The notes under the pieces: model-generated | The model's database searches: none | What the model saw: only the letters and a program-made list of their open reading frames with translations | What the model was told of the DNA's origin: nothing | Part shown: positions 1 to 46,683 of the stretch, one piece after another | Position numbering within the stretch: position 1 is the stretch's first letter | Layout: each line of letters starts with the position of its first letter | Position numbers and translations under genes: made by a program | NCBI GenBank assembly: GCA_947377275.1 | Contig: CANCFV010000017.1 | Span: 1-46,683, forward strand | Length of the DNA: 46,683 bases | DNA from: Burkholderiales bacterium | GTDB lineage: Bacteria > Pseudomonadota > Gammaproteobacteria > Burkholderiales > Burkholderiaceae_C | Direction: 5' to 3'

Positions 1-714
1 CAGCGCGTGATCGCCAATGCGGCGAACATGCTCTCGAGCCTGTCGCAGTTTGTGGGCGTGGTGACGGCGCCGCGCAAAGCCACGGTGTTCAGGCACGTCG
101 AGTTCTTGCGGCTGGGCGACAAGCGCGTGCTGGTGATCTTGGTGGCCCCGGACGGTGACGTCCAAAACCGCGTGATCTTCACCCCGCAGGACTTCAGCCA
201 GGCACAGCTGATCGAGGCCAGCAACATCCTCAATGCCCACTATTCGGGCTTGAGCATCGAAGAAATGCGTGAGCGCCTCAAGAACGAGGTGGACCAGCTG
301 CGCAGCGACATTGCCAGCCTCATGCAGGCGGCGGTGCAGGCCGGTGGCGAGGCGATGGCCGAGAGCACCGAGCAGCTGGTGGTCTCAGGCGAGCGTAATT
401 TGTTGACGGTCGAGAGCTTCTCGAACGACCTGGGCTCGCTGCGCCGCATGTTCGACGTGTTCGAGCAAAAAACGCAGCTGATGCGCTTGCTCGATGGCTC
501 CAGCCGCGCCGAGGGCGTGCGAATCTACATTGGCGGCGAAAGCCAGATCGTGCCGTTCGAAGAGCTGTCGGTCGTGTCGGCACCTTACGAGATCAATGGG
601 CAGGTGGTCGGCACCCTGGGCGTGATCGGCCCCACGCGCATGGCCTATGACCGCATGATCGAGATTGTGGACATCACGTCACGGCTGGTGACCAACGCGC
701 TGAGTCAGCGCTGA
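1..714 (+). CDS. hrcA: Heat-inducible transcription repressor HrcA (5' truncated by window edge)
   Basis: HrcA represses heat-shock operons such as groESL and dnaK by binding CIRCE operators; this is family knowledge. The reading frame is already open at base 1, so the N-terminal winged-helix DNA-binding part lies outside the window. The visible 237 residues match the central and C-terminal HrcA regions: a GAF-like core beginning near [17 protein letters not shown], a segment with the [19 protein letters not shown] strand, and a C-terminal end with [19 protein letters not shown], which is very characteristic of the family. The stop codon is followed 32 bases later by a tRNA gene. No CIRCE element is visible downstream. 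I am confident of the family; the true start cannot be judged. Confidence 0.96.
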
Positions 715-746
715 GCTGCGCCTACAATCTGCAGCTTGCCAGCCGG

Positions 747-823
747 GGGCCGTTAGCTCAGTTGGTTAGAGCAGAGGACTCATAATCCTTTGGTCGTTGG
801 TTCAAGTCCAACACGGCCTACCA
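747..823 (+). tRNA. tRNA with CAT anticodon (Ile2 or elongator Met); island integration site
   Basis: A full cloverleaf of 77 bases can be folded by eye: acceptor GGGCCGT pairing with ACGGCCT (first pair G-U), D arm GCTC/GAGC, anticodon arm GAGGA/TCCTT with loop CTCATAA (anticodon CAT at 781-783), T arm GTTGG/CCAAC with loop TTCAAGT, and an encoded CCA. The anticodon alone cannot separate elongator tRNA-Met from tRNA-Ile2, whose C34 is modified to lysidine. The variable loop and T arm resemble E. coli ileX, so Ile2 is somewhat favoured. The 3' 46 bases are duplicated at 23935-23980, which marks this gene as the attachment site of the island. The integrated copy remains a complete gene. Confidence 0.93.
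778..823 (+). repeat. Left attachment-site direct repeat (attL, inside tRNA)
   Basis: These 46 bases, from the anticodon loop to the terminal CCA, recur without mismatch at 23935-23980. Identity stops exactly at both edges: the base before is G here and A in the other copy, and the base after is A here and C in the other copy. This is the usual trace of tyrosine-recombinase integration into a tRNA 3' end. Confidence 0.95.
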
Positions 824-884
824 AGTATTCATCGATGTTTGCGGGCGATTTGGTCGCTGCGTCACAAGCCGAAATTTGCCGAAA

Positions 885-901
885 GGTACAAATTCGGTAC
901 A
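885..901 (+). repeat. Two GGTACA motifs at left island end (candidate integrase arm sites)
   Basis: GGTACA occurs at 885-890 and 896-901, between the tRNA and the integrase start codon. The same hexamer is clustered at the opposite end of the island (23780-23919). This placement suits arm-type integrase binding sites or an integrase autoregulatory site. The function is inferred from position only. Confidence 0.5.
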
Positions 902-933
902 GTGGCCAGGGACAGATCCTTCAGAGAGCCTGC

Positions 934-2028
934 ATGCCAACCATCGTCAAGACCGATTCAGGGACCTGGAAAGCCGTCATCCGCAAGACCGGCTTCCCCA
1001 CCACCACAAAGACCTTCCGCCTCAAGCGCGATGCTGAGGACTGGGCCCGCACCACCGAGGACGAGATGGTGCGCGGTATGTACGTCAAGCGTGCGCCCGC
1101 CGAGAAGCTGCTGTTCGCCGCTGCCATCGACCGCTACCTGGCCGAGGTCACGCCCAGCAAGCGGCCTTTCACGCAGGCAGGCGAGAAGCATCGGGCGGCC
1201 ACGCTGAAGAAGCACTTTGGCAAGTACTCGCTGGCGGGCATCACAGCCGAGCTGGTGGCCAAGTACCGCGACGAGCGCCTGGCTGGCCTTGACCGCCTCG
1301 ACGCCGATGGCAACCCCAAGCCGCGCGCTGCCAACTCTGTGCGGCTGGAGCTGGCCCTGATCGGGCACCTGTTCACCGTGGCCATCAAGGAATGGGGCCT
1401 GGGGCTGATCTACAACCCTGTGCTGAACATCCGGCGGCCATCGCCAGGGGCGGGCCGCAACAGGCGCTTGTCGGCCAAGGAAGAGTCCACGCTGTTTGCC
1501 TTGATCGACCAGTACTCCAACCCCATGCTGCGCTGGATCGCGCGCATTGCCATCGAGACGGGCATGCGCTCTTCAGAGATCGGCACACTGAAGCTCGACC
1601 AGGTGGACCTGACGAAGCGGGTGGTGTTGCTCAAGCAGACCAAGAACACCACGCAGCGCACCGTGCCATTGAGCAAAAAAGCGACCGAGCTGTTCACCGA
1701 GGCTGTGGCCAACCCGACGAGGCCAAAGAAGGAAACCAGCCTGGTGTTCTTTGGTGAGCCTGGCAAGGACGAGAAGCGCCGACCCTATAACTTCAACAAG
1801 GCTTGGCGTGAGATCAAGGCCAAGGCGGGCATGCCTGACCTGCATTTTCATGACCTGCGCCACGAGGCCGTGAGCCGGTTTGTGGAGGCGGGGCTGAGTG
1901 ACCAGGAGGTGTCGGCCATCAGTGGGCACAAGTCGATGCAGATGCTCAAGCGGTACACGCACTTGAGGGCTGAGGACTTGGTGGCTAAATTGGACGCCTT
2001 GCCGAGACCTCAGGTGGTAGAGAAGTAG
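934..2028 (+). CDS. Tyrosine recombinase / phage-type integrase of the island
   Basis: This 364-residue protein is predicted to integrate and excise the island at the tRNA. The C-terminal catalytic domain shows the complete tyrosine recombinase set: Arg212 (ETGMRSSEIG), His306-x-x-Arg309 (HFHDLRHE), His332 (ISGHKS) and the nucleophile Tyr341 (LKRYTHL). The first 60 residues resemble the arm-binding strand domain of P4-like and lambda-like integrases (KAVIRKTGFPTTTKTF), followed by a core-binding helical domain. I chose the ATG at 934, preceded by AGAGAG, because the frame upstream reads back into the tRNA and is unlikely to be coding. The gene is transcribed away from attL and starts 111 bases past the tRNA. 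GGTACA motifs lie in its leader, so autoregulation is possible. The family call is secure. Confidence 0.95.
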   Translation: MPTIVKTDSGTWKAVIRKTGFPTTTKTFRLKRDAEDWARTTEDEMVRGMYVKRAPAEKLLFAAAIDRYLAEVTPSKRPFTQAGEKHRAATLKKHFGKYSLAGITAELVAKYRDERLAGLDRLDADGNPKPRAANSVRLELALIGHLFTVAIKEWGLGLIYNPVLNIRRPSPGAGRNRRLSAKEESTLFALIDQYSNPMLRWIARIAIETGMRSSEIGTLKLDQVDLTKRVVLLKQTKNTTQRTVPLSKKATELFTEAVANPTRPKKETSLVFFGEPGKDEKRRPYNFNKAWREIKAKAGMPDLHFHDLRHEAVSRFVEAGLSDQEVSAISGHKSMQMLKRYTHLRAEDLVAKLDALPRPQVVEK

Positions 2029-2038
2029 TCGGCGACGT

Positions 2039-2935
2039 TTAATCTTTTGCCCAATCGAAGCTTAGTTTTTCCCATCGAAAATCATTGGGAATTACTCTTT
2101 GCGGGTTTCGAAGGTAATCATCGAGCACAAAGTTGCTGATGGGTAGGTTTGCGCGATATTCTCGATTGCCGCTGAGGTGTTGCGCCTCTTGAGCCCTCAG
2201 CTCGTCAAGCAGGTCGTCATAAATTCCAATAGCGTCAAGGGTTGTAAGTGCGGCGTAGTTGTCTGTGCACATTCTGACGCATCGGTATGCCCCGGTCATA
2301 TCAATGCTTGATTTTCCAATGCGGGTTACGAGCTGACTTATTCGGTGCAGTGCAATAGCTTCGGTCACGTGGCGAAGTGTAAGCGGCATGTCATATGCTT
2401 CAGCCAGCAAAAGCTCCCCTTCAAAATTCCGCATAGCTTCTTGGAGGCTGTATTCATTGGAAGGCTCGTCTTCAACGCTGAATGCCCAAACGTCTATTTC
2501 TGGTTCGCTTGCGTTCGTTTTCCAAGTGCCCGTTGGTGTTTCCATTTCGGCAACAAGATGCGGCCATATTCGATCATCGATTTCTGGGCCATCTTCCAAG
2601 AAGCGAGTCCGGCAAATAGGCCACAATGCTTGCGGCTCATCCCACAAAGCTCGCCAAAGATCTGACGGGCCGTGCCAGTAAATTTCGCGCGCATCGCTCG
2701 ATTCAGGAATCCTGCTGAGCCAGTTCAACTGTTGCTCTGAGATTGGTCGCGTTCCATTGAAGTTGTGCCTCCATTTGCCTGACTCCTGAGTGGTGGCTTC
2801 GACTTGCTTGTCGAACCAGCCGGCGAACTGATTGGGGTTCTCCGCCCCAACGCGCCGAGAAAGCTCCCTCATCAATGCCACCGTGCGCATTCGGCTGCGA
2901 CGCGCCTCGGTCTCGGTGCGTTTTGGTCGGGCCAT
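2039..2935 (-). CDS. Hypothetical island protein, divergent from the mobilization genes
   Basis: This 298-residue protein is not recognised. The first 30 residues are rich in Arg and Lys (MARPKRTETEARRSRMRTVA) and could contact nucleic acid. The rest is acidic, soluble-looking and rich in Trp in its middle part (WHGPSDLWRALW), with no signal peptide or membrane segment and no motif I can name. I chose the ATG at 2935; the frame extends upstream to 3031, but that part is in the divergent promoter region and lacks a good ribosome site. It converges on the integrase, with stop codons 10 bases apart, and is divergent from the small HTH gene at 3046. A control role in the island is conceivable but unsupported by any motif. 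Confidence 0.72.
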   Translation of the reverse strand: MARPKRTETEARRSRMRTVALMRELSRRVGAENPNQFAGWFDKQVEATTQESGKWRHNFNGTRPISEQQLNWLSRIPESSDAREIYWHGPSDLWRALWDEPQALWPICRTRFLEDGPEIDDRIWPHLVAEMETPTGTWKTNASEPEIDVWAFSVEDEPSNEYSLQEAMRNFEGELLLAEAYDMPLTLRHVTEAIALHRISQLVTRIGKSSIDMTGAYRCVRMCTDNYAALTTLDAIGIYDDLLDELRAQEAQHLSGNREYRANLPISNFVLDDYLRNPQRVIPNDFRWEKLSFDWAKD

Positions 2936-3045
2936 AGGGCAATTTGTCCTAGTAAGAAAATGGGCCATTTGTTGACCTTCAATCCTACTGCCGTAACGAC
3001 AAGAATTTGTCCGTTCAAGTTGCATCAACACGGCTGGAGTACGGA
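2936..3045. promoter_or_regulatory. Divergent intergenic region with repeated AATTTGTCC
   Basis: This 110-bp AT-richer gap separates the leftward gene ending at 2935 from the rightward gene starting at 3046, so it should hold two promoters. The 9-mer AATTTGTCC occurs at 2941-2949 and again at 3004-3012, one copy near each start codon. This is a candidate shared operator. No convincing -35/-10 pair could be assigned. Confidence 0.35.
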
Positions 3046-3258
3046 ATGACCATCGAAGAAACGCTTCTGCAGCAGTACGGCCCTTTGCTCAGCATCAGCC
3101 AACTGGCATCGATTTTGGATCGCTCGCCTGAAGGGCTCCGAATCAGTCTCCGCAGAACCAGCGACTGGGCCACCGAGATCAACACGGCGCGCCTCAAGGT
3201 TGGGCGACGGGTGTACTTCCGCACCTCGCAAGTCGCCAGCATGCTGTCCGCCAATTGA
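3046..3258 (+). CDS. Small helix-turn-helix protein (AlpA/excisionase-like)
   Basis: This 70-residue protein has a compact HTH-like layout. A helix (LLQQYGPLLSISQLASIL) is followed by a turn and probable recognition helix (RSPEGLRISLRRTSDWAT), then a wing-like strand (RLKVGRRVYFRTSQVASML). The closing phrase, with GRRVYF and a final helix, is typical of MerR/AlpA-type DNA-binding proteins of islands and plasmids, where they act as excisionases or integrase activators. That role here is inferred. The ATG at 3046 was chosen over an upstream in-frame start at 3007 because homologous small proteins begin at this point. It is the first gene of a rightward run that continues through traK. Confidence 0.7.
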   Translation: MTIEETLLQQYGPLLSISQLASILDRSPEGLRISLRRTSDWATEINTARLKVGRRVYFRTSQVASMLSAN

Positions 3259-3277
3259 TTCCTGGCCTGTTGCAATC

Positions 3278-4144
3278 GTGAGCATCAAGATCATGAGCAT
3301 GGTGTGGGAGCACTACCCGGCGGGTGGTGGTGACCTGCTGATGGCTTTGGCTTGCGCGGACCACGCGCATGACGACGGAACGAGCGTCCGGCCGAGCGTC
3401 GGGCACCTTGCCCGCAAGACTCGCCAGAGCACTCGCACCGTTCAACGGCAGCTGTCTCAGATGCGCGCATCGGGGTGGCTGATCCAGGTCAGAAACGGTC
3501 ACGGAGGGCGCGGGCACGCTGCCGAATACCGCATCAATCCCCTGTGGATAACTAACCCTGTCAATTTGACACCCTTTGCTGAAAACCCAGGCACAAGGGC
3601 GTCAGATGAAGCAGAAAAGGGTGACGCTGGCGGTATGCAAAGGGTGACACAGGTGGCGCCCCAACCACCATTAACCATCATTGAACCAACTACTACCCCA
3701 CAGACCGGTTCGGATGAGCCGGATTCGGAGCAGATCGACGGTTTGATTTGGCCTCGGTTGCTCACAGAGCAAGAGCGTGTTGTGGGGGCCGCCGTCATGG
3801 AGTCATGTCCGCCTAAGTTGCGGCAGCAAGTGCTCGACGAGGTGGCGGGGCTGGCAGATCGGGGTGCTGTGCGTCATCCCATGGGCTTGATTTCGAAGTT
3901 GGTGGACGCGGCTAGGCGGGGGCGCTTCGTCCCATCCGCTGCTCTGGACTGGAAGCCCAAACGCCTTGCGATGGCCAGAGCGGTGCGGGACCGTGAGCGG
4001 CTACTTCGTGAACGGCGGGATCCGGGGCCGGATGAGGGCAATCCGGCGATGAGGGAGGCGGCTCGCGCCAAGATTGCCGAGCTGACCCATCAAATGCGGC
4101 TCACACGCCCCGATCGGGGTTTGAGGAAGGTCAGGGGTGCTTGA
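3278..4144 (+). CDS. Winged helix-turn-helix protein (replication/transfer control candidate)
   Basis: This 288-residue protein has an N-terminal winged HTH (about residues 1-90). It begins with SIKIMSMVWEHYPAGGGDLL, followed by a recognition region (VGHLARKTRQSTRTVQRQLS) and a wing around GWLIQVRNGHGGRGH. A low-complexity, Thr/Pro-rich linker follows, then an alpha-helical, Arg-rich C-terminal half. The N-terminal part resembles replication- or transfer-control proteins of conjugative elements that start in the same way. I chose the GTG at 3278 because the conserved SIKIM segment begins there; an ATG at 3293 is the alternative. It starts 19 bases after the small HTH gene, and traK begins 3 bases after its stop codon, so the three are probably one transcript. 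The exact function is unknown. Confidence 0.72.
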   Translation: MSIKIMSMVWEHYPAGGGDLLMALACADHAHDDGTSVRPSVGHLARKTRQSTRTVQRQLSQMRASGWLIQVRNGHGGRGHAAEYRINPLWITNPVNLTPFAENPGTRASDEAEKGDAGGMQRVTQVAPQPPLTIIEPTTTPQTGSDEPDSEQIDGLIWPRLLTEQERVVGAAVMESCPPKLRQQVLDEVAGLADRGAVRHPMGLISKLVDAARRGRFVPSAALDWKPKRLAMARAVRDRERLLRERRDPGPDEGNPAMREAARAKIAELTHQMRLTRPDRGLRKVRGA

Positions 4145-4147
4145 ATC

Positions 4148-4474
4148 ATGAAAACGCTCTCAGAACGCATTTCTGCGCGAACTGGCGAAAAGCCCGCGCC
4201 AAGCCCCAAAAGCAATCGGGCGGTGTTCTTGGCTTTGCGTGCCGACATACAAAGCGCACTTGATGACGGCTGGTCTGTCCTGGCCATCTATGAAACCTTG
4301 AACGAAGAGGGCGTCGTTTTGTTCAGCTACCAGTCGTTCCGGCTGTACGTGAACCGGTTGTTGCTGGGCAAGGCCTTGCCACCATCACCAAAGCGAACGC
4401 CCAAGAAGGGCGCAAAGGGCACAAGTGGGCAACTGGACTGTGGCTCCGACCGAAACAAAGGGGCCTTGTTGTGA
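4148..4474 (+). CDS. traK: TraK-like oriT-binding relaxosome protein (DUF5338)
   Basis: In IncP plasmids, TraK binds and bends DNA next to the nic site and helps relaxosome assembly; that is family knowledge. This 108-residue protein has the family core: a basic N-terminus, then FLALRADIQSALDDGW, IYETLNEEG and SYQSFRLYVNRLL, followed by a basic Lys/Pro-rich tail. It lies directly beside a recognisable IncP-type oriT and is separated from traJ only by that site. One difference from RP4 is orientation: there traK reads away from oriT, here it reads toward it and in the same direction as traJ. It is close behind the winged-HTH gene (3-base gap). The family call rests on the core pattern plus the oriT neighbour. 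Confidence 0.83.
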   Translation: MKTLSERISARTGEKPAPSPKSNRAVFLALRADIQSALDDGWSVLAIYETLNEEGVVLFSYQSFRLYVNRLLLGKALPPSPKRTPKKGAKGTSGQLDCGSDRNKGALL

Positions 4475-4775
4475 GCCCTCGTCTTCAAGCTTTGCTGCAC
4501 CTTGCTTGTGGCCTCACTTTCCCTACCCTTGGCGTTCAAAAAGCTTTCTTTGCTTTCAATGGCCGGTCAACTTTCGTTCGAACGTTCAAAGCAAGCGTCG
4601 AACAAGCTTCGGCAACGCGAGGGCCTTGCGAAAAGCAAGGCCGAGTCCGGGGCAGGATATGTGAAGTGGGCCCACCGCAAGCGGTTGGTCTCACTTCACT
4701 GGCCCGTATTCGCACTTCGTGCTCAATGGGCATCCTGCTCTGCGAGGCGGTCGGCTGCCGCCGCTTGGAGGTCTG
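4475..4775 (-). other. oriT: Origin of transfer (oriT), IncP/RP4 type
   Basis: The gap between traK and traJ holds no convincing gene. On the minus strand it carries CACTTCACATATCCTGCCCC, which closely matches the RP4 nic region (CTTCACCTATCCTG^CCCGG). The expected nick falls between 4653 and 4652. Exactly 8 bases before it lies an imperfect inverted repeat, 4661-4678 against 4681-4699 with AA between, matching the TraJ-binding repeat of RP4 in both place and sequence (including GGTGGGCC next to CACTTCAC). A perfect 8-bp hairpin (4622-4629/4635-4642, loop GAAAA) lies on the traK side. The part from 4475 to 4620 would be the TraK-binding stretch. Nicking activity is inferred from homology. Confidence 0.87.
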
Positions 4776-5159
4776 ATGGGTACGCCAGAAGAGGCCGGTG
4801 ATGCGGCCACGCGCAAGGGCAGCCCACCGATCAAGGTCTACTGCCTGCCAAGTGAGCGCCAGGTCATCGAGCAGCAAGCAAGGTCCACCGGGCTGTCGAT
4901 GGCCTGCTATCTGCGCCGTGTCGGCATGGGCTACCAAGTCAAAGGCATCCTTGATCACCAGATGGTGGGTGAGCTGATGCGCGTCAACGGTGACCTTGGG
5001 CGCCTGGGTGGTCTGTTGAAGCTTTGGCTCTCTGGCGATAAGCGGGCAGCAGGCCTCAGCGATGCCACCATCCGGGCCGTGCTTTGGAAGATCGAGGCCA
5101 CGCAGGGAGAGCTTCAAGGCATTGCCAAGGCGGTTGTTCGGCCGAAATCAAAGACGTAA
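4776..5159 (+). CDS. traJ: TraJ-like relaxosome protein (oriT recognition)
   Basis: TraJ of RP4 binds the inverted repeat next to nic and recruits the TraI relaxase. This 127-residue protein is clearly of that family. It has KGSPPIKVYCLPSERQVIEQ, then a ribbon-helix-helix-like segment (SMACYLRRVGMGY), then the diagnostic NGDLGRLGGLLKLWL and a closing VVRPKSKT. The ATG at 4776 follows a strong GGAGG, and the srj-like repeat ends 77 bases upstream, so the protein could repress its own promoter. In RP4 the relaxase gene traI follows directly. Here it does not: the next 1 kb holds an operator array, a 62-codon gene and an XRE regulator. The relaxase must come from elsewhere if the element is mobile. 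Confidence 0.93.
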   Translation: MGTPEEAGDAATRKGSPPIKVYCLPSERQVIEQQARSTGLSMACYLRRVGMGYQVKGILDHQMVGELMRVNGDLGRLGGLLKLWLSGDKRAAGLSDATIRAVLWKIEATQGELQGIAKAVVRPKSKT

Positions 5160-5218
5160 GGCTCGCGAGACGTGGCCTTCCCTCCAACGGTTTGGTACCG
5201 TGGCGAAAGTGCGCGGCG

Positions 5219-5252
5219 TTTTAGCCGCTAAAAAACTTTAGCCGCTAAAAAA
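5219..5252. promoter_or_regulatory. Tandem palindromic operator, TTTAGC-C-GCTAAA x2
   Basis: Two near-perfect palindromes with the core TTTAGC-C-GCTAAA lie 17 bp apart (cores 5222-5230 and 5239-5247), followed by GGGAGC and the ATG of the small gene at 5267. Palindromes spaced by about one and a half helical turns just ahead of a start codon suggest an operator overlapping a promoter. The XRE regulator encoded at 5508 is the nearest candidate binder. This is inferred. Confidence 0.55.
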
Positions 5253-5266
5253 TCGGGAGCAATGTC

Positions 5267-5455
5267 ATGCCTCTGGATCATGGTCGCCCACGGATGCTCA
5301 GTGAAGATGAGATCGTTGACTTGCGTCGAGAGATGCAGGAGGCATCGGCTTGGATGCGGGCTGAGTTGCTGCGTCGGAGCATCCCTGCAGGATTGATAGC
5401 GCAGCAGGAGCCGCCCAGGGCCCATCAAGATCCAGAAGATCAGCGCCAGGATTGA
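5267..5455 (+). CDS. Small hypothetical protein, first gene after the tandem operator
   Basis: This 62-residue open frame starts at ATG 5267 with a suitable ribosome site (GGGAGC, about 8 bases upstream). The product is charged and probably helical in its first half (SEDEIVDLRREMQEASAWMRAELLRRS) and disordered, Gln/Pro-rich, at its end. There is no recognised family. It sits right behind the tandem palindromes and 52 bases ahead of the XRE gene, so it may be the first gene of that transcript. It could be a real small protein or only a leader; the good start signal favours a gene. Confidence 0.5.
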   Translation: MPLDHGRPRMLSEDEIVDLRREMQEASAWMRAELLRRSIPAGLIAQQEPPRAHQDPEDQRQD

Positions 5456-5491
5456 TGTATTTCTCAAGAAGGCCGAGCTCTTCAGGCGGGC

Positions 5492-5507
5492 TTGATACAA
5501 ATATCAA
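5492..5507. promoter_or_regulatory. Inverted repeat TTGATA-N4-TATCAA abutting the XRE start codon
   Basis: TTGATA (5492-5497), CAAA, TATCAA (5502-5507) forms a perfect 6-bp-arm palindrome whose last base touches the ATG at 5508. It is a probable operator for XRE autoregulation. It also takes up the place where a ribosome-binding site would be expected; the only purine-rich match, AGGCGGG, lies about 15 bases too far upstream. Confidence 0.5.
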
Positions 5508-5921
5508 ATGCAAACCCTCCAAGAGCTTGGTCTGGCCGCCGCACAACGTCGGCGTGCCCTGGGCCTTCGTCAACAAGTCGTGGCTGCCCAGGCTGGCATC
5601 ACGCCTGAATCGCTGTCCCGTTTTGAGCGCGGGCGCCTGGCCGAGCTGGGTATACGCAAGCTGCTGGCCGTTCTGGCGATCCTCGGCCTTGAACTGGAGT
5701 TGGTCACGTTCAAACAATCGGGGCTGCTTGACGAGCTTCGCCTGGAGCGTAGCGGTGTCCCGGCCGGGCACCTTCAAGCTAGCTGCGAGGCAGCTGAAGG
5801 CCACAGACTACTGATCAGAGATGTGCTGGGTGGCCTGGAGGATGTTTCAGCCAAACGTACAGGAGACGCAGACGCCGCTATCGCCAACCTTCAACTGGCG
5901 AGGGAGTCGAAGTCACGGTAG
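5508..5921 (+). CDS. XRE-family (Cro/CI-like) transcriptional regulator
   Basis: This 137-residue protein has a canonical N-terminal HTH of the XRE family in about residues 5-65. It shows RRRALGLRQQVVAAQAGITP, SLSRFERGR and the closing RKLLAVLAILGLELEL, with the Ser-Arg-Phe-Glu-Arg-Gly recognition-helix exit typical of HipB- and antitoxin-like regulators. The C-terminal half is unassigned and may be an oligomerisation or sensor part. The gene starts directly after a TTGATA/TATCAA palindrome and shortly after a tandem TTTAGC/GCTAAA operator, so it probably controls itself and the neighbouring small gene. It lies between the mobilization module and the defence genes and could act on either. No obvious HipA-like or toxin partner follows it. 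Confidence 0.85.
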   Translation: MQTLQELGLAAAQRRRALGLRQQVVAAQAGITPESLSRFERGRLAELGIRKLLAVLAILGLELELVTFKQSGLLDELRLERSGVPAGHLQASCEAAEGHRLLIRDVLGGLEDVSAKRTGDADAAIANLQLARESKSR

Positions 5922-6004
5922 GCGAATGTTGTCGGCAACCCACTCGGTGTCGCGGGGTGCCGCCTTCCCGGTTAGCCTCAGGATTGAATAAACAGGGGAT
6001 TGAA

Positions 6005-6718
6005 TTGAGCACCACCGATACCGCCCGGCTTGCTGTATTGATCGATGCCGACAATGCATCGGCAGCCATGATCAAGCCACTGCTGGAAGAAATAGCCAAA
6101 TTCGGCATCGCAACTGTCAAGCGGGCCTACGGCGACTGGACAACTCAGAACCTGGTTGGCTGGAAAGATCAGTTGCATCGTTATGCGATACAGCCCATTC
6201 AGCAGTTCGCCTATACCAAGAGCAAAAACTCCACCGATGCGTCGCTGATCATCGATGCGATGGACCTGCTCTATGCCGGCAACGTCGACGGCTTCTGCCT
6301 GGTGTCATCTGACAGCGATTTCACACGCCTGGCCACCCGCATGCGGGAGGCAGGCAAGCTTGTGTACGGGCTTGGTGAGCAAAAGACGCCGGAGGCCTTC
6401 CGAGCTGCATGCGACAGGTTTGTCTACTTCGAGGTGCTTCGATCAGCGTCGCCTGCGACAGAAGGTCGGCCGACCGTGGATGACATTCCAGATCTGAAAG
6501 AGGCCTTCACTCAGGCCTTGGCAGCGACTTCCCGCGACAGCGGCTGGGGTGCGCTTTCAGCTGTGGGCTCATACATCGCCAAAAATAATCCGGCGTTTGA
6601 CACGCGCCTCTACGGCTGCACAAAGTTGAGCGAGCTGGTTCGAAAGCAATCCTATCTTGAAGTCAAGGAAAACACAGACGTGTCTGGCTTCACCCACCTT
6701 GCCATTCGGCTCAAGTGA
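6005..6718 (+). CDS. NYN domain / OST-HTH (LOTUS) protein, LabA-like putative RNase
   Basis: This 237-residue protein combines two domains. The NYN (PIN-like) domain at about residues 8-145 has VLIDADNAS with Asp14 and Asp16, TDASLIIDAMDLLY with Asp78 and Asp84, and VSSDSDFTRLA with Asp103 and Asp105. These are the acidic residues expected of metal-dependent RNases of the LabA/DUF88 group. The second, at about 165-237, is an OST-HTH (LOTUS) RNA-binding domain (WGALSAVGSYIAKNNPAF...LSELVRKQSYLEV). The frame opens at GTG 5957, but I chose TTG 6005 because AGGGG sits just upstream and the conserved domain starts there. It precedes the GmrSD-like gene by 54 bases. Whether it is a defence RNase or a general RNA-turnover factor carried as cargo is not shown. 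Confidence 0.88.
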   Translation: MSTTDTARLAVLIDADNASAAMIKPLLEEIAKFGIATVKRAYGDWTTQNLVGWKDQLHRYAIQPIQQFAYTKSKNSTDASLIIDAMDLLYAGNVDGFCLVSSDSDFTRLATRMREAGKLVYGLGEQKTPEAFRAACDRFVYFEVLRSASPATEGRPTVDDIPDLKEAFTQALAATSRDSGWGALSAVGSYIAKNNPAFDTRLYGCTKLSELVRKQSYLEVKENTDVSGFTHLAIRLK

Positions 6719-6772
6719 TGGACAGTAGGCCATTCAGACGCATGACTAAGAATTAACCGGAACCCTTGCCCA

Positions 6773-8620
6773 ATGGACATCCAACCTGACAAGCAGAACC
6801 TCGATAGGACTTTTGCCAATACGGTCTATTACATCGACTTCTACCAGCGCGATTACAAGTGGACTGAGGAGCCTGTTCGTCGCTTGATGGACGATGTGTT
6901 CTACCAGTTTGACGAAGCCTATGCCAAGCACAACGCGCTTGAGCCCACAGCCGAGAACGTCAATGCCAGATACCCCTGGTACTACCTGAACACCTATGTG
7001 ACCAACACCGTGCAAGGCCGTGTGTTTGTCGTTGATGGCCAGCAGCGCCTCACCACGCTGACGTTGTTCCTGGTTCAGCTATACAGGATGGCCAAGGGCT
7101 TTGAGTCAAAGACCCAGGGTTGGCTGGAGCGAAAGATTGCTGGATATGCCGGTGTCGAGTATGAGTTCTGGATGAACCATGTGCGTCACATCCATGTGCT
7201 CAAGGCATTCATGGATGGCGTGGCGCCGGGGCAAATTTCGACATCGTCAGGCGTCACCGCAGACAACATGGTGAAGAACTTCAAGCTCATTGCTGATGAG
7301 CTTGTTCGCCGCTTGGAGACCAAGCACAAGTTCGATACGTTCGTCTTTTACTTCCTGCATCGGTTAGTGTTGATCAACCTGTCCGTTGACACTTTGCATG
7401 TGCCCATGGTCTTTGAGGTGATCAATGATCGAGGCGTTCGGCTGAAACCCTACGAAATTTTGAAGGGCAAACTGCTGGGGCAAATCGACAAGATCGAACT
7501 CGACAGCGGTGGCTTCAACGAGCTTTGGGATGACCGTGTCAAAGCCGTCAATGCCGTCCGGGAAGATGAAATTGACAATTTCTTCCGGTACTGGCTCAAG
7601 GCGAAGTTTGCGGACACGCGCAAAACTGGCCAGCGTTTCGATGGTGACTATCACCGCGAGATGTTCAAGTCAGACATGAACGAACAGCTCAAGCTTGATC
7701 ACGATGTGGGGGCGGTGAAGGCCTTCTTGAAGAACACCTTCAGCTATTACGCCACCTTGTATGGCAAGTTGCTTGCGGCTGCGTCGAGCGAAGATCCAAG
7801 CTGCCCAGCCGTTTTTTACAACAGCTTGAACGAGCTGGACAGCCAGTACTTGCTGGTCTTGTCTGCCTGCAAGGTGCACGACCCAGAGGAGGCCGATAAG
7901 GTTCGGCTGGTTACCGAGCAGCTTGACCGACTCTTCACCCTGCTGCGTTTACAAGGGGCGTATGACAGCAATGAATTTGCGGCCCGTCTGTTTGAGGTCA
8001 GCGCAGAGATTCGAAATCAGCCAGCGGCTTTGATCCCCGCCATCTTTGACAGGCACTTGATTGCGGAAATCGCCGAACGGCGTACAACCGATGTCAAGCA
8101 TGCTTTTAGTTACGCCTTGTTCAGGCCTATGTCCATCGACCGATTGAACCCCAGGTTCATTCGGTACTTCTTTGCCCGCATCGAACAGCTTTTGGCGTCG
8201 GGCATGCAGTTGCAGATGAAGCATTCCCTGCATGAGCTGGTCACATCCAGGGGAAGCAAGACCGGTTTCCATGTGGAGCACATCCTCTCTCGCAACCCAG
8301 AGAGTCTGGCTGCCTTCAAAGGTGACGAGGAGCGATTCGAGGTGGAGCGCAACCGCTTGGGCGGGGTCCTTTTGCTCAAAGGCAAGGACAACATTTCAAG
8401 CAGCAATGAGCTGTACGCGGACAAACTCAAGTCCTACGCGAACTCACTGTATTGGAATGAAACGCTCAGGGCTGACACCTACAAGAGCAAGCTGGATTTC
8501 CTGGCCTTCATCAAGAACAATGACTTGAACTTCCAACCCTTGGAGACGTTCGGGCCAGAGCAGCTCGAAGAGCGTCAACGCTTATTGTTTGTGCTGAGCG
8601 AATTGATCTGGAAGACCTGA
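6773..8620 (+). CDS. DUF262/DUF1524 protein, GmrSD/BrxU-like type IV restriction nuclease
   Basis: This 615-residue single-chain protein has the DUF262 (ParB-like nucleotide-hydrolysing) N-terminal domain, including the hallmark VDGQQRLTTL at residues 87-96 and the upstream YQRDYKWTEE. It also has a C-terminal DUF1524 His-Me (HNH-like) nuclease domain with HVEHILSRNPE around His500-His503 and NRLGGVLLL starting at Asn527. Fused forms of this type (GmrSD, BrxU, SspE relatives) cut modified phage DNA using NTPs; that is family knowledge. The gene reads toward the large leftward RM-like block and ends 39 bases from the end of the Res-like gene, with a hairpin between them. An enzyme against modified DNA next to a methyltransferase-based system parallels BREX islands carrying BrxU. 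Substrate range is unknown. Confidence 0.9.
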   Translation: MDIQPDKQNLDRTFANTVYYIDFYQRDYKWTEEPVRRLMDDVFYQFDEAYAKHNALEPTAENVNARYPWYYLNTYVTNTVQGRVFVVDGQQRLTTLTLFLVQLYRMAKGFESKTQGWLERKIAGYAGVEYEFWMNHVRHIHVLKAFMDGVAPGQISTSSGVTADNMVKNFKLIADELVRRLETKHKFDTFVFYFLHRLVLINLSVDTLHVPMVFEVINDRGVRLKPYEILKGKLLGQIDKIELDSGGFNELWDDRVKAVNAVREDEIDNFFRYWLKAKFADTRKTGQRFDGDYHREMFKSDMNEQLKLDHDVGAVKAFLKNTFSYYATLYGKLLAAASSEDPSCPAVFYNSLNELDSQYLLVLSACKVHDPEEADKVRLVTEQLDRLFTLLRLQGAYDSNEFAARLFEVSAEIRNQPAALIPAIFDRHLIAEIAERRTTDVKHAFSYALFRPMSIDRLNPRFIRYFFARIEQLLASGMQLQMKHSLHELVTSRGSKTGFHVEHILSRNPESLAAFKGDEERFEVERNRLGGVLLLKGKDNISSSNELYADKLKSYANSLYWNETLRADTYKSKLDFLAFIKNNDLNFQPLETFGPEQLEERQRLLFVLSELIWKT

Positions 8621-8629
8621 GATTCAAGG

Positions 8630-8656
8630 GATTGGGGCGACACGGGCGCCCCAATC
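8630..8656. terminator. Bidirectional hairpin between convergent genes
   Basis: Arms GATTGGGGCG (8630-8639) and CGCCCCAATC (8647-8656) are perfectly complementary over 10 bp with a 7-base loop. They lie in the 39-base gap between the convergent stop codons at 8620 and 8660. There is no clear U-run on either side, so it may slow polymerase or protect mRNA ends rather than act as a standard intrinsic terminator. Confidence 0.65.
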
Positions 8657-8659
8657 AGC

Positions 8660-11600
8660 TCAAGCGACCGCGATCGTTCGCAGGAAGATCTCGTTCACAT
8701 AGCTAGAAGCCCCAGCATCCTTTTGAAACAGGACATGCCGATCGGCAAAGTCTTCAAGCGTGGCCATGCCTGGTTGCCACCAACGCACAGCACCCAAGGG
8801 GGTGTTGGACACGACGAACGAGTGCAACGAGATCTTGCCTTTGCGAGCCGGGTCTTTGATGGCCAATTTCTCTTCGATCTCTTTGACGGTTTCAAAGAAG
8901 CGCAACTTCGGATCGTTCAGACCCTCGCAACGCAAGATGCCCTTTGGGTCAACAAAGATCACATGCTGGCGGCCCTTGTCGAGCACCCAAAGGATGAAAT
9001 CAGGGTAGAAATTCCCTGCCTCAAAGAACCCAACGCCCCGGCCTTTTGACTGGTTGCGCAAAAGGTATACCTCTTTGCTGTCAAGCAGTGCTGGCCGACT
9101 CTGGCAATAGTTGCGCAAATCGACCACGAAGTCGCGTTCTCCCTCGTTCAAGTGCACGGGGCTAACGCTGAGCAGGTCAGTGTCCACGCCGTTACGCAGG
9201 TGAAGCAGGGGAGAGTAAAGGTGCTGATCAAAGAACAGCGCCTCACCCTTGCCGCCAATGTTGAAATCGGTGAGGTTGCCGTCGCTGATGTGCTGCTGTA
9301 ACTCAACCAGGCGCTGGATGATCAGCTTCTCAGATCGGTCCACCAGAACTTTGTAGGCATCAATGAAATTGGGGTCTGTGGGCGATAACTCCTCGTACAC
9401 ACGGTGAGGCGCTTCATAGGCGTCTTTCTTGACCTTGTAGAAGCGGTCGCAGTACTTGCGAAGCAGTGCAGTGGCGATCTCCTCCCACTCCTTCACTTTG
9501 TCGAAGCTGTCTGGCTGCATCACCTCCTGCGGAACGTAAAGCGCATACCAGTCGTTGCCAGGCTTGAGCAATGCCCAGGGCATCTCGCGGCTCAAGTTCA
9601 AGTTGTGCCAACCGCGCTCCGCTTTGAGCTGCTGCAGTGCCAGGTAAATGGCATCAAAGTCCATGAAGGCCAGATGCTCATCGGTCAAGAAAGCCCTGTT
9701 GCGACTCGTCTGAATCTGGGAGAACGCCACGCCCTTGCTGGCCTTGGAAGACACGCGCGGATACCAGTCCAACACTACGTCGCCCGGCTTCAGGCCAATG
9801 GCTTCGGCCGCAGCAAGAGAGGTCTTCTCTTCCTTCTTGAAGTTGATGTTGTCTGGAACCTTGACCGTCACCAAGGGTGTGGTGGGCAGCTTGATGCGCA
9901 CGGGAATATCGAAGGTCTTGCGGTCATCGGGCTTCGTGATGCCTTCGCCTTCCAGGAACTCGTTGAATCGCTCCATGTAGTCCGACTTCACGCCGAACAC
10001 GTTCAAGGTTTCAAGCAAAGGAAGGTAGGGATCTTTGGCGACCCAGACGAGCTCTTTGCCCTTTGCAGCCCAGTGGATGGCACGGCTGCGCTTCAAGCTT
10101 GACGCAAAGCCTTTGAGCCGCACGCCACGGCCAAACAACTGGATGATCTCGGAGCCTTCGCTCTGGCCGACATGCATCAGCCCTAGCGTGGAAACGCGAT
10201 AGCTGTTCCACCCTTCACTGAAGCGCTTGGAGCCAATCAGCAAGGTGAGCTTGGAGCTCTTGTCGTTCAAAGAACGGAACAAGGATTCACCAAATGGGCG
10301 CTCCGACACGTGGAGCAGCTCAGGGTGGGCTTCGCACAAGTCCGCCACCTTACGCGCATCGCCCACGTTCACCACGCCGAAGGGTTCCTCTGCAGCGCCA
10401 AGGCGCAGTGCCAGTTCGCCATCGCCACCCGTCAAATATTCCACATGCAGGCTGCCGCCAGCGGGCGCGTTGAACATCGTAGACAAGATGTCGTCAAACA
10501 CGGTCTGCGCTGTGCCTCCGCTCTGAGCCAGGTAGGGAAATGCTTCGGAGAAGGTATCCCTTTGCTGTTGGTCCAGCAGGCCCGTGTCGCCACTCAATAG
10601 CTTTTGAATGTGAGCGACTGTCTTTGCCCTGTCTGCCACTAACTCAGCCAGGAACAGCAGGATGTCGACCACGTCTGACACCTGTTTTTTGTTCTCTGTC
10701 CGCACCGCCGTGACTTTGCTGCCCACAAACACCCACAGCGGCTTGGCAATGGCGAACGCCTTGTAGCGGCCATGCTGGTCTTCATAGATGCGCAGTTGCT
10801 GGTAGTAGCTCAACAGGCAAGCAGTGAGGTACAGCCTGCGCCGCTCCTCTTCGGCTTGGCTGCCCTCCTGCCCATCGATGTTCAGGATCTTGTAGTCTTT
10901 GCCAAAGCCGTCGGCATGGAAGTATCGGTAGGAGTAGTCAAACAGAATGCTTTTGGCGTACTCATCGGCCAACGCGGTGTCACCGCCCACGGCCTGACCC
11001 AAGGTGGCTGAATACTCGAAGGTGAAGCCGTTCTGAGCCAGGCGGCTGCGCATGTCTGACCAGACTTCGCCTTGCGATCCACGGTGTGCTTCGTCAATCA
11101 AGACCAAGTTGTTCGTCTCGAACTGATCAACGGAGACTGTTTTCTTCTTGCCCTCGTCGCGCAATTTGTTCATGTCGATGACATCGACAGTCTGACCACG
11201 GAACAGGCCCGTGCTGTTGCCAGTGCTGTCTTTGTCAAACGGTGCCGCCGCGATACCCGACTCACCCAACTCTTGCAGATGTTGACGTGTCAGGCCCTCA
11301 TTGGGCGTGAGCAGCACCACGCGGTTGATCTCGTGGGTGCGCCGGTACTTGGCGAGGTAATGCCTGAACTGAAGCAAGTTCACATGCATCAGCAGGGTTT
11401 TGCCGCTGCCTGTGGCGTTCCACAAAGATATTTTGCGCAGTGAGCCCGTCGTATAGGGTTTGATGAGGTCTTTTTTGACCTCGCCGAAGCTCTTCAGTGC
11501 TTCGTTGAAATCCGACACATGCGCGTTCAGCGCATCAAGCAGACCTTGCTCATCGCGGAAGTACCAATCCAAGTAGATCTCAGCGAACATCAAGGTCATG

Positions 11601-11908
11601 TACTGAAAGTACTTCCATTGAAGGTGCTGTGATCGCCTGCTCGAAATGGCATCTGTGTGCCTGGCGATGTTGGCGTCGTACTCCAGGATCTGTTCACGCG
11701 CGATGGCGCCACCCGATGGCAGAAGTCGGGTCAGCTCATCCGCAAAGCGGAATGAGCCATCCTCTTCTCGCAACTCCATGGACTCGTCAGTGAGTCGCTT
11801 CGTGACTTCACGGAAGGCGTCTTGCTCGATGTCTAAAGGGCTAGCCCCAAAGACACTGAAAAGGAAGCGTTGAAGCACCAGCTTACGGGGGAATGGAACG
11901 TTTGCCAT
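8660..11908 (-). CDS. Type III Res-like DEAD/DEAH helicase-endonuclease
   Basis: This 1082-residue protein has a superfamily 2 helicase core. Walker A is ATGSGKT (Lys170), the DEAH motif is LIDEAHRG (Asp272-His275), motif V is GSKRFSEGWNSYRVSTLG, and motif VI is QLFGRGVRLKG near residues 588-598. Near the C-terminus is a PD-(D/E)xK-like nuclease signature, FYPDFILWVL about 15 residues before IFVDPKG (about 967-989). This layout is that of type III restriction (Res) subunits, which translocate on DNA and cut with a partner Mod enzyme. The start ATG overlaps the stop of the ATPase gene as TAATG, implying translational coupling. It is the last gene of the leftward block. A type III-like restriction role is well supported; cooperation with the SNF2 helicase is inferred. 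Confidence 0.9.
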   Translation of the reverse strand: MANVPFPRKLVLQRFLFSVFGASPLDIEQDAFREVTKRLTDESMELREEDGSFRFADELTRLLPSGGAIAREQILEYDANIARHTDAISSRRSQHLQWKYFQYMTLMFAEIYLDWYFRDEQGLLDALNAHVSDFNEALKSFGEVKKDLIKPYTTGSLRKISLWNATGSGKTLLMHVNLLQFRHYLAKYRRTHEINRVVLLTPNEGLTRQHLQELGESGIAAAPFDKDSTGNSTGLFRGQTVDVIDMNKLRDEGKKKTVSVDQFETNNLVLIDEAHRGSQGEVWSDMRSRLAQNGFTFEYSATLGQAVGGDTALADEYAKSILFDYSYRYFHADGFGKDYKILNIDGQEGSQAEEERRRLYLTACLLSYYQQLRIYEDQHGRYKAFAIAKPLWVFVGSKVTAVRTENKKQVSDVVDILLFLAELVADRAKTVAHIQKLLSGDTGLLDQQQRDTFSEAFPYLAQSGGTAQTVFDDILSTMFNAPAGGSLHVEYLTGGDGELALRLGAAEEPFGVVNVGDARKVADLCEAHPELLHVSERPFGESLFRSLNDKSSKLTLLIGSKRFSEGWNSYRVSTLGLMHVGQSEGSEIIQLFGRGVRLKGFASSLKRSRAIHWAAKGKELVWVAKDPYLPLLETLNVFGVKSDYMERFNEFLEGEGITKPDDRKTFDIPVRIKLPTTPLVTVKVPDNINFKKEEKTSLAAAEAIGLKPGDVVLDWYPRVSSKASKGVAFSQIQTSRNRAFLTDEHLAFMDFDAIYLALQQLKAERGWHNLNLSREMPWALLKPGNDWYALYVPQEVMQPDSFDKVKEWEEIATALLRKYCDRFYKVKKDAYEAPHRVYEELSPTDPNFIDAYKVLVDRSEKLIIQRLVELQQHISDGNLTDFNIGGKGEALFFDQHLYSPLLHLRNGVDTDLLSVSPVHLNEGERDFVVDLRNYCQSRPALLDSKEVYLLRNQSKGRGVGFFEAGNFYPDFILWVLDKGRQHVIFVDPKGILRCEGLNDPKLRFFETVKEIEEKLAIKDPARKGKISLHSFVVSNTPLGAVRWWQPGMATLEDFADRHVLFQKDAGASSYVNEIFLRTIAVA

Positions 11909-13563
11909 TAGATTGCCTCTGCCGCCTGTATTGCGCCTGCCGCCGCAACAACCTGTAATGCTGCCTGCGGTGGGCTTGGAGGCAATAAATTCAAAGCTTC
12001 ACACATTTGTTTCAGACGACTAGAGACAGGCTCCACGTACGGGGACCAGCGTTCACTGGCTGCAATTGCCCCTATCAGGCGAGCGTGTAGGCTTCCAAGC
12101 TCATTGGTGATGTCGGCGGGTGCGTCAGACTCACACTTCATCTTCGCCAGCTCGTATAGAGCAACTTTAGGTTGCGGCGGCGGCCGCATCCTCGCGATCT
12201 CGCCAAGATCTTCAATGAGCCACGGCGGAGCTTTCCCAGCGTCTCTAAGCTCCTGTGCAACAGAGAGGAAGAAGCTCTCTGGATTCTCTTGGTTTGCTGC
12301 ATGGAACTCTGTGACCAAGGCTGTGGCTTGTGCGCGTTTCCTCTCTACCCACACACGAGGTCCGTCAAGCGGCATGTTTTCACCGACCATGCTGATCCGC
12401 TTTTCAATTTCCGTGCGCTTTTCTTCGAGCGAAGTAGCAACATCGCCATCACCGACAATCATCACGTTGTCCACGTTGTCTCGGTCAATCACGATCCCGG
12501 CAGCCACCGAGAAAAGATTGCTCGCGCTGTAGGCCACGCCAATTTTCTGGATGAACTTCTTTACGTTGAGTTCGTTCGCAAGGTGGTCGACGATCTTCTT
12601 GGCGAGCTCATCCTCCACCCAAATCGTGATCTTCTTGATGTCGGAAAGGTGTCCCGATAGCGCGTGCTGGTCTGCAGGCGCAAGGCCTTTCTTGCAGGTG
12701 ACCGCATCTGTTGCTTTGTCGACATTAAGTGAGTAGGTGCACAGTCGGCCCTTCCAGCTCTTGATACCCAACCAATGGGTCGAGATCACGACCTGCAACT
12801 TCTTTTTTTCGGCTTGCTCTTCCAAGAACAACAGCAAGTCGTGCATCGCTTTGTTGTGGAGGGAAACTTCCGGTTCCTCGATCAGGATCAAACTTCCTTT
12901 GGGCGCTAAAAAAACCTCCCGAACTACTTCGAATATCTTCTGCTCGCCCGCACCCATGTAGTGAGAGGGATAAGTGACCTTTCCAAGGCTCCGATCGTCG
13001 AGCGAAGCGTAGAGGAAGCTTTGGATTGCTCCTGAATTTTTCTTTGCATGCCCCGCGGCTGGATAGCTGCGATCCATGATTTTCCCAATTTCGCCCAAGT
13101 ACGAAAGAAGTCTGGGGCCATCTAGCTCTATGAAATCAGACTTCACATACTCAAGAGATTCGTCTTCGGCATCCCTCTCGATGTGTGGGACTGCATCACC
13201 AATGCCTATGAGCTTGACATAGCGTTGGAATCGGTTCTGAGGCAAGGGTTGCCAAGCACCTTCGAGCTTTGTGAACACCCGCGTTTCGTCCTGGTCGCCC
13301 TTGATGTCAACGTCAAAACTTGAGCCGTTCCAGTCGCACCCCTCATATGACTTGAAGAACTTTTGGGGACGATAGTCTTCTTGCTTGAGTGCGATTCTTT
13401 GCTTAGGTTGGAACGTGCAAGCCAAAGCACGCATGATGGTCGATTTGCCTGAACCATTTACGCCGACGATTGCGGTGACGCCCACCTCAGGAAGCTCTAG
13501 CTCGATGTCTCTCAACCGCTGAAGTTGGTGGATCTTTAAACGAGTGATCGCGTTGTTTGCCAT
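11908..13563 (-). CDS. ABC/SMC-type AAA ATPase (OLD-like architecture)
   Basis: This 551-residue protein has an ABC-class ATP-binding domain. It opens with the strand LKIHQLQRLRDIELELPEVG, then Walker A GVNGSGKST (Lys40), and later Walker B LILIEEPEVSLH (Glu229, Glu230), with a following H-loop region near ISTHWLGI. The remaining 300 residues contain IWVEDELAKKIV and VMIVGDGD, which could be the acidic motifs of a divergent Toprim-like nuclease as in OLD proteins, but I cannot confirm that. The gene lies 8 bases after the methyltransferase stop and overlaps the Res start, so it is a fixed member of the operon. Similar ATPases act as sensors or regulators in several anti-phage systems. Its role between Mod and Res is not a feature of ordinary type III systems. 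Confidence 0.85.
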   Translation of the reverse strand: MANNAITRLKIHQLQRLRDIELELPEVGVTAIVGVNGSGKSTIMRALACTFQPKQRIALKQEDYRPQKFFKSYEGCDWNGSSFDVDIKGDQDETRVFTKLEGAWQPLPQNRFQRYVKLIGIGDAVPHIERDAEDESLEYVKSDFIELDGPRLLSYLGEIGKIMDRSYPAAGHAKKNSGAIQSFLYASLDDRSLGKVTYPSHYMGAGEQKIFEVVREVFLAPKGSLILIEEPEVSLHNKAMHDLLLFLEEQAEKKKLQVVISTHWLGIKSWKGRLCTYSLNVDKATDAVTCKKGLAPADQHALSGHLSDIKKITIWVEDELAKKIVDHLANELNVKKFIQKIGVAYSASNLFSVAAGIVIDRDNVDNVMIVGDGDVATSLEEKRTEIEKRISMVGENMPLDGPRVWVERKRAQATALVTEFHAANQENPESFFLSVAQELRDAGKAPPWLIEDLGEIARMRPPPQPKVALYELAKMKCESDAPADITNELGSLHARLIGAIAASERWSPYVEPVSSRLKQMCEALNLLPPSPPQAALQVVAAAGAIQAAEAI

Positions 13564-13571
13564 GGCGTGAG

Positions 13572-16500
13572 TCAGTTCGGATTGCCAAACATCAGCGATG
13601 TGAAGTGGTCTTCAGTAAGTCGGACCTTCCAGGTCTCATCCGGCCGCTTCAGGTTTTCGATGTTGTTGTCGCCGTTCACGAAGATCAGGTCGAACTCTTG
13701 ATCACGGCTGTTGTAGGCCTGCTTCTTGAACCAGGTATCCAGTTCGTCGCGACCCACATCCTGAGTGTTTCTCCACAGGACCAATACGCGCTCGCCGGAG
13801 GCGAGTGAGCCGGTGACTTCCAGGACGCCCTTGAGGGTGCGCATGCTCACCACACGCAGTCCAAGCAGGTAGTTGAAGGTCTCCACCAGGTCGAGCTTGA
13901 CCCGGCGGCTCTCGTCGTTGCGAGTGACGACCATCTCGACATTGAACGGATCATTGAAGCGATCCATGTTCAGCAAGCTGGCGCGAGCCTCTACGTCGAG
14001 CATGTACTTGAGCACATAGTTCTCACGGAAGGCAGGCGAGGAGTCCAGCAATGCCTGCTGGTTGGTGTCACGTGCCAACGCCAGGTTGTCGCAGGCGTCC
14101 TCATACGACTCCAGCCGGACGTACTTCACCACGAGTGACACGCCTTCTGTGTTGACCGGTTTACCAGCATCCCATTGAGAGGCGAAGATGGCCTTCTGGA
14201 TGCGTGGCTTGAGTACGCGGTCAAAGTGATCACCCATTTCGACCAATACGAACCGTTGATCCATGCCTTGCTCGCGGCGCAGGTCAATGGCGGCATGCCC
14301 TGTGGAGCCTGAGCCTGCGAAGTAGTCCAGCACATAGCCCCCTTCCGGAGACAAGTAGCGGATGACACGCATCAGGTCCGGCCAAGGCTTTGGGTTGTCA
14401 AACGCGCGGTCTCCAAACAGTGCATCAAACTTTTGACTTGCCAATTGCGCGTAGCTGTAGAAAACGCTTGGCATAACTTGTCCATCGGAGTCTTCGAACA
14501 GATAGGTGATCCCGCTGGGAATCTTCCCTTCATCCTCGCCAAAAGCTATACGGCCGGTAGCATGCTCTTCCCAGAAGCGCTCTGCCGTTGGAAAGATCCA
14601 TCCTCTTGAAGGCTGCTTGCATGGGCGGCCAGTAACAGGGTGCCTCACTTCATAGCGAGGCCCACCACCGCCTGGCCAGCTTAGATCTCGATCATCCCGA
14701 TATGGTCCACGAGGGCCTACTTTTCCAAACCTGTTTAGTCTGCGGCGAGGATCTGAAACTGGAATGTCATCAAACCATTTCTTCCATCCAGTGCGGATAG
14801 CGTCCCAGTCTTGACCGTTGGTCTTGCACAAACGAGCAAACACCTGCTTTGCATCATCTAAGCCTTCTTTAGGCTCCCTGAACTTGACACCTCGTTCAAT
14901 CAGGTGATCCTTCTGGTTGGCCCACACGAGCATGTACTCGTGCCCGACGGAGAAGAACTTGGCGTCGTTCTTCCGATTACGGTCCCACACCAGCTTGGCC
15001 AGCTCATTGCGTCCATAAGTCACGTCCAGCATCTCGGCCAGTCTGTGCATCTCGGCGTCATCGATGCTGACAGTGATTGTCCCATCGGGTGTCTGCAGGG
15101 CTTTGCCAGCCAGTAGGCGGTCATGCATCAACGACATCCAGGATGAATGCTGGTAGGCATCCTTGTAGATGAAGTCGTCGCTGCCCGTGTTGTAGGGCGG
15201 GTCGATGTAGATGGTCTTGATTTGCTCTTTGTATCGTTGCTGCAGCAAGTTGAGCGCTTGAAAGTTGTCGCCATGCAGCAGCACGCCTTGCGTGTTGGCA
15301 TCGAGATCCTCGATGCCAGCCAGCACCTCGTACTTCAAACTGGTGTCGAGGTAGGCCGTGTCGAGCGTCAAGAACGGCAGAGCCTTAAGAAACGCTGGCG
15401 TCAGGGGTGCCGAATAGGTGGGGCGAGGCTGCTCGAATAGCTGTGCATCGGCGTCTTTGTTGGTTCCACCTGGGAGCTGGTCGATGGCGAACAGTCGCAC
15501 CCATTCTTCACGCAGATTGCGCTCCAGACCATCCCAGCCGCGTACACGCCGCTCTGCCGCTTCACATATCGCGGGATACAACGAGTCTGGCACCCGATCG
15601 AGTGTGATCAGCCAGTTGGTCTCCAGGACGAACTTCTTTTTGAGCCACAGCTTCTTTTGAAACTCCTCCAGCTGCGCGAGGAAGTCGATGATCTTGTGGG
15701 CGATTCGTCGCAGGGCTTTCAAGCGCGAAAGGTAACTTTCGACGGACACTGCCCGATCATTGTTTTCCAAGTCATCCAGACGTATGACTTCATTCTTGAT
15801 GAAGAAGTCGAGCTCTCGGCGCAAGAACTTGCCCAAGTTCTTGTGGATGAAATAGTCGAAGCTGTTTCGTGCCGTGTAGTCGGTCACGTACTTTTCAAGC
15901 AGCGTTCGGCCCTTGCTTTTCTCGGTTGGCGCAAGCTTGGCCATTGCTGACTTCCACAGCGACCAGTTGCTCACTCGCTGTGTCAGCGGCGCACCTTCTG
16001 GGAGGCTCAACAATCCATCAATGATCTGGGTGTTCAGATCTTTTTGCTTTCGCTTCTCACTGTCAGGCCTGTACTCGAAATAGATCACCAGCTCGTCGCC
16101 ATCAAGGCACAGCGGGTCGCTGGCCAGCATGAAGCGGCGCTCGCCTTCCGGGGAGGCGGCCTTCTTGTTGTCTTGTTCGGTGCTGACAAAGCCCAGCTCA
16201 AACCTGGCGCGGCCTTGTTCGGTCTTGAACGCGTAGCTGGTGAACTTCTCACTGGACTTGATGTAAAACTGGTCGTGATTCGACCAGTGCATCTTGACCT
16301 CTTCGCCCTCATAGGGCATCGCGTAGACACCTTCCTTGTACCGGCGAAGCGAATGGAAGTCACCATCTCGGTAGTAGCGGCTGAAGAACGTGTAGAGGTC
16401 TGAATAGCACTCGTTCTCCCAGTGCAGCAGGTCGCCCTGTTGTGCAATTTGGCCCTTGAGCTCTTTGACCAAGTCCAGGCTGTCAGGATCGATTTTCAGC

Positions 16501-16745
16501 TTCTTGGCGTTGGCGATGGCCTCTGCCAATTCCTTCTGCTTGTCTGCCAAGTCAGCGGGCAGCGCCTCTTGCAATTCCGTTCGCAAGCTGGGCATCAGCT
16601 CATGCTCTAGGAATTGGCTGATCTCATCTCGCTTGGCATTCATGATGCGGTAGATGCCAAAGTCCAGGTCGGCCTGGTCCATCTGGAACATCTCTTTCAG
16701 CTTGTCGACCAGCTGTTGGCGTTTGTTGTCGTTGGCGGTGCTCAT
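13572..16745 (-). CDS. Type III Mod-like beta-class DNA methyltransferase
   Basis: This 1057-residue protein carries the catalytic DPPY motif (Asp515-Tyr518, YIDPPYNTGSDDF) before the SAM-binding FxGxG motif (Phe809, DYFAGSGSTG). That order defines beta-class N6-adenine or N4-cytosine methyltransferases such as type III Mod subunits. Between them is a variable region suited to target recognition, including SWPGGGGPRYE and GWIFPTAERFWEE. It is much longer than a usual Mod (about 600-700 residues) because of an N-terminal extension of nearly 500 residues rich in helices. I chose ATG 16745 with GAGAAAG upstream; a start at 16778 would overlap fic. It lies 10 bases after fic and 8 bases before the ATPase gene. 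Target sequence is unknown. Confidence 0.92.
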   Translation of the reverse strand: MSTANDNKRQQLVDKLKEMFQMDQADLDFGIYRIMNAKRDEISQFLEHELMPSLRTELQEALPADLADKQKELAEAIANAKKLKIDPDSLDLVKELKGQIAQQGDLLHWENECYSDLYTFFSRYYRDGDFHSLRRYKEGVYAMPYEGEEVKMHWSNHDQFYIKSSEKFTSYAFKTEQGRARFELGFVSTEQDNKKAASPEGERRFMLASDPLCLDGDELVIYFEYRPDSEKRKQKDLNTQIIDGLLSLPEGAPLTQRVSNWSLWKSAMAKLAPTEKSKGRTLLEKYVTDYTARNSFDYFIHKNLGKFLRRELDFFIKNEVIRLDDLENNDRAVSVESYLSRLKALRRIAHKIIDFLAQLEEFQKKLWLKKKFVLETNWLITLDRVPDSLYPAICEAAERRVRGWDGLERNLREEWVRLFAIDQLPGGTNKDADAQLFEQPRPTYSAPLTPAFLKALPFLTLDTAYLDTSLKYEVLAGIEDLDANTQGVLLHGDNFQALNLLQQRYKEQIKTIYIDPPYNTGSDDFIYKDAYQHSSWMSLMHDRLLAGKALQTPDGTITVSIDDAEMHRLAEMLDVTYGRNELAKLVWDRNRKNDAKFFSVGHEYMLVWANQKDHLIERGVKFREPKEGLDDAKQVFARLCKTNGQDWDAIRTGWKKWFDDIPVSDPRRRLNRFGKVGPRGPYRDDRDLSWPGGGGPRYEVRHPVTGRPCKQPSRGWIFPTAERFWEEHATGRIAFGEDEGKIPSGITYLFEDSDGQVMPSVFYSYAQLASQKFDALFGDRAFDNPKPWPDLMRVIRYLSPEGGYVLDYFAGSGSTGHAAIDLRREQGMDQRFVLVEMGDHFDRVLKPRIQKAIFASQWDAGKPVNTEGVSLVVKYVRLESYEDACDNLALARDTNQQALLDSSPAFRENYVLKYMLDVEARASLLNMDRFNDPFNVEMVVTRNDESRRVKLDLVETFNYLLGLRVVSMRTLKGVLEVTGSLASGERVLVLWRNTQDVGRDELDTWFKKQAYNSRDQEFDLIFVNGDNNIENLKRPDETWKVRLTEDHFTSLMFGNPN

Positions 16746-16755
16746 GGCAGCTTTC

Positions 16756-17874
16756 TCAGGCGTAAGGCACGAAGGCATTGCTGTCGCGTGTCAACAGCTG
16801 CATCAATTTTGGGTGGATGAATAGCTTCTCTTTGCCGTACTGCATTTCTCGCAGCACACCAAGCTCCACTAGGTCTTTCAAGTATCGAGATGCGGCCTGC
16901 CGTTGGGCGATGTCTTTCTCGACTAGGTTGGCGATGCGGCAATAGGGCTGCTCGAAGATCACATCAACCAGCTCACGGCTGTAGATCTTGGGCAGGCGGG
17001 CACGCACATGCTCGGTGGTGTGATCAGCCAGGCTGCGGATGGCGGCAATCTTGGCCGTGGTCCAGCGTGAGGTTTCTTCCACGGCACGGAGCATGAATAG
17101 CAACCAGGGCTCCCAGGCCTCCTCCTGTGTCACCTCCAACAGCAGACGGTAGTAGTCGGCCTTGTGGGCGATGATGTGGCGGCTCAGGTAAAGGATAGGC
17201 AGGCTGAGCAGCTCTTCCTGGATCAGGTACAGGATGTTCACCACCCGGCCAGTGCGGCCGTTGCCGTCGGTGAAGGGGTGGATGGCCTCGAACTGGTAGT
17301 GGCCCACGGCCATGCGTATCAAAGGGTCCAGCTCGGTCTGGTTGTGCAGAAAGCGCTCCCAGTTGGCCAGCAGGTCTCTTAGGTGTGCCTCGCCCTCTGG
17401 TGGGGTGTAGATCACTTCGCCTGTGCGGTCATTGGCCAGTTGGGTTCCGGGTGTGCGGCGGATGTCCATGTCTGCACCTTTGAGGGTGCGGCAAATTTCC
17501 ACGGCGGTGGCGGTGCACAGGGGACGGTCTTTCAGCGACAGGAACCCCCGCTGCAAGGCCGATCGGTAGCGCAGCGCCTCTTTGGTGGCATGGTCAGCCG
17601 AGCCATCGCCCTGTACGTGCTGGAACAACTGGTCAGTGGTGGTGACGATGTTCTCGATCTCGGAGCTGTCCTTGGCTTCCAGCAGCGGGATCGTGTTGAT
17701 CAGCATGGTCTGGTTCGGGATCAGCTCTGCCGCCTGTTTCAATTCGGCCAGCGCTGCGCGCGCAGTGATGCACGCCTTGAGCACTGCCTTGCTTTCAAGG
17801 TCATGCCGGGGCGGCAAGGGGGGCAGCTGGTTGTAGGGCGTTTCAGCGCGCCAAGGGGGCAATGGGTCGCTCAT
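16756..17874 (-). CDS. fic: Class II Fic-domain AMP-transferase (SoFic-like)
   Basis: Fic enzymes transfer AMP, or more rarely other groups, onto hydroxyl side chains of target proteins. This 372-residue protein has an intact active site, HPFTDGNGRTGR at residues 199-210, with catalytic His199. It also has the N-terminal inhibitory helix motif SSEIEN (Ser70-xxx-Glu74-Asn75), which makes it class II. A winged-helix domain occupies about 290-372. The length equals that of Shewanella SoFic. The gene is separated from the SNF2 gene by 145 bases filled with GCGACACG repeats, so it probably has its own promoter and may repress it through the winged helix. It is followed within 10 bases by the methyltransferase gene. 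Its target is unknown; it could modulate, or act as an abortive arm of, the linked system. Confidence 0.94.
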   Translation of the reverse strand: MSDPLPPWRAETPYNQLPPLPPRHDLESKAVLKACITARAALAELKQAAELIPNQTMLINTIPLLEAKDSSEIENIVTTTDQLFQHVQGDGSADHATKEALRYRSALQRGFLSLKDRPLCTATAVEICRTLKGADMDIRRTPGTQLANDRTGEVIYTPPEGEAHLRDLLANWERFLHNQTELDPLIRMAVGHYQFEAIHPFTDGNGRTGRVVNILYLIQEELLSLPILYLSRHIIAHKADYYRLLLEVTQEEAWEPWLLFMLRAVEETSRWTTAKIAAIRSLADHTTEHVRARLPKIYSRELVDVIFEQPYCRIANLVEKDIAQRQAASRYLKDLVELGVLREMQYGKEKLFIHPKLMQLLTRDSNAFVPYA

Positions 17875-18019
17875 GGGCCAGGCGGTCTCGTGGTGCGGGC
17901 AGCGACACGAGGTTTTGCCGTGTCGCTATTTTTGATAATCGGCGACACGTTATCACGTCATGTCGTCGGTAGCGACACGTCGGTTGAATGTGTCGTCAAA
18001 TTTGTATTTCTGCGACGTG
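17875..18019 (-). promoter_or_regulatory. Probable fic promoter with GCGACACG/CGTGTCGC repeats
   Basis: The 8-mer GCGACACG occurs at 17902-17909, 17942-17949 and 17972-17979, and in inverted form at 17919-17926. Copies at 17901-17909 and 17919-17927 form a perfect 9-bp-arm inverted repeat (AGCGACACG/CGTGTCGCT). Looser TGTCGTC and CGACGTGTC copies lie at 17960-17966, 17991-17997 and 18013-18021. The cluster fills the gap between the SNF2 stop and the fic start, with the nearest copy 27 bases from the ATG. It looks like a cooperative operator. The Fic C-terminal winged helix is the obvious candidate binder. Confidence 0.7.
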
Positions 18020-20902
18020 TCAGGCCACTTCCCACCTGATGGTGAACAGGTGCCTGGTGTGGCTTGCGCGGTGCAAACGCTTCTCCAGCGCCTCGATCAA
18101 GGCATCTCGGCGCGCTTCGATCTCGTCCTCCACGGCAAAGATCTCCTGCCGTTGGCGGCGCTGTTCGCTTTCGACCTTGCGGGTTTCGTCTTGGAGCCGT
18201 TTGGCCTCATCCATACTCAGAGCCAGGCGTGCTTGCCGCTTTAGACCCTTGAGCTTGAGCTTGGTGTCTTGCAGGGCCTGCTCAGCTGCAAAAACACGGT
18301 CGTCAGCCCAGGAATCCAGCTTTTCCCGCTCTTGCTGGAAAAACTTGTCGTTTTGCTCCAGCGCACGGCTGAGTGCGGCATCCATCTGGCGGCGCGCATT
18401 GCCTTGCAATGCATCTGGTGCCGTTTGGCTGAACGGTTCGGCTGTGGCGGTCAGCTGGAAGAGCTTTTCACAGGTCTCCTGGTCAAGCACCGCTGCGTCA
18501 TCGGTGCATGCCGTAAAGACCAGGTGCTCTTCACGCTGAAAGCTGTCCAGCTCCAACAAGTTGAGCTGCAGCCAACCACTTCGGCCTGTCAATTGCTCCA
18601 CGGCGCTGATGCGAGGTTTGGCTGAACGGTACTGAAACCGTAGCAGTGCCTGGGCGGTTTCAGCAGATCGCCCTTGGTCCAACACGTATTCACCAAGTGG
18701 GTGGGTCAGGCGGTACACCCGGGCGTGCTCCAACACCTTCTCGCTGACCGAGTCACCCTTTCGAATCAGTTTATAGGTACCCGGCGGGACAGATGGCAGC
18801 GGTGGGGCAGCCAGATCAAAAGACAGATTCGACGCATTGAACTTGGCCTGATTGGCCAAGACATGTTGTGTCAGCTTCCAGAAGAGGCGCGACACCCGGT
18901 CAAGCTGGGACTCTGCTCGCTCCTTGTGCGTACGCAAGCGATCGTGGATGTCTGAATCAAAGTGCTCCAGCAACAACCGCTCGGTTTCTTGCATGCGGGC
19001 CTGAATGTCACCATCCAGCTCGGCACGAAGCGCGGCAAAGGCCGCTTCGATGGCTTGTGGCGTGCGGCATTGGTCGTAGATCTCGGCAATGCGGCGTTCG
19101 AAGTCGAGGCCGCTTTCGATACGCCCCAGAATCTGGTCCGAGGCACCAAAGACGCCATCGAACAAATGGAACTTGTCTTGCAGCAGCTCCAACACGCGCT
19201 GATCCGCCTCGTTGCGTTGGTTCAAAAAATTGATGACCACCACATCGAAGCGCTGTCCATATCGGTGGCATCGACCGATGCGCTGCTCTACCCGTTGAGG
19301 GTTCCACGGCAGGTCGTAGTTCACCACCAATGAGGCGAATTGCAGGTTGACGCCTTCGGCGGCAGCCTCGGTGGCAATGAGGATGTCTGCATGCTCACGA
19401 AAGTGGTCGATCAAGGCGGTACGCCGGTCCACGGCAGGGGAGCCAGTGACACGATCTGAGCCTGAATGGCGGGCGAGCCACCGTTGGTAGATGCCGTTGG
19501 TGTTTTCGCCCTGGTTCTTGCCGCTGAAGGTGACGACCTTGCCCGGATGGCCATGCGCTTCGAGGAAGCGAGCCAGGTACTCTTGCGTGCGGCGAGACTC
19601 GGTGAAGATCACGGCCTTTCGGGCCGCCCCCATTTGCGCCATGCGTTCGAAGCCTTGTTCAAGTGCACGAAGCAGCGCATGGGACTTCTGGTCTTCTCGA
19701 ACTTTGGATGCCAGGGCGATGTACTGATCCAGTTCAGCGATCTCAGTTTTCAACAGTGCCAAGTCAATCGCGGAGGGAGTGCCGGTGGCCTCTTCATCTG
19801 CGTCGTCTTCCACGTCATCGACCAAGTCTGATTCCAGGTCCTCATCGTCCAACAGTTTGACGAGCCAATCTTCGTCGATGCTCTGTTGGTTCAGCAGGTT
19901 CTGAAGGCGCTCCCGCATTCCTTGCAGCGTGGCCAAAACGGCTTCAGTGGAGGACGCCAGCAGCTTGCGCAACACCAGCGAAACCAGATGCTTCTGCCGC
20001 AGGGGGAAACCGTAGCTGAACTCTCTTTGCAGGTAGGCAGAAATACAGGTGTAAAGCTCTTGCTCGACATCGCTCGGTGCAAACGGCGTGGTCAGCGCAT
20101 GGCGCTGGGTATAGGGCACGTATTCCAAAACATCTCGCCGCAGCGTGCGCTGAACAAACGGCTGTAGCCGACGGCGCAGCGCGCTGATGTCGCCATCGCT
20201 GTTGGTGTATCGGGTGCGGAAGCTGCGCTCATCACCAAAGATGTTTTCGTCAATGATCGATGTCAGGCCATACAGCTCCATCAGGGAGTTCTGCAGCGGC
20301 GTGGCGGTGAGAAGCAGCTTTTTGCGGCCTGCCAGAGCGCGTTTCAGTGACTGGCCTGTCTCATGGCTCTTGCGGTGCGCATTGCGCAGCTTGTGTGCTT
20401 CGTCGATGACGACCACGTCCCATGGGATAGCTCCCAACTGCTTTTCGAGGCGCGTGGCGAAGTTGTAGGACATGACGCAGATAACGTCGCGATCCAGGGG
20501 ATCAAAGACACCGCTTTTGCGCAGCGTGCCCCACGTGCGCGCGTCCAGCACCTCAGCGGGCAGGCTGAACTTGTCTGACAGTTCTTGTGCCCATTGCTTG
20601 CGAAGTGCTGCCGGGCAAATGACCAGAAGGCGCCGACGGCGCTCCGCCCAAAGCTGGCACATCACCAAGGAAGCCTCGATGGTTTTGCCGAGACCGACCT
20701 CATCAGCCAGCATGACGCCCTGGCTCAAGGGGTTTTGCAAGGCAAAGAGGGCCGCGTCAATCTGGTGGGGGTTCAGGTCAACGCTGGCGTCAAACAGTGA
20801 CTGAGACAGCCGATCCTCTTCGGATGAGGAGCGCTTGCGCGAAAGCTCCCACGCGAAATATTTGGCGTGGAAGGCTGTGATGTCCGAATTTGACGATTGC
20901 AT
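18020..20902 (-). CDS. SNF2/HepA-type DEAD/DEAH helicase with C-terminal coiled coil
   Basis: This 960-residue protein is an SF2 ATPase of the SNF2 class related to RapA/HepA. It has LNPHQIDAALFAL, Walker A DEVGLGKT (Lys73), DEAH (VIDEAHK, Asp167-His170), LTATPLQNS, a Glu/Asp-rich insert, and a second RecA-like domain with NYDLPWNPQRVEQRIGRCHRYGQ near 530-550. The last 110 residues or so are strongly heptad-like and charged, which predicts a coiled coil. The open frame extends to 21085, but ATG 20902 has AGGGGCG just upstream and is where the conserved FHAKYFAWEL segment begins. It is the first gene of the leftward block. Enzymes of this kind translocate on DNA without classical unwinding, as in DISARM DrmD. 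A role in target tracking is inferred from that comparison. Confidence 0.9.
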   Translation of the reverse strand: MQSSNSDITAFHAKYFAWELSRKRSSSEEDRLSQSLFDASVDLNPHQIDAALFALQNPLSQGVMLADEVGLGKTIEASLVMCQLWAERRRRLLVICPAALRKQWAQELSDKFSLPAEVLDARTWGTLRKSGVFDPLDRDVICVMSYNFATRLEKQLGAIPWDVVVIDEAHKLRNAHRKSHETGQSLKRALAGRKKLLLTATPLQNSLMELYGLTSIIDENIFGDERSFRTRYTNSDGDISALRRRLQPFVQRTLRRDVLEYVPYTQRHALTTPFAPSDVEQELYTCISAYLQREFSYGFPLRQKHLVSLVLRKLLASSTEAVLATLQGMRERLQNLLNQQSIDEDWLVKLLDDEDLESDLVDDVEDDADEEATGTPSAIDLALLKTEIAELDQYIALASKVREDQKSHALLRALEQGFERMAQMGAARKAVIFTESRRTQEYLARFLEAHGHPGKVVTFSGKNQGENTNGIYQRWLARHSGSDRVTGSPAVDRRTALIDHFREHADILIATEAAAEGVNLQFASLVVNYDLPWNPQRVEQRIGRCHRYGQRFDVVVINFLNQRNEADQRVLELLQDKFHLFDGVFGASDQILGRIESGLDFERRIAEIYDQCRTPQAIEAAFAALRAELDGDIQARMQETERLLLEHFDSDIHDRLRTHKERAESQLDRVSRLFWKLTQHVLANQAKFNASNLSFDLAAPPLPSVPPGTYKLIRKGDSVSEKVLEHARVYRLTHPLGEYVLDQGRSAETAQALLRFQYRSAKPRISAVEQLTGRSGWLQLNLLELDSFQREEHLVFTACTDDAAVLDQETCEKLFQLTATAEPFSQTAPDALQGNARRQMDAALSRALEQNDKFFQQEREKLDSWADDRVFAAEQALQDTKLKLKGLKRQARLALSMDEAKRLQDETRKVESEQRRQRQEIFAVEDEIEARRDALIEALEKRLHRASHTRHLFTIRWEVA

Positions 20903-20919
20903 TGACGCCCCTGAGTCTT

Positions 20920-20937
20920 GTTGCTCTCTGTAGCAAC
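20920..20937. promoter_or_regulatory. Candidate operator A, GTTGCT-N6-AGCAAC, ahead of SNF2 gene
   Basis: A perfect 6-bp-arm palindrome lies 17 bases upstream of the SNF2 start codon. A second copy with the same spacing is found at 21062-21079, next to the divergent small gene. The position suggests repression of the defence operon or overlap with its transcription start. Confidence 0.55.
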
Positions 20938-21061
20938 TATGCCAGCGCACCAGCAGGAACTCCGGTTGGGGATGGCGATTCGCCATGCTTCTCGCAAAAA
21001 TCAAAAAACTTTGACCAGACGCGCAGCAGACCTTTTCAGGCTGCGTCTTTAGCCTTTCGGT

Positions 21062-21079
21062 GTTGCCAATCCGAGCAAC
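21062..21079. promoter_or_regulatory. Candidate operator B, GTTGCC-N6-AGCAAC, ahead of the divergent unit
   Basis: This is the second copy of the palindrome seen at 20920-20937. It differs only in the sixth base and the spacer, and lies 23 bases before the ATG at 21103. Together the two copies sit at the two outer ends of the 200-bp divergent region, as expected for a regulator that controls both directions. Confidence 0.55.
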
Positions 21080-21102
21080 GTCCATATGAAGAAAGGTTCA
21101 AC

Positions 21103-21273
21103 ATGTCGAACAAGTCCACCGCCAAAGCCACTCCCATGACCACGCAAGCGGCCGCCCGTATCCAGTCGAAGATTGCGACGAGTAACGGAGGGCAAGTGCA
21201 GAAGGGTTCGTTTGTCGCCCGCGCGCAGCGTGCAGCAGCCGTCAATCAGGGTGGAACCAAAGGCTCGAAGTAA
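21103..21273 (+). CDS. Small SMP-like protein (seed-maturation-protein-like domain)
   Basis: This 56-residue protein has a motif order typical of short bacterial proteins carrying the SMP domain (PF04927): MTTQAAARIQSKIAT, then NGGQVQKGSFVARAQRAAA and a polar tail. Such small proteins are common on plasmids and islands; their function is not known. The ATG at 21103 follows AAAGG. It is the first gene of the rightward unit and is divergent from the SNF2 helicase, sharing a promoter region with paired palindromes. A 7-bp inverted repeat (21285-21291/21310-21316) separates it from the next gene. Confidence 0.7.
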   Translation: MSNKSTAKATPMTTQAAARIQSKIATSNGGQVQKGSFVARAQRAAAVNQGGTKGSK

Positions 21274-21325
21274 TTGAGGGAGGCGCGGTGCGGCACCAAC
21301 CAAGGCGCTGCACCGCTGTCAAACC

Positions 21326-21532
21326 ATGAAATACAGCAAAGACGAGAGAATCGCAGCCACCGTCAAAGCCCTGGTTGCGCAAGGATGGCGTCATGTGTGC
21401 GGGAGGAAGCATGGCAAGCTGATCGCCCCAAATGGCAGGAAGCTAGCCATCCCAGGTACACCGAGTGACTGGCGTGCCAGCATGAATTTCAAGCGCGATG
21501 CCCGCCGAATTACCCTGAGCGAACTGACATGA
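21326..21532 (+). CDS. Small HicA-like / dsRBD-fold protein
   Basis: This 68-residue basic protein has the order helix, GW, basic strand, NG turn, strand ending in IPGTP: VKALVAQGWRHVCGRKHGKL, then APNGRKLAIPGTPSDW. That arrangement recalls HicA/YcfA mRNA interferases, in which a Gly-Ser-His-His turn carries the catalytic His. Here the site reads GRKHGK, with one His. No HicB-like antitoxin gene adjoins. It may be a HicA-fold nucleic-acid-binding protein rather than an active toxin. Its stop overlaps the start of the ankyrin gene (ATGA), so the two are translationally coupled. Confidence 0.6.
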   Translation: MKYSKDERIAATVKALVAQGWRHVCGRKHGKLIAPNGRKLAIPGTPSDWRASMNFKRDARRITLSELT

Positions 21533-23727
21533 CCTTAACCCCTTACCCAAGATTTGGCGAATGCATCCGCTTTTTGGCCGGTGGGTTTGACTCCAAAAGC
21601 AGCGACCGCGATGTTGACCTGCTCGCAAGAAAAGGCGACTTTGACTGGTCACTGCTGGACGGAGTCATCGAAGAGTTGCTGGTGCATGGCACGAAGGCTG
21701 TCATGGGGCCCACGGCCGACTCGGTCTTGAGGCCTTGGCTCTTAAAGGCCAGAGACGAATACACCCAAATCATTTTGTCGGCAGGCTTGGATTCAATTGG
21801 CCGCGCGCAGTCGCTGCCTGTACTGATGGAGCACTTCTTTCTGCCAAAGGGGGCGGAACTGCTGCGTCGCCTCCATGACGCCCTGCCAGGACCAGATTTG
21901 GCTGATTTGCTGGATGGGACTCATTCACCAGTTGACGTCGTTTTCAGCTGGCTGGAGAAGAAGATCTCCGAGCCCATCGGCAAGTTGCTGTATCCAGCAT
22001 CCACCGACGCGGACAAGGTCTCACGGGACAAGATCAGTAAATGGCGCAACGGCACTGACACTCCCTCTCTTCAAGGTATCAAGCTGTTGTTTGGCCGCCT
22101 GAGCAACGAGCCACGAGGCAAGGAATACGCAGGGGCGTTCACCAGGTGGCTTTTGATTGCCTCTGCCTTGTCGCGGTTTGATCAGAAATTCGCAACGTCC
22201 ATCAGGCCTCAGATTTTGGCTGCGGTTCAACGGCCTCATGACATTGCCGCCCTTGTGAACAGCCTTGAAGGCCTGGTGAGAAAGGCCGGCGCTGATTGGC
22301 CAGAGATGGCTGACGAAGGTCGACGCTTGTGGTTTGACCTTCGTCGAACGTCAGCGAAGAACGTCGGAGACCAGCAGGGCCTATGGCATCGGATCGAGCA
22401 GATCGAGCGTCTGGCCAACCAGCTCGACCCAGCTGGAATGACGGCCTACCACTATGCGTGGATGAAGGCGCGTTGGCATGTTTTGTCGGGCCTGTACGAC
22501 GAAGCCATTCCACACTACAAGATAGCCTTTGAGCTGGCCACTTACCGCGCGGGTCACGCCATCAAAGACCTTGTTGAGGAGGGCCTCTGCCTCGCTGCAT
22601 TCCTTGGCAACAAAGCGCCTGTGGTTAAACAGTTTAAGCACGTTTCAATAGCACTTGCACTGTTCATACGTCCGCACGAGCGCCCCCTGGTCGAGAAATG
22701 GGAGTTCGAGCAGTTCGCGCAGCGATTGCTTGTACTGTTCCCCCCCGATGGGCGGTTTCCTGAGAGTCCACAGGAGCTTTCGCAATCGCCGATCCCTGGC
22801 TTCAAGGTGATGTCTGCTGTAGTTATTGACGCCATGAAACTGGATCCAAAAAAGCCAGATCGCGTGCATACCGTGACGTTTTCAGACGGCTCAGTTCGCC
22901 GGTGGCCTCAATTACGGCTGTTCGCCTCCTTCGGCAAGGATTCGCAGGTTCGCGACCTCTTGGCTCGCGGCGCATCGGTGGATGAATTGGACAGCTCGGG
23001 CGGCTCGGCACTGCTCTGCGCTATCCAGCATGCGGAGGGCTCAGGCAATCAAGATGCATTGAACTTACTGCTCAAAGCACAGCATTTGCCTGCAACGTTG
23101 AATGCTCAAACCCACCGCAAAAGGCTGACACCACTGATGTGTGCCATTGATCTTGGCACGCCTGATGTCGTTCAGGCATTGTTGGAAAAAGGCGCCGATG
23201 CTGACCTTGTGGCACTGACGGACAATCAATCACCGTTGTATTACTCGGTGTCCAGGTTGTTTGCGCGGGCTCAGCCGCAAGCCTTTATGAAGCAGCTCAT
23301 TGGGGCTTTTTTGACTGCCCCAGATCAGGTTCAGCAAGAGACGCTCAGGCGATTCGGCGTGGTGTCTGCTGGCGTTTTCGGCAGTGACATCACACTCGCG
23401 CAGGCCAATCCAGCATTGGTTCTTCAACTGGCGCGCATCCAAGTTGATCAGTACGTGAAGCGCCATTCGATAAGTAGCCTTACGCAGATCGTGAAACTGT
23501 TGCTGGAACATGAAGCCAAGCCCAATCGGCCTCATGGGTACCCTGTGGTGGGGCGCACGCCAATGATGCTGGCCGCTGAGAGTGATCTGCCCGAGGTGCT
23601 TCACATGATGATGGAGCATGGCGGTGAGCCAAGGCAGCCAGATGGGTATGGTCAAAACAGCCTGCAAATTGCTGACTCATTCGGTGCGCGACGAGCGGCT
23701 GCGTATCTGCGCTCCGTGATGCGGTGA
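21529..23727 (+). CDS. Large protein with C-terminal ankyrin repeats, unknown N-terminal part
   Basis: This 732-residue protein has no signal peptide or membrane segment. About residues 1-440 are helical and unassigned; a TPR-like stretch (MTAYHYAWMKARWHVLSGLYDEAIPHYKIAFELA) is visible near 305-340. The C-terminal third holds ankyrin-type repeats, for example ASFGKDSQVRDLLARGASVD, TPLMCAIDLGTPDVVQALLE and TPMMLAAESDLPEVLHMMME. Ankyrin repeats mediate protein contacts. The gene starts inside the end of the HicA-like gene and stops 207 bases before attR, so it is the last gene of the island. It could be a sensor or partner of the adjacent defence genes, or an unrelated cargo protein. Confidence 0.82.
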   Translation: MTLTPYPRFGECIRFLAGGFDSKSSDRDVDLLARKGDFDWSLLDGVIEELLVHGTKAVMGPTADSVLRPWLLKARDEYTQIILSAGLDSIGRAQSLPVLMEHFFLPKGAELLRRLHDALPGPDLADLLDGTHSPVDVVFSWLEKKISEPIGKLLYPASTDADKVSRDKISKWRNGTDTPSLQGIKLLFGRLSNEPRGKEYAGAFTRWLLIASALSRFDQKFATSIRPQILAAVQRPHDIAALVNSLEGLVRKAGADWPEMADEGRRLWFDLRRTSAKNVGDQQGLWHRIEQIERLANQLDPAGMTAYHYAWMKARWHVLSGLYDEAIPHYKIAFELATYRAGHAIKDLVEEGLCLAAFLGNKAPVVKQFKHVSIALALFIRPHERPLVEKWEFEQFAQRLLVLFPPDGRFPESPQELSQSPIPGFKVMSAVVIDAMKLDPKKPDRVHTVTFSDGSVRRWPQLRLFASFGKDSQVRDLLARGASVDELDSSGGSALLCAIQHAEGSGNQDALNLLLKAQHLPATLNAQTHRKRLTPLMCAIDLGTPDVVQALLEKGADADLVALTDNQSPLYYSVSRLFARAQPQAFMKQLIGAFLTAPDQVQQETLRRFGVVSAGVFGSDITLAQANPALVLQLARIQVDQYVKRHSISSLTQIVKLLLEHEAKPNRPHGYPVVGRTPMMLAAESDLPEVLHMMMEHGGEPRQPDGYGQNSLQIADSFGARRAAAYLRSVMR

Positions 23728-23934
23728 CGTGCCAGTCCTGGGACGCATCGGTACCCTAGTGAGCCGCAAGGCCGACCTAGGTACAGTGCCTTTCCAGGTA
23801 CACCAGCGGTACAGTCATCAGCTTTGACCGATTCCGGTAAACATCGCTAAGTTACTGTCAGCAAAGTACTTTCAGCTCTTCTAGGCTACGGTTGATTCCG
23901 GTACACTTTGCTAGGTACACACCGTTGCCCGCCA
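23728..23934. repeat. Right island end: cluster of GGTACA-type repeats (candidate integrase arm sites)
   Basis: No gene is seen here. GGTACA occurs at 23780, 23797, 23808, 23900 and 23914, with variants GGTACC at 23750 and GGTAAA at 23836. Two longer copies share the 10-mer GATTCCGGTA (from 23830 and 23894) and end in similar GCTAAG/GCTAGG tails. Two GGTACA copies also flank the integrase start at the other end. The arrangement fits arm-type binding sites for the integrase in attP. Confidence 0.6.
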
Positions 23935-23980
23935 ACTCATAATCCTTTGGTCGTTGGTTCAAGTCCAACACGGCCTACCA
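23935..23980 (+). repeat. Right attachment-site direct repeat (attR), tRNA 3' fragment
   Basis: This is an exact copy of 778-823, the tRNA from its anticodon loop to CCA. There is no upstream half, so it is not a functional tRNA gene. It marks the right boundary of the island; host DNA resumes at 23981. Confidence 0.95.
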
Positions 23981-24035
23981 CCCCTCCAGTTTGATTCGCC
24001 TTCGCGCATGCGGCATCGCAGTCCAGCGCGGCCAT

Positions 24036-24932
24036 TCAGCTGCTGAACAACTGATCTCGAGCGACGTTGGTGATGGCGGCCACGCATGGGTGCGTGATGC
24101 GGCGCTCCACAGAGACGGCATAAAACTCCTCCACCAGCTCGTCGGTGCGTCCAATGACCCGCACGCCGTACTGGGCTGCGGTTTCGGATTCGAGCACGGT
24201 GGGGCCCATGAAAATGCCACGACCTTCTCCTCCAAAGGCCTTCATCAGCGCGGCGTCGTCAAACTCACCAATCGTTTGGGGGTGGATTTTGTGGGTTGCC
24301 AGCCAGACGTCAAAGCGTCGGCGCATGGCAGAAGCAGCGCCCTGGAGCAACATCGGCGCACCGTCCAGGCATTGAGGGAAGGGCCCACTCAGGGAGCGCT
24401 TGAGCTGTGGTGATGCAAAAAAGCTCATCGCGGTGGCCCCCAGCAGGTGATTGAACGCTTTGACGCTGACCTGTCGGCCCATGGGTTCATCGGCAATCAC
24501 CAGGTCGAGCCGTTGAACAGCGAGTTGCCCGAGCAGGTCCTCGAACTTGCCCTCATGACAGATCAAGTGCACGTGCTTAGACGCGGCCAGAGCCGGCTCC
24601 AGCAGGCGGTAGGCCATGGCCTTGGGGACGGAGTCGGAGATGCCAACGCGGAAGTCGAGCACCTTGTCGCGGCCTCTTGCTTTGCCGACCGCACTCTCTA
24701 GTTCAATGCCCAGTGCAAAAATTTGATCCGCGTAGCCCAAGGCGATGCGCCCTTCGTCGGTCAACTCCAGGCCGCGCCCGGCCTTCCTGAACAATGCGCA
24801 GCCCAGGCGCTCCTCTAGCTGCTTAATCTGTCCCGATAGCGTCTGCGGTGAAATGTTCAGTTGCTCGCCCGCCCGAACAACGCCACCCGCCTTGGCTGCG
24901 GCCCAAAAATAGTGAAGATGCTTGAAGTTCAT
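24036..24932 (-). CDS. nhaR: LysR-family regulator, NhaR-like
   Basis: This 298-residue LysR regulator has the N-terminal winged HTH in residues 1-60 (MNFKHLHYFWAAAKAGGVVR, then ISPQTLSGQIKQLEERLGCALF) and a periplasmic-binding-fold effector domain from about 90 on. The MNFKHLHYFW opening and the IADEPMGRQVSVKAFNHLLG region are typical of NhaR, the Na+-responsive activator of nhaA. No nhaA lies in the window. Instead the gene is divergent from terC, with 133 bases between, so terC is a likely target. The island's attR lies 55 bases past its stop, which means the gene was the downstream neighbour of the tRNA before integration. Confidence 0.88.
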   Translation of the reverse strand: MNFKHLHYFWAAAKAGGVVRAGEQLNISPQTLSGQIKQLEERLGCALFRKAGRGLELTDEGRIALGYADQIFALGIELESAVGKARGRDKVLDFRVGISDSVPKAMAYRLLEPALAASKHVHLICHEGKFEDLLGQLAVQRLDLVIADEPMGRQVSVKAFNHLLGATAMSFFASPQLKRSLSGPFPQCLDGAPMLLQGAASAMRRRFDVWLATHKIHPQTIGEFDDAALMKAFGGEGRGIFMGPTVLESETAAQYGVRVIGRTDELVEEFYAVSVERRITHPCVAAITNVARDQLFSS

Positions 24933-25065
24933 GGGTGCGTCGGTAGGTTGGCGGCCTTGAACATTGCGTTTTTTTCGCAGCGTTCATGCTGAATTCGCGA
25001 ATTTACCGCATCACTGACATTGGCTACAGTCGACGGTTTTGACCGCAACACCAAAGTCGTTTTCC
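24933..25065. promoter_or_regulatory. nhaR-terC divergent promoter region
   Basis: It contains the palindrome ATTCGCGAAT at 24993-25002, reading on into CGAATTTACCGC (24998-25009). A related string, CGAATTTACGCG, occurs at 25860-25871 in the gap before the yccA-like gene. These could be LysR-type sites shared by the two promoters; the evidence is weak. Confidence 0.3.
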
Positions 25066-25809
25066 ATGGAACTCCTGCTCGACCCGAACATTTGGATCGC
25101 TTTTGCGATGTTGACCGCGCTGGAAATCGTCCTGGGCATCGACAACATCATCTTCATTTCCATCTTGGTGGGGCGCCTGCCGCCCGATCAGCGTGACCAG
25201 GCGCGCCGCATGGGACTGGCCTTCGCCATGGTCACGCGCTTGTTGTTGCTGTTGTCCTTGAGTTGGGTGATGGGCCTCACCACGGACCTGTTTGAGGTGT
25301 TCGACCAGGGCATCAGCGGTCGCGACTTGGTGTTGCTGCTCGGTGGTGTCTTCTTGCTCTACAAAGCCTCGCACGAGATCTTTGTGGAGGTCGAGGCTCG
25401 AGAAGAGCACACACCGGATCAGCGTTCTCCAGCAAGCGAGTCCGCGCGCAAAGGTGTGTTCTGGGGTGTGATTGGCCAAATCGCCATCATCGACATCGTG
25501 TTTTCGCTTGACTCGGTGATCACGGCCGTGGGCATGGTGGAACAGGTGGGCGTGATGATGGCGGCCGTCATTGCCTCTGTGCTGGTGATGTTGGTGGCCG
25601 CCAAGCCGATCGGGGATTTCGTGGACCGTCACCCTTCGGTGAAGGTGCTGGCACTTGCGTTTTTGGTGATGGTCGGCATGGCGCTCACCGCAGAAGCCTT
25701 TGACATGCACATGCCCAAGGGCTACATCTACGCGGCGATGGCGTTCTCGTTGGCGGTTGAGTTTCTCAACATCCGCTCTCGCAGCAAGCGCTTGGCCAAG
25801 TCGGTCTGA
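25066..25809 (+). CDS. TerC/YgdQ-family integral membrane protein
   Basis: This 247-residue membrane protein has about seven hydrophobic segments. It carries the TerC-family signatures LTALEIVLGIDNIIFISI in the first segment and IIDIVFSLDSVITAVGM in the middle, each with an acidic residue within the membrane. The family is linked to metal-ion efflux (Mn2+), tellurite resistance and loading of exported metalloenzymes. This short form, without an added CBS domain, resembles YgdQ/YoaE-like proteins. I chose ATG 25066 over an upstream TTG at 25039 because the first membrane segment begins right after it. It is divergent from the nhaR-like gene. The substrate cannot be told from sequence. Confidence 0.9.
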   Translation: MELLLDPNIWIAFAMLTALEIVLGIDNIIFISILVGRLPPDQRDQARRMGLAFAMVTRLLLLLSLSWVMGLTTDLFEVFDQGISGRDLVLLLGGVFLLYKASHEIFVEVEAREEHTPDQRSPASESARKGVFWGVIGQIAIIDIVFSLDSVITAVGMVEQVGVMMAAVIASVLVMLVAAKPIGDFVDRHPSVKVLALAFLVMVGMALTAEAFDMHMPKGYIYAAMAFSLAVEFLNIRSRSKRLAKSV

Positions 25810-25976
25810 TCGACGTGCGTCAATCCTTCGAGAAACCCGAGTCAAAGATTCGCATTAATCGAATTTACGCGAAGTGTTATCGCGCCTAAAGTCAAACCGT
25901 GTGCTGTGCGCTGGCCGTGGTGATCCGCGGAGCCTCAGAGCGATTTGTGTTTCGTTTGTCCCTTGAAAGATCCATC

Positions 25977-26678
25977 ATGAACTTCCCTGTCGCCGGTCAA
26001 GACCTCTATGCCAATGCCGGCTTGGCGACTTCGGCTGCGCAGCGCAACCAAGTGCTGCGCAACACCTACTGGTTGCTCGCCTTGTCGATGGTGCCCACCG
26101 TGTTGGGGGCGTGGTTGGGTGTGAGCACCGGCTTGAGCCGCGCCATGTCGCCAATGGTGGGCCTGGTTGTTTTCATGGCCGGCGCGTTTGGCTTCATGTT
26201 CGCCATTGAGAAAACCAAGAACTCGTCTGTGGGGGTGTTGGTCTTGCTCGGCTTCACCTTTTTCATGGGGCTGATGCTGTCCCGCTTGGTGGGCTCGGTG
26301 TTGGGCTTGGCCAATGGCGCCAATCTGATCATGACGGCGTTTGCCGGGACCGGGGCGATCTTCCTGGGCATGGCCTCGCTGTCGTCGGTGATCAAGCGTG
26401 ACCTGAGCTCGATGGGCAAGTTCTTGTTCGTCGGGATGATCATGATGCTGGTGGCTGGCGTTGCCAACATCTTCATCCAGTCGAGTGCTTTGATGATCAC
26501 GCTGAGCGTGTTGGCCATCGGTGTTTTCTCGGCCTTCATCTTGCATGACCTCAAGCGCGTGCAGGACGGTCTGGAGACCAATTACATCACTGCCACCCTC
26601 GGCGTCTACCTCAGCATTTACAGCGTGTTCCAGAACTTGCTGGCGCTGTTGGGTGTCTTCGGCGGTCGCGACGAATGA
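25977..26678 (+). CDS. Bax inhibitor-1/YccA family membrane protein
   Basis: This 233-residue protein has seven predicted membrane segments and belongs to the BI-1 (UPF0005) family, which includes YccA, a modulator of FtsH proteolysis, and YbhL. The N-terminus (AAQRNQVLRNTYWLLALSM) and the end of the protein (HDLKRVQDGLETNYITATLGVYLSIYSVFQNLLALLG) are strongly conserved in the family and include the acidic pair thought to form the ion or proton site. I chose ATG 25977, preceded by GAAAGA, over an upstream in-frame start at 25899. A stem-loop follows its stop codon. Confidence 0.93.
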   Translation: MNFPVAGQDLYANAGLATSAAQRNQVLRNTYWLLALSMVPTVLGAWLGVSTGLSRAMSPMVGLVVFMAGAFGFMFAIEKTKNSSVGVLVLLGFTFFMGLMLSRLVGSVLGLANGANLIMTAFAGTGAIFLGMASLSSVIKRDLSSMGKFLFVGMIMMLVAGVANIFIQSSALMITLSVLAIGVFSAFILHDLKRVQDGLETNYITATLGVYLSIYSVFQNLLALLGVFGGRDE

Positions 26679-26692
26679 CTTGCTGTCTTGCT

Positions 26693-26725
26693 GACCTGTT
26701 TGGGCGTGAATGTCACAAACAGGTC
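26693..26725 (+). terminator. Stem-loop after the BI-1 family gene
   Basis: GACCTGTTT (26693-26701) and AAACAGGTC (26717-26725) form a perfect 9-bp stem with a 15-base loop, 14 bases past the stop codon. There is no U-run, so termination is probable but not certain. Confidence 0.5.
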
Positions 26726-26971
26726 GGCCGCTCAAAATAAATGCCCCGCAGTGTGTATCTAAGCCCTATACTGGGTTCACAGACATACACAAGACCGTTT
26801 CTTCAAGGTCTTGCTTTTCCCCGCTCCCCACCTGCTGCGCAAGCGCAGCTTGCACACGGAGCCGGTCTAGGTAACAACTCTCCGGTTTGGCGTTTCTTGA
26901 GTGTTTCTGTCCCTGATGGCACGTGTCATCGGGGTGGTATTTTTCATCCACACTCAACAAGGAACACATCC
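26726..26971 (+). promoter_or_regulatory. Promoter and long 5' leader of the cold-shock gene
   Basis: No gene is seen in this 246-base stretch. It contains a near-palindromic hairpin (GCTGCGC-AA-GCGCAGC, 26834-26849) and another symmetrical stretch around CCTGATGGCACGTGTCATCGG (26911-26931), then AAGGA before the ATG. Cold-shock genes of the CspA type often have long structured leaders that act as RNA thermosensors. That role here is inferred from length, structure and gene identity. Confidence 0.45.
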
Positions 26972-27184
26972 ATGAGTACACAAAACGGCATCGTCAAGTG
27001 GTTCGACGACGGCAAAGGTTTCGGCTTCATCACCCCTGAAGACGGCAGCAAAGACCTGTTCGCTCACCACAGCGAAATCAAGAACGGCGGCGGTTTCCGC
27101 AGCCTGCAAGAAAACCAACGCGTTGAGTTCGAAGTCAAGCAAGGCCCTAAGGGTCCTCAAGCTGCGAACATCCGCTCGCTGTGA
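26972..27184 (+). CDS. Cold-shock protein, CspA family
   Basis: This 70-residue single-domain protein binds single-stranded RNA and DNA and acts as an RNA chaperone. Both nucleic-acid-binding motifs are present: RNP1 as KGFGFITP (residues 15-22) and RNP2 as LFAHHSEI (residues 29-36), inside a five-stranded OB fold opening with NGIVKWFDD. The second position of RNP2, which is Val in many homologues, is Phe here. The start follows AAGGA. A long structured leader precedes it and an intrinsic terminator follows. Confidence 0.97.
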
Positions 27185-27189
27185 TCCCA

Positions 27190-27249
27190 TGGGCGCGTGA
27201 GCGCCCAGTCGGATGACACAAAAAACCGTCGCTTGCGACGGTTTTTTTT
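27190..27249 (+). terminator. Intrinsic terminator of the cold-shock gene
   Basis: Hairpin CCGTCG-CTTG-CGACGG (27225-27240) is followed by G and eight T's (27242-27249), a good rho-independent signal. A second stem, GGGCGC-GTGA-GCGCCC (27190-27205), lies just after the stop codon and may add to it. Confidence 0.85.
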
Positions 27250-27395
27250 CGCCTGTGCCACCGGTGGCTACCGCGCCGGCTCATGACTTATCCCCCGATC
27301 CTGTGGATAACCTTGTTGGCAAGCAGGGGGGAACCGACCTCCCCCCTGGGGTGGACCCTGGGGTGCTGCGAAATGAGGCAGTTTTGTGACGCAGT

Positions 27396-27857
27396 TCAGG
27401 GCAACAGGTGCAACTCGTCAAAAGCCACGCCTTTGATGCTTGCCTTGACCTGCTGCGAGCGCAGGTAGTTGTTCACGGTGCCCTTGATATGGCGACCCAG
27501 TTCGGTGATGCGATCGGGGTCGTGCATGTCGTCTGGGGTGACTTCGTTGCCCAGGTCTTGCACGATGGCTTTGAAGGCGTTGGCGTGACCCTGCAGCGTT
27601 TTGAGTTGCTCCAACTCGGTCAGGCGCAGGTTGACTTTGATGTTGAGCACGCGCCCATCGTCGGTTTCCGAGGTGACCTTGGGCAAGGCCAGCCAAACCG
27701 GCAGGGGCTTGGCCTTGTCGTGCGCTTTGTCCTTGCTCACATAGGCCCAGACGGCCAGGCCCAGGATCAAGGCCGTGGCGCCAATGGCGATTTCCAGCAT
27801 AGGCCAGGTGCGCTGAGGGCGGGCGGTGCCGGTGGCTGAAGGGGCGCTTGTGGCCAT
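27396..27857 (-). CDS. FliL-like single-pass inner-membrane protein
   Basis: This 153-residue protein has one N-terminal transmembrane segment (MLEIAIGATALILGLAVWAYV, about 21-41) and a periplasmic domain of about 110 residues. That domain resembles the FliL fold: VLNIKVNLRLTELEQLKTLQ, then a helix with DRITELGRHIKGTVNNYLRS and a closing strand VKASIKGVAFDELHLLP. FliL stabilises flagellar stators. It does not sit in the usual fliL-fliM context here, and sequence similarity is low, so an unrelated single-pass protein remains possible. I chose ATG 27857 with GGAG upstream over an in-frame GTG at 27869. Confidence 0.6.
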   Translation of the reverse strand: MATSAPSATGTARPQRTWPMLEIAIGATALILGLAVWAYVSKDKAHDKAKPLPVWLALPKVTSETDDGRVLNIKVNLRLTELEQLKTLQGHANAFKAIVQDLGNEVTPDDMHDPDRITELGRHIKGTVNNYLRSQQVKASIKGVAFDELHLLP

Positions 27858-28018
27858 GCAGGTCTCCACGTGCTGAGGGGCGACACGGACTGTAAGCCTG
27901 GTGCGGGCGCAGCGTCAGGGGGCAGCCCGGGTGTTGCGCGACATAAGCACGTTGTTGGCCAATGCTGTTCGCTGCAAGAGGCATGAGCGGCCCAAACGGG
28001 CCGACCGCGCGCAAGCAC

Positions 28019-29062
28019 TCAGCCGTGCATCCAGCTGGGTTGGGCGTGGGCGTTTTGCAATGTGTCGATTTGCTGGCGCAGCAGGTCGGTTTGCTGTTGC
28101 CAGTAGCTGCCCGATTCGAACCAGGGGAAGGCTGCCGGGAAGGCCGGGTCGTGCCAGCGGCGGGCCAGCCACGCGCTGTGGTGGATGATGCGCAAGGTGC
28201 GCAAGGGTTCGATGAGCTGCAGCTCGCGCCAGTCGAATTCGATGACCGACTCGTAGCCGTCGAGCAGGGCGTTGAGTTGTGCAGGCCTGTCCTCGGCGTC
28301 GCCGCTGAGCAGCATCCACAGGTCTTGCACGGCGGGCCCCATGCAGGCGTCGTCCAGGTCAACGAAATGGGGGCCTTCGGGTGTCCACAGCAGGTTACCG
28401 GGGTGGCAGTCGCCGTGCAGGCGGCGCAGGCGCAGGCCGCTGACGCGGGCGAATGAGGTGTCGCACAGGTCCAGGACCTGGTCGGCCGCGGCCAGCCACG
28501 CGCTGCTGTGGTCCATGGGGATGGCGTCGTGCTCGGCCAGCCATTGGCGCGCACTGCGCCCGGTTTCGCTCACGCCCATGCTCAGGCGGTGTTCGAAGGG
28601 GCGCCGGGCGCCCACCTCATGCAGGCGTGCCAGGAAGCGGCCCAGCCATTGCAGCACCTCGGGGTCTTCGAGTTCGGGGGCGCGGCCGCCTTTGCGTGGG
28701 CTGACGGCAACCCGGTGACCGAGGCAGTGGCCCAGTGTGGGCGGCTCGCCTTGAAGTTGGGCGGTGGCGTGGGCGCGTGCCACAGCCGGGTGGCTCAGGC
28801 TCAAGGGCGCCACCGCAGGCACTTCAGCGGCTTGCAACTCGAGGGCGAAGGCGTGTTCTTCCAGGATTTGGGCGTCGCTCCAGCGGCCTGGGCGGTAGAA
28901 CTTGGCGACGACGAAACTGCCGTCGTTCAGTCCGACCTGAAAGACGCGGTTTTCATAGGAGTTGAGTTGCAGCAGGCGCCCATCAACGTCTTGCCCCACC
29001 GCTTCGAGCGCGTCCAGAACGAGGTCGGGGGTGAGGTCAGCGTAGGGGGTGTCGTTGTGCAT
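28019..29062 (-). CDS. srkA: Stress response kinase SrkA (YihE/RdoA)
   Basis: This 347-residue kinase has a choline-kinase/APH-like fold. SrkA phosphorylates Ser/Thr in proteins and counteracts stress-induced cell death in E. coli. Family marks are LNSYENRVFQVG (the nucleotide loop), VAKFYRPGRW with the ATP-binding Lys, the catalytic LHGDCHPGNLLW, and the Mg-binding FVDLDDACMGP. The C-terminal part (LRTLRIIHHSAWLARRW) is also typical. I chose ATG 29062 because homologues begin with a short Asp-rich lead-in to YADLTPD; the upstream extension to 29200 runs through the neighbouring region. It lies in the same direction as the small membrane-protein gene at 29082. Confidence 0.94.
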   Translation of the reverse strand: MHNDTPYADLTPDLVLDALEAVGQDVDGRLLQLNSYENRVFQVGLNDGSFVVAKFYRPGRWSDAQILEEHAFALELQAAEVPAVAPLSLSHPAVARAHATAQLQGEPPTLGHCLGHRVAVSPRKGGRAPELEDPEVLQWLGRFLARLHEVGARRPFEHRLSMGVSETGRSARQWLAEHDAIPMDHSSAWLAAADQVLDLCDTSFARVSGLRLRRLHGDCHPGNLLWTPEGPHFVDLDDACMGPAVQDLWMLLSGDAEDRPAQLNALLDGYESVIEFDWRELQLIEPLRTLRIIHHSAWLARRWHDPAFPAAFPWFESGSYWQQQTDLLRQQIDTLQNAHAQPSWMHG

Positions 29063-29081
29063 GCGGCATCTTAGGACACCG

Positions 29082-29408
29082 TCAGGCTTGTGGGGCACGC
29101 CCCCAGCGCACGAGTTGGTCGTTGAGCAGGTGCATGAGCAGGCCGCAGACGGAGAGCTGCAGCGCCAACTGGCCAGCCGACATCGACAGGTCCACCGCAT
29201 TGTCTGAGGGGATCAACACCAAGGCGGCCAGGACGCCGGCGAAGGGCAAGCAAGCGGCGAGGGCGCCAGCGGCCAGGGTGCGCCACAGCACCGAGCGTCG
29301 TCGCCCAAATGCTCGCAGGATGCCCAGGTGCCAAGCGGCCACGAAAAAGTTGGTGACCAGCACGGCCGACAACACCAAAACACCGATGAGGGGGGCGATC
29401 GCGTTCAT
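29082..29408 (-). CDS. Small hypothetical membrane protein
   Basis: This 108-residue protein has three hydrophobic segments: about 5-32 (LIGVLVLSAVLVTNFFVAAW), 43-68 (LAAGALAACLPFAGVLAALVLI) and 76-97. The family is not recognised. The ATG at 29408 is the only reasonable start. It lies 19 bases before srkA in the same direction and is probably cotranscribed with it. Confidence 0.6.
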   Translation of the reverse strand: MNAIAPLIGVLVLSAVLVTNFFVAAWHLGILRAFGRRRSVLWRTLAAGALAACLPFAGVLAALVLIPSDNAVDLSMSAGQLALQLSVCGLLMHLLNDQLVRWGRAPQA

Positions 29409-29476
29409 GCCCCCAGAGGATACCGATTTGGCCTCTCAAATCAAGGGTTTACCCTTGAATGAGGGGCTGGCGGTGC

Positions 29477-30682
29477 TCACTCCAGCTGGCCGGCGGCGGT
29501 CGTGGCTTTCAGCAGTGCTGGGTTGATGTCGTCGAAGCTGAGCATCAGTGCTTCGGCGGCTTCCTTGACGTCGAACAGGCTGTTGCCTTCCATGGCCTGG
29601 ACCAGCTTGAAGTAGGGCTCGTAGGGGCCGGTGTGTTCGGCCAGCACCTGGTAGACGCGTTCGGGCACCGGGATGGTTTTGAGCAGTTCGCTGAAGGGCT
29701 GCTGGAACATGCGGTCAAGCAGCGAGAACACGCCGCAGATGAAGAGTTCGTTGCGCATGTCTTCGTCGCCCCCGATGCGGGCCAGCTCTTCCATCACCAG
29801 ACCACGCCGCACGGCAGCGAACATGACGGGCTTCATGTTCGGGTCTTTGGACGCGGTGGCCAGCAGCAGGGCCAGCCAGCGTTTGAGGCGCTGGTAGCCC
29901 AGGATCATGATGGCGTGCCGGAAAGAGCTGATCTCGACCGACAGGCCAAAGGCGGGCGAGTTGATGTAGCGCATCAGCTTGTAGGCCAGGGGCGGGTCGC
30001 GCTTGAGCGTGGCTTCCAGGTCTTCGATGTCGTCTTGCTTGTGGACCTGGTCGATCAGTTGCACGATGACCTGCAGGGCGGGCTGGTCAGCGGGCTTTTG
30101 AGCGATCTTGATCACGTCGTCGATGGGCCAGCCCAGCACGGCAGAGGCCCCGCGGCGAAAGCTCACTTCCATCTCTTCGGTGGTGGTGATGCCCGCTTGC
30201 ACATGCTCGATGTTGCGTACCACGCCATCGGTCACGGTGCCGCTGCCGCCGGTGGTCTGGTCGATGCGGCGGTCGTCCTCGATGTCGACGATGGCGTACT
30301 TGAAGCTGCTCAACACGGGGCGTGGCAGCTCCTGCAGCGGACGGCCTTTGAGCAGCAGGGTGCTGCCGTTGGCTTGCAGGGTGCAGATGGCGTCGGTGTT
30401 GTCGTCTTGGCAGGCCATGAAGGCCGGGATCTCGATCTGGATGTGCGAGCCAGGTTGGGCCAGCAGCACGTCGTGCAAGAGGCGCTCGTGCGTCACGTTC
30501 AGCCACAGCTGTGATCCGCCCACTGGCCAGGTTTCTGCCAGAGCGTCAAGCAAGGCTTTGGCATCCAGTGTGGCGCTGGGGTTGAGCGGGAAAACGGTCA
30601 GGCGCGTGGCGACGACGCTGCGGTTGCGGTCGATGACCGGGCTGTAGGCCAGCGCGACTTGACCGAGGATGGGATGGTCCAT
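29477..30682 (-). CDS. Degenerate-EAL / HDOD domain signalling protein
   Basis: This 401-residue protein has an N-terminal EAL-like domain, about 5-185. It begins LGQVALAYSPVIDRNRSVVA and lacks an intact EAL catalytic motif at the expected place (a QIEIPAF string stands near it), so cyclic-di-GMP hydrolysis is unlikely. The HDOD domain, about 190-390, has the characteristic LEATLKRDPPLAYKLMRYIN and SFRHAIMILGYQRLKRWLALLL. This is the YuxH-type arrangement, whose members act in signalling and motility control. It begins 28 bases after the flgL stop and reads in the same direction, so it may be expressed with the flagellar operon. Confidence 0.88.
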   Translation of the reverse strand: MDHPILGQVALAYSPVIDRNRSVVATRLTVFPLNPSATLDAKALLDALAETWPVGGSQLWLNVTHERLLHDVLLAQPGSHIQIEIPAFMACQDDNTDAICTLQANGSTLLLKGRPLQELPRPVLSSFKYAIVDIEDDRRIDQTTGGSGTVTDGVVRNIEHVQAGITTTEEMEVSFRRGASAVLGWPIDDVIKIAQKPADQPALQVIVQLIDQVHKQDDIEDLEATLKRDPPLAYKLMRYINSPAFGLSVEISSFRHAIMILGYQRLKRWLALLLATASKDPNMKPVMFAAVRRGLVMEELARIGGDEDMRNELFICGVFSLLDRMFQQPFSELLKTIPVPERVYQVLAEHTGPYEPYFKLVQAMEGNSLFDVKEAAEALMLSFDDINPALLKATTAAGQLE

Positions 30683-30710
30683 GTGGGCGGTTTCCTGCTG
30701 GGATGCGGTC

Positions 30711-31931
30711 TCAGCCGTTGATGTACTGGAAGAGCGAGAGTTTTTGCACCGAGGCGTAGCTTTGCAGCGCCGCCTGGTAGCCCACTTGCTGGTTTTGGAA
30801 GTTGGAGATGGCCTGGGTCATGTCCAGGTCTTCGGCATTCGACTTTTCCGTTGCTGCGGCGAGTTTGAGCGTGCCGATGCGGTCTTCGATGCCGTCCATG
30901 CGGTTGAGAGATTCGCCCACGGCTGTCCGGCTGGACTGCATGTTGGTGAGGACCGAGTCGAGCTCTAGCGTCCCGGTGTTGACCGCTTGCACGATGGCCG
31001 GACCGCTTTGGTTGCTGCTGTTCAAGGCCGCGATGACATTGTTCAGGCTGGTGAAAATGTTGAGGTCGTTCTTGGCCTCACCAATGGCGAATTGGTCGCC
31101 ATTGGCCGGGCTGCCTTTCACCGTGACCGACATGCCCCTGCCAGGGATTGCAATGGCCTTGTCGGGCTTGAACGTGCCTGTGCCAATCGATGTGCCATTT
31201 TCCAGAATGTCGTAGGTTGTGCCCGTGCCCGAGACGTTGAACTGCACGGTGTAGTTGGGTGAGCTGCCCCCCGTGAGATAGGGGACATCGTTGGGCGCAG
31301 TGACCGTGCCTGGTGTGATCCAAGCGTTGCCTGAATTGCTGCCACTGACCGGTGCCGTTGTGAACACGCCGTTGCCGGATCGGGCTTTGAGCCAGGCCTG
31401 ATCGCCGTCGACAGTGAGGCTCAGGCGCTCGCCAGTCGACGCCATCAGCTCGCCGCTCTGGCCTTGGAAGACCACGCCCGAGGGCGTGTCGACAAACGGT
31501 GGCGTGGCTGAGCCTTGTCCCCCAAACACAAAGCCGCCGCCACCGTCAGGCCGGTTGGCGACCGACAGCAACTGGTTGCGGATGTTGACCAGCTTGAGCG
31601 CCAGGGTTTTGCGCTCTCCATCAGAGTAGGTGCCGTTGCCGGCGGCCATCAGTGTTTCGCGCGCAGTTTGGAGCAACTCCACCGAGTCACCCATTGCGGA
31701 TTCGGTGATGCTCATGACGTTGCGGCTGGCATCCAGTGAACGCTTGTCGGCGTCACTGCGGTCCATGCTCGCCTGGGCACGTTCGGCCCGGGCCGCAGCG
31801 GTTGGGTCATCGCTGGCCAGGTTGACCCGCTTGCCGGACGTCAACTGCATCTGGGCTTTGTCCAAGCCCTGTTGTCGCTGTTGCAGGTTGAAAATCGCAG
31901 CTTCATAGCTCGACGCAGTAACAATGCGCAT
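30711..31931 (-). CDS. flgL: Flagellar hook-filament junction protein FlgL (HAP3)
   Basis: FlgL joins the hook to the flagellin filament together with FlgK. This 406-residue protein has flagellin-like termini: N-terminal MRIVTASSYEAAIFNLQQRQ and LTSGKRVNLASDDPTAAARA, C-terminal DLDMTQAISNFQNQQVGYQA and LSLFQYING. The variable middle (about 130-300) is Gly/Ser/Thr-rich, as expected of a surface domain. ATG 31931 was chosen because the conserved terminus starts there; the frame extends further upstream across flgK. It starts 11 bases after the flgK stop. Confidence 0.96.
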   Translation of the reverse strand: MRIVTASSYEAAIFNLQQRQQGLDKAQMQLTSGKRVNLASDDPTAAARAERAQASMDRSDADKRSLDASRNVMSITESAMGDSVELLQTARETLMAAGNGTYSDGERKTLALKLVNIRNQLLSVANRPDGGGGFVFGGQGSATPPFVDTPSGVVFQGQSGELMASTGERLSLTVDGDQAWLKARSGNGVFTTAPVSGSNSGNAWITPGTVTAPNDVPYLTGGSSPNYTVQFNVSGTGTTYDILENGTSIGTGTFKPDKAIAIPGRGMSVTVKGSPANGDQFAIGEAKNDLNIFTSLNNVIAALNSSNQSGPAIVQAVNTGTLELDSVLTNMQSSRTAVGESLNRMDGIEDRIGTLKLAAATEKSNAEDLDMTQAISNFQNQQVGYQAALQSYASVQKLSLFQYING

Positions 31932-31942
31932 GATCAATCTCC

Positions 31943-33724
31943 TCAGGAACCAGCGACTTTTAACAAGGTGTCGAGAATCGACTGTGCGACTTGCAACATC
32001 TTCGCGGACGCTTGGTAACTTTGCTGGTATTGGATCAGTCTGGCCGCTTCCTCGTCGAGGTTGACCCCCGTGATGCTGCTCAGCATCTGAGCCGAGTTGG
32101 TGGCCAGTGTGCTGGCGATGTCTGCCATGGTCTGGCCGGATTGCACGGCCACGCCGAGGTTGCCAACCATTTGAGAATAGGTGTCTGTGACGGTGGAGTT
32201 GGTGACGCCATCCGCCGTGCATATCGCCTTGTCACGCAACTGCAGCATCGCTTGCGCATTGCCATTGTTGCTGCCAGGGTAGGTTGTGGTCGCGACCGTC
32301 AACTTGTCACCTGCGCGTGGGACGCCACTGACGTTCACGCTGAAAAGCGCGCCGCTGGGCGTGCTGGCCGGGTCAGCGTCATTGATGGGTGTTCCGGGCT
32401 GCCACGTGCGCGTGGGGGTGACATCTTTGTAGCCTGCACCCGTGCTATCGACGAAGCGGTAAGTCAACTGCGCTGGGTTGGACGGGTCTTGCGAGAACAC
32501 CACATTCAATGGACTGCTTGTCGTTGGCAGCGATGTTGCTGCGTCAGATGCGGTGCCGGAGGGCAAGGCGCGCTGCATGTTCAATGAGGACACGCTGAGT
32601 GTGCCGGTGTTCGTGCTGGGAACCGAGGCAACCAATGGACTCGCAGCAGCCAGGCCCTTGGGTGTTTGGAGCGCCACAGCGATGGTGTCTGCGGCTCCTG
32701 TGTTGATGAAAATGGGATGGGTGTTGATGGGATTGCCGCTGGCATCAAACGAAGTTTGTGGAGCGCCTGCGGCGTCCAGGCCCAAGGCCTGTTGCTGGTT
32801 GATGGCGTCTGCGAACGACGATGTGAATTTGTTGAGCTGGGTCCGCGTGGCTGTGAGGTCACTGTCTTGGAATTGCAGCAGACCTTTGAGCGCACCCCCG
32901 GCCATTTGGGTGCTGTCCAGGGAGCGGGTTGAGCCGTCTGTTGTTGTGAGTCCAATTTGGCCTGGGGATGCATTGGATGCGCCGCGAATCACAGTCAGGG
33001 TCTGTGCCGTGTTGCCCAGCACCAGGATCTGTCCACCAGTCATGCTGACAGTGGTCGTGCCGTCCTCGGCTGGAATGGCAGTGACCTGAATTTGCTTGCT
33101 GAGTTGTCTGATGAGTTCATCACGTTTGTCAAGCAAATCGTTGGCCGAGTGCCCAGAGCCAGTGGTCTTGGCCACACTGTCGTTGATGGCGGCGATTTGT
33201 GAAGTCAATCCGTTGATGATCCCTACCGAGGTCGACATGTCGTCAATGACCCCAGCCTGCAGTGTGTTCAGTTGGGCGCCTGCACTGTTGACGCGGCTGA
33301 CCCACTCCTGCGCCCTTGCCAAAACCACTTGGCGGGCAGCCATGTCTTGCGGCTGGTTGGAAACATCGACAAAAGCATTCAGGATCTTTGAGGCTGAATT
33401 GCCAAGGCTGGCATCGCCGGTCGGCAGCACCGTTTCGAGTTGCTCAAGCTTGTTCAGTCGAGTGCTGTTGGCGGCCGCTTGCGCCCGGTTTGCATCGTCT
33501 TGCTGGATCAGTGCAGCGTCAGTGGCCCGGGTGACGGTGATCGCTTTCACCCCGCGGCCCATGAAGCCAGCACCGGTGAACTGGCCACCTTCTGTTGCAA
33601 GCTCAACCTGCTGACGTGAGTAGCCCGGCGTGTTGACGTTGCTGATGTTGTTGCCGACTGTGTCCAGCATGGATTGGGCGATACCCAATGATCGTGTCGC
33701 CATCCCGAAAATGCTACTGGCCAT
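31943..33724 (-). CDS. flgK: Flagellar hook-associated protein FlgK (HAP1)
   Basis: This 593-residue protein is the first hook-filament junction protein. Its N-terminus has the axial-protein pattern MLDTVGNNISNVNTPGYSRQ, and the C-terminus INSAQMLSS-like SSITGVNLDEEAARLIQYQQ followed by SYQASAKMLQVAQ is equally typical. The long middle part is Ser/Thr/Ala-rich and family-variable. It starts 20 bases after flgJ and belongs to the flgB-flgL operon. Confidence 0.97.
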   Translation of the reverse strand: MASSIFGMATRSLGIAQSMLDTVGNNISNVNTPGYSRQQVELATEGGQFTGAGFMGRGVKAITVTRATDAALIQQDDANRAQAAANSTRLNKLEQLETVLPTGDASLGNSASKILNAFVDVSNQPQDMAARQVVLARAQEWVSRVNSAGAQLNTLQAGVIDDMSTSVGIINGLTSQIAAINDSVAKTTGSGHSANDLLDKRDELIRQLSKQIQVTAIPAEDGTTTVSMTGGQILVLGNTAQTLTVIRGASNASPGQIGLTTTDGSTRSLDSTQMAGGALKGLLQFQDSDLTATRTQLNKFTSSFADAINQQQALGLDAAGAPQTSFDASGNPINTHPIFINTGAADTIAVALQTPKGLAAASPLVASVPSTNTGTLSVSSLNMQRALPSGTASDAATSLPTTSSPLNVVFSQDPSNPAQLTYRFVDSTGAGYKDVTPTRTWQPGTPINDADPASTPSGALFSVNVSGVPRAGDKLTVATTTYPGSNNGNAQAMLQLRDKAICTADGVTNSTVTDTYSQMVGNLGVAVQSGQTMADIASTLATNSAQMLSSITGVNLDEEAARLIQYQQSYQASAKMLQVAQSILDTLLKVAGS

Positions 33725-33744
33725 CGTGTACTCCGATCAGAGCG

Positions 33745-34692
33745 TCAGGTGACGGTCTTTTGCAGACGCAAGGCGGTGTTGATCACCTTGGTCAGCTTGT
33801 CTGCGTAGGCAGGGTCCGTGGCGTAGCCGGCTTTTTGCAATCCGCGGGCAAAGCCCTGTGCGGTGTCTGCCTGCGCGACGGTTTGACTGTAGCGCGGGCT
33901 CTTGCTGAGCATCCGGGCGTGGTCCTTGAAGGCATCTGCATACGAGTCGTAGGCGCGGAATTTGGCCGTGACTTTGTGCGCAACGCCGCCGAAGTACTCG
34001 GTCGTGGTCACCTCGGCGACCTTGCCTTTCCAGTCGGAGGTGGCTTTGATGCCAAACAAGTTGTGGCTGGAGCTGCCGTCTTTCATGCGGATCTCGTGCT
34101 TGCCCCAGCCCGATTCCAGGGCGGCCTGACCCAGGATGTGGGTGGACGGGATGCCGGTGGCCAACTCGGCCGCTTGCGCCGCCGCCTGGTGTTTGCGGAC
34201 GAAGTTCTCGGAGCTGCTCAGCTTCTTGGCATCGGCTCCGGTGGTACTAGGGAGGCTGCTGCTTTTGCTCGCTGCATCGTTCAGGATTTGTGCCGATGCC
34301 GTGGCGGCACCCGATGGCATGTTGCTGAGCGAGAGGTCGCCCACGCCTTTGAGGGGGCTGTCTTTGGCGCCGGCCGGGTTGATGCCCAGCTGCCTTTCGA
34401 GCTGCCGGGTGATCATGGCGCTCAAGCCGCCAGGCAGGCCGGTCATCTGGTTTGCCAGCTGGGTGTCGAGCATGCTCGATCCCATCTCGGTGGCTGAGTT
34501 GTCCATCATGCCGCTGCTCATGGTGGTGGCGCGCATGCTCTTGACCAGCTCTTGCATGAACAGGCCTTCGAGCTGTTTGGCCGTGTCCTTGATGCCCTCT
34601 TGCGGGCTGCGGCCCACGGTGGTTTTCAAGCGCTCAAGTGAGCGCGTGTCCATGGTCAGGCCATTGTTCTGGCCGCTGCTGTTCAAGCTCAT
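33745..34692 (-). CDS. flgJ: Flagellar rod cap / peptidoglycan hydrolase FlgJ
   Basis: This 315-residue dual-domain protein has an N-terminal rod-scaffold domain (QLEGLFMQELVKSMRATTMS, SSMLDTQLANQMT) and a C-terminal muramidase domain from about 155 (ILGQAALESGWGKHEIRMKD, catalytic Glu193). The dual-domain form is the one found in beta- and gammaproteobacteria. FlgJ clears a hole in peptidoglycan for the rod. Its ATG overlaps the flgI stop (TGATG), so the two are coupled. Confidence 0.96.
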   Translation of the reverse strand: MSLNSSGQNNGLTMDTRSLERLKTTVGRSPQEGIKDTAKQLEGLFMQELVKSMRATTMSSGMMDNSATEMGSSMLDTQLANQMTGLPGGLSAMITRQLERQLGINPAGAKDSPLKGVGDLSLSNMPSGAATASAQILNDAASKSSSLPSTTGADAKKLSSSENFVRKHQAAAQAAELATGIPSTHILGQAALESGWGKHEIRMKDGSSSHNLFGIKATSDWKGKVAEVTTTEYFGGVAHKVTAKFRAYDSYADAFKDHARMLSKSPRYSQTVAQADTAQGFARGLQKAGYATDPAYADKLTKVINTALRLQKTVT

Positions 34693-35822
34693 CAGATCAC
34701 CTCCAGCTCAGCTTGGAGTGCGCCGGCCGCTTTCATCGCTTGCAAGATGGCCAGCAGGTCTTGCGGGTTGGCACCCAAGGTGTTGAGCGCCTTGACCACC
34801 TCGGTCAACTTGGTGCCTTGAGGCAGCTGAATCAGCGCGCCGGGCTCCTGGTTGATCTTGATGTCGGTTTTCTCTGCCGCCACGGTTTGCCCGTTCGATA
34901 GGGCGTTGGGCTGACTGATGACGGGGGTGGAGCTGATGGTCACGGACAGGTTGCCGTGCGCCACCGCGCAGGGGCCGATGGTGACCGCCTGGTTGACCAC
35001 GATGGAGCCCGTACGTGCGTTGATGACGATGCGCGCGGCGGGCATGGCCTTGTCCACGCTGAGGTTTTCGAGGTCGGCCATGAAAGCCACACGCTCGCCG
35101 GGTGGGGTGGGCAGCTTGACGTTGACCGTGCGGCCGCTGATGGCTTCGGCTGTGCCTTGGCCCTTGGCCTTGTTGATCGCGTCGGCCACGGTGCGCGCGG
35201 TGTTGAAGTCGTCGGCTTGCAGGTCGTATTGCATGACGCTGCCTTGCAGCCAGGGCGTGGGCACGCTGCGCTCCACCGTGGCACCACCAGGGATGCGGCC
35301 TGCGCTGAGCTGGTTGACCTGCACCTTGGCGCCACCGGCTGAGGCACCTGCGCCGCTGATCACCAAGTTGCCCTGGGCCATGCCGTAGATCTGGCCGTCA
35401 GCGCCCTTGAGCGGGGTGGCGATCAGCGTGCCACCGCGCAGCGATTTGGAGTTGCCCAGCGACGAGACGTTCACGTCAATGGCTTGGCCTGGCTGTGCAA
35501 AAGGGGGGAGGGTGGCGGTGACCAGCACGGCGGCCACGTTCTTGACCTGCATCGCCACGCCAGCGGGCACGGTGATGCCCATCTGCTGCAGCATGGCATT
35601 GAGGCTTTGCGCCGTGAAGGGCGCTTGGGTGGTTTGGTCGCCGGTGCCGTCCAGGCCCACCACCAGGCCGTAGCCCATCAGCTGGTTGCTGCGCACGCCC
35701 TGGATGTTGGCGATTTCCTTGAGCCTCACGGCCTTGGCATCCACAGGCCACCACAGCGCTGCCGAGGCGGCTGCGAAGGCCAGGGCGATCAGCAGTTTGA
35801 GGAGGCGGTCTGCGGTGTTCAT
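34692..35822 (-). CDS. flgI: Flagellar P-ring protein FlgI
   Basis: This 376-residue protein polymerises around the rod in the peptidoglycan layer. A signal peptide of about 30 residues (LLIALAFAAASAALWWPVDAKA) is followed by the family core: VRLKEIANIQGVRSNQLMGY, GLVVGLDGTGDQT, IDVNVSSLGNSKSLRGGTL and, at the end, LVKALNTLGANP-like VVKALNTLGANPQDLLAILQ. I chose ATG 35822 because it begins the signal peptide; the frame is open further upstream through flgH. Confidence 0.96.
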   Translation of the reverse strand: MNTADRLLKLLIALAFAAASAALWWPVDAKAVRLKEIANIQGVRSNQLMGYGLVVGLDGTGDQTTQAPFTAQSLNAMLQQMGITVPAGVAMQVKNVAAVLVTATLPPFAQPGQAIDVNVSSLGNSKSLRGGTLIATPLKGADGQIYGMAQGNLVISGAGASAGGAKVQVNQLSAGRIPGGATVERSVPTPWLQGSVMQYDLQADDFNTARTVADAINKAKGQGTAEAISGRTVNVKLPTPPGERVAFMADLENLSVDKAMPAARIVINARTGSIVVNQAVTIGPCAVAHGNLSVTISSTPVISQPNALSNGQTVAAEKTDIKINQEPGALIQLPQGTKLTEVVKALNTLGANPQDLLAILQAMKAAGALQAELEVI

Positions 35823-35863
35823 GGGCCGAATTCCTTGGGGGTTCGGCTCCATTGTGCGAATCT

Positions 35864-36541
35864 TTAGAACGGCGAAATGTTCAAAAAGAAGCGCGCAAGC
35901 CAGCCTATTCCTTGCGCTTCTTGCTGGGCGCCGCGGCCCATTTGCTCGATGCGCACGTTGGCCACCTGCGTGGACGTGACAGAGTTCCCAGGTTGGATGC
36001 TGTTGGGGTCGACTTGGCCTGAGAAACGCAGCACATCGACGTTCTTGGCCACGCCAATCTGCTTTTCGCCCGAAATGATCAGGTGCCCGTTGGGCAGCAC
36101 CTCGATCACCGTCGTGGTGATGGTGCCGGTGAAATTGTTGGTGCTGACCGAGCTGCCCGTGCCATCGAATTTGTTGGCCGAGCTGCCAGACGCGCCCAAC
36201 TTGGCGATCTGGTCCAGGCGCAGCAAGGGCACGGCGCTGATGGCGCTGCTGACGGCGCCTTTCTTCTCGATCGAACTGGTGGTTTCTTGCTTGGCGCTGA
36301 TGCTTTCGCTGATGACCACGGTGATGACGTCGCCCACCATGCGCGCACGGTAGGTCTCGTACAAAGGGCGATAGCCGGCAGCTTGGAAGATCGCGCCATT
36401 GCTGGCTGGGGCATAGGTCGCAGCGGAGGGACGCGCCTGTGTGGGCTCGACCACCTCCACCCGCGGGCTGGTGGTCACGCAAGCCGACAGCAGGGCAGGG
36501 GCGAGCCAGCCGAGCCAGCGCAGTTTGCGGAGGTGTGTCAT
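35864..36541 (-). CDS. flgH: Flagellar L-ring lipoprotein FlgH
   Basis: This 225-residue outer-membrane lipoprotein forms the L ring. The lipobox is LLSAC with Cys21. The family core follows: SNGAIFQAAGYRPLYETYRA, VGDVITVVISESISAKQ, and the end TSTQVANVRIEQMGRGAQQE and WLARFFLNISPF. The ATG at 36541 overlaps the flgG stop (TGATG); a GTG at 36544 is the alternative. Confidence 0.96.
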   Translation of the reverse strand: MTHLRKLRWLGWLAPALLSACVTTSPRVEVVEPTQARPSAATYAPASNGAIFQAAGYRPLYETYRARMVGDVITVVISESISAKQETTSSIEKKGAVSSAISAVPLLRLDQIAKLGASGSSANKFDGTGSSVSTNNFTGTITTTVIEVLPNGHLIISGEKQIGVAKNVDVLRFSGQVDPNSIQPGNSVTSTQVANVRIEQMGRGAQQEAQGIGWLARFFLNISPF

Positions 36542-37323
36542 CACATTTGACCCAGCTTTTGTAGCATCTGGTCCGAGGTCTGGATGGCTTTGGAGTTCAG
36601 CTCGTAGGCGCGTTGCGTCTGGATCATGGTCACCAACTCTTGCACCACGTTCACGTTCGACGTCTCCACAAAGCCTTGTGAGAGCATGCCCATGCCGTTG
36701 ACGGTGGGCGCAGCCGTTTGTGGCGCACCCGAGGCGGCCGTTTCTGTGAACAGGTTTTGGCCCTTGGGCTCCAGGCCAGCTGGGTTGATGAAGTTGGCCA
36801 GTTGGATTTGTCCCAGGCTTTGCAACGCCGTCTGCCCGGGGATGGTCACCGTCACGGTGCCGTCGTTGCCGATGGTCAGGCCGCTGGCGTTGCTCGGCAC
36901 GGTGATGCCCGGCTGGACCAGGTAGCCGTTGTTGGTCACCAGTTGCCCTTGCGCATCGAGCTGGAAAGAGCCGTCGCGGGTGTAGGCCGTGGTGCCGTCG
37001 GGTTGGGTGATCTGAAAGAAGCCCTTGCCTTGGATGGCGAGGTCCATGTTGTTCGACGTCTGCTGCAAGTTGCCCTGTGTGAACTGGCGCGAGGTGGCAA
37101 CGGGACGCACACCCAGGCCCACCTGCAAGCCGGTGGGCAGCTGGGTCTGCTCAGAGCTGTTGGCCCCGCTTTGGCGCAGGTTCTGGTACATCAGGTCTTC
37201 GAACACGGCGTGCGATTGCTTGTAGCCGTTGGTCGAGCCGTTGGCCAGGTTTTGCGAGATGTGGTCCAGCTGGATTTGCTGGGCTTCCATGCCGGACTTT
37301 GATACCCACAGTGAACGCATCAT
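36541..37323 (-). CDS. flgG: Flagellar distal rod protein FlgG
   Basis: This 260-residue protein forms the distal rod. It has the axial N-terminus [20 protein letters not shown] with [10 protein letters not shown], the [15 protein letters not shown] segment that is diagnostic of FlgG, and the C-terminal [20 protein letters not shown] shared by rod and hook proteins. It starts 21 bases after the flgF stop. Length matches the family. Confidence 0.97.
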
Positions 37324-37344
37324 GGTCGTACTCCTTCAATCTGA

Positions 37345-38076
37345 TCAGCCATTGGTCGAGAGCAGTTGAGCGGCAGCGCGCTCATCGTCTTCGGCCGTCT
37401 TCATCATCTTCATCTGGGTCTCGAACTGGCGTGCCGCCGCGATCATCGACACCATGGTCTCGATCGGGTTCACGTTCGATCCTTCCAGCGCGCCGTCTTG
37501 CACGCGTGCCAGCGGATCGGCATTGAGGTCGGCGCCATCGCCCGCCCGAAAGAGGCCGTCTTCGCCTCGCACGAGCTTGTTCTCTGGGGTGACCAGCTTG
37601 AGCTTGCCCACGCCAGTCGTGCGCCCGTTGGCCGAGCGTGCGCTCACGGTGCCGTCGGGTGCGATGGTGGGTTCGGTGTTAGGCGGCAGCACGATGGGCC
37701 CGCCGTCGCCCATCACGGGCAAGCCGCTTTGCGTGGTCAGGGTGCCTTCGGCCGTCACGGTGAACGAGCCGAAGCGGGTGTAGGCCTCGGTGCCGTCCAG
37801 GGCCTGCACGCTGAGCCAGGACTTGCCTTGCGCGGCCACATCCAGTGAGCGACCGGTGAAGGTGATGGGGCCGGCCGTGTCGTCGTAGCCCACGGTGGTT
37901 TCCAGAGCGTAAACACGGGTGCTCGCGCCATCGCCGCGCACCGGGACGGCCCGCGTGGCTTGCAGTTCGGCCCGAAAGCCGGTGGTGCTGACGTTGGCCA
38001 GGTTGTTGGAGAGCACGTCCTGGCGCTGCATGTTCATTTTGGCGCCAGCCATGCTCAGGTAAATCATGCGGTCCAT
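37345..38076 (-). CDS. flgF: Flagellar proximal rod protein FlgF
   Basis: This 243-residue rod protein has the N-terminus MDRMIYLSMAGAKMNMQRQD, which is distinctive for FlgF, then NNLANVSTTGFRAEL. The C-terminal axial motif is SNVNPIETMVSMIAAARQFE. It lies between flgE and flgG as in the standard order. Confidence 0.96.
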   Translation of the reverse strand: MDRMIYLSMAGAKMNMQRQDVLSNNLANVSTTGFRAELQATRAVPVRGDGASTRVYALETTVGYDDTAGPITFTGRSLDVAAQGKSWLSVQALDGTEAYTRFGSFTVTAEGTLTTQSGLPVMGDGGPIVLPPNTEPTIAPDGTVSARSANGRTTGVGKLKLVTPENKLVRGEDGLFRAGDGADLNADPLARVQDGALEGSNVNPIETMVSMIAAARQFETQMKMMKTAEDDERAAAQLLSTNG

Positions 38077-38104
38077 GTTGACCTCCGTGCGTCAAAGCGC
38101 GTGA

Positions 38105-39403
38105 TCAACGCAGGTTCACCAGGGTCTGCAAGACCTGGTCTTCGGCCTTGATGGTTTGTGCGTTGGCCTGATAGGAACGCTGCGCCACGATCATGTTGAC
38201 CAGCTCGCCCGTGAGGTCGACGTTGGACTCTTCCAGTGCACCCGATTGCAGCAGCCCAAAAACGCCGCTGCCCGGTGCACCCAGTGGCAAGGGGTCGCCA
38301 GACGCATTGGTGGGCTTCCACTCGTTGCCTCCGGTGGGCTGCAATCCGTTGAGGTTTTTGAAGTCGGCAAGCTGCACGCGAGCAATGGACTTGGATTGGC
38401 CATTCGTGTAGCGCGCCTTGACCGTGCCGTCGGACTCGATCAAAAAGTCAGAAAGATTGCCTTGCGCATACCCGCCCCCCGAGAGCTCGGTGACGCTGTA
38501 ACTGCCCGAGTACTCGGTGCTGGACGAAAGGTCCACCTTGATGTTGGTCAGCGGTTGACCATTGGTGCCACCCGGGATGTTGGCCACCGTGAAGCTGGTG
38601 CCGACAGGAAGTGTGCCATTGGCATTGAAGGTCACGGTGCCCACGGGCACTGGGTTGCCTGATGCATCTTTGTTCACCGAGGCCGCGTTGGTGTTGCCAT
38701 CGGCGCTCATGTAGACCTCCCATTGGGAGCCTGCGGCGGTCACAGGAGGGGTGGCTGCGGGATCAGCTGCCACCGGGTCGGCTACCTTCTTGAAGTAGTA
38801 GTTGACGGCAATGGGTGCACCATTGTCGCCATATGCCGTTTGTGATGTGACGAAGTTATAGGTCTTTGAGTTACCGAGATCGAGCGGCGCTGTGATCTTG
38901 GTGGCGCGCGCATCGAGGTTGGCTGTCATCTTGACGTTGCCGGCAACTTTGGGTGGGGAGTTGTCGTTCGTCAGCACGATGGGCGAACCTGCTGGGCCTG
39001 CGGGGGCGCCCGTGTCGTCAAGTGCTTGCCCCAGCAAAAGGTGCAAGCTGTTATTGACGATGTTGCCATTGGCATCGCGTTTGAATTGCCCGTTGCGGGA
39101 GTACACCGTTTCTCCTTGTGCGGTTTGCAACGCATAGAAGCCTCGTCCATTGATGGCGATGTCCAGGTTGTTGGATGTGGTTGTGATGTTGCCTTGTGTG
39201 AATTGCTGCGCCACCACGGCGATGTTTGCCCCAATGCCGATGCCGTTGTTGCCGCCGCCGCCCAGCGATGCCGCATACATGTCAGCGAATTCGGCCCGAG
39301 AGGCCTTGGCACCAAAGGTGTTGGCGTTGGCGACGTTGTTGCCGATCACTTCCAGGTTTTTGCTGGAGGTGTTCAAGCCGGAGAGACCTTGTTGGAAGCC
39401 CAT
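38105..39403 (-). CDS. flgE: Flagellar hook protein FlgE
   Basis: This 432-residue protein builds the flexible hook. The N-terminus GFQQGLSGLNTSSKNLEVIG with NNVANANTFGAKASRAEFAD and the C-terminus EESNVDLTGELVNMIVAQRS followed by YQANAQTIKAEDQVLQ are the conserved axial ends. The middle is Thr/Ser/Gly-rich. It is 43 bases after the flgD stop. Confidence 0.97.
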   Translation of the reverse strand: MGFQQGLSGLNTSSKNLEVIGNNVANANTFGAKASRAEFADMYAASLGGGGNNGIGIGANIAVVAQQFTQGNITTTSNNLDIAINGRGFYALQTAQGETVYSRNGQFKRDANGNIVNNSLHLLLGQALDDTGAPAGPAGSPIVLTNDNSPPKVAGNVKMTANLDARATKITAPLDLGNSKTYNFVTSQTAYGDNGAPIAVNYYFKKVADPVAADPAATPPVTAAGSQWEVYMSADGNTNAASVNKDASGNPVPVGTVTFNANGTLPVGTSFTVANIPGGTNGQPLTNIKVDLSSSTEYSGSYSVTELSGGGYAQGNLSDFLIESDGTVKARYTNGQSKSIARVQLADFKNLNGLQPTGGNEWKPTNASGDPLPLGAPGSGVFGLLQSGALEESNVDLTGELVNMIVAQRSYQANAQTIKAEDQVLQTLVNLR

Positions 39404-39446
39404 GGTGATGTCCTTTCGGGTACTGCAGAGATGCGTCGCTGTGAAA

Positions 39447-40109
39447 TCAGGAAACCGACTTGACCTTGCTGTATGCCGTGGTGCCGCTGTCGCGCAGCTC
39501 CAGGTTCAAGGTGCCGTTGCTATTGGTGATGGCCTCTACCATGTCGCTCATCAGCGGCGTGGATTTGATGGCCTTGCCCGAGCTGGTGGCCGTGACCTTG
39601 AAGGTCAATCCGGTGGTTGAGGTGCCGCTCGGTGGGGTCCAGCTGAAGCCTTGTTGGCCAGCCCCCATGCCAGTTTGTGTGATCGTGTCGACCGTGGTGC
39701 CGCCGGCGTCCAGCACGTCGATGCGCACGTTGCTGGCGGCGGCATCAAGCGAGTAGCCGGCCACGGCCTTGCCATTGGTGCCCACGACCAGCTTGTTGCC
39801 TTCCAGCAGCACGCTGTGCCCGACCAGACCGGCGCCTTGCAGCATCTGCATCTGCGCCATGCTGGCGCCCATGTTGGTCATGGTGGTGTTGAGCTTGTCG
39901 ATGCCGGTCACCGTGTTGATTTGCGCCATCTGGCTGGTGACCTGGGCGTTGTCCATCGGGTTCAGCGGGTCCTGGTTCTGCATCTGCGTCACCAGCAGCT
40001 TCAAGAAGCGGTCGGAGGCCTCGGTGGGGCTGGTGGTTTTGCCTGCAGCGGCCGCCGCAGTGGTGCTGCTGGTGGACGAGCTGGATGTGGTGGCGGTGGT
40101 AGCGGTCAT
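39447..40109 (-). CDS. flgD: Flagellar hook assembly scaffold FlgD
   Basis: This 220-residue protein is the hook cap needed for FlgE assembly. It has a low-complexity Ser/Thr/Ala head, then FLKLLVTQMQNQDPLNPMDN and TSQMAQINTVTGIDKLN, the family signature. The C-terminal part carries Tudor/FnIII-like strands (GQQGFSWTPPSGTSTTGLTF). The order flgC-flgD-flgE is kept. Confidence 0.96.
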   Translation of the reverse strand: MTATTATTSSSSTSSTTAAAAAGKTTSPTEASDRFLKLLVTQMQNQDPLNPMDNAQVTSQMAQINTVTGIDKLNTTMTNMGASMAQMQMLQGAGLVGHSVLLEGNKLVVGTNGKAVAGYSLDAAASNVRIDVLDAGGTTVDTITQTGMGAGQQGFSWTPPSGTSTTGLTFKVTATSSGKAIKSTPLMSDMVEAITNSNGTLNLELRDSGTTAYSKVKSVS

Positions 40110-40145
40110 GTGCGTGGGCCTCGTAGGTCAGGGCGTGGGGGCGGC

Positions 40146-40556
40146 TCAGCCGCCTTGGCCCATTTGCAGGGTCTTCATCAGCAAGGTCTTGGCCGTGGTC
40201 ATGACCTCGACGTTGTTCTGGTACGAGCGCGAGGCCGAAATCATGTTGACCATCTCCTCCACCGTGTTGACGTTGCTGTAGGTGACATAGCCCTCCGCAT
40301 CGGCCTGTGGGTGCTTGGGGTCGTGCACGCGGCGGCCGGGGCTGTTGTCTTCGGTGATCTGGCTGACGTTGACGCCCGCGGTCCCCACTTCGCCCATGGG
40401 CGTGGTGGTGAACACCACTTGGCGGGCCTTGTAGGCGCTGCGGTCAGGTCCGGCCACCGTGTCGGCGTTGGCCAGGTTCGAGGCCACGACGTTGAGCCGT
40501 TGCGACTGCGCACTGACCGCGCTGCCTGACACGTTGAAGATCTTGAACATCGACAT
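40146..40556 (-). CDS. flgC: Flagellar proximal rod protein FlgC
   Basis: This 136-residue rod protein has the N-terminus FKIFNVSGSAVSAQSQRLNV with ASNLANADT, and the C-terminal VTYSNVNTVEEMVNMISASR followed by SYQNNVEVM. All are standard for FlgC. It starts 24 bases after flgB. Confidence 0.97.
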   Translation of the reverse strand: MSMFKIFNVSGSAVSAQSQRLNVVASNLANADTVAGPDRSAYKARQVVFTTTPMGEVGTAGVNVSQITEDNSPGRRVHDPKHPQADAEGYVTYSNVNTVEEMVNMISASRSYQNNVEVMTTAKTLLMKTLQMGQGG

Positions 40557-40580
40557 GGTTTTCTCCTGTCAAACGCCTGA

Positions 40581-41018
40581 TCACTGGCCGGTGATGGCCG
40601 TGTTCAAAGTGCGCACCTGGCTGTTGATGAAGCGCAGGGTCGCTTCGTAGCGCACGGTGTTGTCGGCAAAGTTGGCGCGCTCGCGGTCCATGTCGACGCT
40701 GTTGTTGTCCAAGTTGGTTTGTGCCGAGGTGGCGTAGCCCATCTCGGGGGTGGCCTTGCTGCTGGCGGGCATGCCCTGGCTGTTGAGGTGATTGCCGTGG
40801 CCGGTGGCGAGCTGTAGGTGGCCCTTGGTTAAGGCGGTTTGCTCCGTCGAGGCCTGGCCGGTCGCGTTTTTCAGAGCGGTCGAAAAGTCGAAGTCGCGGG
40901 CCACGTAGCCTGGGGTGTCGGCATTGGCGATGTTGCTGGCGATCAGGCGCTGGCGCTCTGAGCGCAGGGTGAGCGCCTCGGCCTGAAAGTTCAAAGAGTC
41001 GGTCAATCGGTTCAACAT
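40581..41018 (-). CDS. flgB: Flagellar proximal rod protein FlgB; first gene of the leftward operon
   Basis: This 145-residue rod protein has QAEALTLRSERQRLIASNIA, ADTPGYVARDFDFSTAL and the C-terminal MDRERANFADNTVRYEATLR. ATG 41018 has GGAGG upstream and matches the usual start; a longer frame to 41210 runs into flgA. The 190-base gap to flgA must hold the flgB promoter. I see no clear sigma-28 or sigma-54 motif there, so a different class of promoter (for example FlhDC-dependent) is likely. Confidence 0.96.
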   Translation of the reverse strand: MLNRLTDSLNFQAEALTLRSERQRLIASNIANADTPGYVARDFDFSTALKNATGQASTEQTALTKGHLQLATGHGNHLNSQGMPASSKATPEMGYATSAQTNLDNNSVDMDRERANFADNTVRYEATLRFINSQVRTLNTAITGQ

Positions 41019-41208
41019 GGTGTGCCCCTCCGGCGGCCCTGACTGGCTGGACCGCCTGTTGGCGCTGATGGCCTCGGAGCGCATGCACCTCGACTCAGCT
41101 TGGATCCGATGGTGATCGCCTGATGCCCAAACATGAGCCGGAATAAACGGGGTTTGATGCCGCAATTCCGGGCCTTCCGCGCCGGGCGCTTGCCTAAAGT
41201 GGGCAGGC

Positions 41209-42066
41209 ATGAAAGCCCCACAAAGCCACTCCCAAACGGTCTCGTCCCGCCGCCTGCGCAGCGTTCGTCAAGACATCGGCTTGGCGCCCATCCAGTTCTG
41301 GGTGGCGCTGGCCAGCGGCTTGCTCTGGACGGCGTTGTGCGCGCTGGCGGCGTTGGCCAGCAATGCCGCGCACGCACAAGCGGTGTCTCCGGCCATCTCT
41401 GTGATCCCGGACCCATCGGGCATCTCAACCGCACTCCAGTCTCACGTTGAAGCGCTGCTGCGCCAGCAGTCGGTTCCTGCCGATGCGGACGGTGGCGCCG
41501 CCGCGCCGCGCCGTGTCGAGGTCGTGCTGGGCCAGCTCGACCCCCGTCTGAAGCTGGCGCCTTGTGACAAAGTTCACGCCTACATGCCCGATGGCGTGCA
41601 GATGTGGGGCAAGACCCGCGTGGGCTTGAGGTGTGAACAAGGCCCGGTGCGCTGGAATGTGACTTGGCCTGTGACGGTCAAAGTCTGGGCACCTGCCCTC
41701 GTGGCCACCGTGCCTTTGCGCCCTGGCATGCCCATCAGGGAGGCCGACGTGCGGATGTCCGAGGTCGACATCGCCTCCAGCCCATCGCCCGCTCTGGTCA
41801 AACACGCTGAGGTGCTGGGCCGCTCGGTGGTCCACAACATCGAGCCCGGCCAAAGCCTGCGGCAGGACGACATCCGCGCGCGTCGCTGGTTTGCCGCCGG
41901 CGATCAGGTTCGCTTGAATGTGCGCGGTTCGGGTTTCACGATCGCCTCTGAAGGCATGGCTCTGACCCCTGGCGACGAGGGCCGTTGCGCCCGCGTTCGC
42001 ACTGACAATGGCCGTGTTGTTTGCGCCCAGCCCGTGGGTGAGCGGGTGGCGGAGTTGAGCTGGTGA
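41209..42066 (+). CDS. flgA: Flagellar P-ring assembly chaperone FlgA
   Basis: This 285-residue periplasmic protein helps FlgI form the P ring. The N-terminus has a basic stretch and a hydrophobic export segment (FWVALASGLLWTALCALAAL) with AHAQA near residue 57. The C-terminal SAF-like part holds VTVKVWAPALVATVPLRPGM, IREADVRMSEVDI and the family end RVRTDNGRVVCAQPVGERVA. It is divergent from flgB. Confidence 0.94.
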   Translation: MKAPQSHSQTVSSRRLRSVRQDIGLAPIQFWVALASGLLWTALCALAALASNAAHAQAVSPAISVIPDPSGISTALQSHVEALLRQQSVPADADGGAAAPRRVEVVLGQLDPRLKLAPCDKVHAYMPDGVQMWGKTRVGLRCEQGPVRWNVTWPVTVKVWAPALVATVPLRPGMPIREADVRMSEVDIASSPSPALVKHAEVLGRSVVHNIEPGQSLRQDDIRARRWFAAGDQVRLNVRGSGFTIASEGMALTPGDEGRCARVRTDNGRVVCAQPVGERVAELSW

Positions 42067-42090
42067 CGCAACATCCAGTTGCCAACTTAT

Positions 42091-42107
42091 CCCCCTTACC
42101 CAGGGGG
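42091..42107 (+). terminator. Short GC hairpin after flgA
   Basis: CCCCC (42091-42095), a 7-base loop and GGGGG (42103-42107) lie 24 bases past the flgA stop, ahead of the flgM promoter. The stem is short and lacks a long U-run, so the call is weak. Confidence 0.35.
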
Positions 42108-42124
42108 TATGTCGCCTTTGGCAT

Positions 42125-42151
42125 TAAAGTCCTTCACAGCCGCGTCGATAT
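42125..42151 (+). promoter_or_regulatory. Sigma-28 (FliA)-type promoter of flgM
   Basis: TAAAGTCC (42125-42132), 11 bases, then GTCGATAT (42144-42151). This matches the FliA consensus TAAAGTTT-N11-GCCGATAA with 6 of 8 bases in each box and exact spacing. It lies 46 bases before the flgM start. FliA-driven flgM matches the known feedback loop in other bacteria. Confidence 0.75.
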
Positions 42152-42196
42152 CGCGGATGTGACCACTCGGTTTCCGCCGGGATCAAGGAGTACATC

Positions 42197-42496
42197 ATGA
42201 AGATCGGCAACCCCATCGACAAGGCACTGGGCGGCATTTCGCCCCGTGCCGAAGGGACCGCCTCGGGCGGTTCGGGCGCCAAAACACCATCTGTGGGCGC
42301 GAGCGCCAAGGTGACGTTCTCGTCGGCAGCCACAGGGCTGTTGGCGGGGCAAGACCAGGATGGCGATTTCGACGCCGGCAAGGTGGCCAGCGTCAAGCAA
42401 GCCATCGAGCAAGGCAGCTACAAGGTCAACGCCGAGGCGATCGCTGACAAGCTGATCAGCAATGCCCGCGACCTGCTGCCCAACAAGCGCGGCTGA
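42197..42496 (+). CDS. flgM: Anti-sigma-28 factor FlgM
   Basis: This 99-residue protein binds FliA until the hook is complete and is then exported. It has the short N-terminal MKIGNPIDKALGG, a disordered Gly/Ser middle, and the sigma-binding C-terminal helices: KVASVKQAIEQGSYKVNAEA and IADKLISNARDLL. AAGGAG lies just before the ATG. It is preceded by a FliA-type promoter and followed 25 bases later by flgN. Confidence 0.95.
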   Translation: MKIGNPIDKALGGISPRAEGTASGGSGAKTPSVGASAKVTFSSAATGLLAGQDQDGDFDAGKVASVKQAIEQGSYKVNAEAIADKLISNARDLLPNKRG

Positions 42497-42521
42497 ACCT
42501 GATCGTTGACCCGTTTTGACC

Positions 42522-42929
42522 ATGCCGATACCCGACACCGACCTGCCCACGGGGCCCTTCCAAGCCTTATCGGCCTGTTTGAGCCAAATTGAAGCGCGCT
42601 TGTCCGACATGGACGAGGCGTTTCAAAGCGGCGATGTGACGGTGCTCGAGACCCGCAGCCGGGCCGTGCAAGACAGCCTGGCCGACGCCCTGCATGCCTT
42701 TTCGCAGACGGCGCGCGACCAACCCGACGGCCTGGCGTCTTTGCCGGCCTCGCTGCGCCAGCGTTTGAGGGCCGCCCAAGCCCGCCTGGTGTCGCAGCAG
42801 GTGGCGGTTCACCGCGCACTGCACACCTACGGCCGCACTTTGGGTGCCTTGTTCCCGCAGGCTGAAGCCCCGACCTACGGTGCCATGGGCAACGGCCCTG
42901 CGGCGAAGGCGCTCAAAGCCTACCGTTGA
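42522..42929 (+). CDS. flgN: Flagellar export chaperone FlgN
   Basis: This 135-residue, mostly helical protein matches the FlgN family in size and place. FlgN chaperones FlgK and FlgL, both encoded nearby. Sequence signatures are weak (FQALSACLSQIEARLSDMDE, ALHTYGRTLGALFP), so the call rests largely on its position right after flgM. ATG 42522 is preferred over TTG 42516. It converges on recJ with 18 bases between. Confidence 0.82.
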   Translation: MPIPDTDLPTGPFQALSACLSQIEARLSDMDEAFQSGDVTVLETRSRAVQDSLADALHAFSQTARDQPDGLASLPASLRQRLRAAQARLVSQQVAVHRALHTYGRTLGALFPQAEAPTYGAMGNGPAAKALKAYR

Positions 42930-42947
42930 GGCAGGCCTTGCTTCGCC

Positions 42948-44666
42948 TCAGTCGGCGCTGCCTTCGATCACGAGCTGCACCCGCTGGCGGCCCTGGTATT
43001 CGTCCAGGCTGACGCGAAACGCCAAACGTGTCTTGCTGGGCACCGGCTCGCTGTGACCGAACCAGATCCCGTCGCGTGCCTGCCCCTGCACCCGCAAGCT
43101 GAGCTTGAGGTGGCGCTCGCCCACCAGCCGCTGCCCCAGCACTTCCACCTCGTCACTGAACAAGGGCGCCTCAAAACCTGGCCCCCACACGGCGCTGTCG
43201 AGGGCGGACACGGTCTCGGCCGTGAACCACTGAGCGTCCAGGGCGCCGTCTGTGCTGAGTTCACGCAGCAGCAAGCTGGGGTCGATCTCGCTTTGCGCGA
43301 TTCGGGCCAGCTCGGCCTCGAAGGTGAGTAAATCGGCCTCGTCAATCGTGCAGCCCGCCGCCATGGCATGTCCACCAAAGCGCTTGAGCAGGCCGCTGTG
43401 ACGCTTGCTCATCACGTCCAGCGCATCTCTCAGGTGAAAGCCCGGGATCGAGCGGCCTGAGCCTTTCAGCAGCCCGTCTTGCCCGCGCGCAAACACGAAG
43501 GTGGGGCGGTGCAAGCGGTCTTTGAGCCGCGAGGCCACGATGCCGACCACACCTTCGTGGAAGTCGGCATCGAAGATCGTCAGCGCAGCAGGTGGGTCGC
43601 CCTCGGGCGTCAGCGTGGCCACCAGTTGCTCGGCTTGCTCGCGCATGCCCGATTCCAGCTCGCGTCGTTCGCGGTTGATGGCGTCGAGCTGGCGGGCCAG
43701 CTCCAAAGCGCGCCCGGGTTGGTCGGTGCTCAGGCACTCGATGCCCAGGCCCATCTCGGCCAGGCGGCCGGCGGCGTTCACGCGCGGCCCCAAGGCAAAG
43801 CCAAAGTCTTGGCTGGTGGCGCGGGCGGGGTCGCGCCCCGAGGCATTGAACAGCGCCGCGATGCCTGGCTGCATGCGCCCGGCGCGGATGCGCTTGAGGC
43901 CCAGCGAGACCAGCCGGCGGTTGTTGTCATCCAGGCGGCCCACGTCGGCGATGGTGCCCAGGGCGACCAGGTCGAGCAGGGCGTCGATGCGGGGCTGTGT
44001 GGCGGCATCAAAGGCGCCGCGTTGGCGCAGCTCGGCGCGCAGGGCCAGCAGCACGTAAAACATCACACCCACACCCACCAGGGCCTTGCTGCCGAAGCGG
44101 CAATCGGGCTGATTGGGGTTCACGATCACATCGGCATCGGGCAGGCTGAAGCTGCCGTCGCACAACACCACGGGCAGGTGGTGGTCGGTGATGATGACGC
44201 GCATGCCTTGGGCGCGGGCCAGGGTCACGGCCTCGTGGCTGGCCATGCCGTTGTCCACGGTGACCAGCACATGGGCGCCTTGCGCACGCACCATGTCAAC
44301 GATGGGGGGCGTCAGGCCATAGCCATGCACGGCGCGATCGGGCACCACGTAGCTGACTTGGTCAGCGCGCGCGCCGAGCATCTGCAGGCCAATGAGGCCC
44401 GTGGCGCAGGCTGTGGCGCCATCGCAGTCGTAGTCGGCCACGATGCAGATGCGCTGGCCTTGCGCGATGGCATCGGCCAGCAAGGTGGCGGCTTGGGTGG
44501 CGCCCAGCAGGTCGGTGGGGGGCAAGAGTTTGGCGGCGCTGTCGTCGAGTTCGTCGACGTTGCGCACACCGCGTGAGGCATACAGCCGCGCCAGCAAGGG
44601 GTGTACGCCGGCTTGTTCAAGCGACCAGGCGGTGCGAGGCGGCACCTCGCGGGTGGTGATTTTCAT
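42948..44666 (-). CDS. recJ: Single-stranded-DNA 5'-3' exonuclease RecJ
   Basis: This 572-residue DHH-family nuclease acts in recombination and mismatch repair. Metal-binding motifs are present: ADYDCDGATA (Asp78, Asp80, Asp82), VDNGMASHE, and the DHH motif itself, IITDHHLP (Asp161-His163). The DHHA1 region (FGGHAMAAGCTI) and the C-terminal OB-like part (VLGQRLVGERHLKLSLRVQG) are also intact. Length is normal for the family. It shares its direction with the gene at 44715. Confidence 0.97.
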   Translation of the reverse strand: MKITTREVPPRTAWSLEQAGVHPLLARLYASRGVRNVDELDDSAAKLLPPTDLLGATQAATLLADAIAQGQRICIVADYDCDGATACATGLIGLQMLGARADQVSYVVPDRAVHGYGLTPPIVDMVRAQGAHVLVTVDNGMASHEAVTLARAQGMRVIITDHHLPVVLCDGSFSLPDADVIVNPNQPDCRFGSKALVGVGVMFYVLLALRAELRQRGAFDAATQPRIDALLDLVALGTIADVGRLDDNNRRLVSLGLKRIRAGRMQPGIAALFNASGRDPARATSQDFGFALGPRVNAAGRLAEMGLGIECLSTDQPGRALELARQLDAINRERRELESGMREQAEQLVATLTPEGDPPAALTIFDADFHEGVVGIVASRLKDRLHRPTFVFARGQDGLLKGSGRSIPGFHLRDALDVMSKRHSGLLKRFGGHAMAAGCTIDEADLLTFEAELARIAQSEIDPSLLLRELSTDGALDAQWFTAETVSALDSAVWGPGFEAPLFSDEVEVLGQRLVGERHLKLSLRVQGQARDGIWFGHSEPVPSKTRLAFRVSLDEYQGRQRVQLVIEGSAD

Positions 44667-44714
44667 GGGGTGTTGGGTGGGTGCTGGTGCGGATGCGGGT
44701 GCCAGGGGCAGGCC

Positions 44715-45743
44715 TCAAAGGCTTTGCAAAACATCGGGGATGCCGGCCTGGCGGGTGCCGCCACCCAGCGCGCTGCGCAGGCTTTGCCACAGGCGTTGGC
44801 CCAGCGGGGCTGGCGCGGCAGCGCTCAGGCTCAAGGCGTGGCGCTCGCCGCACAGGGTGATGCGCACCGCGTGGCCCGCGTCGATGGCCGCGCAGGCTTC
44901 GCGCAGCACGGTGGCGTCCACCTGGGCCCAAGTGTCGATCCACGCAGGCATGTCGGTGGCCAGCAGGGGCGCGCGCAGGGCGTCGCACACCACGGTGGTG
45001 TCGGGCCAGGTCAGCGCGGCCGGGGGTCGCCCGCCACCGCTCAGCCAAAACGAGTTGACGGTGGGTTGCCCTGCGGCCTCTCGGGCGTCGTTCAGCGGGT
45101 GTTGGTACAGCGACATCTGCACCTCGCTTTGCAGGCGGCGCAGCCTGCGGGCCTGCGGGTGGTCGGTTAGCCACACATCGGGGTTGCGGCCAATGACCCG
45201 GTCGAGCGAGGCCGTGGGCAGGCCTTGCAATGAAGGGTGCGCGGCGTACCAACGGGTGGCCGAACCCCACAGCAGCGTCCAGCCTTCTTCTTCAAACAGG
45301 CTGCGAACGGCTTCCAGGCAGGTGCGCGAGTCGGCATCGCTCAGGCGCAGCTCGGTCGGGTCCAACAAGGTGAGTTGCTCGCGCCCCATCAGCCAGTGGC
45401 CCACGCTCAAGGTGGCCCAGCACAAAGCCGGGTCAAGCTGCAAACCGTCTTGCGTCGCCCACCACGCTGACCAGGGCAACAGCCCATCGTGCGCTGGGCT
45501 GAGGTCGGCCCAGCCCAGTTCGGCAGCCAGCACGCGCTCGTGCGGCATCGACAGGGCGTATTCATCGGCCTCAAATCGTTGCTGCTGGGTCAAAACGGCC
45601 AGCAGGCGTTCTAGGTGCGGCAGTGGCGTGGCGCTCCCCAGGCGCGACAGGGCGTGCAGGCAGGGGTCTGAGAGGCTGCTGGCAAAGGGCAGCACCCAGT
45701 GCAAAGGCCGTGTGGCGGGCGCGGACGGGTCAATGGAAGGCAT
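44715..45743 (-). CDS. Conserved hypothetical protein upstream of recJ
   Basis: This 342-residue soluble protein is not assigned to a functional family with confidence. It is rich in Trp and Leu (LPWSAWWATQDGLQLDPALC, RNPDVWLTDHPQARRLRRLQ). The phrase GWTLLWGSATRWYAAHPSL, followed by ASLDRVIGRN, looks like a conserved core. Homologues next to recJ in Burkholderiales are sometimes labelled as phosphoglycerate mutase-like, but I see no catalytic metal-binding motif to support that. ATG 45743 was chosen; the upstream extension would overlap lolC. It is divergent from lolC, with 35 bases between the starts. Confidence 0.75.
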   Translation of the reverse strand: MPSIDPSAPATRPLHWVLPFASSLSDPCLHALSRLGSATPLPHLERLLAVLTQQQRFEADEYALSMPHERVLAAELGWADLSPAHDGLLPWSAWWATQDGLQLDPALCWATLSVGHWLMGREQLTLLDPTELRLSDADSRTCLEAVRSLFEEEGWTLLWGSATRWYAAHPSLQGLPTASLDRVIGRNPDVWLTDHPQARRLRRLQSEVQMSLYQHPLNDAREAAGQPTVNSFWLSGGGRPPAALTWPDTTVVCDALRAPLLATDMPAWIDTWAQVDATVLREACAAIDAGHAVRITLCGERHALSLSAAAPAPLGQRLWQSLRSALGGGTRQAGIPDVLQSL

Positions 45744-45778
45744 GGGGCCGATTATCGAGTGAGTACACTCCCCACACC

Positions 45779-46683
45779 ATGAACTTGCCATACGAATGGC
45801 GCGTGGGCTGGCGTTACACCCGCGCCAGCCGATCAGCACGGCGCAACGGTTTCATTTCTTTCATCTCTGGTGTGTCGGTGCTGGGCATCACGCTGGGCGT
45901 GGCGGCCTTGATCATCGTCTTGTCGGTGATGAACGGCTTTCAGAAAGAGGTGCGCGACCGCATGTTGTCGGTGGTGGCCCACATCGAGCTGTACGACGCC
46001 CGAGGCGGCGCCCTGTCCGACTGGCATGTGCTGGCCCAAGAGGCGCGGCGCAACCCGGCGGTGCTCGGTGCTGCGCCCTTTGTGCCTGCGCAAGCCCTGA
46101 TCGCCCGTGGTGAAGACATGCGCGGCACCATGGTGCGTGGCATCAGCCCCACCGACGAAGCCACCGTGACGCCCCTGGCCGCCAGCATGCAAGACACCTT
46201 TGCCAAGCTCAAAAGCGGTGGCTGGGGTGTGGTCATTGGCATCGAGATGGCCCGTTCGTTGGGCGTGATGGTGGGCGACCCGCTCACCCTGGTCGCGCCC
46301 AGTGGGCAAGTCACGCCCGCAGGCATCGTGCCTCGCATCAAACAAGTCACCGTTGTGGGCATCTTCAATGCCGGCCACTACGAGTACGACAACGGCCTGG
46401 TGTTGATGCACATCGACGACGCCGCCAAGCTGTTTCGCACGGGCGGCGCCACGGGGGTTCAGCTCAAGCTCAAAGACGCGCAAGCGGCCCGCACGGTGGG
46501 CAACGAGCTCGCCGACAGCCTGGGCGCCGACGTCATCGTGCGTGACTGGACGCACACCAACCGCAACTGGTTCGAGGCGGTGCAGGTTGAAAAACGCATG
46601 ATGTTCATCATCCTGACCTTGATCGTGGCGGTGGCGGCTTTCAATCTGGTCTCGTCCCTGGTGATGACCGTGACCGACAAGCG
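45779..46683 (+). CDS. lolC: Lipoprotein-releasing ABC transporter permease LolC (3' truncated by window edge)
   Basis: LolC/LolE are the membrane subunits of the LolCDE complex, which releases outer-membrane lipoproteins from the inner membrane. The visible 301 residues include the N-terminal YEWRVGWRYTRASRSARRNG, the first membrane helix (FISGVSVLGITLGVAALIIV) with the conserved LSVMNGFQKEVRDRMLSVVAH, and a periplasmic domain. The second membrane helix (FIILTLIVAVAAFNLVSSLV) begins near residue 275. About a quarter of the protein lies past the window end. Start ATG 45779. Whether it is the LolC or LolE (or fused LolF-type) form cannot be fixed without the rest. Confidence 0.93.
   Translation, partial: MNLPYEWRVGWRYTRASRSARRNGFISFISGVSVLGITLGVAALIIVLSVMNGFQKEVRDRMLSVVAHIELYDARGGALSDWHVLAQEARRNPAVLGAAPFVPAQALIARGEDMRGTMVRGISPTDEATVTPLAASMQDTFAKLKSGGWGVVIGIEMARSLGVMVGDPLTLVAPSGQVTPAGIVPRIKQVTVVGIFNAGHYEYDNGLVLMHIDDAAKLFRTGGATGVQLKLKDAQAARTVGNELADSLGADVIVRDWTHTNRNWFEAVQVEKRMMFIILTLIVAVAAFNLVSSLVMTVTDK

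Follow-up and report, generated by a model that had tools for sequence, protein, structure and literature searches.

Type III restriction-modification relies on Mod to methylate a short asymmetric site on one of its strands; at unmethylated sites, Mod and Res use ATP, slide along the DNA and cut it. Among described systems, the m4C type III systems Eco86II (Escherichia coli NCTC86) and BspHIV comprise, in addition to mod and res, a third gene that is helicase-like and located 5' of mod, and a helicase-like gene near mod and res was found in more than 500 genomes (PMC8259958). The passages of that paper on which we draw describe the third gene as dispensable for methylation, its product as not seen in Eco86II after partial purification, and its role as unclear at the time (2021). 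They assign a single putative type III system to NCTC86, and GAGCC was predicted for B4103-1 (in Table 4), as for Eco86II (PMC8259958).

Here, we analysed a stretch of 46,683 nucleotides from a Burkholderiales bacterium (contig CANCFV010000017.1 of assembly GCA_947377275.1; hereafter 'the window'), in which a sequence-only reading had pointed out a block of five presumed defence genes. We think it probable that the block is an Eco86II-like type III operon, composed of SNF2, Mod and Res, which carries a SoFic protein and an OLD-like ABC-TOPRIM protein as an exchangeable, added layer of defence and resides in a tRNA-Met island. New is the unusual pair of Fic and ATPase as passengers; the three-gene core is already known.

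Layout of the block and its island

The five genes are encoded on the minus strand in the order SNF2, Fic, Mod, ATPase, Res, read from position 20902 down to 8660. Their places and common direction, as given by the sequence-only reading, were confirmed by open reading frames, models and motifs; matches in Pfam, PADLOC and NCBIfam back the named functions, and the catalytic motifs sought were found in all five proteins. The first core gene (18020-20902) codes for a RapA-like SF2 translocase of the SNF2 type with 960 residues and the motifs GLGKT, DEAH and QRIGR, its nearest solved structure being RapA; the open frame spans 18020-21085, and conserved N-termini favour the ATG at 20902 as start. 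The Fic protein (16756-17874, 372 residues, HPFTDGNGR at 199) occupies the SNF2/Mod gap as cargo and scored 659 bits against the SoFic model NF046030 (cut-off 550), in agreement with the class II Fic enzyme named before. Mod (13572-16745), the second core protein, is a large type III methyltransferase of the beta class (DPPY ahead of FAGSG) and has 1057 residues from the ATG at 16745, a start that conserved N-termini favour over the frame limit at 16778. The ABC-type ATPase (11908-13563, 551 residues, GSGKS and EEPE) is OLD-like with a TOPRIM-like C-terminal half and forms the cargo of the Mod/Res gap. Res (8660-11908, 1082 residues) completes the core and combines SF2 helicase motifs (GSGKT, DEAH) with a PD...DPK nuclease motif (PDF...DPKG).

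Scores of 696 bits for Mod and 675 bits for Res against the PADLOC type III models support the proposed type III pair, and the ABC-type ATPase between the two and the SNF2 translocase upstream were likewise borne out, as was the view that the block goes beyond the usual type III system of two genes. The Mod profile matches the solved type III Mods 6k0w, Mbo45V and EcoP15I, and the predicted structure (mean pLDDT 75.4) has the EcoP15I Mod as its best match. The first 478 residues of the frame (approximately 15345-16778) gave no significant Pfam family, and many residues of this N-terminal part of about 480 residues are conserved among relatives. For Res, an alignment search returned no solved structure at E 0.001.

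With the favoured starts, the junctions are exactly those reported before, i.e. 10 bases between Fic and Mod, 8 bases between Mod and ATPase and a TAATG overlap of ATPase and Res, while 145 bases (17875-18019) separate SNF2 from Fic. This gap contains four copies of GCGACAC/GTGTCGC, and a comparable clustering (at least four copies of some 7-mer) was found in 8 of 1258 stretches of the same size in the window, those covering the gap included. The copies are possibly an operator, and genes downstream of the gap may be controlled separately; a consensus scan found no promoter in the block region.

The block is located inside an integrated island of about 23 kb (778-23980) with tRNA-Met as target. 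A 46-bp repeat corresponding to the 3' end of the tRNA gene marks the left end (778-823, plus strand), an exact copy the right end (23935-23980, plus strand), and a tyrosine integrase is encoded beside the tRNA gene (open frame 790-2028, plus strand, start approximate). Placed in an element with its own integrase, the cargo might serve the element instead of the host, stabilising the island by addiction or by acting against competitors, and Fic proteins can indeed act in toxin-antitoxin pairs. We regard this explanation as improbable: no partner gene resembling an antitoxin was recognised next to Fic, and related cargo is found in other settings, too. The same island holds two defence-like genes convergent to the block, which code for an NYN/OST-HTH protein (5957-6718) and a GmrSD-type nuclease (6773-8620). 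A 732-residue protein is encoded between the block and the right island end (21529-23727), in which Pfam recognises only C-terminal ankyrin repeats. Near the integrase, we found a gene for a DUF5338 protein (4148-4474), which we take to be perhaps a plasmid transfer gene.

The SNF2, Mod and Res core

In the genomes of NCTC86EC and B4103-1, SNF2, Mod and Res follow each other with no insert in the gaps. The proteins of the window align nearly end to end with those of NCTC86EC, at identities of 56% for SNF2 (537 of 963 columns), 35% for Mod (1109 columns) and 37% for Res (1163 columns). Features of the Eco86II group present in the window are the beta-class Mod, a Res with SF2 and PD-(D/E)XK-type motifs and a homologous ATPase gene 5' of mod; direct adjacency of helicase gene, mod and res is absent, as Fic and ATPase stand in between. 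Strict adjacency is not taken to define the group here because 33 of the 61 loci described below have at least one filled gap. Judged by sequence, the SNF2-Mod-Res core is the known three-gene type III system of the Eco86II kind, as far as that kind is described in the passages used (PMC8259958). Given this homology, the earlier statement that the block matches no named system fails for the core. The earlier division into a unit from fic to res with SNF2 as a neighbour has to be redrawn as well, with SNF2 as a core gene and Fic and ATPase as the optional ones. Of 5426 complete E. coli genomes, 146 contain a match to the E. coli SNF2 gene itself, with at least 95% identity in 144 records.

The constancy of the core was assessed by a Mod-alignment scan of the genome_contigs collection, which yielded at least 513 relatives; the best 80 were kept, 77 could be read by script and 47 had at least 6 kb on both sides. 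In these 47 wide-flank loci from the best 80 of at least 513 relatives, Res follows Mod without exception (47 of 47), and SNF2 stands upstream of Mod in 34, stands downstream in one and is absent nearby in 12, the last number counting against SNF2 as a needed part of the core. The sequence-only reading had itself foreseen two objections, namely that the block might be of a known type and that SNF2 and Fic might rarely accompany Mod, ATPase and Res. The first applies to the core and the second to Fic, whereas SNF2 is usually there (35 of the 47 loci from the best 80 of at least 513 relatives). Viral contigs with at least 6 kb upstream served as control (17 of 78 with shorter flanks were set aside). 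A same-strand SNF2 gene was located beside the large Mod in 9 of 16 cases compared to 5 of 45 for other Mods (Fisher p = 0.0007), a comparison that includes near-copies (e.g. L137 and L144) and places L152, a split large Mod, among the other Mods. Among 369 genomes of the window's class, 9 encode the large Mod and 6 an SNF2 protein above 1400 bits; five of these six also have the Mod, and in the sixth the SNF2 gene is located at a contig end.

Haloarchaeal and Priestia plasmids (L023-L026) encode a large Mod and Res with no SNF2 of the window's kind in the stretch. Upstream of Mod, they carry genes annotated as AAA ATPase (L023, L024), hypothetical proteins (L025) or ATP-dependent DNA helicase (L026).

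The best defence models of the SNF2 protein are DrmD (637 bits in PADLOC) and BrxHI/BrxHII (229 bits), and one could think of the SNF2 helicase as the base of a DISARM- or BREX-like system in degenerate or variant form, a likeness already raised from the sequence. It stands at the level of the helicase family; membership does not follow, as SNF2 stays below both NCBIfam cut-offs for DrmD (648 bits against 950 for NF038318, DrmD_b, and 268 against 610 for NF038317). Its score with the DrmA model (135 bits) is below its DrmD scores, and separate DrmA or DrmB genes were not among the matches listed for the eight proteins encoded in 5957-23727. The same holds for PglZ and BrxC. Hma was rejected, too (SNF2 207 bits against HmaA; neither HmaB nor HmaC among the matches listed). 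With Res and Mod of type III in addition, a DISARM or BREX variant is the least probable reading of all. The defence-model scan proposed earlier has yielded type III and SoFic, and no membership in DISARM, BREX or Hma among the matches listed.

Genes carried in the two gaps

Gene calling relied on a script that takes the longest ORF, and cargo was defined as any ORF on the same strand with 90 residues or more, so that some small ones may be spurious. On this basis, 61 loci (window included) have SNF2, Mod and Res in order, with both gaps empty in 28 and at least one filled in 33: the SNF2/Mod gap in 15, the Mod/Res gap in 27 and both in 9. Left out were five loci masked by ORFs overlapping Mod (L021, L026, L045, L087 and L096), three of which (L021, L087 and L096) have all three core genes, and the Mods of L036 and L037 are identical. 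With 28 of the 61 loci free of cargo, the core can do without it. Clustering of the 93 cargo ORFs gave 53 groups. Pfam was applied to 20 of the 93, of which five had no match and 15 matched ABC/AAA ATPases, DUF4276, YhcG-type nuclease, RhuM, Abi_2, AbiJ, GmrSD_N, PLDc, HTH plus M78 peptidase, PHP, DUF4143, DUF3800 or sigma-70. Some fillers are members of known defence families; among the fillers are SoFic, HEC-01A/B, HEC-03B, NsnB-like proteins, YhcG-type nuclease, RhuM, Abi_2, AbiJ and GmrSD_N.

Close relatives differ in what they carry. A search of 42 genomes of the window's genus found, besides the genome of the window, one (G033) with a match to the N-terminal part of the large Mod; this species encodes, in order, SNF2, Mod, HEC-01A, HEC-01B and Res (locus L283), the Mod ORF being longer (1307 residues). 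In another close Mod pair, L018 is empty and L020 carries an ATPase. A quick tree of 91 Mods, in which several rows have an unlike letter make-up, requires four changes for the four Fic carriers, 11 for the 15 ABC-ATPase carriers, 24 for any cargo and 13 for the presence of SNF2; the ABC-ATPase cluster is loose, with members fitting different PADLOC families. Since the two gaps are occupied by other genes in relatives, the locus has the look of an expandable defence platform and not of a new five-gene system, and we are highly confident that Fic and ATPase are exchangeable cargo on an SNF2-Mod-Res core.

Fic was found in four of 82 readable loci, i.e. in the SNF2/Mod gap of the window and L060 and in the Mod/Res gap of L089 and L121; the last has no SNF2 nearby and its Fic fits the SoFic model only partly, and L065, in which a partial Fic follows Mod at the end of a contig, was excluded from the count. 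A second Fic-domain gene is present in the same genome outside the window (G000:C54:11960-12289). A true five-gene system, conserved as a set and with its five products working together in a single complex or pathway, would agree with the tight junctions from Fic through Res. The genome search for this gene order found Fic and ATPase together in one of the 82 readable loci, the window itself, and the core recurs without either, which makes such a system most improbable. In the literature searched, mostly outside subscription papers, we found no description of exchangeable cargo beside a type III SNF2 gene; a B. cereus SNF2 gene and the type III system BceS1, seemingly the work of one group, both appear among the references of PMC3459991.

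The ATPase has an ABC ATPase head, recognised by Pfam, structure-profile match and motifs. Nearest by sequence is the OLD nuclease 6p74 (E 4e-8), which is also the top match by fold (E 5e-12, at a TM-score of 0.26 and with a weak model of mean pLDDT 57.9); GajA was likewise among the top fold matches of this model. The best PADLOC model is HEC-04. E317, D372 and D374 are invariant in 11 sequences, comprising the ATPase and ten relatives from viral contigs at 20-25% identity, a pattern which we take to fit the TOPRIM glutamate and DxD. Pfam gave no TOPRIM match for the window ATPase and one below the cut-off for a relative (E 0.018), and it returned no significant family for the C-terminal half. 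The ATPase appears to be an ABC-TOPRIM protein of the OLD type. No relative turned up in viral contigs when the window ATPase was used as the sole query, and its fused ABC-TOPRIM form was not seen in any other type III locus. On plasmids, the search gave 894 records, all below 60% identity (25.7% for the 40 listed), and a relative of similar length and 28% identity is encoded on an E. coli IncI plasmid with no Mod or Res alongside.

These plasmid relatives, which stand alone, lead to the main rival explanation: Fic and ABC-TOPRIM could be independent passengers, stand-alone defence genes that landed in a transcribed operon of a defence island and have no link to SNF2, Mod or Res. Under PADLOC, SoFic is a single-gene model, the fillers are many and unrelated (53 groups among 93 ORFs) and 28 of 61 loci have no cargo at all. 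Set against this are the position of the fillers inside the operon gaps, where the shared strand follows from the counting rule and families were counted within the operon only, and the junctions of 10 and 8 bases and the ATPase-Res overlap. We assign independent passengers a minor yet serious share of the probability and prefer an added layer of defence that belongs to the operon.

Possible function and comparison with known systems

Why should a restriction operon carry such genes? Mod and Res presumably restrict DNA by the established type III route. The SNF2 protein would move on double-stranded DNA and might either help the restriction enzyme along DNA covered by proteins or report that the enzyme is engaged. 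Fic and ABC-TOPRIM could then act as second-line effectors upon failed or blocked restriction, Fic by adenylylating a target in the cell and ABC-TOPRIM by cutting nucleic acid. Precedents, as far as described in the passages used, are PrrC inside EcoprrI (PMC12707154) and OLD-ABC modules inside BREX and related loci (PMC12839542). While we favour the operon with an added defence layer, we hold this exact guard mechanism, in which cargo acts when restriction fails or is blocked, to be conceivable with slightly less than even chances.

A second SNF2 lineage extends the observation. In the window's class, 16 genomes have SNF2 proteins of about 520-1200 bits, and 11 of these loci were read (L221-L226 and L228-L232). 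A classical type III Mod is located downstream on the same strand in 10 of the 11, with 403-673 residues in eight; in L223 and L228 the Mod is truncated where the stretch or contig ends, and L221 ends before any Mod. Genes between SNF2 and the classical Mod include IetS, an LmuB-like protein, GmrSD and AIPR. PADLOC type III models were matched by three restriction genes of such loci, two from genomes of this second group and one from the viral contig L176. The large-Mod group is thus not the only one with cargo. Fic genes were also observed in between or downstream in loci of the second group.

It is tempting to speculate that SNF2-linked type III operons form a general platform of layered immunity, in which SNF2 couples the state of the restriction enzyme to whichever effector sits in the gaps, a theme seen both with the large Mod and with the classical Mods of about 400-670 residues that accompany the second SNF2 group, and thus in two or more type III lineages. 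Such coupling to any gap effector would allow cargo to be swapped without loss of control. We consider this generalisation doubtful at present, at odds of a minority view. If the operon gaps are effector slots, backup effectors may be coupled to restriction through the third gene of Eco86II-type systems, and effectors could then be found by reading what stands between SNF2, mod and res.

The window shares individual traits with several known systems. Its Fic resembles SoFic (NF046030, PDLC03963) in scoring above the family cut-off and in its motif, with the activity predicted from these, and differs from SoFic as a single-gene PADLOC model by its place inside a type III operon. The ATPase has its best sequence and fold matches in the OLD family (OLD 6p74, GajA of Gabija); unlike in Gabija, no GajB-type helicase partner was recognised beside it. 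Type III-like operons with MORC ATPases have an extra ATPase gene in the operon, too, a GHKL ATPase in the case of MORC and an ABC ATPase in the window, as far as the consulted text of PMC2292703 describes them. EcoprrI with PrrC likewise has an effector gene inside a restriction-modification operon, a likeness of arrangement; EcoprrI is of type IC and PrrC, in the description used, a tRNA nuclease, unlike the window (PMC12707154). A modification-based core with embedded effectors is also the principle of BREX and its related loci, in which OLD-ABC and nuclease genes are inserted; their core proteins differ, and PMC12839542 makes no mention of Fic. Closest remain Eco86II and BspHIV, the comparison being that with the NCTC86EC genes. 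The window differs in a Mod that is only 35% identical and in the presence of cargo, of which the NCTC86EC locus has none, and it shares with that locus the SNF2-like ATPase gene 5' of mod, the large Mod and Res.
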